Assembly (NCBI GenBank): GCA_945859605.1
Contig: OX243820.1
Location: forward strand, 26,478,077-26,542,076
DNA length: 64,000 nucleotides
Direction: 5' to 3'
Source: Lumbricus rubellus
Taxonomy: Eukaryota; Annelida; Clitellata; Crassiclitellata; Lumbricidae
A model generated the notes under the pieces. That model did not search any database. It saw only the letters and a program-made list of their open reading frames with translations, and had not been told where the DNA came from. Made by a program: the position numbers and the translations under genes. Each line of letters opens with the position of its first letter. The first letter of the stretch is position 1. Below, piece by piece: positions 1-64,000 of this stretch.

Positions 1-545
1 GTGTTCAAGCGTAGAGATCATTGATATCGTCCCCGGGGAGCGGTGCAAAAGTACCCCGATAAGCAACTGCATTGAAACGTTGTGTGCAAATAGAAAGTCT
101 CTGGAAGAGGTAGACAATTTCTCTTGGGTCACCGGAAACAGCGGCACAACGACGGCACAACTCTAGTAAAAATTCCCGACCCGCGCTATTGATGGGACCC
201 AATGTTTCAATTGCAATTGGTACAAACTCGTGGGAGACAGGAAGAGTAGAGTATTTGTTACACTTCCGATCCGCAGTGCATGTTCAGCAGCACCTACGGA
301 TACAGTAGATGACAGATGTAGATAGGAGACAGCACATGTGTGGATGGCTGTGAAATCCCATGCGATGTATTTGCCTCTGGCCCATGGGACGAGGGTGGCT
401 CCGTCTGGTCTTTTCCCGTCCGTTCTTATCAGGCCTGGAGGCTCCTTAGAACTGGGGATCTCCGCCTTCGCGAGCGCCCTACACACCAAGTCGTTGACCG
501 CAAAGTGCCGCGCTGCTCTTCCCGACGATCGTCGGGAAATAATAT
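1..545 (-). mobile_element. Degenerate 3' coding end of a non-LTR retrotransposon
   Basis: Reading leftwards, a frame from about 489 to 230 carries a segment with the TDGKRPDGATLVPW core, and a second frame from about 202 to 5 continues with GPINSAGREFLLELCRRC and QRLSICTQRFNAV. Segments of this kind, in this order, are typical of the extreme C-terminus of LINE-type reverse transcriptases in marine invertebrates (established knowledge; clade not assigned). The two parts lie in different frames, so there is a frameshift near 200-240. The copy runs off the left edge and has no intact start, so it is a dead fragment. It lies downstream of the shugoshin-like gene in the same orientation. Confidence 0.72.
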
Positions 546-690
546 TATTATAATATAAATTATTATTATAAATTATTATTATTATTATATATAAATAATA
601 TTATTATTACTATTAATCTTATTCTTATTTTTATTATTATTACTATTAATCTTATTCTTATTTTTATTATTACCATTATTATTATTACTA
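538..690. repeat. AT-rich ATT/TTA microsatellite
   Basis: About 150 bp of interrupted ATT and CTTATTTTT repeats. It begins directly after the stop codon of the minus-strand shugoshin-like gene, so it probably forms the start of its 3' UTR. TTTATT at 663-668 reads AATAAA on the minus strand and could serve as a poly(A) signal, but such matches are cheap in this composition. Confidence 0.85.
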
Positions 691-1221
691 CTACCTTGTG
701 TCACAGGAACCAGTTGATATGGAAGACTGACGATTCCGAGCGACACTGCGCTTTTTCTTTGATTTATCCTCGTTGCTATCAACATCCAGCAAGACGAGAT
801 CTTTACGAGCTACGATGAGATTTCTCTGCAGAGCGTCGACACTCACAAGAACACGTTCTTCTTTCGACAAGCTACTTTTCCGCTGACTAGTCTTTCCCTC
901 CTTTGAATTTTTTATCGATAGATTGGTACGCCGACGTGGTGGAACGGCCAGCAGATCTTTCTCGGATGATTTTCTCTTTGAGTCTGACGTCTTCTCAGTC
1001 GTACCCAAAGGCGGATCGCTAACGAATTGTGGAAAGACTGTTCCATTTGACGCTGACACCTCTGGTGCATTACTGCTCTCTGCTGCTTTGGTTGAGGTCG
1101 ACTTTGGATTTTTACGCAGACGGAGGCTGTTGTGGTCTCGGCGGGCATTTCCTGCAGCCTGCGGCTTTGGCAGATCACTCTGACTACGTCTTGCTGTAGG
1201 GCTGTCAACTTGTCGATGATT
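691..1221 (-). CDS. SGO: Shugoshin-like exon 7 (C-terminus)
   Basis: Acceptor TTTAAACAG before 1221; 176 codons then TAG at 693-691. It is basic, with the candidate C-terminal box (NSLRLRKN) near its start and a Lys/Arg-rich tail. In characterised shugoshins a basic C-terminal box binds phosphorylated histone H2A; the match here is partial. Confidence 0.78.
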   Translation of the reverse strand, partial: NHRQVDSPTARRSQSDLPKPQAAGNARRDHNSLRLRKNPKSTSTKAAESSNAPEVSASNGTVFPQFVSDPPLGTTEKTSDSKRKSSEKDLLAVPPRRRTNLSIKNSKEGKTSQRKSSLSKEERVLVSVDALQRNLIVARKDLVLLDVDSNEDKSKKKRSVARNRQSSISTGSCDTR

Positions 1222-4200
1222 CTGTTTAAAATAAATGACGAAATGCGCAACAACAAGCCAGGATGAATGTAATGCAATGCAAGTAAATGTATTCAGAGAT
1301 GATTTATTGTGCATACATAACTAGAAACATGGATAGATAAGACAGCCACCACTATTCTGCTAGGTGTCTCTACTTGTGCATCACAAGTTATAAGCATAGA
1401 ACTTACACAACAGTAATAGGTAATGCAAAGAGCACTGGCAGAGTACAGAACCTGATCCTGGAGTGCCTCCTATAATCCTATTTTAATGGTTGACCACTTC
1501 AAGTGCACCCAATGTACAAAAAAACCTCTAGGTCATTGCGTTGTTGGTGCTGACCGATCTACCAAAAACAGAGTGCCAGTATTATAGATTCAACTACTGT
1601 ACTCACCAATTTGATAACAAATCAAGAGGTTAAGATACATATAGCCGCTTAGGGACCTTGAGCAAGTCCTTCACTTGTAATTGCTCGTGCACTTCAGCAT
1701 GAAACTCCGAGGCAGCGTCCACGCTGTAGTCGGGAGTACCTCTGAGTAGTGAACTTGAAGGAATGTTAAAGAAATTGTGACAAATAAATAAAAACATACA
1801 TAGTGGTACTTACGTCGGGTTTCAGCAGAGCTTTAGTCACGCCTGCAAGAGTGACTGGCTGTTTTTCATCTTTGGCTAAGGCTGGCTGTTTCGGTTTTGG
1901 ACTGTGCAAACTCTGAGTGTCGATATCTTCAAAAAGATCCGTGCTTTGCATAACTCGTCGTTTGCGTGCCCTCCGCTGCACTGGAACCTGTTGAGGACTC
2001 TCCGTATCGTTCTGCTGTTCCGCATGTAAAGAAACAGGTTCCGGCTCACTTGTGACCTGTCCCAATTCATTTGGATCGAGTGTCTTTAACGAATCTTGCG
2101 AAGAAGCAGAATCTGGCAGATCAGTCTTTGCGGCACTGTCTGATGTCGAAGTTTGTTCTTTGTTCGCATACAACACAGTGTTGTTGTCGTCGTCATCATG
2201 ATCATGACCTAAATTTTTTGAAGACTGGCTGGATACAGTGTCACTGCTTGCCATATTACTGATGCGCAATGGGGAGACATTTCTGCTGCCTTTTGAGTCC
2301 GCATTCTTACAGCCTTTCCTTGAATTAGTGCCATCTTTCGTCGTTATTTCTTTTTGTGGATTCACGACGCCCTTGCCTCTTGAACTAGCTGAACTCTGTC
2401 CCTTCTTCCCAGCATCTGAACCTTTTACATTCGTAGCAACACCATTCTCAGTACTTTTAACAGTTTCTCCAACAGTTCGATTTCTGTGGGTAACCTCCTT
2501 GCTATTATGGCTCTCTGGGTTCTTTAAATCTTTAGACGAATGGCTGAGACCATCGCCTTTACTTTTCGCACACTCCAGACGAACATCTCTCGTAGAAATA
2601 CTCTTTGCCTCTTCCTCTGCATCTTCAGCCAAATCAGCGACTAATATATCGCGGCTTACATCGAGCTGACCAGCTTGCTGTGTGCTTCGTTCCTTAGAGT
2701 TCTCAACGGTAACCCCAGTCTCTGCTCCAGCAGGTTTCAGTTTCGAAACCAATTCAGACTCTGTTTTGCTGTTGATCTTTTCTAAAGCAAGCTGACTACC
2801 ACCAGCAGCATCTTTGTTCACCTCACGCGGTAAACCGTCTGTCTTGTCTTCGTCAGCGTCGTCTTTAATTTGCACTTTCGTTTCTGGCTTCGTAACATCG
2901 TATCGAACCGTCTTACTACGTGTAGACGGCTTTCTCCTCTTTCCATTTCCCAACACAAGCATGATGCCGTGCGGACTTTCCAACGCCGCCCTCGCCACGT
3001 TCTCCGAATCTGCCGCGAAAGTCGCCAGGCAGTCGATCGCACTTGTCGACTCGTGGCGCACTCTGCGCTTGCCGGCCGAAGGCTTTTTGTCGACGATGAA
3101 AGAGTCGTCTTTTGAGAACTCGTTTGGCGCCTTCGATCGCTTTTTCGGACAATGCGCTGGAACCGCTGCCGCCTCGTCTTTCGGTTTTGGAATGACGCCC
3201 GAGTCGTTCAGCGAGATGTCGTAGACCGAGAGAAGTCTGTCGGCATTCTCCTTCGCCAACGCAAGTCTCGGAGTTCCCTTGAAGTCCCAAACCGATGATG
3301 CGCCAACATCCCCAGGTTTTGCCGAAGAAGTTGCTGAAGAAGTCGCAGTTGCCTTCGATCTTGGCTTCTGCTGAAGAGGCAAGATGGATCGAGTCTTCGA
3401 CCGAGACTTCTTGGCGACCTCGCTGCCGATAACGTCCTTGCGATCGGCGTTGAAAACGATATTCCCCGGCTTCGATAGATAAGCGGCGCACCTCTTCTTC
3501 ACGTCAACGTCCATCGACTGCTCTGGATTTTCTTCGCTTTCCGACTCGGCTTCCGTCTTCTTACGATTAACGTCTGCAAGACTCTGAACTGCGTCATCAA
3601 AAACGGTTCCTCTCTTTGCATCAGCAACCCTCGATGTAGCAACGCCGCTTCCTGGCAGCTTCAGCCTCGAATGAGCCACTCTTCTACGCTTAACCGCATT
3701 GCTCGTCTGCTCCACGTTATCTTCTGCACCTTTGCCTTCGTCTTCTATCTCAGTGCAGCGCATTGTTTCCTTGTCCTTATCCTTACAGATCTTACCAGTT
3801 GTCTTCACTTTGACTGACTCTGAACAACTCGCCGGCAACAATAGCCTATTGTTTTTCTCATGCAACGCTAACTCGTCCGATCCAACCTGTGGCTTCTCTG
3901 GAGAATGGGGATCGCCGCCACCCTGAACTTTGCCATTTGGGCAACTCTCTCCAACATTATTGACCTCACCATCAGGAGGCTTTCCGATACCGGCAGGTGG
4001 ATCACTAATGGAAATGGCCGTGAAAGATACGCCGGTCTGTTCCATGTCCTCTGCCATCAGAATCGTCACGTTCTTCTCCGCCAACGCACTCTGGCTAGGA
4101 ACATTGTTCGGATGTTCCACAAGCTGAGACGCGACCCGGTTGGACCTGGTATCTCTCCCTTCATCTCCTGGAGGCGGTTCTGCGTCTACAAATACTTCAT

Positions 4201-7200
4201 CTCCGGCTTCCGGACAGCTTTCGAAACTTTCGTCGATCAAAACGGAATCGTCTTCCATCATGATGTCGGGCTCGACGAAACGAATTCCACCGTTGGGAAG
4301 CGCAAAAGTTCCTCTCCGAGATACAGCAGCATTCTCTTTGGAACGTCCAACATCACTTTTGACGTCTGCATCCTGATATCTGATGAGACCTGGCTTGTTC
4401 TGCCTCTTTCTATCTTTTAATTCTGCTGGTCCAGCACTGTCTTTCTTCACCGCCTTGGATTTTAAAAATTTTGAGCTTTTTGCTTGCCCCTTGGTGGCTG
4501 GCACGGTTCTTTTCGACGTTCCCGATGCCGTGCCACTAGCGTTTGGGCTGTCAATTGGCATGAACGTTGGAATATCTCTGCGCGATAAGCTCCTGCTGCG
4601 TCTGTAATCCGACTCCATCGATTCCCGATCGGAGATGTCGGACAAGTAGTCACCACTCTGACGAACCACCGCACGCTCCTCCATGCCTCCTTCCTCTCCC
4701 TCACGAAAACGCTTCACCTTAACCGGTGTTCTAGCGATTTTATCCCTCGTCACAAACTGTCCACTGTTCACCAAGTCGTCAGCGTCTTCAGCCACAGCAA
4801 CGTCTGAAAAACCAGACTTCTGCTGGATCGCATGTGAGATCTTACTCCCAGTCAAACTTTTGCCAGCCTGCTGCGGATGCTTACCCACTTCCACGGAAGC
4901 CTTATTCTTATGAAATTTTCTCCCTTCTTCACAAGACAACTGTGATAAATCCGATTCCACGACAGTCTCCGCTACACAAGAACCCTCTTCACTCTGCGTT
5001 ATGATAGTCTCGTCGACTAACTCCGTTGATCGATTGACCGCACCATTTCCTTCGCCAACCTCTCCATTCTTAGCGAGATTCTGCAAAACGCCCAGCTGTC
5101 CAACCATCTTGGATGAGAGCGTTTCCATCTCCGCAAGAATCGTTTCATCCAGATACAACTGCTCCACATCTTCCTCTTCAGAAACCTCACCAACTTCAGC
5201 TGCCATGGCAACAGATTCCTTGATCCTCGTTGACTCGCCGCTTCCCTGACCGTCCTCCACTCCCTGACCAGTTTTAACGGCAGACGACAGCGCCTCTTGA
5301 AACTGTCCGGACGGGTTCCTTGATCTGCGGAGGATTCGAACGCATTTTCCCGCCGAGTCTCTGTCTGCGTCCGGACTCTCAACCGAAGGATGAAAGATCA
5401 TCGCGTTGCGTCGGTCCCCACGTGACTTTGAGCGTGCGACGCCAGCATCTGCAACCAACGCATAAAGAGAAATAATGAACGAAGATAATTAGTTTTATTA
5501 TCCACTCAAATTCAAACGCGCTTTTGGAAAATGCTTTCTTATCGTGCGAGGTTAAAATATTTGGCATTCATGCAAGGAGCAACAATTTGCGGCAACGTGC
5601 GTAAGAACTGCTTCTTTTACAAAAGTGCTCTGAACAATAGGATTGCAAAATAACTGGTTGGTGGTACGCTCAGCCTGACAATGCTCGTAAACTGACTGTC
5701 AAAACTGAATTGATTTCGACAACTGAAGAAATGCAAAGCAGAAGAAAAATGAAGAACTGTGATGGAGCTTTTGTAGCATAACAACCAGTTAACCATTTAA
5801 TGCCGAGATGGTAGTAAATGGTATGAGAAATCCTATACCCTCCGGCATTAAAGGGTTAATCTATCGAAAAACAACGGACCAACTACATCAAAGCTTCTAC
5901 AAGAAATGACATAATTATAGCTCACCTTTCAACCATTACAGTGATTATATTAACCCTTACACTGGAGTTGAGTGTCAACAGCTTCCATGCAAATATCGTT
6001 AAAATGCCATGTGGGGTGCAGAAGGTTGTGGGTTCGAATACTCCTCATGCCGCAGCATATTAGGGACTCTGAGCAAGTCCTTCACTCGCAATTGCTCATG
6101 TGCTTCAGCATGAAACCCCCAATCAGTGTGCACGTTGTAGTTGGGAGTGCCTTCAAGTAGTAATCTTGAAGGGGAGCTATAAAATGAGCTCATACATACA
6201 TTCATGCATACATACATACATACAAACATACATGAAAATGCTCTCACACAGCGTGCTTATAAAATTATCTGCCTCACAGAACAGTGATCCCCACGCTCTA
6301 TGCCTGCCTTGAATCATATTCATTTCTTCGTGGATGGGAAGACCAAACGACTGCCTGGATCGACTACGCGCCGCCTTGCCTCGAACGCAAACGCCTTGCT
6401 TAGAAGTCTCTTCATCCTCCAGTGGTGCCGGACTATCCTCCATAGATGGCTGGAAGACGGCCATGTTCCGCCTGTCTCGTGAACTGGAACGTCGATAACC
6501 AAACCCTACAAATAAAAATACAACTTCAAACATATTACAGCGTTCACTGTTTAACAGCTTCAGTAAAAGAGCATCCACTGATATTTAAATCAAAAGTTTG
6601 CATAAACATGCAATCAAAAACATACTCTGTAACAATCAGACTGGGGAAGAAAATTACTAAAAAATTCTGTAAAGGACCCCGAAAAAATGAAATTTTGAAA
6701 AAAAATTTGTCAAACGATTGAAACTCTCTCCAAAATGAGCCACAATACCAAATTATGACAATACATAGAGGTACACGGAACCATTGTGAAATCTCCTCAC
6801 AATCAGCGGCACAAATGGCTTTCAAACAGATTAGAAAATTTCTTTAATCAAATAAAACTTACAATTTCAACTTATAAATTCTAAGGCAGACATGGAACTG
6901 TACATCCTAAGTTGTGCATGCCACTGTGTGTGTCGTTGTGTGTACCTCTGTTTTGTCCGCATGTACCTCTGTGTCTGTGCGCATCTCTGTGTACATGTGC
7001 ATGTAATTGTGTGTGTGTTTGAGTGTGTTTGTCTGTGTGCATATTTGTCTGTGCATGCATGTACTTGTGCGTGTGTGAGCGTGCAAGAGCGTGTCTGTGT
7101 GTGCATGCACAATGCACATGAGAATCTGTATATGTGCATGTTCATGTGAGCCTGTGTGTGCTTGTGAGTATGTGAGCGTGCATGTGTGTGTGACTCTGAC

Positions 7201-9114
7201 AGTGTGTAAAAGTCTACCTGGTTCATCGTAGGGAAGGTCTGTTTCACTAGGAACGAGATACGACTGTTCCATTATAATGCTGAGGTTTGAAGCAGCGTCT
7301 ACAGCAGCAGGTAAGCTTGGAACATCGTCACACGCAGCAGGTTCTTTGGTTGGGTTCATACTAGCAATGACATCTTGGTCTTCATCTTCTTCATCGTCGT
7401 CTTGATCGTTACAAGTCGTTGCTGCTGCTGCAGCTGGCACTATCACCCTGGATGGTCCAGCAACAGGGCGGACAACGATGTTGCTGCAAATATATCGAAA
7501 GCACATGTACTATAATAATGCAAAACATGTAGGCTATTATAATGCAACACACGCACCATAATGCAACACATATATGTACTATAATGCAACACATGTACTA
7601 TAATGCAACGAGTACACTAGACTGCAACACGTGTAGTTGTGTACTATCATGCAACATGTGTACTATACCGCAACACATGCACTGTAATGCAACACCTGTA
7701 CTCTTTATAATGCAACACATTTACTACAATGCAACACAAGTACCAAGGACTACATATATCTGCTGAGCACTACAAATACCCCTGACAAAAACCCCTCAAA
7801 GATTTCATCAGCTTGGCCAAACTCTTAAAAACAGTCAACACCCATGACCACATAACAAAAGACCAGACTTCTTTCATAGAAGAGGAATCACACCATGAAA
7901 CGTCATTTCTACTCCAATCCAATCCTAAACTGCTGCAAGAGTTTCTGCAGATGTGAAGGTCACATGCACAGCGTAATGCACATCGTGGGGAGCGGTGGTG
8001 TAGTGGTGGCGTCGTTGCCCTGAAGCCGGAAGGTTCGAATCCACGTCGCTGCGTAAGGACCTTGGGCAAGTCCTTCACTCACAATTGCTCAGCGCTTTGG
8101 CGTGAAACTCCGATGCAGTGTACGCTCTGCATTCGGGAGCGCCTCTGAGTAGAGAGAGCTTGAAGGGGCGCTATAGCAAGTGCACATACAAACAAACAAA
8201 CATCGTAATTGGCTTACCTTACTGGCTGGAGTGAAATCTGTTCATTAACAGCTGGTAACACCAATGTGGAGGCCGCCAGTGGCAAAAGCGGGCCACTCAA
8301 CTTCCGAAACTCGCCATCGGTGCATGCATCCATCGCTTCAGCCAATTGATCAACAGCCAAATGCATCGTAGCACTGACTGCACGCAGGCGCTCCTGGATG
8401 AAACGTTTTGTCTTCTGCAAAAAAAGTTTAGACGACAAACAATCAGCACAAAAACACATGTATACACCTCTGCAAAATGGCAATGAAATATCAGCCTCCA
8501 TCAGACTTTTGTATGTTTGTACGTGCACTTGTTATAGCGCCCCTTCAATCTCTCTACTCAGAGGCGCTCCAGAATGCAGAGTGGACACTGCATCGCAGTT
8601 TCACGCCGAAGCGCTGAGCAATTGTGAGTGAAGGACTTGCCCAAGGCCCTTACGCGGCAAGGTGGATTCGAACCTCGAACCTTCCGGCTCCACGGCAACG
8701 ACGCCACCACTACACCACCGCGCCCCACGGTTTGGGCTGTCTACATACAAATGCTACGAAGAACAGGGCACAATGAGTCGTTCTATTAACTAAGCTCAAG
8801 ATCACCAACCTTTAACAACCAAGTGATGCTTTGCGCTTCAGATGCCAGTGACAAAAAAGGCATTACATGATGCAATTCAAACACAACCTTTGTTCTGATT
8901 CAACAAGAAAAACAACAATAAAATGGGTTAAGCCCATGTCTGGGCTTTTCCCGGCATCCTCTCACTCTCTCAAGGCATTTATTTTCCGTTGGGCGTCTGT
9001 GCTGAAAGCGCCTCCAAACAGTCTATGCTGCGAGAGGCACTCAGTAAATTTGGACACGACACAAGAACTAAACACAGAGTATGCATAATATTAGACATTC
9101 TGAATGAGTCTCCT

Positions 9115-9146
<32 letters not shown>

Positions 9147-10096
9147 TTATATAGCGCCCCTTTAAGGTACCTACTCAGAGGCGCTCCCCAGCGAGATCAA
9201 GCGAAAGTTAAGTCTTGTTTACCTCAGAAAACATCTTTACATTGTTCACTTCGGCTGTCATCATTTGAAGCTCTTCCTTCTGCTTCAGAATGATGGCTTC
9301 TGCCGCACGACATTCGCTCTTCTTTCTCTCCAGAGCCTGTGCCAACGCTCGATTGTTAATCTTTAACGATGTCTTGAAGATCGTTGAATTCACTGGCAAA
9401 TTAACAGAACAGACGCAGCTTATACTTCAACCACAAACAGAAAGAATAATCAACTTCAGAGGAAAAATGTTGATTAAGCAAAATTGAAAAAACGCCAGTC
9501 AAGAACTGAAACATAATGTAAAACAGAAAACAGAAATCTAGGACGTTTACAAAAGAACGACTACAAAAGCAGCAATCAGTGTCTTCTATATATATAGGAC
9601 GGTGTACATTCATTCGTAATCACGAATTTAGCGACTCATTCATTCATATCACATCAAACACACCAGATCACATATATATACCAAATAACGAATAATTAAT
9701 CAGAGCAGAAAGAATGCATCCTCAAACAGAGAGCAGGGACTCAGCTAACAGATCTGAACTTGATGATCAATGGTATCAAGGAGATATGCAATATGTAAGG
9801 AGTTAGTAGTGACTGGAGGTATGAAGGTATTTGTATGTCAAACGGGCCAATTTAAATTTTATCCTGAATCCAACAGGACGTTAACTGATGCAATCACTAC
9901 TACTAATCCTTTATTGGCGAGTACTGAAAATATATTCAGTTAACTAACGGGTGCTGTTTCGAATTGATAAATTGCCCAGTCCGTGATGTCGTTTTCGAAA
10001 TACAGCCTTCAATTTCTTCTTCTTGTCTTTGACAATAGATCCAGCTCTGGGCGTGGCAATGTTGCCTGATGCAACTGGAGGTTCGTCTGTCTCCAT
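691..10096 (-). CDS. SGO: Shugoshin-like centromere cohesion protector, seven exons, about 1,724 aa
   Basis: Exons in transcript order: 10096-9949, 9392-9223, 8414-8218, 7483-7218, 6505-6278, 5448-1814, 1221-691. All junctions are GT-AG with matching phases (1,0,2,1,1,0), giving one 1,725-codon frame. Residues about 50-106 form the N-terminal coiled coil; its core (SLKINNRALAQALERKKSEC) is characteristic of shugoshins. In that family the coil dimerises and recruits PP2A-B56 to protect centromeric cohesin. The central 1,200 residues are acidic, Ser/Lys-rich and low in order, with KEN boxes near residues 708 and 1070, fitting APC/C turnover. A basic C-terminal patch near 1570-1590 (AGNARRDHNSLRLRKN) weakly resembles the family's C-terminal box. 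The protein is longer than vertebrate SGO2. Start: the first ATG of exon 1, in a favourable purine context. Identity is strong at the N-terminus and inferred elsewhere. Confidence 0.8.
1640..1795 (+). mobile_element. 5'-truncated tRNA-SINE in shugoshin-like intron 6
   Basis: It lacks the tRNA head but keeps the family's central body (GCAAGTCCTTCACTTGTAAT and the CTTCAGCATGAAACTCCGA stretch) and the 3' GAGTACCTCTGAGTAG tail, then an A-rich end with AATAAATAAA. Compare the full copies at 7987-8199 and 8531-8727. Confidence 0.8.
1814..5448 (-). CDS. SGO: Shugoshin-like exon 6 (giant exon; RDRRN module copy B)
   Basis: A 3,635-bp exon open throughout. Acceptor GGTTGCAG before 5448 and strong donor GTAAGT after 1814, phase 0. 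It starts with RSKSRGDRRNAMIFHPSVES, homologous to the start of exon 5. The remainder is acidic and Ser/Lys-rich with many SP/TP sites and two KEN motifs. Methionines further 5' in the same frame lie in the intron, so the coding start is not here. Confidence 0.87.
5789..5859. mobile_element. TTAA-bounded palindromic miniature element
   Basis: A 71-bp palindrome with TTAA at both ends. The left arm contains TTTAATGCCGA and the right arm TCCGGCATTAAAGGGTTAA. The copy at 16633-16703 shares almost all of its interior. TTAA target sites are the hallmark of piggyBac-type insertion. Confidence 0.7.
6008..6186 (+). mobile_element. tRNA-SINE, diverged copy in shugoshin-like intron 5
   Basis: It contains a B-box-like GGGTTCGAATACTCC, the body GCAAGTCCTTCACTCGCAAT and the tail GGGAGTGCCTTCAAGTAG ending in GGGGAGCTATAAAA. 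Its A box is degraded. A CATA repeat (6189-6234) follows as the 3' tail. Confidence 0.8.
6278..6505 (-). CDS. SGO: Shugoshin-like exon 5 (duplicated RDRRN module, copy A)
   Basis: Acceptor TTTGTAG before 6505, preferred donor GTGAGG after 6278, end phase 1. It opens with RRSSSRDRRNMAVFQPSMED, which is repeated at the start of exon 6. The donor choice is inferred from phase and consensus, so the last 20 codons are the least certain part of the gene model. Confidence 0.72.
6885..7200. repeat. Degenerate TG/TGTGCA low-complexity tract
   Basis: About 315 bp of TG-rich sequence with interspersed GCATG, inside shugoshin-like intron 4. Cys- or His-rich open frames in it are composition artefacts. 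Confidence 0.85.
7218..7483 (-). CDS. SGO: Shugoshin-like exon 4
   Basis: Acceptor TTTGCAG before 7483 and donor GTAGAC after 7218, end phase 1. It encodes an Ala-rich run followed by an acidic patch (DQDDDEEDEDQD). Low-complexity, probably disordered. Confidence 0.8.
7503..7740. repeat. Minisatellite, about 18-bp unit
   Basis: About a dozen imperfect copies of a unit close to GTACTATAATGCAACACAT, in shugoshin-like intron 3. Units vary in length and composition, so the array is old. Confidence 0.85.
7987..8199 (+). mobile_element. Full-length tRNA-derived SINE
   Basis: Pol III A box TGGTGTAGTGG at 7996-8006 and B box GGTTCGAATCC at 8032-8042, both near consensus. A conserved body follows, then a 3' hairpin with arms AGCGCCTC (8138-8145) and GGGGCGCT (8165-8172), and an AAACAAAC tail. 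A possible 7-bp target duplication ACATCGT lies at 7980-7986 and 8200-8206. The tail matches the LINE at 27344-27690. It lies in shugoshin-like intron 3. Confidence 0.9.
8218..8414 (-). CDS. SGO: Shugoshin-like exon 3
   Basis: Acceptor TTTGCAG before 8414 and donor GTAAGC after 8218, end phase 2. It encodes KTKRFIQERLRAVSATMHLA and a following Leu/Ala-rich stretch, continuing the helical N-terminal region. The split codon AG|C joins exon 4 in frame. Confidence 0.82.
8531..8727 (-). mobile_element. Full-length tRNA-derived SINE, inverted copy
   Basis: Same family as 7987-8199 but on the opposite strand, about 330 bp away. It keeps the A box (reverse of CCACTACACCA), the B box (reverse of GGATTCGAACC), the body and the 3' hairpin. 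The inverted pair could fold back in the pre-mRNA. Confidence 0.9.
9114..9192 (-). mobile_element. LINE/SINE 3' tail with (TTGA)n end
   Basis: Only the 3' hairpin (GAGGCGCTCC and AAAGGGGCGCTATATAAAT read on the minus strand) and a (TTGA)n microsatellite tail are present. This is an extreme 5' truncation of the LINE or SINE family. Confidence 0.75.
9223..9392 (-). CDS. SGO: Shugoshin-like exon 2 (coiled coil)
   Basis: Acceptor CCAG before 9392, donor GTAAAC after 9223, end phase 0. It encodes an uninterrupted heptad region rich in Lys, Glu and Leu that identifies the gene as shugoshin-like. This is the PP2A-binding and dimerisation segment in characterised family members. Confidence 0.88.
9949..10096 (-). 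CDS. SGO: Shugoshin-like exon 1 (start codon)
   Basis: ATG at 10096; the encoded 49 residues end in a basic stretch (KDKKKKLKAVFRKRHH) leading into the coil. The donor is GTTAGT at 9948. It ends in phase 1 (codon C|TG), which joins exon 2 to give STLNSTIFK. An AG at 10111-10112 could make this an internal exon of a longer 5' UTR. Confidence 0.78.
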
Positions 10097-10496
10097 CAAT
10101 CTTGTCTTCACCTACATTTTATAAGAGTGTCGGCAAAATTTCAACATAAGACATTAAAGAAAACAATTCACTGCTAAAAACCGGTCAAAGCAATGCAACC
10201 TGTTGCGATCTGCAATATGTTAAAGGCACAGAATTTAAGTATAGTTCTTTTTGGACGTGCCGTGATTGGGAGCAGTTAAGTGGTCGGTGAACGAATTGTC
10301 CGTGAACCAGTTGTCCGTGAACCAGTTGTCGTGAACCAGTTGTCGTGAACTGCCCATCTGTAGACTCTAACAGATGCAACTCTTAGAAATAGTTTCAATA
10401 ACACAAACCCACCTTAAAACAAATTTTAGACAAACTTTATATAATCGAAGTTTCTACGAATTATCAAAATAACTTAAAATATGCGCTTCTGCAGAT

Positions 10497-10522
10497 GATT
10501 GGCTGTAACAATATCACGTGAC
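10497..10522 (-). promoter_or_regulatory. Candidate promoter of the shugoshin-like gene (CCAAT + E-box)
   Basis: Minus-strand CCAAT lies at 10502-10498, and a palindromic E-box CACGTG at 10515-10520 within TATCACGTGAC. They lie about 400 bp upstream of the start codon, in a spacing usual for CCAAT-driven cell-cycle promoters. The assignment is inferred from motifs and position only; the same region could also serve the divergent TRAK gene. Confidence 0.4.
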
Positions 10523-13327
10523 TTGGTGTTGAAATTTTGTGACGCCGTATTAAATAAGTAAGATATAGCACAAGTAAGACAGAGCACAGAATAGAAAGTC
10601 GAAACCAAGTTTTTAGGAGAGATTTCCCAATCCTCTTGTCAGAACAGGAAGTTGTGTAAGACCACAGCGATGGCCTTCTTGCAAAAAATTTGCACAAAAT
10701 GTACATTACAGAATACGGTTCGAACCGTCCACAAAAGAAGCGGCTCTAGTCCAAGGAACACACAGCTCCAATCGGTCTTCATGTAGGCCTACAGGTTATC
10801 GTCATAATAATGAGCATTAGTGTGAAACAGAAAGGTCCGAGAGGTCTCCAAACACGAGTGGTCCGCAAAGAATATAGGCCTTGCTGGATCCGTGAGAATG
10901 GTCCAAAAAGTTATTTTACTTTTATTTTAAGTTGACAATTTACTTTTAAATAGGCTTATTTGAATCTGTTAGCTATGCCTTGACAGAGTAAGAGGTCGTG
11001 GCCCAAAAGCTATGAACCTCTGAATGAGATTATTTTATAATTAAGTCGTTTTATTTGCTAAGATACGAAGACGCTGTTAAACGGTCGAGCACCTTGTTGT
11101 ATTTTCGTCCAATTGGTGCTCCATACAACTCTAAGGTTAAGGATGTGGTGATGTCTTCGTGAATCGGTGATTTTATTTTATTTAATAGTTCGATTAAACA
11201 TGTTAAAGAAATTAAAATAGACCAGACGGGATACCGAACAAGTAACGCGTTGTTGTTGATTTGCTTTTTATAGTTTAAATGGTTAGTAAACTTGATTTTG
11301 TCACTCTATAATGCTGAGAAAAATTATTGCGCCGGATGAAAGTCGAGCATGCGTTCAGATAATGTCCTTGTAGCTGCTGTGGTTCGTTTAGATTTTGTGT
11401 AATCGAAATCTTAATTTTAAATTCATTTTGCCGTGCTACATGGGTGAAAACTAAGTCGAGGGAATGTGTATCTTCACGGACACCTCGTCAAGGTTAAGCA
11501 GTTGACGCAGAGATCGAAGAAAAACGGGTGCGACAGATGGTTATTTACTTTTCAAATTTGCAGTGACGAATAAATTAAGTAGTGGAAGTAAATAATTAAT
11601 CATCGCTTTAACGTATAAACCATTCGACCGGTGCAACATAAAATTTATTTTTCAATTTCTACTTTGGAATTAATACTTTTCTTCAATCCAACGTCCATTT
11701 ATTCAAAAAATTCTTATGGTCAAGTCATCTTCTATAGAGCAACCACTTTTTCAATCCAAATTGATTTAAATAACAATTATTGTTCATATGAAAGCACAGC
11801 GCTATTTTGAGCTTCTGAGGAAGAAAATAGTTACTTAATTCCCCTCTTTAGCTATCTTGTTTTTGCTTCAACGTTAACCTATACAGGCAGTGTGCTACTT
11901 TTATTTGACAGTTTTTCTATGGGAACTTGTAGTTGAACAGAAATCTTGAGCTCTGTGTTTCTGACCTGGTGGAGATTTGAACACCAAACATCTAGCATTA
12001 AATTATAATAGGCACATGAACCAGAAGACAACAGATGTTTTGAAGTATGTCAAGAGGATTGGTCAAGAGGTGTGTTTATCTAGTTGAAATTTCCTTGTCA
12101 AGGTTGATGATAATTAGTAGGCTAGATGTAGGCTACTTAGATTGCAGCGATCATTGGCTCCAATGTGTCCAGAGGTGTATAATATTTATAAGCTTACATG
12201 TTTGAATGAAACCAACTGCTTAGAGTTGTGTTGGCTGCATGAATATATTCTGGATTTTGTTCTTTTCTTTATAGAATAAAGTCATTGTAAAATATTTTGC
12301 GGGTAATTTGATATAGATGAGAATTTGAATTGTGAGAACTTGCTGGATGGTGGATAATGAAATTGAAGCTAGACATAAAACATCAGTTAAGCTGGGAAAT
12401 TGAATATCAGGGAAGAATGGAAAATTTATTTAGGTGAAAAATTTGCATCTGGGCTTATAGTTCTTGCTGCTGAACATAACTGAAGATGTCCAGAAGTTAT
12501 TTTCCTCTGTTTCGGTCTCATTTGTTAATTTCACAACCTTTTTCTATAAATTTTTTGCTACCACAGTGTGAACTCGATGACGCAAATCATTTGGAGACAT
12601 GTCTTATGATACAGTGCGTAGAAATAACAGCACTTCTTTTTGAACAGAGCGGTGTGTAAATCGAGAGCACGTGAATGTGTCCACACTGTACTGACTGTTT
12701 GCGTAACATTGCCTTGCCTTTTAATCGTCCTGACCAACTGGATTTTGACTGACTGGTCTTGTGGATGACGTAGATGCATATATCAGGGTAATTGACATGT
12801 TACAGTTTTAAATAGAGATCAAAGGCATTGTTCATATCACTATCCGATGGTGATATGAATAATCACAAGAAGAGCGCTTTAGGACAGTTCAAAAATGTTG
12901 GCTCAGCAGACTTAAATGTAGCATCATGCATATATGCATATTCCTCTGATTGATGTGCACTGGAGAGGTGCTTTATAAATTTATCGATGCAATGCAATAC
13001 AATACAATGCAGCTGAAGACGGTTTCAAGAGGTCCAAGACATGCGAAGGCATGATGGACGGGTTCATCCCGGTTCAATGTACGGATAAGTAGTGCTTGTT
13101 TGGGGTTCTTAAAACACTCTAGAAATAAGCCAGGTACACGATGATTGTGGGGCCCTGTGATTTCATTTCTAATTGACCATTGTTTGTTGTCCTGTGTCTT
13201 CCGATAATTAATATGACTCCACAGAAATCCACAGATTGGATTTTACTCCATGATGATTCTGCTTTCTTGGTGCCAACTACTGGTAGGCTTTCCGAGTTCT
13301 AATACGGTTTCTTCTGTATAGTAGTTA
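10523..13327. other. Intergenic region between divergent genes; no coding signal seen
   Basis: AT-rich sequence between the shugoshin-like and TRAK genes. The untraced first exon of TRAK may lie here. I see a short LINE-tail-like hairpin at 12953-12985 (GTGCACTGGAGAGGTGC, then TTTATAAAT) and a small inverted repeat at 12829-12857 (TTCATATCAC/GTGATATGAA), and nothing else I can support. Confidence 0.6.
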
Positions 13328-13761
13328 GGCCAAAAAAAAATATGTTGTGTTTCCGGTAACAGAGCTAAAAAAAATTGGGTTGGTAGGTCGGAAAATATTT
13401 TTATTTTGTAAAATATTTTTATGCAGTGACTATCCGAAAAAGTATACCCCACTAGTCTTTTTTGCACGCTGAAACAAAGTATGTGTTCTAAGCAAGTATA
13501 AACTGCCTATTTCCCGACTGTCTGCACCTAAAACTGCTCTAGAAACAGTCCTATTAATTTCATTTTGTTGACATCTCTTATGTTATGTCAATACAACTGT
13601 TAAAAAAAATATTTTTTGGAAAAAAATTTAAATTTTTTTTGAAAAAAAAATTTTTTTGAAATTTTTTTTTTTAAAAAAAATTTTGTTACAAAAATATTTG
13701 GGTCGCGGCCGTAAAAATGGGTCGGTCGGGTTACCGGAAACACAACAATTTTTTTTACGCC
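13328..13761. mobile_element. PIF/Harbinger-type MITE, 434 bp
   Basis: Flanked by TTA on both sides (13325-13327, 13762-13764). Terminal inverted repeats start GGCC/GGCG, then A-rich, then GTTGTGTTTCCGGTAAC. The interior is shared with the inverted copy at 24337-24764, including TCGGGAAATAGGCAGTTTAT read on the opposite strand. A 3-bp TWA duplication is diagnostic of PIF/Harbinger. No transposase is encoded. Confidence 0.82.
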
Positions 13762-14913
13762 TTATCAAGTGATTTTGTCTACAGTGCCAGTCTGCTTTTG
13801 AAGTTATTACGGTCCCGAGTTCAATGGGTCTATGTCTTGGTAGGCCATGTTGCAAATTTCTTTTGGAATGATGTTATTAAAAACCTTCAATGATTGCTAG
13901 CATTTTATCGTTCATAGTCTGGCCAGATACATGTTGGAGTTGGCTGTTGATTATTTTAATGAATGACACGTGGGATGCTAGCTGAAATATGATTGGCCGT
14001 AATTTATGTCTTGATTCTCTAGTATCATCTAATGATCCCTGGTGGAAATTGGGTAAACATTAGTGTCTGATTGGAGTAGAGGATGAATCCCACACACTGC
14101 TATTTACAATGTTGGACACTATAAGTACAACCACTACATGGCATATATCAAAGCAAAGGCTGTAATATAACAACATGTGGTCACATTAAAGTATATGGCT
14201 GCAGGCCAGTGTAAATACATGTAAACAGGTAATAAACATTCTGGCACATTTATACTTTGACTAATCACTATGGATGTTGGTCTAGAAACTGACCTGGTCA
14301 ATTGTGTATTGGACAAGACTGAACATGCGCCAAAATCATTCAGTTGTGCTTCAGATGTGTAGGCTGGTTGTGTAATGTATAGGTAATGTAATAACCTCAG
14401 TCTCTATGTTGTTATCACAAGCTGGTGCCATACAAATTTGCAAGTATTTGTGTTTAGCCAAAATTGATGACTGATCGGCATATCATCTGAGAGCTCAAAA
14501 GTCATGCTATTGAAACGTACCGTAGTGTGCATGTACGCTGAAGGGTAATAAAATGGACGTTTACCTCAAATTATCTTTAGATATATGTTATATTACCAGC
14601 GTTTAATAATTATATATATAACTCTGAGAAGCACACTGATTGCTGTTTTTGTGACGTAAAAGCAAATTTTCAGCTTCATGTATTTTAGGCTCGAGTGGAA
14701 ATGAAGTACATGTATAATGCATAATTGCATATATGTTTATATCCAGGCTGATCACCTCAATGCCACCTATGTTTTCCGTGTGTCCGGATTTTGCCTTTAG
14801 AAGCTTATTTTGAGTCATCATACAGCTCACAAACACAAAGTGCTGCTTGTGCTCATGGAAAACATTTATGAATATTTTCGGACGATTAACTTGAGGTTTG
14901 TGTGTAATTTCAG

Positions 14914-15015
14914 TCAAACTGGCCTCTCCAGATGAAGTAGCCTGTGATTGTAATGCTGACATCTTTGAAGGAATTTCATCACTTGTCAAACGCAATGAAG
15001 TGGCAACAATAACAG
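14914..15015 (+). CDS. TRAK: TRAK exon A (most 5' exon found)
   Basis: Acceptor AATTTCAG before 14914, donor GTACGC after 15015. It enters with 2 nt and leaves in phase 1, matching the next exon (G|AG gives EICYSD). It encodes an acidic N-terminal segment without strong family conservation, so it is the least certain exon. Confidence 0.65.
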
Positions 15016-18000
15016 GTACGCTACTAAAAATAACAGGTATGCTACTGACAATGACAGGTATGCTACTAACAATGACAGGTGTGTGCTACTAACAATTAGA
15101 GGTATACTACTAACAATAGCAGGTACAATGGTACATGTGCTACTAACAATGGCAGGTATGTTACTAACAATAACAGACCTGTGTACAGTGTGTAATTGCT
15201 ACTTACAGTAAGAATTGCGCTACTAGTAATACCAGGTATTCTGCTAACAATGAAAGGTGTGCTAATAACAATAACAGGTATGAGCTGCTACCAATAACAG
15301 GTATGCTACTAACAATAACAGGTATGTTACTAACAATAGCAGGTACGTATGCTACTAACAATAACAAGTATAATGCTACTAACAGTAAGAATTGCGCTGC
15401 TAACAATAACAGGTACGTTGATAACAATAATAGGGACGCTGCTCCACGATCACTGTTGGCTGATAACTATCGATCGACGCAAATCAGTAACGATACCATT
15501 TCTGTTTTCCTGTTTGTGCATTGCATGTTTCTAAATCTTGCTGGTTCTGTTCCGTTATTTTGGTCCATATATTGATTGCTGTTTTTATGTTCATTCTCGT
15601 GTTCGTTTTACGAGTGAATGGTAGTGTTTCTGTCTCATCTGTCTATATGCTTCATTTATTTTTGTTTTTGCAACTTTGTCCCTCCTATTGACAGTCCATT
15701 GCTATTGGACACATTGTGAGTGATACAAGTCTCAATCCAGGTGAGTGGCTTACAAGCAGACACTGCAAGAGGCAGCATTCTGTTGTCTGATGTTGTACTA
15801 GTTAGCTGGAATGTTGTCTGTGTTTCATCTTAGCTGCATATATTTTTTTGTTAGTCTGTTTGGTTGCCCTTGTTTTTATATCGTACTATCCCCGTGCTGA
15901 TTATTGTCTTGCATCCCTCCATTGTCATATCATCCATAATCCATATGTGTTTGTCAGTTAGCTTGCTCTGTTTTATAAATATTTGTTGTTGTTGTTGTTA
16001 TTACTGAGTGAATTGATAAAAGAAATTTTATAAAGGAATTGTCTCTAAATTTTTTCATATAATTATTTTTATCATCTTGTGTGTACTTGTCAAATGGAAT
16101 TTAGATATTCTGTGGTTTGGCCGAGCCGGGGTTGGGAGCACTTCTGAGTTGTCCCCTTGAAGAGGCACTTTACAAATTCATTTAATGGATTAATTAATGA
16201 ATGTGCAAGAGGTACTTATTAACCCTAGCCTCTATGTGAAAGGGTGATAAGAGTCACTGTCATCAGGAATTTAATTCCACAAATTTGTCAGCTCAGTAAC
16301 CACCTACGTTGCCAGATCGGCTATTATGTTTCTGACTACTGGACTGATTGCTGGAGTTCCGATGTTTGGACAGTGGTCTGCACTCAGTGATTGAGCTGTG
16401 TATCAATTGGCATTCAGAAATAATTGCCTGATCAGACAGAAGGGTGTTTGTCTGAAGCATAAATTTCTCAAAGCATATTTCACATTGATAGTGAAGGGCC
16501 ATAGCAGTACCATGCAATAACTGCAACAGTTAACATTACGGCACTGTGAGACTTGCTTAAAATGGGGCTTTTATTACACGTTGATACACGCATGCTTAGC
16601 GCTCTGCAACTTAATTTCTTGGAGTTTATTAAATAACCCTTTTATGCCGAGATGGTAGTAAATGGTATCTGAAATCCTATACCATCCGGCATTAAAGGGT
16701 TAAATCGGTGGAATGTATAGGACGTCGCGTTTGATTTTCTGCACAGAGATCTGCTACAGTGACCAGGACGTGGTCTCGGAGGTGGACCTTGTGTCGTTGA
16801 TTCAGGAACAGCTGCCGCGGTACGTTCTACGTGCCGACGCTGTGACGAACTTTGCCGGTTATGAGAACTCCGACTGGATTATTCAGACGCCGTGTTTGCC
16901 AATAGATGCTGACCTTGACCTTTCGCCTGAGGTCATCGAGGAAACACTCAAGTATTTTGGTAAGGTTTGACTTAACTCTTTACTGACCGAGGGTATAGGA
17001 TTTTCTCCATGCCGTTTACTAGTCACTTTGGTCGGTAAAGGGTTAAGAGTACGTCTCTATGAATTCTGCTTTGTAAAGTGAATGTTTGTAAATGAATTTT
17101 AATCAAATTATATGAAGTTTTGCCAATCTGGATGGCTGTTTTTTACATTTGTGGATATACCATTGTTGAAACTTGCCCGAAGAGATTCAAAGGCTGGGTT
17201 TTTAAATTCCTATCCTTCAAAAATTGAAGTTACTTACCTAAATTCTTTTGCTTTCAATCCCTGTACGCTTTAAAGAATTTCAGCTTAGTTTTTCGGTCAA
17301 GCCTTTGTGTTGCGTGTTTTTTATTAGATCGTCTGTTTGAGATTTCTTTTGCTTACAAACAATTTTGAACAGGTCAATTAGGAGTGGAAAAATGCTGAGC
17401 GACCAAGGATTATTCATCTATTTATTATTCTTTTAATCCAACATCTACTGAAGCAAGAATTATTTTCATGCATCAATTGAGCAGCAATATTTTCATCAAT
17501 CCAACTCTATTGCTTCCATAAATCCAACTTCTAATAAAGCAAGAATTATTTCCATCAATCCAACTTAGAATTTAAGCAACAATATTTTCGTTAATCCAAC
17601 TTCCATATATGCACAAATTTTCGTCGATCCACTTGGAATTTTCTGCTCTGAATTGACCACTGCAAGTTGACCACTATGAATTGACCACTGTATCTTGGCC
17701 TCAACGAATTATCCGGACACCAGTTTCTTGATGTGCCAACAAAGATGGTTGCCTGATGAGGAGTTTATAAGGATTTTGCAAGGGTTTGGCTGTTGTTTTT
17801 ATTTGTTTGTTTGGTCTCTGATATTAGCGGTTCTACAAATGTATATGTCCTCTTTACAAATCTTTGTTTCATACAGCTTACCGTACTTGCTGGGAGATTG
17901 CTGTTTCAAACTAAGTTGCAACTATGTCAATATTGTTGTTGATCAATGTGGAATTTTTTGCTCAACGTGTTGCCTTAAAAATTCAGTCTCTTCACTTCAG

Positions 18001-21000
18001 CCCAGCTTTCTGTTGTTTGTAAAAGTCTTTGTGACTCAGCTATACTACAAGCCCTCCAGCTGTTGAATACGTACTCAACACGTAACAGATTTGTCGGATT
18101 TAGTTTTTCTTTCTTCAGTTCTCGTTGCTCATGTTACGAGTAGGTCATGCATCAGTAACCCCAGTTAGATTTGTCTAACCCCAAAGTTGGTTTGAACAGT
18201 GATTGGCCTTAAACTCTGCTGTAACCCAGATGTGCTGAGCATTTCTTTGTGAGGCTGTATTAGTTAATGTTTAGAAGCCCAGTTCGCTCGACTTTTGCTG
18301 AATATTTGTTCTGGTTAAGCGTGTTTTGAGATCTTAATGCAATACTGATTAGGATATGAGCTTTTGTGTTGTTGTTGTGTGTATGTGCGTTCGAATTGGT
18401 TTTCTTTTGGAAAATAGAGATTGTAGGGAAACTGGCTTGCTGAGAGTAGAATGATAAGGTTTCTGGCTGCAGTGCAGCTGAAGTAAGGTTTGGTGATTTG
18501 AAGGAAGTGAGTGAAGATTTTCTGGTTTTGCAAGGTAACCTGCAGCCTAGACAGCTACACCTGTCATTGTGTGTGTGCACTGTGAATAGTAGGCATAGGG
18601 AGTTTTCTAGGACTGTACACTGTGTACACTGTACAGTGTACGACAGAGAAGGCTTATCTGTCGCTTGCTTTAGATTTCATTTTCTGTGTGGTTTGTATGA
18701 AAGAAGTAGACTAACAGACCGCGTTAGACAGACACTTGAAGAACAAAAGTGTTGGAGGTAGTAACAGTGCAGGAAAGATTTATTCATGAAAAGGTGGCAG
18801 GTACGTATTGTGTAGGCTATGTGTGGACACTACTGGTGTACTAGACACACAGACTGATGAACAGACAGATGGAGACACAAATGGACAAACAGGAATGTAC
18901 AAGTGCAACAGTGCACCTTTGTATTACATAAAATTCAATTCCAACTTTAGGTTTATTTGGTTATTAATCGTACTGATGATGTCCTTCTCAGCGGGATTGT
19001 GGCATTTGCCACCTCCCCTTTGTAGCCAATGTACTGCTTTCAAATCAGTATATGTGGATGTTGGTTGCAATAAAAATTACTTTACTTTACTTGATTTTAA
19101 ATGTCTGAATTTACTTGTATTGTTTTTTTTAGTTTTGTCTGGTGATCGTCTGAGCCAAATGACAAAGACGTACGATGACATTGGAGCCGTCACTCATCTC
19201 CTTGAGGAGGTCAGTCCTTCTTCATTGCATTTATTTGATTTAATAGTGTGTTACAAATTTTTAACAAGTATTCAAACTCGTCTTTCTTTTCCAGAGTTGT
19301 TTCTCTTTATGTTGCACCCAACGATGACCGCTGTAGGGTCTACAAGCGCATTAATTATGAAGAAAGTTGTCATTATCAAGCATAGACCTCTCACCTACTG
19401 ACCACGTCCCCTTGTTATTATTATTAATATTATTATTATTATTATTATTAATGTTAGTATATTGTTACGCAATTCCCTAGGCTGCTCATTTCTGTTGCAA
19501 GGAGTCTTAAATATTCATCTTCTTTTCTCAGTGTCAATAATTCTTATCCATGCAAGAAAATGGGTTCTGTCGTTGTCGGGTATGTTCCAACTGTAATCAG
19601 AAAATTTGTTGGGTATATTCCAACTGTAATCAGAGGATGCTTCAGGAAATAGGTAAGACACTTACGTCCTACTGTTGTGATGTACCTTAAAGCTGCTCTT
19701 GTAACATCATCATGTTTTTATTCTCTATCCGTAGGTTCCTAGAAAGCATAAAGCATAAATTCTGTTCATTTATCTTTGATAGAAAGAACGAGATCTGGAG
19801 CTGGCCGCCCGGATTGGGCAGAAGCTGCTTTCGGACAACAGCAACCTCCTGACTAAAGTCGATGCTTTAGAGGAACAGCTACTGCATGCTAATGACAAGG
19901 TCAGTTTGTGGAAAATAGGTTTTGAATTATCGGAAACATTGGCCATGCCTGCAAATGCACACATTACCAATAAAGTCTTTCTCCTCTATTTGCTGTGGAA
20001 TTTGTGTTTCAAGCGGAAGCTAATAAACTGTAGCCTCATTATTTTTGCAACATTTCGGAGCCTTATGAAATGATCTGTAATCATAAACGTGATCTCAAAT
20101 TTATGCAGCACTAGAAGAAATTTACAGGTGAGATTGGCTCCAACATGACAGCACAAAGCCGGGATCTCAGAATGTTCATCGAGCACTTAACTCTTAATGA
20201 TGAGCATGTACCAATGCGGCTAATCGTTAAAGCATTAATTTAAGGAGGTGAAGAAAGAACACAGAGCTCAAGATATACTGCTATGAAGTCATGCTATAAT
20301 CAAGTCATATTACAATGATGGCATGCTACAATTAGATCATGTTACAATTAAGTCATGCTACAATGATGTTATGCTTAAATTAAAGTCATGTTACAATTAA
20401 GTCACGCTACAATGAAGTCACGCTACAATGAAGTCATGCTACTGTGTAGTCACGCTATAGTGAAGACACACAACAATTAATTCATGCTACTATGCTTCCA
20501 TATATCCACAGTCATATTGTCTCTCTTCAGTCTTCTGCTGTTGAGCAGGTTTGTGACGTGGACAATCCGGTGATCCTCTCCGACCGCCGCCATCCTGCTC
20601 TGTCCTGCGCCTTCCTCTTGGTGTTACCATATATGTCTCCATTTGCACTTGATTTGTCCATATCATGTCTTGGGAAGTAGCCGAGGTGGTTTCCCGTTGC
20701 CTTCCTCGCGGTTTGAGTAGTGACCTTCTACGCCGCTCACGTTAGCCAGCTGTTTCAGGGTTCCTGCTGAGCCTTTCCACCTCGCGTAGCGCCCAAGGTG
20801 GTACTTCGGAGACCTTCACCACTGATGGCATAGCCTCAGCAGGCAATCCCCTACTCGGCTGTTATGCTCTCCCACCGTGACGAGGTGTGAGTCGGACTTT
20901 GGGGGAGGGAGTCATATTGTAATTCATGTTTAATATTATGGAGTGCACCATGAGTAGCACCAGTTCGATTGAAAGCTACCAGTGTTTGTGGATGGAGTTG

Positions 21001-24000
21001 TTGTCGTGAGTTTGCGTTTCCATCTGACATCTCGTTTTCTTGTTTGCAGATAATCGAACTGAAGCACATCGTCTGTGTTAAGACCGCTCTACTTCAAGCG
21101 TATGTTCAGGATTGTGAATCTCCAGACTCTCCTACGTAAGACAACCCTCCTTCGCTAATTAATTATCTTGTCTGTGTTTCAAAAGATCATTGGTTGTCGT
21201 CTCTTTTATATGTGTGCATTTATGTGTCTAGACTCTTAACTCAGTTCCTCGCAAGTGCCTCTCGTCACATGGTTTGCTGGTCCGAGTGCTGTGCTAAGTG
21301 GTGTTAAAGTTTGTTAAAGTAACTGGTTGTCTATGACCTGATAAAGCTCAGGTAATTAAAACTGTATGACAGGGTTGGTTGAGCCACCATTCACAAGAGA
21401 CGTATCAGAATTGTTATACATTGTCAAATTGTGGTTTTTGTGTGTTCGAGTAATGGTTCAGTTGTATTTGAACGACACAGAAAGTTTCATGGGTGTTGCT
21501 TTGCTAATTGGCTGTTGTCACTGTGTTAGTTGCTTTAGAGTGTTGTCAGGTTGATGGAAAACTTTGGAAGGATTTGCTTTGTTGAAAATCTTAAACTGAT
21601 TCACTTGATAGAAGTCTTAACTGGTTAAGGTTTAAAATTTAATCAGTTCTATTTTTTGCCAATTCAATCGTGGACATAAAGGAATGATAAAGTTTTCACT
21701 TATATTTTAGACCATAAATAAATCGACCTTACGGACGTTGACTTCATTCATTTTATAGAAAGACTTGAAATGCAGTCACTTGACTTTATTTCAATTAGAG
21801 CACTCAGTTGCCTGTATTGTATTGTGTCTATAAATTTATGAAGTACCTGTCACAGTGCTCACCAATCAGAGTGCAAAAGACCCAGAGCAAAGAAAGTCGT
21901 TTTTAGGCAGCATAAAGATTTGTTTCGGGTACCAGTTAATAACAAAGAACTTGTCAATGGAAAGCACTGAAAATATATACTCAATGATGAGTTTTGGCCA
22001 AAGCAGTCCTTGATCTTGTCTTGTCTTCAACCATCCTCGATCCGAGGGTTGGTCGCTTCATGAACAAGTTTTCTCCATCTCCTCCTGTCTCTTGTCTCCA
22101 TCAAAGTCCGATCGAAAGATGTTCCCATCCATTCTCCGATGTTGACAACCCATCCCATCCTCGGCCTTCCTCGCGATCTTGCTCCCGAAACATTTCCCTG
22201 TATGATATCATTTTTCCCCTGTATGATATCCTTGATCACGGAACAAGGTATTATGCATGTCACGTGAGTGTAGTCTGTATGTCATCGTAATGACTTAAAA
22301 CGACTAAATGCACATGAGAACTTAAAACTGTGTAACTGATGGAAGGGCTTGAAACTATTAACTTAAAATGGAAAGCGATGAATGTATTCGACAGGAAAGA
22401 TGGCGGGCCAGCGAGTACATCGACGGTTGGCATGGCAGCGCTGCAGAAGAAAGTGAAGTCGCTGGAGGAGGAGAACCTTCTGCTGAAGGTCGAGACCGCT
22501 CAGCTATCGAACGAGACCGACGACTACGAGGAGCGTGAGACCGGTCTCATCAACGACTGCGTTCGACAGTTGACGGAGACGACGGAGCGAATGCAGATGC
22601 TGCAGGATGATCTGTACACGAAGACCGAAGTGAACATCACCCTGCAGGACAAGATGACGCAACTCATGACGCAGATCGTTATGCTGGACAAGAAAATCAA
22701 CAAGGTGAGAGTCGCTAGATGATTGCAATTGGTTATTACGCGACTTAAATTACGACTTTGTGGGGCGCGGAGGTATAGTGGTGGCGTCATTGCCTTGTTG
22801 CTGGAAGGTTCAAGGTTCGAATCCACCTCGCCGCGTAAGGACCTTGGGCAAGTCCTTCACTCGCAATTGCTCGGCGCTTCGGCGTGAAACTCTGATGCAG
22901 TGTCCGCTCTGCATTCGGGAGCGCCTCTGAGTAGATGGAGCTTGATGGGGCGCTATAACAAGTACAAACTAAATGTTTTTGCAAAACAGGAACTTGGGAA
23001 GTTTATAGGTGTGAAGAATTCACCCACTTTTTTCGTATGTAATGCTGTCATTGAAGAAGCTTACATATATTCATTGGCAGCAAGAAATGTTTTATTCATT
23101 CTTCAGTGATCAGAATCTGCTCAATGTGGCTGCCTTCCTTGACCAGCAAACCTGACTGAAGTGCAAAGCTTATCTGTTTTATCTTTCAATGTAGGGGAGT
23201 ACGTTATATATGGACCACTTTATACATAAGAGCGAGTCAAGAGCAATGTTGTCATAATAGCCTATACGTTGTATGTGTGCGATGTATGCAGATGATATGT
23301 TGTCTTATTGTGTGCATCATTGACCTCTTTGCAGATAAGGGTTATCAGTGTTTGGGTATGAAGTTCAACGTAGCAATTTAATCGATGGTGCTAAAGGTCG
23401 ATAGCGCTTGGAAGCACCTATATTATGGTTTTGACTGACTAGATTGCCAGATATGTTAAAAATCAAAACTCTTTTTGACTGCTGGTATACGCTAACTGAG
23501 CCACAGTGAAACAATTGAAAAATTTAGTGTTTTAGTTCTATTCTGTAAAAAAAAAAGAGATTTCAAGTGATTGTTTTTTGAATGCTGGTTGACACTAACT
23601 GAGCCATAGTGAAACAATTGAAAAATTTAATGTTTTAATTATATTCTGTACAAAAAAGACATTTCAAGTGATTGTTTTTTTAATGCTGGTTGACACTAAC
23701 TGAGCCATAGTGAAACAATTAAAATATTTAGTGTTTTAATTATATTTTTTACCAAATCGAAAGAGAAAGTGATTGTTTGTGGGTTGAGGTATTGAGTTGT
23801 ATAGGGATGGACCGGAGGAAAGTTTAGATTTCTTCTCATGATATGATCTCCATTGTTCCAATCCATCCTGACAACTATTGTAGAGCTCTCTGTTGCATTC
23901 TTGACTCTGCTCAGTGCTGTGCTCTAATGTATATGGAGCTATGTAGATGCCATACTTGCAGATCAAGTAGACCGTTTAACTTTCCCTGTGTTGGATCTTT

Positions 24001-27000
24001 CTTTGCTAACAGCATTTGAACTGAGTTGCACGTTTTGTTAAATACTACTATCTCTAAAGCAGTGGTTCTTAGCCAGTGTTCGACCGAACCCTTGGGGTTC
24101 GATGAGCCAGTGCCAGGGGTTCGGCAGAGGTCCTCTGAAATATATACATGTTCAGTGAAAATCATTTGCTATTTAATTTTTATTTTTCGACTTTTATTTA
24201 ATATTATTTTAAAAATTGGTTGCTTACCAGGTCCTACCTTATGAAGTTTAAAGCTGCGCATACTGTTAACATTAGTTATTTCTTACTGCACCACCCAATA
24301 ATTAACACCGGTCGGCAGCATCTTTCTGTGACGTAAGGCGTAAAAAAAATTGTTGTGTTTCCGGTAACCCGACCGACCCATTTTTACGGCCACGACCCAA
24401 ATATTTTTTTAAAAAAATTTTAAAAATTTTTCCCCCAAAAAATGTTTTTCCCCAAACAAAAATTTTAATTTTTTTTCAACAAATATTTTTTTAACATTTG
24501 TATTGACATAACATAAGAGACGTCAACAAAATGAAATTAATAGGACTGTTTCTAGAGCAGTTTTAGGTGCAGACAGTCGGGAAATAGGCAGTTTATACTT
24601 GCTTAGAACACGTACTTTGTTTCAGCATGCAAAAAAGACTAGTGGGGTATACTTTTTCGGATAGTCACTGCATAAAAATATTTTACAAAATAAAAATATT
24701 TTTCGACCTACCTACCCAATTTTTTTTAGCTCTGTTACCGGAAACACAACATTTTTTTTAGGCCTAAGGTATTACCGATATGTAATTTTTCGTTGTTTTT
24801 CTGCAGAAATAGCATCATACGACGTACGCTAAAAGCAACTATTACCCTTTTCTTATATGCTTATACCACAGAGGATGTCGCGAAAAATTATTGTTCAAAC
24901 TTGAGGGGTTCGGTGAGTGGTCATGGATTTCTCGAGGGGTTCGGCTCCCTTGAAAAGGTTAAGAACCAGTGCTCTAAAGGCTAAACTGATGACTCGGTTT
25001 TCCTCAGAATTTTTTTCTCATTCTTCGAAGGCATTTCCTTACCCTTGAGTTTTTCTTGCTAAGAGCACCTCTGAATAGTCATTCTGTTAGAGGTGCTATA
25101 TAAATCTACAGATACGATGCCAAATGAAATTTTAATAGCGCTATTTATTGCCTGATGTTTACCGATGACTTCTGTGACCTTAGAAGGTTTTAGTAATTCT
25201 TGATTGTTTGTTTTGAAGTTGACGAGTGAGAATGGTGAACTGGAAAGACAAGTGTCAATGGGATCGCAAACACAGAGAGAACTCGTTGAAGAGGTTGGTA
25301 GAGGGTTAACCATTTTAAAATTATATGTTGGTACTCTTTGTGTACACACTTCACTTGATAGGTTGCGTTGCAAGGACGTTTGGTCATAACATGACACTCT
25401 GAAATTTCATCTTATATGGAGGATTGGAGGTTGCATTTTAATGAAGTTATTTTCCAAAGCTGAATTTAGGTATGTGAGTGAGTGAGTATGCCCTTTATCT
25501 AGTCAAAATAACTGTGCCTTGGTGTACATGATACAATGGCATTGTTAAAAATAAATCGTCCTTACAGCAAACATCGTAAGCACGAACCAAACTATTTGCA
25601 GCAGGTGATATTGTACTGTGGACACGAATACACTACTGAATGGCTGCAGCTGTGAGCAGTGCTATAGAAATTAGTGATTACATTACATTGCAGTGAATAG
25701 ATAATGGGTTTGATGGGGGGGGGCGAGTAGCAGCTTGGAATACAGTTATGCAGGCAATGTTAGCGCATTATATCTGGGAGTTGCATTATAAGGATGTGTG
25801 CATTATATTGAGAAGTTCCAATGTAGTAATCTTTATTCATTCATTCATTCAGAGAGGTTTTCAGGAGGTCCTAGCTGTTGGTCCATTCCTATTTCAGTCC
25901 ACTTCACATAATAAACTGAGCTGAGTTGTAATATCTAAGACTTTGACATTGGAACTCATGTTATGCAAGACACCCATTCAAGTTTTATGCGTTAAATCAT
26001 TTGGTTCAGAGTTTCTAAACGCAGTTCTCAGTTCTACGTAAGTTGATGATGTATCTTCTTAATGCATGTCTTAGATAATGGACTGGGAAGAGCGTTACGG
26101 CGAGTGCTACGGTTTGCTGCAAGAGGCTCAGGAGGAGATTCGAGCGTTGCAGAAGAAACAGAAGCCGGGCGTCATCCGCTACCACTACACTCACATGTCG
26201 CCATACATTTCCAGCGACTCCCTCGCGCTTGAACTGGAGAACAGCATCCGGAAAAACGTCGACTTTCCAGAGGGATACTCTCCGGAACAGCGCAAGTGAG
26301 CCATTCCTTAAGCACTTGAAAACAGTTTTTTTTAGTCGGGAGCACCTCTGAGTAGTTTCCTTGAGGATGTGCTATGTAAATACTTGTATAAATGATTGAA
26401 TTAGTAATTGCTGTTGAGGTCCTACTGCTTAACCCTTTGCTGACCGTAGTCGGTAAAGGTTTAAATCTAGTCTTGTTTGATTAGCTAAACATGATGTGAT
26501 GACTTCCGTATCATGGAAGGTTTGTCAATGTTGAAAGCACATCAGTTAGTTTGAAAAAAAGGCACTGCTGTTCCTCCCCCGTTTTTTATTAATGTTTTTC
26601 AAGGGGGTTCTTGAACGTTCTTCGCACTGGGAGCAACTCTGATTAGATCGTACTGTAATAGGTGCTTTATTAGTTCGTATATAGAATAGAATAGAAAGAG
26701 AAATGGCAAAGTTATTGCTGCATTGTAGTCTTCTTGAAAGCTGCACGGGTGCCCTTCGTGTTATGAAATGTACATTATTCGTATTTGAAGATATCAATGC
26801 TCGTTTTGATTCTGTCATTTTGAGCGGCTTAAATTTATTGTATAACCATTTTAATTATTAATTAATTTAATAACTTAATTATTATATATTATTATTTTAT
26901 CATTAACTTATTCAATGACTAATGGGCATTACAATCTTTTCTTTAAGGTTGCACAGTTTGCGAGTGATGCGTACGGCGAATGTGGTGAAGAAGACGCGTG

Positions 27001-30000
27001 CAATATCCTCCGCTCCTCCCGGTTGGACGTCGATTCGTGAGAAGCGAGAAGACAGCGACATTTCGACGATGAGTCTCACCGATGATCCTGGTGGATCCGC
27101 AAGTGCCAACAGCACGAGGTCGGTTGAAAGTGATATGCAGGATTTTATTACATACGTCATATCATAAGATAAGATAAGAATATTCTTTAATATACCAATT
27201 GCTATCCGCATTTTGGTGTAAAGACATGGTATAATAAACAAACGTACATAATTTCTATATCCAATCATTCACATTCATATCTGTAGAATTCTTTATGAGC
27301 CAACAATATTGGCAGCATTGTGGGATTTATTTATTTACTGAGAATTTGATATAGCGCTCCTTCAAGGTTACTACTCAGGAGCGCTCCCAGTCCAACCCCG
27401 GTCGAATAAGACAGTCTTGAGAAGAGAAAGAAATGAAGTAGAAGTAGAAAGGCTAATAGGTATTTGACGAAGGATAACAGGTAGCTCATTCCAGGTCGCA
27501 GGGCCAGCCACGGAGAAAGCACGGCGCTGCCTGATTGCAGTCCGTGAGCGTGGAACAATAAGTTCCACTTGTGCAGCTGAGCGGAGAGAGCAGCGGCGTT
27601 GAACAAGCGTGGTCGAGCAACAGAGCTCCTGCAAGTATAAAGGAGCCAAACCCTCAAAGCAGCGCCGGACCAAGACGGAAATTCTGTATGTAATGCAGGA
27701 TGGGATGGTGCAGTGTTGGGTTCAGTGCCTTGGAGCCGGAGGAAGGTTCCAGTTTCGAATCCACCTCAAGTCACCACATAGAGACCCTTAGCAAGTCCTT
27801 CACTCGCAATTGCTCATGTGCTTCGGCGTGAAACTTTGATGCAGTGCTCGTGCTGTAGTCAGGAGCGCCTCTGAGTAGAGAGGGTGAAAGACTCTATAGA
27901 AAATGTGAGAAATAAATAAATTGGTCATACCAAGCCAAGGGTCAAGGAGATTAGAAGTTTCAAGTTACTTAAACTTCACTTTGAAGTGATCCCAGTTGAT
28001 CTACTGCATATGCGAATCCCCATCAAAGACAGCATAAACCATTTGTTCTTAAGCCTGGCGTGTTACCCAACATGATAGATGCTCATTAACATCAAGAATT
28101 ACGTTGATGTGGTTGACCCAGTGGTCTGGAATATCCTTCAATTAGAGCTATGCCTACGTGCTTGGACTCTACCAGTATCCTTCTTTATCAAACTTAGAAA
28201 CTTAAAACTGTCCTTTTTTGGCGTGCTGGAACCGGGAGCGCCTCTGAGTAATTTTTTCTTAAAGGGGTGCTATATAAATTTCCGAATGAATGGACTAATT
28301 ACGTGATGTCATGTTGGGCAAGTGCAGGATTCATTCATTTTGGAGTGCGACTTCAGCTGGTGATACCAAAATGGTTGCTCGTCTCTTTTGTTCTTCAGTC
28401 AGTTATAGGAATTAAATTGACTCGAAATGTTCTGTCCAATGTCCATGTGTTGTGATTATCCGCTAGATGTGAGGACGACAGTGAAGCTGGTTCGATTCGA
28501 CGTTGCCACAGTCCCGAGAGTTACATGTCGACGGGCAGCGGAAGTCTCAGCTCGGACAATCGAGGAGCAATGCGCATCCCAGAGAAACTGCAGATCGTAA
28601 AGCCCATCGAAGGTGATCAATAAGTTACTTCAGACGTGCTTCTGATTGTATTGTATATATGATCATTTATAAAGCGCCTCTCTCAGCAGAAGTCTTTCAG
28701 AAGCGCTCCCAGTGCAATCGACCCTGATTAATGACGAAAGACTACCAGGGAGAAAGGCAGCGAAGTCTAAACAGACAACGAAATGAGGAAAACATTTATA
28801 CTTAGAATCTTGTGCACATACTAATTAGTCTTATCTCGTGATTATGATATCGGTGATCAATCCTGGATAGATGAATTTTTATGTTTATGTGAATTCATTA
28901 TGTCATGCTTAGTGCTCTTTATACAGCTTAGTTTATTAAAGGATATACTTATTTAAACGATACTTATAAATTTCCAGTTTAATTCATTTAAATTTTTTTT
29001 ATAGCACCACTAATATGAAACTTGACAGCACTTGCTTTGCCTGTGATGAGGACCTTCAGATTATCTTATGGCTTATTTGAGTAAATAAACACAGAAAGTC
29101 TGCATTCAAATAATTTACTTATCAGATAAAGACAGTTTCTTGTTAAAGATTTGAAGAGCAGGTGAGAATAGGATGCGTGGTGTAATCAGATGAAGCATAG
29201 TCTCAAAGGCAATTATGCAGAAGTGTTAAGGTCTTGACCACAACTCAAAACTTACCATTTCTCCGTGGCTTTCAAGCACTTGGATACTTAAGCCTTTACC
29301 TCTTGTGACTGACTATCCGTTGCTACCCTGTGTTAGATTCAAATGTAGTTTCTGTGTACAGTGTGTAGTACTATGCGTTAAATTTTGTGTTTAAACGTTG
29401 TGGTCTTTTGTGCTGCAGGTTCGCTGACTCTGCATCAGTGGCAGAGCCTTGCCACTCCTAACCTCGGAGGAATACTCAAGCCTCGTCCTGGAATTCAGAT
29501 CAAAGGTGAAGTGGGTCTCGATGTTTTCGAGGAGGATCCGTACTCTCTAAGCGACTACGAAGAGGATGGTAAGTGGGTGGTTGCAAGTCAGTTCTACTTT
29601 GCAACCTAAAGCTTTACCTTTCATATAGGCCTCCCCCCAACCTAAAGATGATTGCAACCCTGTCTTGGTCTCTCCGAGTTCCTGTATCTTCTTGATACAT
29701 AAAGACAACATTCAGTATTTGTTTTCCGAAGTCTCTCTTACTTCATTGTAATTTTAATGAATTAACGAAGAAAATGTTTTAAATCTAGAAAGTTTAGTCT
29801 TCATTCGAGCTTTCCGCTTCTTGACCTTCACGACGTGACATTTCTCAGGCAGCAGGCCACTGGTATCTCTCTAGCTACCATCCACAATCACCAGAGAACG
29901 CCAGCTGCCAAACTGGAGAAGCGAACAGCGAATGTGATAAACCCCCCTTTACCAGGGTTTTACGTAAAAGTATATCTCAGCAGTAAAACAACGTGTACAA

Positions 30001-32684
30001 AAATGCTGCTTGTCGACGAAACTAAACCAACAATTTGATGGCGATGCTAATGCTTCCTTACCAACAACTGCTCATGGCCATAGATTAAGGGACTGCTTTT
30101 CCTCTCCTTTTTCATTTAGATGTTAATTGATTGCTTGGCTTGGCTTGGCTTGGCTTGCAGATGATTTCAGTCCGGCTTTTATCAAGTGCCTTGAAAGGAC
30201 GTCTTCAACTTACACATTTACGATGTCTAAGGTCGCCCATCCAGCCGAGTTCTTTAGAAGCTCAAGTGTAACGTCAGTGTAAGCTCGTCCTCTGTTTCCA
30301 ATTGCGATTTTAGTGTGCGATAGCATTGCTGTTAATTCCATCTGGTATTTAACGCTTTTATGACGAGAGTATAGTGAAGGTGACTAAGAAAACAATGCAA
30401 CTGGTCGTTAAGGTGTTAAGAATTGTGTGTAGAGTTGAAGTACGTGTTTATTCATGAATTTTTTATGTCTGACCACTAACAGAATTTCTCTTTAATTATT
30501 TGCTGTTTTGAAAAGACGAGTGAAGTCCAGCAGTAAAGTTCCTGAATGACACTTCTTGAACATGCCAGAAACTTTGATTATTTAATAGTTTTTAAAAAAA
30601 TAATTTTTTTAGCAGAAATGAATTAGATAATTCATAGATGTAAAAAACGATGGAAACGGAATAAAAAACGGGAAAAAACGTCGTTTTATTCGAAAAAAAT
30701 AAAAAACGGAAAAAAACGACAAAAAAACGGAGACGGAAAATAATTTGACTTTTTACATCTTAAAATGCATTTGAGACATAAAACCCTTGTTTACTTTCTA
30801 CATTGATCACTTAAATGATGACGCTAAACAATTAAATAATGACATCAGTTAGCTGAAACCTTGAGATTGGGCTGAAAACGTAAGGAATATCAGGAAAAAA
30901 TTAAATTAAGAAAAATTATAAGAGACAAAGAATAAATAAATGGCGTTACTTAAAAAATAAAAAACGGAATAAAACGATGGAAAAAATAAAAAACGAAAAA
31001 ACCACGTTTTTTGGGAGTGAATAAAAAACGAAAAAAACCTTTTAAACAACTATGAGATAATTAATAATAGTTACTGCAGTCCTCTGAGGACTTTAGTGTG
31101 GGAAACATGAAACTGGCTGTTTTTATACTGCGTTCGAATAAAAAGATTGTATATTTGCTAACTGATAGGAAATTATGACAATCTCAGCTTTGAAATAAGT
31201 AAAGGAAGAGTCATGACATATGTCAGATGTATGCAATAAATAGAGTAAAAGTCATTGCATCTAAATTTAAGAGTAAACCCTTGATTGTTACATTTACAAA
31301 AAAAGACGTGCAACAAAGGGTCAATGTCTCAGTTGTAGCATTCATTGCATTGTATTATAATATTGCGTTTACGACAATTTCTATAACATCTCTTTGGTAG
31401 CAAGCTACTTCTAGGATGCTTTACATACACTGTCTTGATTTTCATTCATTCATTGTCATCTGCTTTCCATATTTCTTTTCATTGTTCTATTTATTTGATG
31501 TTTATTCTGATTTGAAATCCTTTACGTGTAGATGCTGCACAACAGTGACGTCTGCTTCTACAACAACTGTCGCGTACATCTCATCCAAACCTGCAGCAAA
31601 TGATCCTCCAGAAACGACCGCATCCTCCGCCGGCGTTTCGTCTACCCCCACTTCGAAGAATCCACCAACGTCTCAATTGCCGTCTTCTACCAATCGATGC
31701 ACGAGCACGTTCAGCATGTCTGCGAGCCTAGCGCACACCTTAGGAGAGCGTGGAATCAGTCTGGAAGTCTGTCCAGAAGAGGAAGGGGAAGAAATCGTGG
31801 CGTCTAGCTCCGGATCATCATCGGCGCCGAGCTGGTGGAGCAAGCTCGGGTTTCCACGGCGATTCCAGAGCATCGTCACGGAAACGATGTGCGAGAGTAC
31901 GCGATCTCAGACGGAGTCGCTCTACACGATGTCGTGCAAAAGCGCCGCCGAGATTCCGATGGACGGGCTGAGGCTTGCCGAAAAAATACAGAAGCTTGGA
32001 CTGAACTGCACGACCGATGCTGCGCAGAGTCCGTATCCTCGGCGAAGCGTGACGCGGAATCCCGTCGACGTTGGTCTCAATACGATCATTAAGATCAAGC
32101 GATCTCCGCGTAACTATGCAGCGTCGTTGGGCAATAATAATAATAGTAAAGGAGACAAGGACTGCGGTGGCGTTATGCTTCGCCGAATGCCTTCCCGTGA
32201 CTTCAGCAGCGGTCATAGCATCGTCGGCATAACAGCAGGCGTTCAAACGGTAACTGCTAACACTAACGAGGAAAGTCAGACTCGGTCTGCGAAGTCGCAG
32301 GACTCGGGAGTCGCTGACGAAGTCGAGTCGGGTCCGAGTTGCGGAAGTTCCGTTGCTTCTGAGTCGGTTGTCGTCGTTGTTTCGACGCTCGAGCAACAGA
32401 CGTGCAACGGAGCGAGCATTCCAACGATTCTCGTCAACTCGCAACCGGTTATCGTTGCTGCTGCTGCTGCCGCATCCGAACTCTCGTCATCGTTCATCCC
32501 CCAGCTGCCCGGTCTTCTTCCCATCGCTCGACCCATGAGCCTTACGCTGGTTCCCACCTGGTCTCAGTCGTCCAAGCCGCTGACCGCTGCCACCACCTGT
32601 TCCATGTCGTCCAGTCTGTCTGGAGTACCAATTGTTCACTCGCGAGTCTCCATACTCAGTGACGGTGCCAACGTAACAGAATAG
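14914..32684 (+). CDS. TRAK: TRAK/Milton mitochondrial kinesin-dynein adaptor (start exon missing)
   Basis: Exons: 14914-15015, 16747-16959, 19133-19209, 19783-19899, 21050-21135, 22395-22704, 25219-25293, 26075-26295, 26948-27118, 28467-28612, 29419-29568, 30161-30278, 31532-32684. All are GT-AG with consistent phases, giving about 978 codons. The product resembles animal TRAK1/2 and Milton, which link Miro on mitochondria to kinesin-1 and dynein. Exons 2-8 encode the HAP1_N coiled coil, with a dynein-binding CC1-box-like segment (ELAARIGQ) in exon 4. A Spindly-like SLALELENSIRK lies in exon 8. Exons 10-12 carry the Milton region (PEKLQIVKPIEG, NLGGILKPRPGI, STYTFTMSK). The last exon has a LGERGIS motif in a Ser-rich tail. 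Length is close to vertebrate TRAK1. No in-frame ATG exists in the first listed exon, so the start lies upstream. Confidence 0.92.
15016..15440 (+). repeat. Minisatellite derived from an exon-intron junction, about 22-bp unit
   Basis: It starts exactly at the donor of TRAK exon A. Units approximate CAATAACAGGTATGCTACTA, so most contain a donor-like CAG|GTATG and a TACTAAC motif. Nine exact TACTAAC copies are visible. The first unit overlaps the last codons of the exon (ACAATAACAG). Two units diverge to ACAGTAAGAATTGCG. Confidence 0.85.
16633..16703. mobile_element. TTAA-type palindromic miniature element
   Basis: Second copy of the 5789-5859 element, with the same interior (GAGATGGTAGTAAATGGTAT) and the same palindromic GCCGA/TCCGGC arms. 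The left end is degraded to ATAA, the right end is TTAA. It lies 43 bp upstream of TRAK exon B. Confidence 0.7.
16747..16959 (+). CDS. TRAK: TRAK exon B
   Basis: It encodes EVDLVSLIQEQLPRYVLRAD and ends EVIEETLKYF, both conserved at the start of the TRAK HAP1_N region. Donor GTAAGG, phase 1. Confidence 0.93.
16972..17046. mobile_element. TTAA-type palindromic miniature element, CTGACCG family
   Basis: A 75-bp palindrome, ends TTAACTCTTTACTGACCGA and GGTCGGTAAAGGGTTAA. It begins 12 bp after TRAK exon B. The 36-bp element at 26429-26464 has the same arms. Confidence 0.7.
17440..17640. repeat. Tandem repeat, about 40-60 bp unit
   Basis: Imperfect units built on ATCCAACTT...AAGCAAGAATTATTTTCATC in TRAK intron B. 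About five copies. Confidence 0.7.
19133..19209 (+). CDS. TRAK: TRAK exon C
   Basis: It follows a long T tract and AG. It encodes DRLSQMTKTYDDIGAVTHLL, near-invariant in TRAK/HAP1 proteins. Donor GTCAGT, phase 0. Confidence 0.95.
19783..19899 (+). CDS. TRAK: TRAK exon D (CC1-box)
   Basis: It encodes KERDLELAARIGQKLLSDN. The AARIG core corresponds to the CC1-box by which TRAK family adaptors contact dynein light intermediate chain. Donor GTCAGT, phase 0. Confidence 0.95.
20187..20238. mobile_element. TTAA-type palindromic miniature element, diverged
   Basis: A 52-bp element, ends TTAACTCTTAATGATGAG and AATCGTTAAAGCATTAA. It resembles the TTAACGC family at 30349-30419 and 63032-63108. Confidence 0.5.
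20275..20498. repeat. Minisatellite, 15-16-bp unit
   Basis: About 14 imperfect units of GTCATGCTACAATGAA in TRAK intron D. Confidence 0.85.
20515..20910 (-). mobile_element. Unclassified interspersed repeat, possibly a LINE 3' part
   Basis: A GC-richer block in an AT-rich intron. The minus strand contains GAAACCACCTCGGCTACTTC and a terminal reading QDRAGWRRSERITG that resembles LINE C-terminal DRxxWR motifs. There is no intact frame or boundary, so the class is uncertain. Confidence 0.4.
21050..21135 (+). CDS. TRAK: TRAK exon E
   Basis: Acceptor TTTGCAG, donor GTAAGA, end phase 2. It encodes IIELKHIVCVKTALLQAYVQ followed by an acidic Ser-rich linker, at the position of the conserved KDELLQFY segment of vertebrate TRAKs. 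Confidence 0.9.
22020..22263 (-). mobile_element. RTE-like LINE 3' coding fragment
   Basis: Minus-strand frame with IIQGNVSGARSRGRPRMGWV, NIGEWMGTS and RDRRRWRKLVHEATNP. The SRGRPR...W...DRxxWRxLV...ATNP pattern is the C-terminal signature of RTE/BovB-like and related reverse transcriptase ORFs. Heavily 5'-truncated in TRAK intron E. Confidence 0.75.
22395..22704 (+). CDS. TRAK: TRAK exon F (main HAP1_N coil)
   Basis: It encodes the longest coiled-coil block, including LQKKVKSLEEENLLLK and ERETGLINDCVRQL, with MTQIVMLDKKINK at the end. Donor GTGAGA, phase 0. A full SINE copy sits 57 bp into the following intron. Confidence 0.95.
22762..22968 (+). mobile_element. Full-length tRNA-derived SINE
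   Basis: Third near-complete copy: A box AGGTATAGTGG, B box GGTTCGAATCC, the body with AAGTCCTTCACTCGCAATTG, and the hairpin tail GAGCGCCTCTGAGTAG ... GGGGCGCTATAAC. It lies in TRAK intron F. Confidence 0.88.
23470..23770. repeat. Three tandem copies of an about 110-bp unit
   Basis: Each unit contains CTAACTGAGCCAYAGTGAAA, then a T/A-rich stretch with TTTCAAGTGATTGTTT. Copies start near 23471, 23574 and 23685; the third ends degraded. TRAK intron F. Confidence 0.85.
24060..24971. mobile_element. hAT-type non-autonomous element with perfect 8-bp TSD
   Basis: Target duplication CTCTAAAG at 24052-24059 and 24972-24979. Ends CAGTGGTTCTTAGCC and GGTTAAGAACCAGTG. Subterminal GGGGTTCG motifs lie in both arms. 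A PIF/Harbinger MITE (24337-24764) has inserted into it, so the original element was about 480 bp. No transposase. Confidence 0.9.
24337..24764. mobile_element. PIF/Harbinger-type MITE nested in the hAT element
   Basis: Inverted copy of 13328-13761. TSD TAA at 24334-24336 and 24765-24767. The TIR contains GTTGTGTTTCCGGTAAC at both ends. Nesting dates it as younger than its hAT host. Confidence 0.85.
25064..25105 (+). mobile_element. LINE/SINE 3' tail hairpin
   Basis: Arms AGCACCTC (25064-25071) and GAGGTGCT (25090-25097) pair perfectly over 8 bp, followed by ATATAAAT. It lies 114 bp upstream of TRAK exon G. Confidence 0.75.
25219..25293 (+). CDS. TRAK: TRAK exon G
   Basis: A 25-codon coil exon, LTSENGELERQVSMGSQTQR then ELVEE. 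Acceptor TTTGAAG, donor GTTGGT, phase 0. Confidence 0.88.
26075..26295 (+). CDS. TRAK: TRAK exon H (end of coil, Spindly-like motif)
   Basis: It encodes ERYGECYGLLQEAQEEIRAL and SDSLALELENSIRK. The latter aligns with the conserved ESLAAEIE segment of TRAKs, a Spindly-motif-like site. Donor GTGAGC after AA, phase 2. Confidence 0.94.
26341..26384 (+). mobile_element. LINE/SINE 3' tail hairpin
   Basis: AGCACCTCTGAGTAG then GATGTGCTATGTAAAT; seven of eight stem pairs are retained. It starts 45 bp after TRAK exon H. Confidence 0.7.
26429..26464. mobile_element. 36-bp TTAA-bounded palindrome
   Basis: TTAACCCTTTGCTGACCG followed directly by TAGTCGGTAAAGGTTTAA. It is essentially the two arms of the 16972-17046 element with no interior. 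Confidence 0.65.
26628..26682 (+). mobile_element. LINE/SINE 3' tail, degraded hairpin
   Basis: GGGAGCAACTCTGATTAG then AATAGGTGCTTTATTAG. The stem is partly lost. TRAK intron H. Confidence 0.55.
26948..27118 (+). CDS. TRAK: TRAK exon I
   Basis: It completes the codon AA|G and encodes LHSLRVMRTANVVKKTR, then a Ser/Thr-rich linker. The donor GTCGGT is weak and is chosen by phase agreement with exon J. Confidence 0.82.
27344..27690 (-). mobile_element. CR1/L2-like LINE 3' end with intact C-terminal frame
   Basis: An open 100-codon minus-strand frame holds GLAPLYLQELCC, RRAFSVAGPATWNELPVILR and SFLSLLKTVLF, the characteristic C-terminus of CR1/L2-type reverse transcriptases. Its stop codon TAG (27373-27371) lies in the loop of a perfect 8-bp hairpin (27378-27385 with 27353-27360), followed by ATATCAAAT and AATAAATAAAT. 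This is the best-preserved LINE copy and the likely partner of the SINE family. It is 5'-truncated, so not autonomous. Confidence 0.88.
27703..27925 (+). mobile_element. tRNA-SINE, diverged copy
   Basis: A-box region ATGGTGCAGTG, B-box-like AGTTTCGAATCC, the body AAGTCCTTCACTCGCAATTG, and the tail GGAGCGCCTCTGAGTAG ending in AAATAAATAAA. It abuts the upstream end of the LINE at 27344-27690. Confidence 0.8.
28079..28285 (+). mobile_element. CR1/L2-like LINE 3' end, plus-strand copy
   Basis: A frame with VVWNILQLELCLRAWTLPVS and FGVLEPGAPLSN is a decayed version of the LINE C-terminus. It ends in the hairpin AGCGCCTC (28237-28244) / GGGGTGCT (28264-28271) and TATAAATTT. Confidence 0.65.
28467..28612 (+). 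CDS. TRAK: TRAK exon J
   Basis: It encodes an acidic Ser-rich linker ending in PEKLQIVKPIEG, a highly conserved TRAK segment. Donor GTGATC, phase 1. Confidence 0.92.
28657..28775 (-). mobile_element. CR1/L2-like LINE 3' tail
   Basis: Minus strand GGGAGCGCTTCTGAAAGACT then GAGAGGCGCTTTATAAATGA, preceded by remnants of the C-terminal coding end. TRAK intron J. Confidence 0.6.
29419..29568 (+). CDS. TRAK: TRAK exon K
   Basis: It encodes SLTLHQWQSLATPNLGGILK, then PRPGI and an acidic SLSDYEEDG end, the Milton region signature. Donor GTAAGT, phase 1. Confidence 0.95.
30130..30160 (+). repeat. TTGGC pentanucleotide repeat forming a splice acceptor
   Basis: Five tandem TTGGC-like units run straight into GCAG, the acceptor of TRAK exon L, replacing an ordinary polypyrimidine tract. 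Confidence 0.8.
30161..30278 (+). CDS. TRAK: TRAK exon L
   Basis: It encodes STYTFTMSKVAHPAEFFR, equivalent to the conserved STFTFTTCRILHPSDE segment of vertebrate TRAKs. Its acceptor is embedded in a TTGGC pentanucleotide repeat. Donor GTAAGC, phase 2. Confidence 0.92.
30349..30419. mobile_element. TTAA-type palindromic miniature element, TTAACGC family
   Basis: 71 bp; ends TTAACGCTTTTATGACGAG and CTGGTCGTTAAGGTGTTAA. Related to 63032-63108. Confidence 0.6.
30633..31054. mobile_element. hAT-type non-autonomous element with perfect 8-bp TSD
   Basis: Target duplication AGATAATT at 30625-30632 and 31055-31062. Ends CATAGATGTAAAAAACG and (reverse) CATAGTTGTTTAAAAGG. Both arms are crowded with AAAAAACGG motifs, likely transposase-binding repeats. 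422 bp, no coding capacity; TRAK intron L. Confidence 0.82.
31532..32684 (+). CDS. TRAK: TRAK exon M (C-terminal exon)
   Basis: Acceptor GTGTAG before 31532; 384 codons ending TAG. It has a Ser/Thr/Pro-rich start, then SLAHTLGERGIS (the conserved TRAK C-terminal motif), LRLAEKIQKLGL and an Ala run from a GCT/GCC tract. GC content is higher than in the flanking DNA. Confidence 0.92.
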
Positions 32685-33116
32685 TTTGCGGCGCTGAACG
32701 AACGGCACGCTGCTGTTGATGCGCTTGTCTTTTTTGTATTTATTTATTTGGCTCCTTTACTCAAAGAGATGAGAGTTTGATGTGGATGTAGCGTAAAACC
32801 CTCTTCTGTGCATTTTTATTGTGATTAAATGTGTAGCTCAATGCATGTAAGAGTAGTAATTATGATAATGCATTTGTTCGTTGTTACCGATGTTGAAGAT
32901 GTTTTACCAGATGCACTGGTAACGTATTACTAGTAATCTTTTACTGGTTAACTATTACTGGTAATATATTTCTAGGATTAATACTAGGCACCTCTAAGGT
33001 ACCAATCAGGTGTATCTATCATTTTGAAAAGTGTCTTAATCAGTTTATTACAAAATATTGTTAATAACTGGTTATGTTAGCAGTTAATGGCTACATTGTA
33101 GTATTATTGGATAAGC

Positions 33117-33122
33117 AATAAA
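33117..33122 (+). terminator. Candidate TRAK poly(A) signal
   Basis: AATAAA 433 bp after the TRAK stop, followed about 40 bp later by a GTT-rich stretch, the usual arrangement for cleavage and polyadenylation. Confidence 0.55.
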
Positions 33123-33648
33123 GAAATTTTTTGCTTGATTGTGCTACCAACAGAAATTTTGTTGTTGTTGTATTGACAGGCTCATCATGCTAAAATAATA
33201 AGATGTTAGTCAACCTTAAGCTTTCATAATCAGTGTTTTCTTGTCACTGCATTCGTGTGAAAACTTATTCAATTTTTTTAAAGACCAATTGTTTCCTTGA
33301 TCTTTCAGCTGTTGTGTTTTTCATGTGTTTTGCAGAAGAATGCTTGCCTTGTCTGGTGCATTTCTCTTGGCTTTAGAGCAGCGCTTTAGACAGTTGGAGA
33401 TTATGTATGATCTCTAGTTTTCTCTTCTTTCTGGATGTCTGTTTCAAAAACAGTTATTCTCAATGAGCTATTGTCCTATTGCAGAAAAGGGTGTGAATCT
33501 TTTAAATTTAATCAAGAATTATCATTGTTTTATTCAAGAGTTTTTTATGAACCATCTGTGGAATACCGGTAACAGTGGCCACACCGGTGACACTATGGTG
33601 ATATTAGTGCAATGCTAGAAATACAGTGTAGACAATGGCTGTAAATAA

Positions 33649-33794
33649 TTGGTGTCCCATTGGTTAGAGTGTCAGCCTGTAGCACGAAGAATGCGGGTTC
33701 GATCCTCATCCGAGGCGGTTATTGTGTAGGGCCTTGAGCAAATTCTTGATGCACAATCGCTCTGCAATAATATATTGCATGTGCGTTAATCGAG

Positions 33795-33797
<3 letters not shown>
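33649..33797 (+). mobile_element. SINE with a different tRNA head
   Basis: Head with A box TGGTTAGAGTG and B box GGTTCGATCC, about 70 bp. It joins a body GGGCCTTGAGCAAATTCTTG ... CACAATCGCTC that is recognisably the same as in the main SINE family. A (TG)n tract follows. Confidence 0.75.

Positions 33798-33798
<1 letters not shown>

Positions 33799-33822
<24 letters not shown>
33799..33822. repeat. (TG)n microsatellite
   Basis: About 11 uninterrupted TG units directly after the SINE body. Confidence 0.9.
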
Positions 33823-33825
<3 letters not shown>

Positions 33826-34439
33826 CTTCTGAACTTTGTATGAAGTCTTTCAGTGTATCTTTCAATATCAAATGCAGTTGTAAAAGACTGTTCCATCACA
33901 AAGTTGTGTCCAAAAAGTGATGAATGATAAAGAGTTCAAATATGTATCTAGTTTTTTTTAAAAACCTGCTAGTCTTTATTTGGTAGAGAAACATTAAAAT
34001 AATTATATGCCCAGCAAAGCAATTTGAATACAAAAGCACTTACTGGTAGTCATTCAAATTTGAGTTGCGGTCTTTTTAGGGATTTACTGAATGAAATGTG
34101 GTATTAAAAGTATTGGTTTATTGATCTGAATTACCAATTCAGGTGAATGATATTTAGATGGAGAAGTTTGCCAAATAATTGCAATTTAAGTCATTTGAAG
34201 CTTCATTAATTTTTATTACAACCATGCTGGGTGTCTGTTTGGTTTCCTCTGCTTCTGTGTTCAGGTTTCCTATTATTTGGTTCAGTCATCTGTGAGAAAA
34301 ATGGCTGCTGCTCTGGCTAGATTTTTAGCAACGCTTTATACACAACATTTACTTACTTGCTGATTTTATAATAAATTAAGTAAACAGTAAAATGCCTTGA
34401 GTCTGTTTCTTTGACTAGTTTGCGATATTGCATTTTATT

Positions 34440-34660
34440 ACAAAGTAAGTTAACATGTAAAAAGTAAGTAATCAGCATGTTAAGATAAGTAAGAAAGCAT
34501 GTAAAAAGTAAGTAAGTGAGCATATGGGAAGTAAGTTAACATGTAAGAAGTAAGTAGATCAACATGTTGGCATATGTCAACATGTAAAAAGTAAGAAAAT
34601 TGTAAAAAGTAAACAAGTCAACATGTAGAGGCCTAAAACGTAAGTGAGTTAATATGTAAG
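34440..34660. repeat. Tandem AAGTAAGT / ACATGTAAAAAGTAAG repeat
   Basis: About ten irregular units of roughly 18-24 bp containing CATGTAAAAAGTAAGTAA. Confidence 0.8.
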
Positions 34661-35571
34661 TCAACACAGTAGCCTTTACTTACATCAGACTAGCACCCCA
34701 CATTACTTGGTGTAGAACGGTTGGTAAATTCATTTGTGTACAACTTCCCCACCACCCATACTCTGGAAGTGCCAGTCCCAAGCATAGAGAAAGGAGGGTG
34801 ACACCAATCACCTTTGTTGTTAAACAGCAGCTAATCATTTGAGGAGACACGCCAGCTTTACAGGGATATTGAAAATTTCATGTGTCATTCGAAAAAGCAG
34901 TCAGAAAATTACCCAGGTTATACGAGCGAGACAACAGCTGGAGAGATTGCATTGTTATAAGCTTGATGATTCTTACGTAAGAACTTAGAATAAAGAACTT
35001 GTTTACAGCAAGTTATCATCGTGCAGTGACTAAGGCAAGACAGATGGGACGACGCAGTTAAAATGACTCGTAGGAAGGCCTAGTAAACACCACCTTATCA
35101 TCATCATCATTGTCATCATCAGTTCCTGATGCTAGCCATCTGACAGCGTTGTGTCAGAATATAATTATCATCTTCTTTGTCCTCCTGTCAGTGAAAAATA
35201 ATTGCGAAGTCTGTCGCTCACCACGATGTTAGTCTTGCATCAATAATCATCATCAATAGTCTTGAGTCAATCTTGACCTGTAACTGATTTTCACCCCCAC
35301 TCCGACTTTTATGTGTTGCCCTTTTGTTGTTACTTGAGGTCCAAAAAGTCCAAAATGATTAAAGTCACAAAAATGAGTCAGACAGCACGTGCAACCATGC
35401 ATGCGACAATATCGATTCCCTGCATGTTTTTAATAAAACCGATTAATGTCAAAACAATTTGTGTAGGCTTCAGTTTTGCCCTCTGATGATTTTTTATCTG
35501 TGAAATTCAGGAATCTCAGGATGAATGTCTTGTCTTTGTGTGCTCTACACCAACGTCTAAACTCCGTTTAC

Positions 35572-35665
35572 ACACACACACACACACACGCACACACACA
35601 CACACACACGCCTACACACACACACACACACACGCCTACACACACACACCTACACACACACACAG
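35572..35665. repeat. (CA)n microsatellite with CACGCCTA interruptions
   Basis: CA/CACACG tract, 94 bp. Thr-His open frames across it are artefacts. Confidence 0.95.
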
Positions 35666-35731
35666 GAATCGGATAGGCATAATCACCCATATACACACGC
35701 AATATATATATATACACATATCATATATATA

Positions 35732-36954
35732 CACCGTGATTCAATAAAAACTAAGCCAAATTGTTTTGCATATATCTCTAATACCTGATGACATATCAGG
35801 CTCATATTTTCCAAATATTTAGAGAAGTGGACCAAGAATATGATCCCAAAATTTCATGAGAAAAAGTTTAACGGGTAAAAAGATATGAATATTTAAACTT
35901 TATATACCGAAATTGCAGTTTACAAGCAATTTTCTGTCAGATTCAATAAAATATTTCCTTATTATCTCTAATGTCTGACAATTAATCGTTCTAAAAATTT
36001 CCAGACATGTAGAGAATTGAAATAACAATATGATTCCAACAGTATGGTTTCATTATTTAATTAAAAAAACATGCTCAAAATGTCCTCCTCCTGCTTGCAC
36101 GCAAACCTGCAGGCGCTGGCGCCATGCATTGGGAAACGGCATCGTCGATTATCCTCGGGTCCAGGGCCCCAGGCCATCTCACACTTCCAACAAGCGTTGC
36201 TTCATATCGTTTATATCACGGATTGTTGCCTGCTAGACTCGGTCTTACGTCATGCACGCTCCACACTTTTAGTCAACAGGATTCAAATCTGGGCTGTTCG
36301 GAGGCCATAATGAGGGAGAAATGAAGTATGGCGTCTCTCTTGTCAGCATTTCGATGGTTTTCTTGGCTCTGTGGGCTGGCGCTATTCTGTTGAAAAAAAA
36401 CAGCCTTCTGGGGCTATATATTTCTGATAACAGGTGGAAGATGTTGTGACAGCAGAACATTGCGATAATATACTCCGTTAATTTTACCCAGGATCCCTGA
36501 AGACCAAAATTGGGAACTATCAAGCATCGAAACCGCAATGAACACCATAACAGACTTGCTGAAAACTGAAATTTCTGGAGATGACTTTTAAATATTCATA
36601 TCTTTCTATTCGTTCAAATATACGACATGATATTTTGGAATCCTATTCTTGGTTCAATTCTCTAAATATCTGGAAAATTTTAGCATAATTAATTATTAGG
36701 CATTGAAGATATAAGAAAAACAGTTTAGCTTGCTTTTTACTTAGTCTGACAGAAAATTGCTTGTAAACTTCAATTTCTGCATATGAAGTCTAAATATTCA
36801 TATCTTTTTACCCGTTCAACTTTTTCTCATGAAATTTTGGAATCATATTCTTGGTCCACTTCTCTAAATAGTGGGAAAATTTTAGCATGATATGTTATCA
36901 GGCATTAGAGATATATGAAAAACAATTTGGCTTAGTTTTTATTGAATCACGGTG
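35732..36954 (-). mobile_element. mariner/Tc1-type element with compound long TIRs
   Basis: Flanked by TA (35730-35731, 36955-36956). The outer 32 bp are identical in inverted orientation (CACCGTGATTCAATAAAAAC...), and similarity continues for about 205 bp. Just inside, a second copy of the same motif (ATTCAATAAAA at 35941) starts a further inverted block, as in the IR/DR arrangement of some Tc1 elements. Only the C-terminal half of a transposase lies between the TIRs, so it is an internally deleted, non-autonomous copy. Confidence 0.9.
36055..36545 (-). pseudogene. mariner transposase C-terminal remnant
   Basis: Minus strand. The first part reads APAHRAKKTIEML, then WPPNSPDLNPVD, the conserved catalytic-core end of mariner DDE/D transposases. 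After a stop and frame changes, RQRLQVCVQAGGGHFEHVF closes the protein with TAA near 36054. The Asp normally preceding the APAH motif is not seen in this frame. The N-terminal DNA-binding half is absent. Confidence 0.88.
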
Positions 36955-37001
36955 TATATATTATACAATATATTATATACACATAATTGCCTACTGCTGA
37001 A

Positions 37002-37006
<5 letters not shown>

Positions 37007-37077
<71 letters not shown>
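37007..37077. repeat. (AT)n microsatellite
   Basis: About 35 uninterrupted TA units, immediately right of the mariner element, extending the TA context it inserted into. Confidence 0.95.
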
Positions 37078-37078
<1 letters not shown>

Positions 37079-37417
37079 CTATAGCTATATATCGTTGTTT
37101 TACATTGTGTTCATTGTATCCAACGTAACCGAGACCCTGGGGAGAACGAAATATTAAATTTCCTGCAACACAAACAGGGTAATGTTTATCCGCCATATAA
37201 CTACACCGCTCGTCTGTCCGACCGACCTCGTTTGTCAGTCTATTTTTAGTCGGCAATAGGATACGAGCGGATACGACTCCAACCAGCAGCGCTTTTGAAT
37301 GTTAAAATCGACAAACCAGAGGCGAGCACCTGTTGCTGAGAGATAACGGACAATCACACCGCTTTACGCAAGATTTACGTATGAAATTATACGCATTCAT
37401 TGCCCCAGTTCAAGACA

Positions 37418-37600
37418 ATTACTCAGAGGCTCTCTCAGCCCAGCCATGGCACTACAAATTAGATTTCAGCAACTTTTAAAATACATTGGCGTTGTTTCTA
37501 GGAAGTAGGCTCATATCTTCATGTGGAAGTTCATTCCATGTTTGTAAAATGGATTGATCAGGTCCTTCTCTACCGCTGCCCGTTTAAATAGATGCCGCAC
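37418..37600 (-). mobile_element. CR1/L2-like LINE 3' end, decayed
   Basis: The minus strand holds a TWNELP-type segment (ATGGAATGAACTTCCACATG) and ends with GAGAGCCTCTGAGTAATTG, the family's stop and hairpin region. Frames are interrupted. Confidence 0.6.
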
Positions 37601-37902
37601 CACAATCTATGAAGTGAATGAGCACATGAGGTCGACTTATAAATACGGACCATGCAAAAACGTCTCCAGTTATCATCTGAATTATCACTCAAAATTAAAA
37701 TATCACGCTAACTCTTCATCGTACTCATGAGCCTCTTCTATTACCTCGTGCTTCGAATTCATAAAATTAGGCTATTATGGCCAAAGTTCACTTCAAAATC
37801 TTTTATATGGCTGCCTTTCTGACCTAGTGGGGCACTTCTTCTGTCTGCGTTTTAAGAACTTATTATACCAAATGCACTTATTTCTGTTCGAGGATAAAAA
37901 TA

Positions 37903-37958
37903 ATTATGCAAATAGGCGTGGCTATGACGTAGTTATTTCCGGTCGCCGCCATGTTTGT
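37903..37958 (+). promoter_or_regulatory. Candidate DYRK promoter cluster
   Basis: Within 56 bp: octamer ATGCAAAT (37906-37913), GGCGTGGC (KLF/Sp-like), TGACGTAG (CRE-like), ATTTCCGG (ETS) and CGCCGCCATGTTTG (YY1-like). Such a cluster is typical of a housekeeping-type start site. The nearest downstream gene is the DYRK gene. Confidence 0.5.
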
Positions 37959-38128
37959 TTAATTAATCATGGTCTAACAAAGAAAGGAGTTGGGGTTTAA
38001 ACTGTTTAGTTTATGTCTTGCAGTGGGATTTTAATTATGAAGAGGTTTGTAGAAATTAATTTTATCTGCTGGATCGATTTGTAAATTGGCGACAAAGACG
38101 TCTTATATTCCGATAATTATTTTACAAG
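37959..38128 (+). other. Possible 5' UTR exon of the DYRK gene
   Basis: It follows the promoter-like cluster and ends in a good donor, AAG|GTATGA at 38129. Joined to the acceptor at 44571-44572, this would give a 6.4 kb first intron. No splice proof; inferred from motif order. Confidence 0.35.
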
Positions 38129-38536
38129 GTATGACCGGATCTTAAACGAGTCTCCTATCGATTGAATGTCTCGTCGATTGTGTGTTGTACTTGAGGGTGT
38201 TCGTGACCGAGAGGTCAACGCATATTGCGTGTTGCCAATCGGTTATAATGCCATCGTTCATGATTGTGACGATCTTGTGTTCTCCGATTAACGGGTAATA
38301 GACGGTATGATGCTACTCAGGGCCGTAAATCTGTTTCTAAATGTGGGGAGGGAAAATTCCTCTTCGCATTTGTGTGGAGTATATCTCCCTCAAGGAGCCC
38401 ACCACTGAGTTCAGTGACATCCTAGGATAGTGTTAAAAAATTGTTGGTTCGCATCACTGGACACAGCCTTTTATGTTCGGACTACAGTTAAACAACAAGA
38501 CTAAAGGTTCTCTTGCCAAATCAGAACAGTTTAAAG

Positions 38537-38870
38537 TAGTGGCTCCCAACCTTTTTTGACTTTACAGTCACTTTTTTCTAAGCTGGAGGACACGAGGGCC
38601 ACTTTTTCTTAGTTGTAGGACATTAGTGGCCACAAGGCTAAAATGTAATTAACTAAAAGTATATAAAATTGTTTTAGGCCTAATTGATTCAAATTAGAAT
38701 GTTTGATGTTATTTATAGATGTTATAACAAAATAATTTGTCATAGAAAATAATTATGTGTTCTATCCTGTCCAAATTGTCAATTTTCTCATATATTTTTG
38801 TTAATTCTTTGATAGATAAGGGCCAGTTTTTTAGGCCTGGCGGGCCACGGGTTAAAATATTTAGGCCTAT
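38537..38870. mobile_element. hAT-like fragment (one end)
   Basis: It starts TAGTGGCTCCCAACCTTTTT and contains GGCGGGCCACGGGTTAAA, motifs common in animal hAT elements. The right terminus is missing and no duplication was found. Confidence 0.5.
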
Positions 38871-38908
38871 TTAGTCGCTAAATTGCTTCTTCAATTTGAC
38901 GCTGCATC

Positions 38909-39055
38909 CAGTGCTTAAAGTGTAGGAAAAGAAGTGCCTGGACGCTCCTCACCTTTCTCTGTTGTGCGGGCCAAATAAGTGGCTGGACGGTGTGCAGATT
39001 CTAAAATAAGTGCCTGGACGCCGTCCATGACCGTCCAGGCACACTTTAAGCCCTG
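38909..39055. mobile_element. hAT-type MITE, 147 bp, perfect TSD
   Basis: Target duplication GCTGCATC at 38901-38908 and 39056-39063. Ends CAGTGCTTAAAGTGT and ACACTTTAAGCCCTG. Internal AGTGCCTGGACG motifs repeat in both arms. Confidence 0.85.
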
Positions 39056-39567
39056 GCTGCATCTGAAATGGTTAGGCCTAGTACTCTAGGCTATTAGGCT
39101 TAGACATCCACCATAGCAACTCCTCTGCAAGGTCTACTCTAAATTGAGATGTTACCCGCTTTTCTATATTCTTCATTGTCATAATTATGTTTGATCGTCA
39201 ACTTAGGGAAGTCGGTCACGATTCCTCTAACATGCGTTGACAAGGGGTTCAAACATGTATACATAAGAGTTCGTGGCACTTACCAGAACACAACCCTGCT
39301 TGAAGTGATTTCGAAAACGAAAAAGACTAGGCGTAGACTGTTTTAATTATTTAACGCACAGCACTTCATTCGCGAATTTTGTTTAACATTATTTGTAATC
39401 CTCTTTTGGCCTATGGCCTAGTCGAATATGCGGTATAATGTGGTCTCGAGATGAACTGATATGAGGCCTATTTCTTCTTTCAAATCTGAGAGCCCACACT
39501 CCCAATAGGATTGCCCTCTGTACTATATACATGTTATGTAATCATTAATGCCTTATGTTGTATTATA

Positions 39568-39880
39568 TATGAGGATTTATAAAACACCTCTTACAATACT
39601 AGCTATTCAAATGCCCTCTCAGCCCGAGGAAATAAGAAAGACTTAAAGCAGCCGAAGTGCTCGAAGCCGTCACCCCCTACCCCCCGAATGAGATCTTACT
39701 AAGGATGAGGGAAGGCCGAGAGGTCATTACTTAGAAGCGCATAGAAGGGTCCACAATGAAAGAGGCTGGGTGTTATGCCATGGTACATGTATATAGTCCT
39801 TGCCCGAGGGACTAGAAGATCAAGTCGATCAGCAGACCGGAGCGGAAGAGACTGCGGAGAAGGGTTAGTGCATTAAGCCA
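39568..39880 (-). mobile_element. CR1/L2-like LINE 3' end
   Basis: The minus strand reads LRSADRLDLLVPRART, matching LRSAAQVELIVPRSRT of the better copy at 27344-27690. It ends in GTGTTTTATAAATCCTC. Frames are broken. Confidence 0.68.
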
Positions 39881-40253
39881 CAAAGGTATATATTTCACTG
39901 CCTGTCCATTTTGAGCTTATAATTATATACGTATGCTATATATGTATATATATATCTATTATATTTATATATCTGTCACATCACATCATAAATTTCTCCC
40001 GCTTTGTATTAATGAAGAAGAGATTTTATCGTTCAGTTTATACATTTACACCTCTTAATTCTTCTTCTGGTTCTCTGCCCCCATGCAGGTTCGGCTGTCC
40101 ATTGTCCTATGTCGCCACTCTTCCCTCCGCTGGGCCTTCTCCTTTAGTACCTCTTAATTGAAGCTCTGTATAAGAACTTACAGCTTTTAATTACACAGAG
40201 CAGGTTTTCAAGTATCCACGGTTCGGGTCCGTGCAATGTGCAGTCTCCTAGAG

Positions 40254-40624
40254 CAGTGGTTCCCAAACTTCAGGAGGCCACGGACCGGCAAAAATTTTGG
40301 GTGAAGCTCGCGGACCGCTAACTTAAATGGCGATGGCAAAAAAGCTAACTTAGGCCTAAATGGCATTGGCAGAAAGCGACCTAAATTATAAAAAAGACTA
40401 AAAGTATAAGGCGCGTTGATTTATTTAAAAAAAAATTAAATTTCAAGACAGAAATTTGAATAAACTTTGGACAACAATTCGAATAATTTCACAATTTCAA
40501 ACAAATAAACTAATAATTAGACTTACAGTCAATTTTTATTTATTTTTAACTCTTCTCCGCGGACCGGCGATCATACCTCCGCGGACCGGCACCGGTCCGC
40601 GGACCACCACTTTGGGAACCACTG
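40254..40624. mobile_element. hAT-type MITE, 371 bp, perfect TSD
   Basis: Target duplication TCCTAGAG at 40246-40253 and 40625-40632. Ends CAGTGGTTCCCAAAC and TTTGGGAACCACTG. Subterminal CGGACCGG motifs occur in both arms (CCGCGGACCGGC clustered on the right). Confidence 0.9.
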
Positions 40625-40762
40625 TCCTAGAGCTTGACGACTCTAACATTTGTGAGACATCTGAGAAGAAAATGTGGGGTGGGAATTCCTTCACGTTCCC
40701 TCCCCTGGCCAAAAGGTGGGAGGGGAATTCCCTCCTTGCCCTCCCCGTGATTTACGGCCCTG

Positions 40763-43259
40763 ATGCTACTAAAAGACTTCGCACCTGCATAGATGATATG
40801 TATTGGTCTGAGGCTATAGTGTATGTCTACAAATCCAAACTCAACTGGTTTTACTCTTGCAGTATGCTATTGTTCCATTATGTAATGCCTCCTTTTCACG
40901 TTTTCTGTTCTCTACTGTTGGGATTCTTAGATCTATGGTTGAGTCAAGTGTTATTAACTGAAACCCCCAAACTTCGCGAACGTGATTGTTTCAGCTCAGA
41001 GGAATCTGACTTCTCTGCTCTGTATTGAGCATGCTGAAAACACAGATGCACAGTTCTATTCTGCAATGACTTGACTGCTACAACTCTATATGCTATGATC
41101 GCTATGATCCTATGTGCTATGATCTCAACTTTATATTGTATGATCGCACTAACTGCACACTGCTTTCTTTAACTAGATCAGATCCAGCGTCTGTATTATA
41201 CGATGTATATTCCAGTGTTGTTCACACAAGACTTGAAACTGAATGATCAAGACAAGATTTGGAGAGTTAAATTCCAAGACGGGGACCAAGACACTATATG
41301 GTACTAAGACAAAGACTTTATGGTACCAAGACTGTGACCAAGACAAAGACTATAGTTCAAAGACTGAGACAGATACAAAGACAATTACCATGACTAAACA
41401 CTACAAGACTGAGGCTTTTGTAATTTATTCCATGTAAGGTTAAACAGGCTCCATGACATATTTTTAAGCTAAGGGTGATGTCATTGTTCCCCATCCAGTA
41501 CTTTCGCATTACAACTCATATTAGCTTTGCCGCATTTGACCCTCATTCTGGAGCAGACTAGAAAACATTTATTTAAAGAACCAAATAATTATATATTTGA
41601 GAGACGACAGCTTCTGGTGGAGGGTGTGGTTCTGTGCAATTGCATTTGAAACGGTGACTTACTGTGAAAATACTGTTTTTTAAATGTCATTTCTTGTTGC
41701 TAAGATTGGTTGTATTGTTATCATCTTAGTAGTGGTGAGTTTTAGAGGACATGCTATCCACTTGGGTGCTGGATACATTGAAATGTGGAAATACTGAGAT
41801 GGATAACAATGAGAATTATGAGATCATCCTTTTGTATTTGCTTGGCAGTCAGTCACTATGACCAATCAACTTCCAGAAAGAGTCATAATATTCAGTGTCA
41901 ATAAGGAAAATGAAACAATACAGGCGACGCTTTTGTGAGTTGTCGAATATCTAAATGTGTCATACAACACATACACAGTGCACACATGCATGCATACTTA
42001 AATATGTACAAAACTATACGTGCATGGATATGTGATTGTGCTTGTTCAATGTTGCAACGATATTTTAATTCAGATGATCAATCTAGCAGTTCTTTACATG
42101 TGGACAGAAAAGATATCAACAGTTTAATTCAGCAGTTTCCTGACACATAATAATATAATTTAGACTTTCCACTATGTACCACCATTAAAATAAGAAAATA
42201 TATCAACAGAGACAGTTGAAGCGCTGCACAATGCTGTTCATTTTAGTTCTAGGTGCTTACTAAAATTTGGATGGCATTTCATACCTAATCCATCATCTGA
42301 GAAAGTACGGCTGTTTTTCTTACAAGTGATCGGTGTCTGGCATGCTAACGACGTATTTCCTGTTCATATTATGTGAATGTTTGTGTCACATCGTACGGCC
42401 ATCGAGTTTGTTAGCTCACAAGTTCAGAAATAATTGCGGTGTTATCAAGTCAAGCTGTTACTGCCATTCGCGTACATTAGCAACAGGAAGATTCAAATTT
42501 GTTCCTTGGTGGGCTTAGCATCTGGCTTTGCCAGGTCTACAGCTTTGTGTATGTTTTGTTAAGCCGGATGGTAATTTAAAAATTTTTGAGATCTAAGGTC
42601 AGCATTAATTACTGTGTTGTGTAATTTCCCACAGAAATTGTCAATGCTGTATTGAAATGTTGGGAATAGAAATCACTTGTGGGGCATTCATTGTACATCC
42701 TTTGTGGGAGTTGAACGAAGAGATTGTGGTGAAGAAATAAAGAAATAATAGTTTGCGGTGGATTGATTGCAATTGTTTATCCCGATCTGCATTTGTCAAC
42801 AGATGGTCAGTCAGCTTTTGTTGGTGAAATCAATATCTCCCCGATATTCATTGTGTGCTTGAACCAATATTATTATCCACCCTGACTCAGCATTGTACTT
42901 GCTAATTCGAGAGTATTCACGTTGTTCATTGTTCAATGTTCAGCCTCTAAAGCGCTGATGCTGATGTCTAATTTTCATATATAAAAGATTTATTTAAGGT
43001 CTCTTTTCTTTCTGTGGATTGGTGGGATTTGTAAGTTTGTAAGGGACGCAGTTCAGCTTTCAATCTCCTCTTTTAATTGTTTCAGGCTGTTAGTCAGACA
43101 CTTGGCCTCCATTTCATTGCTGCCAAGTTCTAAGAGATGGGTTTGGGGAGAAGGGCGAAGGCCGAGTGCCTGGTTGGGATGTCTCCTCAAAACATTGACT
43201 GCCCGATTAACCTGAGACACTGACAGAGACAGTTACAGGGCATACAGCAGAACTGTCGG

Positions 43260-43329
<70 letters not shown>

Positions 43330-44570
43330 GTACACTCATACATATGGATGTGAGGCTGACAGATGGGGTGCCTGTGTTTATCCCCTGTGTTTATCCCCTG
43401 TGTTTATCCATGGTTTACCCCCAATCCCTCAGACCTTCTTTCGAACTGGGCCAATGAGTTACAGCTGCTTTAACCTCTCTCTCCCTTTGGTCGATGCACT
43501 AAGCATGATGCAATTAGATGTACAGTAGAGCCGCAGCACTCACCACTGCAGTATAATCACATCTTTTGTATTGCTTATCAGCACTTATGCCAGGTACTTG
43601 AAAGACGCTGTCTAAATACATATATAAGTATATTATTAGTACTTATTCTGCTTTTAGACAAATTAGACATACATATAGATGTATATACACTTATACAATA
43701 TACAGTGTGCATAAGCATGCTTCCTTTAAGATATTTGATTATTTATGTAGCACTGCATTATGCTATTGATCCATCATTTATTTTATGCTGCTTTTAAGTA
43801 CAGACAAACATGTTCCAAAGATCTATGCTGTCCTATTATAAATGAATGTGCTTCTGATGCTGGTAAAGTGGCACGGCACCTAAGGCATTGTGCCACTCGG
43901 TCCGATTACAGAGTCTGTTTTTGCGGCAAAATCAATTGATGCCTTGTACAGTGCTATAAATAAATACACTGGTGCTACAAAAGTTGCTTACTAATAATAG
44001 CATTTGTAATTGTGAGTGCTTTGTGCGTTGGTGCCCCTGTGGGTCAGTGAGCACCGAGGGTGGTCTTGAGTCATCCATGGGTCATCTTGGGTCACTGGGT
44101 CATACTAAACAGTGCGGTTCAGTGCTGTAGATAATATGGTATTGTGGGCTGTATGTGAGTTGGCCTAAGCCATAAATAACAGTGGACTTGATTCTGTATG
44201 GCTTATGGCTAACTGATGAGTGGTTATATACAGCATACATGTAGGATTGCTGATGACAGATTGTGGGCGCTGAACAGAGGCAGTTCATGCATGACGACTG
44301 CTTCCATTTGGGCCGTGCTTCACGCCTCAGCAAGCAATTGCAGGCTGGCAGCCTGAGGCAGCAGCTGACCGGGCTGATGATCAGAAAGATTTGGTCATGA
44401 GTAGCCGTCTGGAACGCCCATGATTTAGTCTGAACAAATTAACGTACAGCTGATGAATAGATAGTTGAGATAGTTGTCCGCTAAATTGGTACGTTAGACA
44501 GTTAGATGTAAAACTTTTCTTGAATGTTGAAGACGTCTACTTTGATGTTGTTTCTTTTATTGAATTTCTT
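40763..44570. other. Putative DYRK first intron, remainder; no coding exon seen
   Basis: AT-rich DNA with an imperfect CAAGAC-rich stretch (41248-41400) and the CA microsatellite at 43259-43328. I see no splice-bounded conserved peptide here. Confidence 0.5.
43259..43328. repeat. (CA)n microsatellite, 35 units
   Basis: About 70 bp of uninterrupted CA. Confidence 0.97.
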
Positions 44571-44627
44571 AGGTTGTAGCTGGTCAGAAAACCCCGTGGA
44601 CTCCTTTCGTCTGGTCAAGATCGGAAA
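44571..44627 (+). promoter_or_regulatory. Splice acceptor and 5' UTR of the DYRK coding exon
   Basis: TTTTATTGAATTTCTTAG ends at 44572. The 55 bp between it and the ATG are open in the coding frame, so a longer N-terminus from an upstream exon cannot be excluded. Confidence 0.6.
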
Positions 44628-46166
44628 ATGTCCGTACCAAGGTTGCCTCCGCTCGCTGCTCAGGGAGGAGGAGTAGGAGGCGTGAGCTACCAAGTCACGC
44701 ACAACGGCTATGCCGACGACAAGGACTTACCGGAGAGCTCGCACCTGGAGGATGTCGATGGAACAATATCGAACCACCTTCCGGCGCTCGGTTCCGTCTC
44801 GTCGTCCGGGAGTCGCAAGTGCTCTGCCGACCGCGTCTCCTACGCGCACACGCCGGACTCGATTCTGAAGAACTACCGGTCGAAACTGACGACGTTCGAA
44901 CAGAAGGAGATCCAATTGTTCCCGGAGATATTCTTCATCGGTCTGAATGCGAAGAAGAGACAGGGCACGCCGGGGTCGGGCAGCAACAACGGATACGACG
45001 ATGAGCAGGGGTCGTACATCCACGTCGTGCACGACCACATGGCGTACCGATACGAGCTTCTGAAGGTCGTTGGCAAGGGCAGCTTCGGTCAGGTGATGAA
45101 GGCGTACGACCACAAGACGCAGTCGTACGTCGCTCTGAAGATCGTCCGCAACGAGAAGCGATTCCACCGTCAGGCGCAGGAGGAGATCCGCATCCTCGAG
45201 TGCCTCCGGAAGCAGGACAAGGACAACAAGATGAACATCGTTCACATGAACGAGCACTTCATCTTCCGCAACCACATCTGCATGACGTTCGAGCTGCTCA
45301 GCATCAACCTCTACGAGCTGATCAAGAAGAACAAGTTCCACGGATTCAGCCTCCAGCTCGTCCGCAAGTTCGCGCACTCCATCCTCCAATGTCTCGACGG
45401 TCTCTACCGCAACAACATCATCCACTGCGACCTCAAGCCGGAGAACGTTCTGCTGAAGCAGCAGGGTCGCAGCGGCGCCAAGGTCATCGACTTCGGGTCG
45501 AGCTGCTACGAGCACCAGCGCATCTACACGTACATTCAGTCACGCTTCTACCGCGCGCCGGAAGTCATCCTCGGAGGTCGGTACGGACTGGCGATCGACA
45601 TGTGGAGCCTGGGTTGCATCCTCGCCGAGCTTCTCACCGGGTCCCCGCTCTTCGCCGGGGAGGACGAAGCCGACCAGCTCGCGTGCATCATGGAGGTGCT
45701 CGGCATGCCACCGCAGACCCTTCTCGACGGATGCAAACGCACGCGCCACTTCGTGAGCTCGCGCGGATTTCCACGGTACTGCACGCTGACGGCGCGCGCC
45801 GACGGCCAGTACCAGCTCTCAGGAGGAAGGTCGAACCGCGGCAAGTACCGAGGTCCGCCCGGCTCGCGCGATTTCACGAGGGCGCTGAAGGGCTGCGACG
45901 ACCCACTTTTCGTCGACTTTCTGACTCGCTGCTTCGACTGGGACCCGCTCAAGCGGATGTCCCCTCCCCAGGCTCTTCGTCATGCCTGGCTGCACCGGCG
46001 GACGCCGAAACCGTTTCAGGACCATGAGAACAACGTCGGCAAATCGGAGCTGCAGAAAGTGCCAACGTCGAGCGCGCAGAGCATGGGGCGATGCAGCGGC
46101 GAATCGTCGTTGCTCGCCAACCAGAAGGCGAATCTGACTCAATCGGACATGACGTCGCAGAATTAG
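44628..46166 (+). CDS. DYRK2: Class II DYRK protein kinase (DYRK2/3-like), 512 aa
   Basis: Dual-specificity tyrosine-regulated kinase: it autophosphorylates its activation-loop tyrosine during folding, then phosphorylates Ser/Thr of substrates. The DH-box/NAPA region spans about 86-143 ([20 protein letters not shown]). In the kinase domain, about 142-455: glycine loop GKGSFG 149-154, VALK with catalytic Lys171, HCDLKPEN with Asp268 (HCD replaces HRD, as in DYRKs), DFG 288-290, and the YTY activation loop 300-302 with Tyr302 as the regulatory site. The C-terminal tail is short and Ser-rich. Human DYRK2 likewise has its catalytic region on one exon. Coding GC is far above the flanks. The start is the first ATG after the acceptor; family position between DYRK2 and DYRK3 is not resolved. 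Confidence 0.95.
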
Positions 46167-46692
46167 GATTAATACTTCTTGACATTTGGTCGTCGCCGTC
46201 GGCGACGGAATCGAATTCGCAAAAGCAATTGAGTTTCTGACTTTTCGAGGTGCCACTGCCACCGCCGTTCGCATCGACACTGAGCCAGGTTCCAGCATGG
46301 TTCGGTACGTGCGGAATTTCCCCGGAGTTCCTCCGGTTGCCTAGTTACGACATTGCAGCGAACGCGCGTGTTTCTAGATTTCTAGAGTTGTTGTTTCGAC
46401 TTGTTGTGGTGGCCGAGAGTGGTGACGTTGGAACGGTTCTTTATTTCTGGACGTGTTTTGAGTTTTGCCGTTTCATCTGTTTGACCGAGAGAGTTCTGAT
46501 TTTGGAGTAAGAACCACTGACGTTGTTCTGAGTCTTTGGATTAGACCTGTCGTCGTCGAGTTTCAAGGTTTAAACTGATTCTGTTGTATTTCTTGATGCC
46601 TTCTTGAGTTACGTCGTTTGTCCTCTCAGTTCGATATATTTTCTGTCCTTGTTTGAAGATTTCTTAGGTTGGTTGGTCTGCGGATAAACGAG

Positions 46693-46772
46693 TTAACCCT
46701 TTACCCGTTTGCCCCGAAAATATCCTCTGAAAACACGGGCTTAACGCAAAAAATGATCGGGTAAAGGGTTAA
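46693..46772. mobile_element. TTAA-bounded palindrome in the DYRK 3' UTR
   Basis: 80 bp; ends TTAACCCTTTACCCGTTT and ATCGGGTAAAGGGTTAA. Transcribed, it would form an RNA hairpin upstream of the poly(A) signal. Confidence 0.7.
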
Positions 46773-46996
46773 TGAGCCATTTGTCAAGAAGCGCTGTTGT
46801 CAGACTGATGTTAAAGCTGTAAAATTGCATAGAGCTGAGAAGTTGAAATGTTAGTTGAGTTGTTAAGATTGAAGTGCAATTGTCTGACTATTTTTAGGAG
46901 CAAAAGTCTTCCGCATTACAAATAGACCTACTACTGAAATTCTTGCCACTTAAGCAGTTGATTAATGTTTGTTGCGTAAGACTGACGTTTTTTAAG

Positions 46997-47002
46997 AATA
47001 AA
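46997..47002 (+). terminator. Candidate DYRK poly(A) signal
   Basis: AATAAA 831 bp after the stop codon, the first good match downstream of the coding exon. Confidence 0.5.
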
Positions 47003-47829
47003 CCGAATTTAAAACGGGATATGCCTTTCGTTTTGGTGATTAGGGCTCATCATTACGATAGTACATTACACATTACAGGTTTTTTGTCATCATTGTTACC
47101 CTGAATTGTTAAATATTTTATTTATTTGTCCGCTAATCTAACCGTCGGCAGCTTTCGCAAGATTGTCATCCCGGCGCCGTTTTATCTCCATTTATGTTTC
47201 CGTTATCAGCTCAGATTTTCAGGATCATCCATATGACAGAAATTTAATTTTAGCGTTTTCTGCAGTGCCATGACAGGTGCGAAGGTTTTAGCGCGCCGAG
47301 CAAGAACCACTGTTTGCGCGTTGGTATTTTTATCTGCGTTTTGGCAGCACATTTTTGCCAGCTGGAATGTCATGTATTATTGCCAATAGACGACTGACTG
47401 ACTGACTGGTCATTTAAATTGCATGAGAAATGTTTGCACAGACTTGAAGCGCCGACAAAAATCCCGATTCGTGTCGAACTGCGATCGTAGTGAACAATCG
47501 TGTTTTATTGATCAGCGTTGAGTGAGATCTGTGTTTTCGGTTCAACGTGCAGACGTACGTACGTGCGCTCTTTTGTGCGATGCGTCAAGTTGCTAATCAA
47601 TGTGATTTGATCGTTAGAAGTGTGTGTGCGGGGCAACGCGTACCAAATGTTGTCAACGCATGTCACGTTCTAATAGAAGTCGGACTTAGTGTGATTTGAA
47701 GTGACTCGTTGGACTGGTTTACGTGTTGTCTGTTGTGATGTTTCTCCTCAGCTGCCCTGCTGTGCATGTTGATAAGTTGTTGCGCATTTATCAGCATGCA
47801 TTGTGTGATGAAGGTGATGATTTTTTGGA

Positions 47830-47912
47830 GAAAGTCACCTGCTCAAAGGTGCTATATAAATGTTCAGTGTCCAGATAGTGAATTGATTGATTGATTGATT
47901 TGATTGATTGAT
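47830..47912 (+). mobile_element. LINE/SINE 3' tail with (ATTG)n end
   Basis: GTCACCTGCTCAAAGGTGCT, then ATATAAATG and a (TTGA/ATTG)n tail, matching the organisation at 9114-9192. Confidence 0.65.
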
Positions 47913-48809
47913 TTATGTTTTGAGACCCACATTAGGAGTCTCTCTAGGGTGATTTGTAGTTGGATGTAGTGGAGCAAAAATTTTATTCATGATTAGAAGT
48001 TAGTTGTATCATAGGGAAAAATGCAACAGTGTATTGAAACGGAAATTTATTAAAAATTTCCGACTGTATTCACTATTCACAAACTTGGAACAGATTGCTA
48101 TAAAAGCTTCCAAACGTTCACTGTAATTTGTTTTGTTTTCTTGTGCTTCATTTATTGGAATGTTCAGTGTAGGTCAGGACTGGAGCTTCCTGTTGCTCAG
48201 TTATTGGCTATTGCCATTCTTATCACTTTGACCTCTAACATAAAGGTTGCCCGGTAGGCAATGTTCCAACTGGAGGCAAGTTTCCCCGCTGATAGAAGCG
48301 GAATAGGTTATATTGTTCACACACAGAAACTTAGAACTGCATTTCGGTTGATGCAAATTGCTGTAAAATGCCTCTTTTTCAAAAGTTATTCAGATTTAAT
48401 TAAGGATTTTTAAATTTTACTTTCATGCTTGCAAATGGCCTCAGGTCAGTGGCCTCAAATGTGCATACCCGAAAATTGGGTGTGATGGATTGAAATTTTA
48501 GGGTGTTGTAAACCTGATACATCATAAAAACGCCATGATTCTAAGAAATGCATTTCAATAATGCAGATACATTTTACGTGCGTGCGTATAAATATATACA
48601 CAAGTTCAAAAATATATAAATTAAGGAAATACAATTGTATGATAAAGACATTTATGCGGTGTGGCTTGTGCATGATGGTTAAACATTTATAGCAAGCTGT
48701 AAAGCGTGCATTGTCAGCCGCTTGCTTAGGTAATGAAATAACATTTATGACATTCTGCTGATACTTACAAAATGTCCAACGTGTCTAGACAGACAATATG
48801 TATGGCGTG

Positions 48810-49255
48810 TGTGTCTTTGCATTTGTGTATGTCTTTGTGTGTGTGTTTTTGTGTGTGTGTCTGTCTGTATGTGTGTGTTGGTCTGTATGTGTGTGTGTGT
48901 GTCTGTACGTGTGTGTGTCTGTACGTGTGTGTGTGTGTCTTTGTGATGCGTGTAGCGTGATAACGTGTGTGCGTTTGTATTAGCCGAGGCCATCCATAGG
49001 ATTAATATTGAACAGTATTGTTGTGCGTTTATTTGTAGGCAGATTGTGGTTTTCTACCCATTCTGTGGCTTTTCTGCTTAGGTTATTGTGTGTGGAGATG
49101 TGTGTGTAGTGTATGTACGACTGTGAGACAAGTGATAACTGCCAATTCAGATAAAACAAGTAATTATCGTCTGAGCTCTTAGTGGTGTCTGTCTGTCTGT
49201 GTGTGTCTGTCTGTATGTGTGTCTGTCTTGTCTGTCTGTCTTGTCTGTCTGTCGG
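48810..49255. repeat. TG-rich and TCTG-rich low-complexity tracts
   Basis: Interrupted (TG)n at 48810-48975, then (TCTG)n at 49185-49255. Confidence 0.85.
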
Positions 49256-50322
49256 TTTCTGAGTCATTCTTTTTTTCTATTTGTCAGTCTTTTTCTAGCG
49301 ATCACTCAAAATCTAATTGAGAACTTTTTGAGAGGTACGCACAATGGATCCACGGTCTTTTTTTTAATTATTAATAATAAACGCTTGATTTTATGTTTGA
49401 GCATACTAATTTTTATCAGCTTTCCTCTTTAGTTCGGATATAGTTTGTGAGCCACTTTTTTATCAGTGTGCAAATGTTGAGACTTTGTGGCCAAATGTGT
49501 TAAGAAAGAAGACTGCTGATGCTGAAACTTCATTGCTGCATCCTTGGGAAATCAGAACATTAAGCGTGTCCAATCGTTGGGTTTGTTTTGATCCGCATCT
49601 GGATATTTTAACCCGGTTTAGAGGTTTTTAGTCCCATCTGGGCCTTTAAGTGGTTGTTTACTTATGTTGATAAAGAGAAGCAAAATAAGAGGAAGAAGGC
49701 AGATAAGTAGAGAAGGGTCAAGGTCAATGTTGTGATAAGAGATGCATACATGTATGTTCTGAAATAAAGAAATGGCGCAGAATGTGGGAGGTCATTATAA
49801 GGGTCAGAAGTCCAGCACTTGGCAGATATATCTACAACTTATGGCCGATTACCTGAAGCTTTTGGCAGATTAAGTTTGTTAGTAAAGTCCAAATGAAATA
49901 AAATAAATGAAATTCTGTTTTGTTTTCCAATGATTCATCTGACCATTTAAGTTGTGGTCTCGAGCATTTTAGCGTGTCTGTGGAGTTTTGTAAATTGTGT
50001 TATTCGTACAATGCGTGGACTAAAAAACGGAATTGCAGATTTGTTCCCCTGATCAACAATAGCCGTGTTTGCACGATTTTTTTCTCAATTCAGCCCATGC
50101 ATTCTGGGTTGACAGGGTTCTTGCTATCTTGCATATTATCTTCAACTAGTTTGGTGGTTCGATTTATGTATGTTTTGTTTTATTTATGTTACCTAGTGCT
50201 TTTCATGTGTTTTATAATGCATTTGTAAGCTCTTTATGTATGTTTCCAGAGATTCAGGATTAAGGGTATAAGATAATAAAGGCAGTTAATGCAAAGACTT
50301 ATTATGCTATCTCAATATTTAT

Positions 50323-50325
<3 letters not shown>

Positions 50326-50353
<28 letters not shown>
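50326..50353. repeat. (CA)n microsatellite
   Basis: About 14 CA units. Confidence 0.95.
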
Positions 50354-50355
<2 letters not shown>

Positions 50356-50468
50356 CTAACACTCAAGTGGATCCTTCAAGTGAAATTGGGCTGGAAAGCT
50401 GAAGCATATTGGCAATGACCTCTAACTTGTTTATCAAGTTTGGAGTATGTCCCTCTATGCCCATTTCC

Positions 50469-50473
<5 letters not shown>

Positions 50474-50516
<43 letters not shown>

Positions 50517-50530
50517 GTATATATATATAT
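50474..50530. repeat. (AT)n microsatellite
   Basis: AT repeat with one TTGTGT interruption, running into CACATACACATAC. Confidence 0.95.
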
Positions 50531-51259
50531 ACACACATACACATACAATATATAATTATAAAGACAGAGAGCCTTCTGTTTATTTATATACAAATCATAA
50601 TTATTTTGTGTTGGCCCATCTGTGCACTGGTCTACTTTTGATGAAGCTGTTATAAACTCAGCCATGATTATTTTCTTCACAAGTACAACAGTAGCTCTTC
50701 TCATTGCTTTCAGCTGACTAGTCACACCTGTCTGTTCTCCTTTATGAATGAATTGTGCACATAAAAAGTTTATGATCGCTGTTGCATGGATGGTGAAAAC
50801 GGAACAGCCATTTGCATGGGGCATGAACGAAGAATAGGAGGAGGAGAAGGAGGGAGCAGATACGAACAGCCAATGGCTGACCTGCATTTTAAAGGTCGCA
50901 AGACTAGACAGGGAATGCCATCTGCTGGACCCTTGGGGCACTGGGTTTTTATCTGAGCTCTGCCTTTGTTGTTACTGTCCATAATCATTGCCTGTGATGA
51001 TACTAAACCCCCAATGGCTGATCAATTGAACTGCAAGAGTAGAGTATGGATTGTGATGAGTCGTGCATGTTTTGTGAAGGCAGAAGTTAGGGATATGTGA
51101 GCCGAGAGAGAGAGGTGACTGGTGTTTGTGTAAAGCTAGTACTGAGTCGGTTGAAGACTGGTACGTTTGTCAAAGCAAAGAGTTCAGTATGCCAGGGAAC
51201 AGTGCCCCGGCTGGGGTCAGTAGTATTTTGTGAATTTTTGCCAAATGAATACCGTATCG

Positions 51260-51540
51260 TATCTAGAAATTTATATAGCACCTTTGAAGCACAGGCTGTT
51301 CAGAATCACTTTCGGCACAGGAGGCTTGTGGAACAAAACACCTTCAAGGATTGAGAAGATGAACGAGATAGACAGACCAATCAGCGCATTTTAGGTTTAG
51401 CCCATAATGGGGCCATTCCAAGCAGAAGGACCTGCCCCATGCTAATGCTTGCAGCTTGGACCTAGCCCGAGGAGCATAAAGTTCCAACCAGCTAGTAGAA
51501 CACAAAGGGCGAACAAACTGAGGTTGCATAAAGTAAGATG
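51260..51540 (-). mobile_element. CR1/L2-like LINE 3' end
   Basis: The minus strand reads STSWLELYAPRARSK and SFCLEWPHYGLNL, in register with LRSAAQVELIVPRSRT and AFSVAGPATWNEL of the 27344-27690 copy. It ends AAAGGTGCTATATAAATTT. Confidence 0.68.
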
Positions 51541-52073
51541 TCAGGGATATATTTAGAAGTCAAGACTTAGTTGGGATTTTAAGAGTATAATTATAGGAGA
51601 AGTATCCTATATTGTAGAAGTCTAAAATACTACCTGCATTCAACCGCAGGATGTGTATGAATCTCAACATTCTGAGAAATGCACATAAAATGCGATAACA
51701 TGGCTTTTAACAAAATAAAATGCTGACATTTCTGTATTTGTTGTAGTTTTGATTTTTTTCTATATTTATTTCTGTATTTTTTACAGTGTGCTGAAATCAA
51801 TTTGTTCTGTTGTGTTTAGTTCAGAATAGTTTCCCATATCTGTAGTGCTTTATTTCTTGCATGAAATGGGAATCAGTACAACAGGAGCCATAATGTCCAC
51901 TTTGAACATTTTTCTGATAGGCAATGCATTGCTGTGCATTCATAAGGTCCTACTATCTGTAGATTTAAAAAATGCATCAAATCTGTGCATGAAAATTTGT
52001 AGTTTCAAATTGTTGATAAGATTGATCAGAAATTAATGTTGAGGTCGAAATTAACCCAAAATCATGACTGGCC

Positions 52074-52139
52074 TTAACCCTTTGAACCCGGCTGACCGCT
52101 TTCCATAGAGTTACGGGAGCTCAGGGTTCAAAGGGTTAA
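52074..52139. mobile_element. TTAA-bounded palindrome
   Basis: 66 bp; ends TTAACCCTTTGAACCCGG and GGGTTCAAAGGGTTAA with a near-perfect inverted arm. Confidence 0.72.
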
Positions 52140-53032
52140 ACCTCCATAAATGCTCTCCCAGGCAAAGTGCTGTGTACTTTTTGGCAGCCCACGACCCAGC
52201 CTAATTAAAATCATTTTTAGCTTTTAATAAAACGACACAAAATACTGTTTAATTCATATAAAGCAGTGACAGAAAAACATAATCAATTTAAGAAATGGAA
52301 CTCTAAATTATAAGGTTCCCTACAAAAAAAAGCCTGCTCCCCAACACACACCTAATAACTCAGAATACCAAGCACCATAATTCTGTATTAACTTCCGATT
52401 ATAAAAGGCCTAGTCATTCTCGTGGGCCTACTTTTTGTTGTTAGACAACGTTGACCTTGTGCGAGGTTGGCTGGCAGCTCTGAAACTAAGGCTACATCAG
52501 GTCTGTCTGTAATCTACACCTATCAACGCCGGACCGACTACTAAACAGCTGTGCCCTACTTGTCAGCAGCACCGACCCAGCAGACGATTGACTGGCCAGC
52601 AGCCGAGAGCCTCCCTAACCGTCCGTCCCTCGGCCGTTGCTAACGCTTTGCAGGCAGTTACGCCCGCTAAATGCTGCCACGTGAGCCACTGCCATTATTG
52701 CAAATGCACCGTTTGTTGATTGTCAAATATGCCGTCTCTGTACTATTTGTGTAGACTTAATCTGCTTGTGTGTGTTTCTGAGTAATAAATTTTTACATGT
52801 GACGCTTGGTGCTGTAGGGGGGGGGAGGGGGGGTTTGGCCGGCTTCTGTTTTCTATGTATGAAATTTGTAAATTTTTGATAAGCATTCAGTTAGTCAGTT
52901 GCGTATGCACTACGAACATTTTTAAAGTGTTACAAAAATAAATGGAAAATTTATTGTGATGCAGTGATGTTCTTTGTACGCATTAAAATCTTGTCGGAAG
53001 GACCACGCTGGGGAGAAGAATTGCAGGTGGAA

Positions 53033-53165
53033 TGCAATACATAACATTTTTGTAATATGTAACATGTTATACGTAGCATTGTGTAATGCGTAACATGTTA
53101 TACGTAACATTGTGTAATACGTAACATGTTATACGTAACATTCTGTAATACATAACATTATGTAA
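53033..53165. repeat. Tandem repeat, about 31-bp unit
   Basis: Three to four units of GTAATACGTAACATGTTATA with CGTAACATT. CGTAA/TTACG-like arms make each unit partly palindromic. Confidence 0.8.
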
Positions 53166-53618
53166 TATGGTCAGTTTACACAGGACATTTCTATGTAAAT
53201 CAGAGGCTAGATGGTTTGCCTATGCAGTCGTAAAACTGATTTGCTGTGGATTTGACCAATGCAAATGCTAATAGGCCTATACCCAGTTAAACAGGATTGG
53301 GGCAGATTTATAAGCCCCCCTCCATTGATTTGGCATGTGTACTCTTTCCGGTTTTCAACTGGCAGTGTTCTTGCAGAGATTTTGACCTTGTACTAAAATT
53401 TTCACACTGTTTAGCATTTATTCTGTGCTTTTTGCAAAGTCGTTCATTTTGCCCTTTAACGATTTTTTTGCCCGTTCGACTTCGAGTTGCTGATTTTCTG
53501 GTGGCACCACAGAGCCATTTTTGTCTACTACTGCTTTTGTAAACTTCAATTGGCTGTACAGTGTACACTGTCCATTGTCCACTTCAGACTGTAGTAAGTT
53601 AGTAAATGTTTTACCCCA

Positions 53619-53676
53619 AGACTTCTTGTACTATACGAGACTTCTTGTACTGTACGAGACTTCTTGTACTATACGT
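53619..53676. repeat. Short tandem repeat, 19-bp unit
   Basis: Three copies of GACTTCTTGTACTATACGA. Confidence 0.85.
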
Positions 53677-54074
53677 CGTAATGTTGTGTCTTGCGTCTTG
53701 CACAATCTGCCATGATTATAGTTGCAGTCAGCTTTGACCGGTCTGTTTGTTTTGGGTAGATACGAGCAAACAGCAGGGCATATGATAATGTCCATTGAAC
53801 GCAATGTACAGAACGTACAGCTTAAAACCAAGTTGCTGGTAAAGCAGTGATTTAATCAGTAGAGAGCTTGACGTGTGTGTGTGGTCCAAAGTTACAGCGT
53901 TAAATAAGTCAAGTGGATGTACGCGAATAATATCGTACATAATGAGATCGTCGTAGGCGAGTGAATTGGTTTCGGTTCACTGTCACGATGAATAATTAAT
54001 AATTTAAAAAGACTGTTGTTGGTTCAGCCTGATTGTCTTCATCAATTCCAGCATTTCGTTGTAGACGTTCGGCC

Positions 54075-54226
54075 CAGCGTTGCCACTCTAAAAAAATGAA
54101 AAAACCCAAGTTGGAGGGTCGAAAAAGCCAAGAAAACCCAAGTTCTTCCCAAAAAACCCCCATTTCCCAAGTTCGGATCGAAAAACCCAAGATCTTGTGG
54201 AAAAAACCCAAGGAGTGGCAACGCTG
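54075..54226. mobile_element. hAT-type MITE, 152 bp, perfect TSD
   Basis: Target duplication GTTCGGCC at 54067-54074 and 54227-54234. Ends CAGCGTTGCCACTC and GAGTGGCAACGCTG are perfect 14-bp inverted repeats. Five AACCCAAG-type motifs fill the interior. Confidence 0.92.
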
Positions 54227-55215
54227 GTTCGGCCGATCTGTTTGCGGTTCAAAACACAGGCAAGCCATTCATGTTGCTCCTCCTGTGTGAGTAGGTAGGT
54301 AAATCTTCATTCCACGCCTGTGCTTCCTGTCTGATTTCAAGACTATATAAGACCATCGAACGTGCTGCTATAATCGCACAAACCATTCTTACAGCATGTA
54401 TTTACCTCTTTGCTTAAAAGATTCTTTACTATTATCATAGGCCTTCTTTTCTAGACTGTCATTCTTACGTTGTTGTATCATACTTGGAAGTGTTCTTACC
54501 GTGTCACATTAGACTTTTCTCAAGCATTACAAGGTTTCTTACCATTTTCTTATACCAGGTCTTACAATGTAACCGTAAATTAAATGCGAAATGTGTGTGT
54601 GTGTGCGTGTGTGTTCTTGTCGAGGCAAGAAAGTAGGGTACTATTGTTTCGCAAGATTAGGAATTGTTTTCGAACATTTATGGTGTAGCTTGTTAGCATC
54701 CTGTTATTCAGTTATCTGTGCGCATGTTAGGATTTTGTCCATTAAACGACTGATAAAATGGAATACTCGTGGTTATTATAGTAAGACAATCTGAAAGAAG
54801 TCAAATTGGATATGAAATGTTAATGACTTCATTTATCTTGGTTCAGGGCAGATGACCAGACTCTACCTCGTACTATTTAATATCATAAAACAAGGCTAGT
54901 TTTTTTTAAACAAGTTATTAAGCATAGATAATGGCAGATCATATGTATACAATATGTACTAGGTACTACCAATACGTGCATTTTACAAAATGATAACTAG
55001 AATCATTTGAATCTTGCCCAACTGTATAAACTTCCAAGATTCAAAGGATGTGGCACAGCAAATCATATCGATTACAGTGTTCAGCTTCGTACTAATCTTC
55101 TACGAAATATACCCAATCTCACCTAGACACGATCAAATTGAGAATCTGATGGGCTGAGCGAAAACAAATATCCAGAACAGACTAATCCACCAAAGTTTAC
55201 CCTAAAGGCACAAAC

Positions 55216-55345
55216 CAACTATAGGTACATCAGCCACTATAGGTACATCAGCCACTATAGGTACATCAGCAACTATAGGTACATCAGCAACTATAGGCAC
55301 ATATGAACTATAGGTACATCAGCCACTATAGGTACATCAGCAACT
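55216..55345. repeat. Minisatellite, 18-bp unit
   Basis: Seven to eight units of ACTATAGGTACATCAGCA/C, one shortened. Confidence 0.9.
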
Positions 55346-55442
55346 CAATACAGAAATAATAGAGAAACCATATGTTATAACGATAACAGATTATTATTTG
55401 TGCAGAAAACAAGAACTGTTCACTTGGTTTACAACATCAGCA

Positions 55443-56092
55443 ACAATGAACATTAGAAACAGAAACAATGAACATTAGAAACAATGAACATTAGCAACAA
55501 TGAACATTAGCAACAATGAACATTAGAAACAATGAACATTAGAAACAATGAACATTAGCAACAATGAACATTAGCAACAATGAACATTAGCAACAATGAA
55601 CATTAGCAACAATGAACATTAGCAACAATGAACATTAGAAACAATGAACATTAGAAACAATGAACATTAGAAACAATGAACATTAGCAACAATGAACATT
55701 AGAAACAATGAACATTAGAAACAATGAACATTAGAAACAATGAACATTAGCAACAATGAACATTAGCAACAATGAACATTAGCAACAATGAACATTAGAA
55801 ACAATGAACATTAGAAACAATGAACATTAGAAACAATGAACATTAGCAACAATGAACATTAGAAACAATGAACATTAGAAACAATGAACATTAGAAACAA
55901 TGAACATTAGAAACAATGAACATTAGCAACAATGAACATTAGAAACAATGAACATTAGAAACAATGAACATTAGAAACAATGAACATTAGCAACAATGAA
56001 CATTAGAAACAATGAACATTAGAAACAATGAACATTAGCAACAATGAACATTAGAAACAATGAAAATTAGCAACAATGAACATTAGAAACAA
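55443..56092. repeat. Minisatellite, 16-bp unit, about 40 copies, higher-order structure
   Basis: Unit AACAATGAACATTAGM, where M is A or C. Apart from the edges the copies are otherwise nearly identical, so the array is young or homogenised. The A/C variants repeat in a ten-unit, 160-bp pattern. Confidence 0.95.
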
Positions 56093-56148
56093 CAGCAGCA
56101 CTTCAAACTACTGGACATAGTTTTACGGGCTGCACTTAAATTTCAAAG

Positions 56149-57154
56149 TAGTGATGTAGCATTTCCGGAAAGATATTTTTCCGGAAACTTTCCGGAAACT
56201 TTCCGGAAACTTTCCGGAAACCGAACAATTCATCTAACACATAATGTCGCATTTTTCCTATCAGAAAACAGAGGAAAATTTGAGTTTTCAAAGTTCCTTT
56301 TATTGGCAATGTGGGAAATGTTCACCTTAAAGAATTAAAATGACCATTAAATGCTTTCATTAGAAGTTCAGAATATCTGACAATTTGACATTTTGGCAGC
56401 TGCTTTGAGCCTGCTCAACTATTTCTTTCACTGTGCTATTTAGGATTATGTTGCAACAGTTAAATGGTTATGTAAATTAGCTGAATCCTTGAAAGTAAGG
56501 AAACAATGTAAGGAATTTCAGAAGTAATAAATTAAAGAAAATAATAATGGACAGTAAATAAATAAATAAGGTTACATAAGATAATAAAAAAGGCGTTTCC
56601 TTATCCATACACTGCTTACTCAAGGCAACAACTCATATATAGAAAATTTAAACCAAAACATATTCTTTGCTACTTACCAAGAAAAGCAGATTTGAAATTA
56701 CAGTAGTCTCGCACTGCAATGCCAATGCCAACAACATCATATTTCAAGCATAAAATAATTGTATGTAGGAATTAATCTGCTGCAGTACTTATTAAAACAT
56801 TTGGTGTCTATCAATTGCTGTTTTTGTTTCATAATTTCAGAAGTAAAAAATAAGAAGAGTTAGGTGACCAAATCATACAAAATTTTCTTCATAATAACAG
56901 TGAAGTCTGATTGCAATTAATTCTTAAATGTATTGTCGGTGTGAAAAAAAAATCAGCAATGACTATATAATATAGCTTACAGTGATTGATGTTTAACCAT
57001 ATTTATGGATTTAAATTGTTATTTAGTAATATTGTATTGATGGAAAATATCGGAAATTTTTCTGAAAGTTTCCGGAAAGATACGTCGGAAAGTTTCCGAA
57101 AGTTTCCGGAAAGATATGAAACTTTCCGGGAAATATTTCCGCCTCACAACACTA
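56149..57154. mobile_element. hAT-type non-autonomous element, 1,006 bp, perfect TSD
   Basis: Target duplication TTTCAAAG at 56141-56148 and 57155-57162. Ends TAGTGATGTAGC and CCTCACAACACTA. Both subterminal regions carry clusters of the palindrome TTTCCGGAAA (56163-56221 and 57052-57138). The interior is AT-rich without a transposase. Confidence 0.9.
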
Positions 57155-57785
57155 TTTCAAAGCGAGTCTCCATTGTCATAAAACCCATGAAATCGAATCC
57201 GGATTAAGATTACACATTTCTCCATTGCCTGTTTTCTCTCTGGTTTCTGCACAACAGAACTTGGACCTTCATTTGGTGTGTCCTTACAGAACCCACTGAC
57301 ACCGTGCAGCACTCAAGAATAAGTGCGCACTGTGTACTAGACTACATCTACCCCCCCCCCCAAGCCACTTAAAGATTCTGGCACAGTTCAGTTGCTTGAC
57401 ACAAACTAGCGTGCTAGGTTTTAAAAAAACATAGCAAAAGGCAGTGTAATATAATTCGCTGCTAAACAATTAAATTAATTACCCGTATCAGGAGCTCAAC
57501 AGGTGCAAATGACTTCTCTGCATGCAGGCATCTGCTAGAGTATCTTGCGGGCTTATTTTTCAACTGGCCTTTGTCTAACCGTCAAATTTTTATTGCTAGC
57601 GACACGTCAGGTTCGTGCAACTATTACGAGACTAAATTGCTGTTGATATGATCAGAGTGAAATTTTTACGAGACTAAATTGCTGTTCAACAACTTAAATG
57701 CGGACCTTACTACATAACAGAGTGTCATCCGTCAGGTAGCAAGAGGCTATTACCTCGTTGGCAAGAGGGCCATCAATTTATTTTT

Positions 57786-57990
57786 AGTAACTAATTACAC
57801 CATTTTATTGATTAATTACACCATTTATGTGATTTATTACACCATTTCTGTGATTTATTACACCAGTTCTGTGATTAATTAACCATTTTACTAATTTATT
57901 AGCCAATTCTTTGAGTAATTACAACATTTTATTGATTAATAACACCATTTCATTCATTCATTACACCGTTTCATTGATTAACTACACCAT
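57786..57990. repeat. Tandem repeat, 20-22-bp unit
   Basis: About nine units of TTGATTAATTACACCATTTT with variation at the TTAT/GTGA positions. Confidence 0.85.
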
Positions 57991-60900
57991 TTTATTGGTT
58001 ATTTACATGATTTTATTTGTTAACACTTTAGTAACGATACACATTGGTCTCCTAATCACCTTTACTGCACACTTGCCGTTTCTGTTAACTAAATACCGTA
58101 CAGTATTAATAATCATACAATCCAACCACAGTTGAACCACTTGAATGAATTTAACAGTCAAAGACTTATCTCTTTTCTGAATGGTCATTTGCATTTTCAC
58201 TTTGATCATATCAACCGTGATCAAATACAGTGTACGTTCTACAGATAATTATTCTAAAATGGTGGTTATTATTCAAACTATTTGCAGAAATTTCTTACTC
58301 AGAAATAAAACGAAACTGTACAAATTAATCGACTATACCCGATGGCCAGACTACTCAATCGAATATTGAGTCATATAGGAAGTAAGTAGACAAAACATGT
58401 AGCACCAATTCAAACATGTGGGAAATTCGAGCCTTTCATAAATAAAAACAAGCAGGACCTTTCCAAACAATTTTCTGCAGTACTCCTAAGTTGCAGGATA
58501 TAATTTCAGACTGGGACAAGCATAGTGGGGTGGGGTAAGGAGAAAGGAAAGGTCATTGAAACCATATTGTATACATAACCCTTTATAGTTTGGCTAAAAA
58601 CCTTGCAGCATATCAGTATTGCAGAGGAGTTCTGAACCATATAATATTCTACCAAAGCACAAGACACTAGCCACAAGGGCAAGTATTATGCACTGCTTAG
58701 AACAAACAGCAGTAAATTTGGAAGAATTTATACACAGCTGCAGTACTGAAAGTAAGGAATTCTGTCATTCTCAGACTAGCATGAACTACTGCAAGTTTTT
58801 CTGTGAAGCTTAAGACCCACTGCAATCCGATTCCAATAACCTTTGTAATGTCTTCTTCTTCTAATGTCTATACCTTTAAGCACAAAGTTTATAATACTCA
58901 TCGTGTTTTTGTACATCATCATTATCAGGTCTATTTTTATTATTGTCATTACCATTATTAGTACTGATATTTGTATTATTTTGGCATAAAACAATCTACT
59001 AAGCCTAAGGAGTACACAGTTGAAGAGCAGCATTGTTCTGGAAGACTGGAATGGCTATTATAATCTACTGATATGATTTTTTACTTTTTACCTAAGGCAA
59101 GTCTGCTTCCCTCAAGAACAGGAAAGTCAAAAGAACTGTTATTCTATTTATACTTCAGATATCTGTGATAAATGAAGAAAGCAAGAAGTAGGAAGAGGAT
59201 GTTCTGGAATGGCTAGTTTTGGCAGTTATTTTGGTTAAAGAGGTGTGCCATAAAGCTACTGCACTGAAGTGCTGGATGGTCATAAATAGGAGTGGATATA
59301 GGACAGCAGTTTCCCTATTAACTTCCGTAATCACCGCAAAGCGATAGCAAACCAGTTGATGAGAGCCATACTGATTTATTGGGCCCAGAGTTTATGCCTT
59401 TGAATTTCAGTAATTATTGTCATTACTGCTGCTGCGGTCCTAACGCTACCAATACTACTACTGTTGCTGTGCTGCTGCTGCTACTGCTACTACTACTATA
59501 CTACTACTGCTACTACTACGTACTACTACCTATAATTACACCATCATCAGTTCCTGATGCCAGTCATCTGGAGGTGATGGGTTACAATGAATGACCCTTA
59601 TAGTATTGTCCTATTTCATTTGTCAAGTCCTTTACTGTCCTTAGAGGTACTCCAAGTGATGTTAATATAGTCCTCATAATTATATGCAAGGCAGCAAGAG
59701 TCCTGGTCTACATTTGTTGTGTTTCCTTTGAGTCTTAGTGCTAACTGCGTTTTTTGTGTGCATTATGTACAAGAGCAGTTTTGATGCTTAATGATTGGCT
59801 AATATATTTCTTATTTTCTAAATTCTTGAAATCTTGAGATCTTTTGCAGCCAATTCATTTCCACTCTCAGACTTAATATTAGGTCTAAACTTTCTAAAGC
59901 CAAAAGGATGACATTCACAACTAGTCTGTACAAGGGAGCGTGACTCAGCATGCATCTCTTGATTGGCTAGTTTTATAGATTTACTGATTCCTATTATTAT
60001 TTTTTTATTATGCCATAATAATGACATGGAATGAGGCGATACAACTGGCAGTGGACAGGGAGAAATGGAGGAGCTGCATTGCCCGATGTGCAGAATTGCA
60101 TGAAGAGGACTGATGATGATGATGCCATAATTGATTTTATTATGTTAATATTCCTTTTGAATGTGTCAATTTATGCTATACTTTGTAATTATAATAATTC
60201 AACACAAAATTATCATCATTACTATCCCTAATTTTTATTAATACTACTACTACTACTATAATAATAATTATTACATGTATTATCATGTTATTCATATTAA
60301 TAACTTAATAATATTTACATTAATAAATTATTCTTAACGTTCATTGTTGATGTATTTTTAAGGGACCTACACATCCAAAGGAGAGTAAGCAGAGTAAAAG
60401 AAAACCAGTCAATCCTAAACGCTCCGCACATTTGTTAATAAGAGCAACAAGGACGACAGATTCCATAATATTGCCAGCAATAACCATTTATTACAGGCTG
60501 TAAATATTGCCAAAGTCAGTAAAAATATCATCCAGATAATTATATCATCATTAACTTTATATGTACAGATAAACTTAATAGCACAATTGATTGCAGGTTA
60601 CAAGACAGAGTTGTTGCTAATTATTTACAAACACTGAAAAGGCTGCACACAAAACACACAGAAGACACCGGACGAAATTCTAACAATGTCCTCAAGACAA
60701 AAAGAACCCGAAAGACAATGTAACGTTTAGAAATGGAATGGTTAATATCTGAGAATCATTGATTAGTGTTTTGTTCCCTACCCGTTGCTATAGAAACACG
60801 AGAATAAAATCAATTTCAAAATGTACAACTGTACAGCCTGACTCAAGTACCGTACGGTACTTGCAACGAGGCAATGACAAATCACAGAGTCTTGCCAGAG

Positions 60901-61955
60901 ATAAGACTTGACATTGTTTTTGTTCAACATTAATTGTATTCACATGTAAACTTTTATTAAGTTCAACAACATCATGTTTCAAATATTTATATGACGGGAA
61001 TAAGACAATATTTCCATTTGGACTCTCATACATGGAACCTTATGCACCATTTATGGTCATTTTCGCATTGTGCATGTGGAGTGTAGACCTATATGAATGA
61101 TACATGTACCCGTAGCTCAAAATTGGAATGTTGTCATATTCTTGCCATATTCTTAGCACTCCGTGCATTGCTTAGGAACAATAGCTGCAGCAAATGACAT
61201 TATGCATATGTGGTATTATTACAATAACAGCCAAAGTAAATCAGTCAGACTGTCAATTCAAGGTCAGCGGGTCATGTCAGCAGGTCAAATAAATTAATGT
61301 AAAGAAGGTACTAAGCAATTCAAAGAATTTTTGACAGGTCGTATGGCAGGTCAAGAGTAAAATACGCAAGTATAATAATGACCTGCCGTATCCAATGGTA
61401 TCACCGCCACTGCAGACTGTAAAACCCTGAGAAGCCCTTCTCAGGGTCTCCTGATTACTAGCACATGTATTCTTTCAAAACGATAAAACCAAACAACAAT
61501 GGCACGGTTGGCAGCTAGATTAGAGGTTCAATAATGAATTCAAATCGAACCTTTCATCACAGAGTCCAAATATGTTTAAGCGATTCTCCTATAATGACCT
61601 ACTGACCTGTTCAATATATCATGTGCTAAAAATGGTGCTTAGAACTCAACAATTACGTCGTCCCATTTACTCACTCACTCACTCATGCTCGGTTGATCAG
61701 TCATTGCGCTTAATCTAACCGTCAGACATTTTGACAGTAAATGAAAGTACACGAGGTCATTTAATTAATGACTCTTTCTATCATAACTGTCCTCATCGTA
61801 GACTGCAGCATACAACATTGACTAGACATTCTAGATAACCCAACATTAACATATTCTGCAGAGGTTTCCACAATGGATGGTAATTCAAATACCTTCATCC
61901 AGTAACTCTTCTAAAACACTCGATAATGCTCCACACACGAGCATTCCATATATCC
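57991..61955. other. Non-coding stretch; no gene seen
   Basis: AT-rich sequence with a triplet-rich block (59449-59529, CTG/TAC repeats), ATT/ATC repeats near 60.2 kb, and a dispersed segment at 59541-59580 shared with 35109-35150. No splice-bounded conserved peptide was recognised. Confidence 0.55.
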
Positions 61956-62304
61956 ATGGGAGGAGTTTATCAGCGGCTAGGGGGCTAAGCTCCCACAAGA
62001 AGGTCCAGATTCAGCTTTTTACCATGAAAAATGGCATCTTTTCCCGGGCTTAGCCCCACCAAGAAGGCCCAGACTCAACAATTTTTGGGGGGGAAAATGG
62101 CTCTTTTTACGAACGAAACTTCAATCGAACGACTAAAAAAATTTAAAAAGGTCATCAACTTTTTTGTCCGGGAAAAATAGTATTTTTCATGAGATTTCAA
62201 CCCGGTGACAAAAAAGGTCATCAAGAACAAGCCTCCGCCCCAACAAAGCCCAAGTTCTTTTTTAACCCCTCCCCCCCAAAGAACGGAAACCAAACTCCGC
62301 CCAT
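61956..62304. mobile_element. Possible TIR element, 349 bp
   Basis: Ends ATGGGAGGAGTTT and AAACTCCGCCCAT, 12 of 13 matching. The flanks ATATATCC and GAATATCC agree at six of eight positions. The interior has paired GGGCTTAGCCCC-like segments. Class uncertain. Confidence 0.5.
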
Positions 62305-62341
62305 GAATATCCAATAACAGGACTTGCAAGGCACCCATTTC

Positions 62342-62592
62342 CAGAGCTGAAAGTGGTTTGGAAAAGTTGCCAGGTCTCACTTTGGCGGACGAGCACGCCT
62401 TTGGTCCATAAATTTTCTGACGACGTTTTTCCTATAGTCATTTACCCCAAATGACCGAAAATCTTACCATTTTTACCTACTTTTGGCACCTAACGGCCTG
62501 TTTTGCGACCCGGCTGAGACCCGGCAACAGCAGGTCTCGAAAATCTGAGCCGGGTCTCAGACCCGGACCGACCCGGCTCACTTTCAGCCCTG
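62342..62592. mobile_element. hAT-type MITE, 251 bp, perfect TSD
   Basis: Target duplication CCCATTTC at 62334-62341 and 62593-62600. Ends CAGAGCTGAAAGTG and CACTTTCAGCCCTG. The right arm has repeated GACCCGGCTGAGACCCGG-type motifs. Confidence 0.87.
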
Positions 62593-64000
62593 CCCATTTC
62601 CTTTTATACCTAGACACTTGGGCTCACAAGAGACAAATTACAAAGACAAAGACCGGGACACTGGGTCGGTGTATCAAAGGACATTTGTCATCAACCCCCT
62701 AGCTAATTAATGCCAATACTAATTAAATTAGTCGGAAACAGAGACAATCGACATGCAAACAACTTGTCCAGTTTACACAGTCGTACTCACACCTAACTGA
62801 TCGAAAAGACAAACCAACACATCACACGTGCACCTACAGTTCTACACGTATCACGTGTAAGTAATGCGTGAAGAATCTAGCATAAGTTAAATTGTAAGTT
62901 ATAGAGTGAGATCGTAGTAACCCTTTACCACCACAATAAAAAAAATTAGTTCACAATTGAATAGCCTACAAAGTCAAAGCATTGATTAAACAGCACAGTT
63001 TCGCAACAGTTCCAATTTCCTACAATCCGTTTTAACGCATAGAGTTTAATGATGAGCCGCATAACCTTATCAGTTTGTTATATCACACTCTCGTCGTTAA
63101 AGCGTTAATGTACAGCATCACGACATTTCAACAACGTTCCTAGAGTCTCTTAAAAGCACTGTGTTGCTTAAAATTGTAACACCTGAATAATACTTACGAA
63201 ATGCTTTAAAATATGCATGTTTTCCTAAAAAATAATCACCTGAAAGCCGCAATTACAGTTCTGGAGACAATAAATTACTTCCTATTTTTAAATAATTCAA
63301 AACTACATAAGAAGTCAAGTCATCGGAACTTTTAGGCTAAAAATATCTGACAGAGTATTAACAACAATGCTTCAATCAGTATTAATTCTATTTTACAATA
63401 GGAATGATTTAAAACAATTATATGATCAAACAAACAAATCAATTCAGATCATAAGTTAAAGATGCAAATGTGTGTGCGACATTAATCAGCATGGAATCAA
63501 AAAATGTTAAAAACACTGGCGGACTGAAAGACGCAAGTGAAAAAACACAGCTGTTAAATAGCATCTTGTAGGTTCAGAGAGAATTATAATTAACTAATTA
63601 CAAATTTACAATTAGTCTCAAAGCCCATAGAAAAATTGTATTTAGAACCGAAATTACTATTAGCAGCACAACTCTTAGGTGAGTTAGCTGTCAAGAAAAT
63701 TTAACGAAACCCATTAGCTGTTAAAGAAACAATTTCATACAATACACATCTAATTAGCTAAGTTTCCACTTCTTTGACTGAACCTTTATTTTTTTCCTAT
63801 ACAACGGCAACAGGCCCACGACAACTTTTCAATCTAACCACGTAACCAGTAATTACTGTTGCACAATGCAGATTTATATCGCACTTCTTTCACAACACCA
63901 ATTAGAGGTTTTCCGAAATTTTTTAAATGTTTCAAAATCACAATCAAAAAGGGCACACTTCATCCACTGGTGAAACTCTGATGCAAAAATGGATTCTGAT
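62593..64000. other. Right end of window; no gene seen
   Basis: AT-rich DNA. Apart from the TTAA palindrome at 63032-63108 I can support nothing here. Confidence 0.5.
63032..63108. mobile_element. TTAA-type palindromic miniature element, TTAACGC family
   Basis: 77 bp; ends TTAACGCATAGAGTTTAATG and CGTCGTTAAAGCGTTAA. Related to 30349-30419 and, more distantly, 20187-20238. Confidence 0.6.

Follow-up and report, generated by a model that had tools for sequence, protein, structure and literature searches.

A short hairpin straddles the stop codon of ORF2 in five LINE families of Lumbricus rubellus, here called LINE-B, F-Y, F-K, F-Q and F-V. Its 5' arm encodes the protein end GSA(S/P)E and the stop codon lies in its loop, so that the tail does not lie within the 3' UTR. 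By analogy with LINE/SINE pairs described elsewhere, this tail very probably serves a group of related L2-like LINE families as their 3' recognition hairpin, and likewise a SINE that acquired it from one of these families. The LINE whose 3' end first drew attention belongs to what we take, from reverse transcriptase motifs, to be an L2-like family. The window is the whole stretch of DNA under analysis, 64,000 nucleotides in length, and the genome searched comprised 787 Mb in 368 contigs.

Hairpin-bearing tails in the window

The initial annotation had described a hairpin shared by the 3' ends of a LINE and a SINE, with TGAGTAG or a variant of it in most loops. The loops agree with this description, and the letters of the arms are exactly as it gave them for the LINE at 27353-27360 and 27378-27385, for a SINE copy at 8138-8145 and 8165-8172, and for the tail with arms at 25064-25071 and 25090-25097 (AGCACCTC / GAGGTGCT). 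The LINE and SINE tails are homologous and the hairpin is common to both, as in LINE/SINE pairs of the stringent type. On the minus strand, the LINE hairpin at 27353-27385 reads AGCGCTCC, a 17-nt loop TGAGTAGTAACCTTGAA and then GGAGCGCT, and it folds at z -3.5. The extent given for the LINE had to be corrected: the interval 27344-28285, taken for one LINE, holds three elements instead, namely the 3' end of a minus-strand LINE, a decayed plus-strand SINE and the 3' end of a second LINE on the plus strand (Table 1), and a single LINE across it is ruled out.

Table 1. LINE and SINE features of the window, with position, strand and distinguishing marks.
Feature	Position	Strand	Marks
Tail of older SINE copy	1732..1768	+	
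Tail of older SINE copy	6144..6184	+	
SINE copy	7987..8197	+	arms 8138-8145 and 8165-8172; ends set by eye from alignment
SINE copy	8528..8728	-	hairpin 8528-8570
LINE-type tail, no LINE body recognised	9145..9188	-	AGCGCCTC / GGGGCGCT, then ATATAAAT and ATTG repeats
LINE-type tail, both CpGs changed to CA	16134..16177	+	mismatches C·A at pair 3 and A·C at pair 4
SINE copy	22760..22962	+	hairpin 22917-22962
Older tail, A-T at pair 4	25063..25105	+	AGCACCTC / GAGGTGCT; TGAATAG loop
Tail, A-T at pair 4	26338..26381	+	C·T mismatch at pair 6
Older tail, A-T at pair 4	26629..26674	+	mismatches at pairs 5 and 8
LINE-B 3' tail	27345..27388	-	arms 27378-27385 and 27353-27360; ORF2 end S-A-P-E; TAG TAA in loop; then ATATCAAA
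LINE-B ORF2 C-terminal fragment, 5'-truncated copy	27389..27679	-	translation and genome protein search
Older SINE copy, 3' part	27774..27904	+	repeat family D11; tail match 27862-27891; 5' arm intact, 3' arm destroyed
3' end of another LINE family	28088..28281	+	hairpin 28234-28279, AGCGCCTC / GGGGTGCT
Tail, every pair kept	28665..28710	-	AGCGCTTC / GAGGCGCT; T-G at pair 6

Another old lineage of tails, with a sequence of about (A)GCGCTACTGAAT...GGCGCT followed by (A/T)TA(G/T)AAAT, is related to the same LINE/SINE hairpin and occurs at 25633-25671 of the window and, each time on the minus strand, at L015:6798-6840, L022:8519-8559 and L011:3711-3744. The window also holds other features. A 70-nt repeat is present in three copies (5790-5859, 16634-16703 and 30350-30419, the latter two 93% and 60% identical to the first), and by eye its ends are near-inverted (TAACC..TTTAATGCCG / CCGGCATTAAAGGGTTAA), like those of a small DNA-transposon MITE. 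An inverted pair of 324 nt and 93% identity (13335-13658 / 24436-24759) lies beside an 88-nt pair of 97% identity (13677-13764 / 24334-24421), and the two pairs are probably two copies of another dispersed repeat. A tandem array with a 16-bp period extends from 55301-56064 and beyond, with 41 register copies reported. As for host genes, an exon at about 26079-26298 reads by eye like a TRAK/Milton-type adaptor, and the translation of the ORF at 44580-46166 reads like a DYRK-type kinase.

Abundance of the tails in the genome

A fuzzy pattern of the tail matched at 8 places on the two strands of the window and at none in three mononucleotide shuffles, which were searched on one strand only. The sequence model of the tail, built from 10 window copies, found 52 tails at E<=1 in 276,171 bases, weak and partial matches included, or about one per 7 kb of sampled genome. 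Twenty of them lie in the window (10 of these having built the model), 29 come from 20 stretches of 10 kb spaced evenly along contigs C1 and C2, 15 of which contained at least one, and the remaining 3 stand in loci fetched for an earlier hairpin pattern.

Genome-wide, a stem-free pattern of the SINE type gave 4,646 exact matches and a LINE-type pattern 4,103, each with 0 in the reversed control. The LINE-type pattern consists of TGGG, N8, TGAGTAG, a gap and TATATAAAT, with the 5' arm free and the 3' arm free except for its last T. The samples used below are the first 100 matches listed of each type, all on contig C1; they have the heptamer TGAGTAG and its flanks fixed and are biased to young copies, and conservation of the loop is not readable from them.

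At gathering thresholds Rfam gave no match on the window. One DNA pattern of the hairpin found no relatives in a collection of genome contigs and none in a collection of viral contigs; 33 pattern stretches of viral contigs, searched for the LINE by protein, contained no relative; and a 16-base sequence of the tail does not occur as literal text in the open-access literature searched.

The stop codon inside the hairpin

Upstream of the LINE hairpin of the window, the ORF2 C-terminus on the minus strand translates as ...VAGPATWNELPVILRQ...LLKTVLFDRGWTGSAPE and is followed by TAG TAA, so the frame continues across the hairpin's 5' arm and ends within the loop, where GAGTAG reads Glu-stop. The conserved loop motif TGAGTAG is thus also a coding end, which gives its conservation a second possible cause that the initial annotation had missed. 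This LINE-B end, with 102 residues as the query, gave 23,660 first-look candidates in the genome, the best 150 of which scored 95-100% identical; identity over all 102 residues was found in 20 rows among those 150, including the window's own copy (G000:C10:26505450-26505755, window 27374-27679). A tblastn search without the last 9 residues gave a best identity of 98% for the LINE-B fragment and merged hits at 27401-27787. When 20 LINE-B copies were taken at roughly even steps down the match list, all of them matching the query to its SAPE end, TAG TAA followed SAPE in 20 of 20 and the stem was perfect in 18. About 33 nt separate the stop codon of LINE-B from its (TAAA)n run, and in one copy, L026, a frame of 1051 residues without interruption contains Exo_endo_phos (endonuclease) and RVT_1 (reverse transcriptase) domains.

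The other families were recognised among 40 LINE tails that we picked from the 100 listed of 4,103 and fetched with their upstream DNA. An LKT-like ORF2 end (at most 2 substitutions) was present in 30 of the 40, and 26 of these 30 stand in the frame that finishes ...GSASE-TAG in the loop; the other four matches are in the TGA frame, three of them spurious by reading and the fourth (L084) a frame-shifted copy. The protein end and the microsatellite distinguish four families, F-Y (LKTYYFSCGWTGSASE) with 10 copies, F-K with 6, F-Q with 5 and F-V with 3; another 16 of the 40 tails are unclassified. The short tandem repeat 3' of the hairpin is TAAA in LINE-B, AATG in F-Y, F-K and F-V, and ATTG in F-Q. 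A tblastn search with LINE C-termini lacking the last 9 residues yielded 7 hits in 264 kb, and the tail followed within 30 nt and with at most one change in 5 of them, as a weak match with 5 changes in one, and not at all in one. Two database searches gave 32 homologous proteins, of which 7 have the GSA(S/P)E end (P0001, P0002, P0004 and P0022-P0025); some of these seven could derive from L. rubellus itself or a close relative. The other 25 end otherwise, several of them being truncated or more distant.

The reading frame need not be the thing conserved. The hairpin might be an RNA element kept irrespective of frame, if some LINEs read the arm as RERL or QERL followed by TGA and not as SASE followed by TAG. 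A tail of the same genome (L006:330-373, minus strand) has an open frame ending SGRERL, and the homologue P0005, known as protein only, ends KCQERL. These are the only two cases, however; a copy-specific frameshift in L006 is possible, and the TAG frame prevails at the LINE ends with the LKT-like motif. We hold this explanation to be possible but doubtful.

The SINE and possible LINE partners

Seven aligned SINE copies share the tail, and their consensus contains the motifs GGTGGTGTAGTGG and GGTTCGAATCC, which resemble the A and B boxes of pol III; ARAGORN called no tRNA over the window. The SINE's 3' part has its homologue in a LINE from this genome, with the same hairpin and loop. Just before and into the hairpin, the older SINE copies L007:4698 and L013:8307 read CGCGCTGTAGTCGGGAGCGCC, and other old copies nearly so, which resembles the coding end of the LINE at L017:7798, CGTGCTGAAGTCGGGAGCACC (also given as CGTGCTGAAGTCGGGAG). 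From this resemblance it appears that the SINE acquired, together with the hairpin, a few final codons of a LINE.

LINE-B was considered as the certain partner of the SINE and was dropped, since in local alignments of 8 SINE copies the LINE at L017:7798 scored above the better LINE-B copy in 5 cases, level with it in 2 and below it in 1. The 3' flank of young SINEs (ATAACAAG, CAAA-type repeats) had no match among the LINE tails read, LINE-B and L017 included.

Pairing and change in the stem

The initial annotation had considered the changes in the stem as compensatory and as always keeping pairing. The 52 tails contradict the latter: pair 4 is G-C in 24, A-T in 6 and G-T in 4 and is broken in 7 of 41, and 11 of 47 cells are unpaired at pair 6. 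Pairing is also broken within the window, by C·T at pair 6 in the tail at 26338-26381 and at pairs 5 and 8 in that at 26629-26674. The change from G-C to A-T at position 4, in particular, is rejected as evidence of compensation. The stem has one CpG in each arm, at pairs 3-4, and with CA in one arm and TG in the other an apparent A-T at pair 4 may arise without selection; A-C (6) is as frequent there as A-T (6) in the 52 tails. The association at pair 4 has a Fisher P of 0.04 in these tails, in a test that leaves age uncontrolled. Tails with transitions at both CpGs fall into the classes TG/TG (3), TG/CA (2), CA/TG (1) and CA/CA (1) among the 100 LINE tails listed. At the same time, depletion of CpG in the window is only mild (observed/expected 0.79), and the effect of CpG decay may thus be modest.

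A covariation check on the 52 tails gave a divided answer. The score was 0.168 against 0.134 (sd 0.010) in shuffled alignments and fell to 0.012-0.072 when the partner was slid by 1-3 columns; paired cells made up 85.9% against 83.5%, and for each of these two values 1 shuffle in 500 was as high. Double changes were seen in 13 cells against 8.3 (13 of 500 shuffles), whereas pairs changed on both sides were not raised (3 against 2.8; 297 of 500). With whole arms shuffled in the 34 complete rows of the 52, excess pairing had a P of 0.007, which rose to 0.06 without the four LINE-B rows and to 0.15 without two further older rows as well, so that the signal rests on few lineages.

In LINE-B, pairs 6 and 7 are T-A and C-G, replacing C-G and T-A/T-G, and these are not CpG positions. 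Clean compensation is found in this lineage only, or perhaps also in an older one with A-T at pair 4. Strict selection for pairing on the stem in every lineage, as the initial annotation implied, would account for the raised score, paired cells and double-change cells, for the two LINE-B pairs and for the copy at 25064, whose stem pairs perfectly and has A-T at pair 4. It is nevertheless very improbable, given that pairs changed on both sides are no more frequent than in shuffles, that the signal comes from few lineages and not from within families, and that F-Y carries a mismatch at pair 6.

In F-Y, AGCGCCTC goes with GAAGCGCT or GAAGTGCT in 8 of 10 fetched copies, leaving an uncompensated C·A at pair 6. 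The combination of AGCGCCTC with GAAGCGCT recurs in 13 of the 100 LINE tails listed (of 4,103), and the C·A form has therefore been amplified. That pair 6 was lost in F-Y is suggested by two related copies which carry GAGGCGCT. The folds of two F-Y tails, at -11.0 kcal/mol (z 0.3) and -11.3 (z 0.3), are no better than those of shuffled sequence, and neither is that of the L015 tail (z 0.8), so that the stem may matter less than supposed. For one copy each, the values are -17.6 kcal/mol in F-K (z -1.8), -19.9 in F-V (z -1.8) and -18.6 in F-Q (z -2.4).

Within families the two arms change independently. Among the 100 SINE tails listed (of 4,646), 755 of 800 cells are paired against 755.3 after shuffling (P 0.71); the 5' arm is changed in 20 tails, the 3' arm in 36 and both in 7, with 7.2 expected, and among the changed 5' arms the CpG transition AGTGCCTC is the most frequent (6 of the 20). 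For the LINE, the 39 decayed rows among the 100 listed (of 4,103), being those unlike the three common arm combinations, have 261 of 312 cells paired against 261.6 (P 0.65). Double changes in the 100 LINE tails exceed expectation (18 against 8.1), yet they are not better paired, and their surplus matches what age differences would give.

Such independence, together with the A-C forms at pair 4, the prominence of a CpG transition in the SINE arm, the amplification of F-Y despite its C·A and the P of only 0.15 once LINE-B and the two older rows are removed, would be expected if there were no structural selection at all, the hairpin being kept by recent common descent and, in the LINEs, by its role in encoding the final residues of ORF2, with neutral changes that are partly CpG decay. 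However, the 3' arm lies outside the ORF and pairing is still kept in F-K, F-V, F-Q and LINE-B, and the SINE has no ORF and has kept the arm nonetheless. Against it stand, moreover, the double changes of LINE-B at two adjacent non-CpG pairs, the fall of the covariation score when the partner slides and the mild depletion of CpG, while decay within families cannot test selection on the source copies. We regard the absence of structural selection as unlikely. Of the initial interpretation, the homologous hairpin shared by LINE and SINE is supported, and the stem is kept in four of the five young LINE families read and in the SINE; the argument from compensatory changes is not supported. Pairing of the stem is probably favoured, though losses at pair 6 are tolerated, and most of the "compensatory" changes between genomic copies look like post-insertion decay, partly at the two CpGs.

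Discussion

LINE and SINE tails that share a hairpin have long been known, and some fish SINE tails resemble ...GCGCTATATAAAT. If the recognition hairpin described here works as in zebrafish L2, a LINE-encoded protein would bind the folded hairpin on LINE or SINE RNA, and target-primed reverse transcription would start from the short repeat after it. According to PMC4176376, ZfL2-1 and ZfL2-2 do not retrotranspose without the stem-loop, and disruption of the stem abolishes retrotransposition of ZfL2-2; stems can be swapped (one swap with about half the rate), the loop is specific, and the region between EN and RT binds the stem-loop. The exchangeable stem fits in part with the variation at pairs 6-7 between the families found here.

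Regarding known systems, our elements are like ZfL2-1/ZfL2-2 and the eel UnaL2/UnaSINE pair in having a short 3' hairpin, then a short repeat, and an ORF2 with EN and RT, and, as in the eel pair, a SINE shares the LINE tail (PMC4176376 and PMC3747384). The zebrafish L2 tail is placed within the 3' UTR in PMC4176376, whereas in the present elements, as read from the DNA sequence alone, the hairpin is wrapped around the stop codon and has a coding 5' arm. For the L1/SINE pair of monocots, Ohshima 2013 (PMC3747384) reports a shared 3' hairpin with compensatory stem mutations; that LINE is of the plant L1 clade, whereas ours is L2-like and shows clean compensation in one lineage only. The pairs of invertebrates and fishes listed there also include SINE2-8_SP with L2-1_SP/CR1-3_SP in sea urchin and V-SINEs with CR1-type LINEs, and going by that listing they resemble the present case in joining a tRNA-type SINE, as ours may be, to an L2/CR1-type LINE tail. 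A recognition hairpin straddling the stop codon of its own LINE was not found in text searches of open-access literature or in sections of PMC4176376, PMC3747384, PMC4316615 and PMC11203168.

One might go further and suppose that a terminating ribosome and the folded hairpin are mutually exclusive on LINE RNA. The hairpin would then capture new ORF2 protein only after the last ribosome leaves, which would make it a switch from translation to retrotransposition and a source of cis-preference, and the untranslated SINE RNA, free of this conflict, would be the better substrate. This proposal is speculative and we think it quite unlikely to be right.

What is new is that related LINE families of one genome have a probable recognition hairpin that at the same time forms the end of their protein-coding sequence. 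If the RERL and QERL ends of L006 and P0005 are true, there would be conservation at the RNA level across reading frames. For repeat hairpins that contain CpG, the caution follows that apparent compensation needs a control for decay. The natural stem variants C-G, T-A and unpaired C·A have all been amplified and allow one to ask how much pairing a LINE enzyme needs, and the stop codon inside the hairpin lets one ask whether there is competition between translation and reverse transcription for one RNA.
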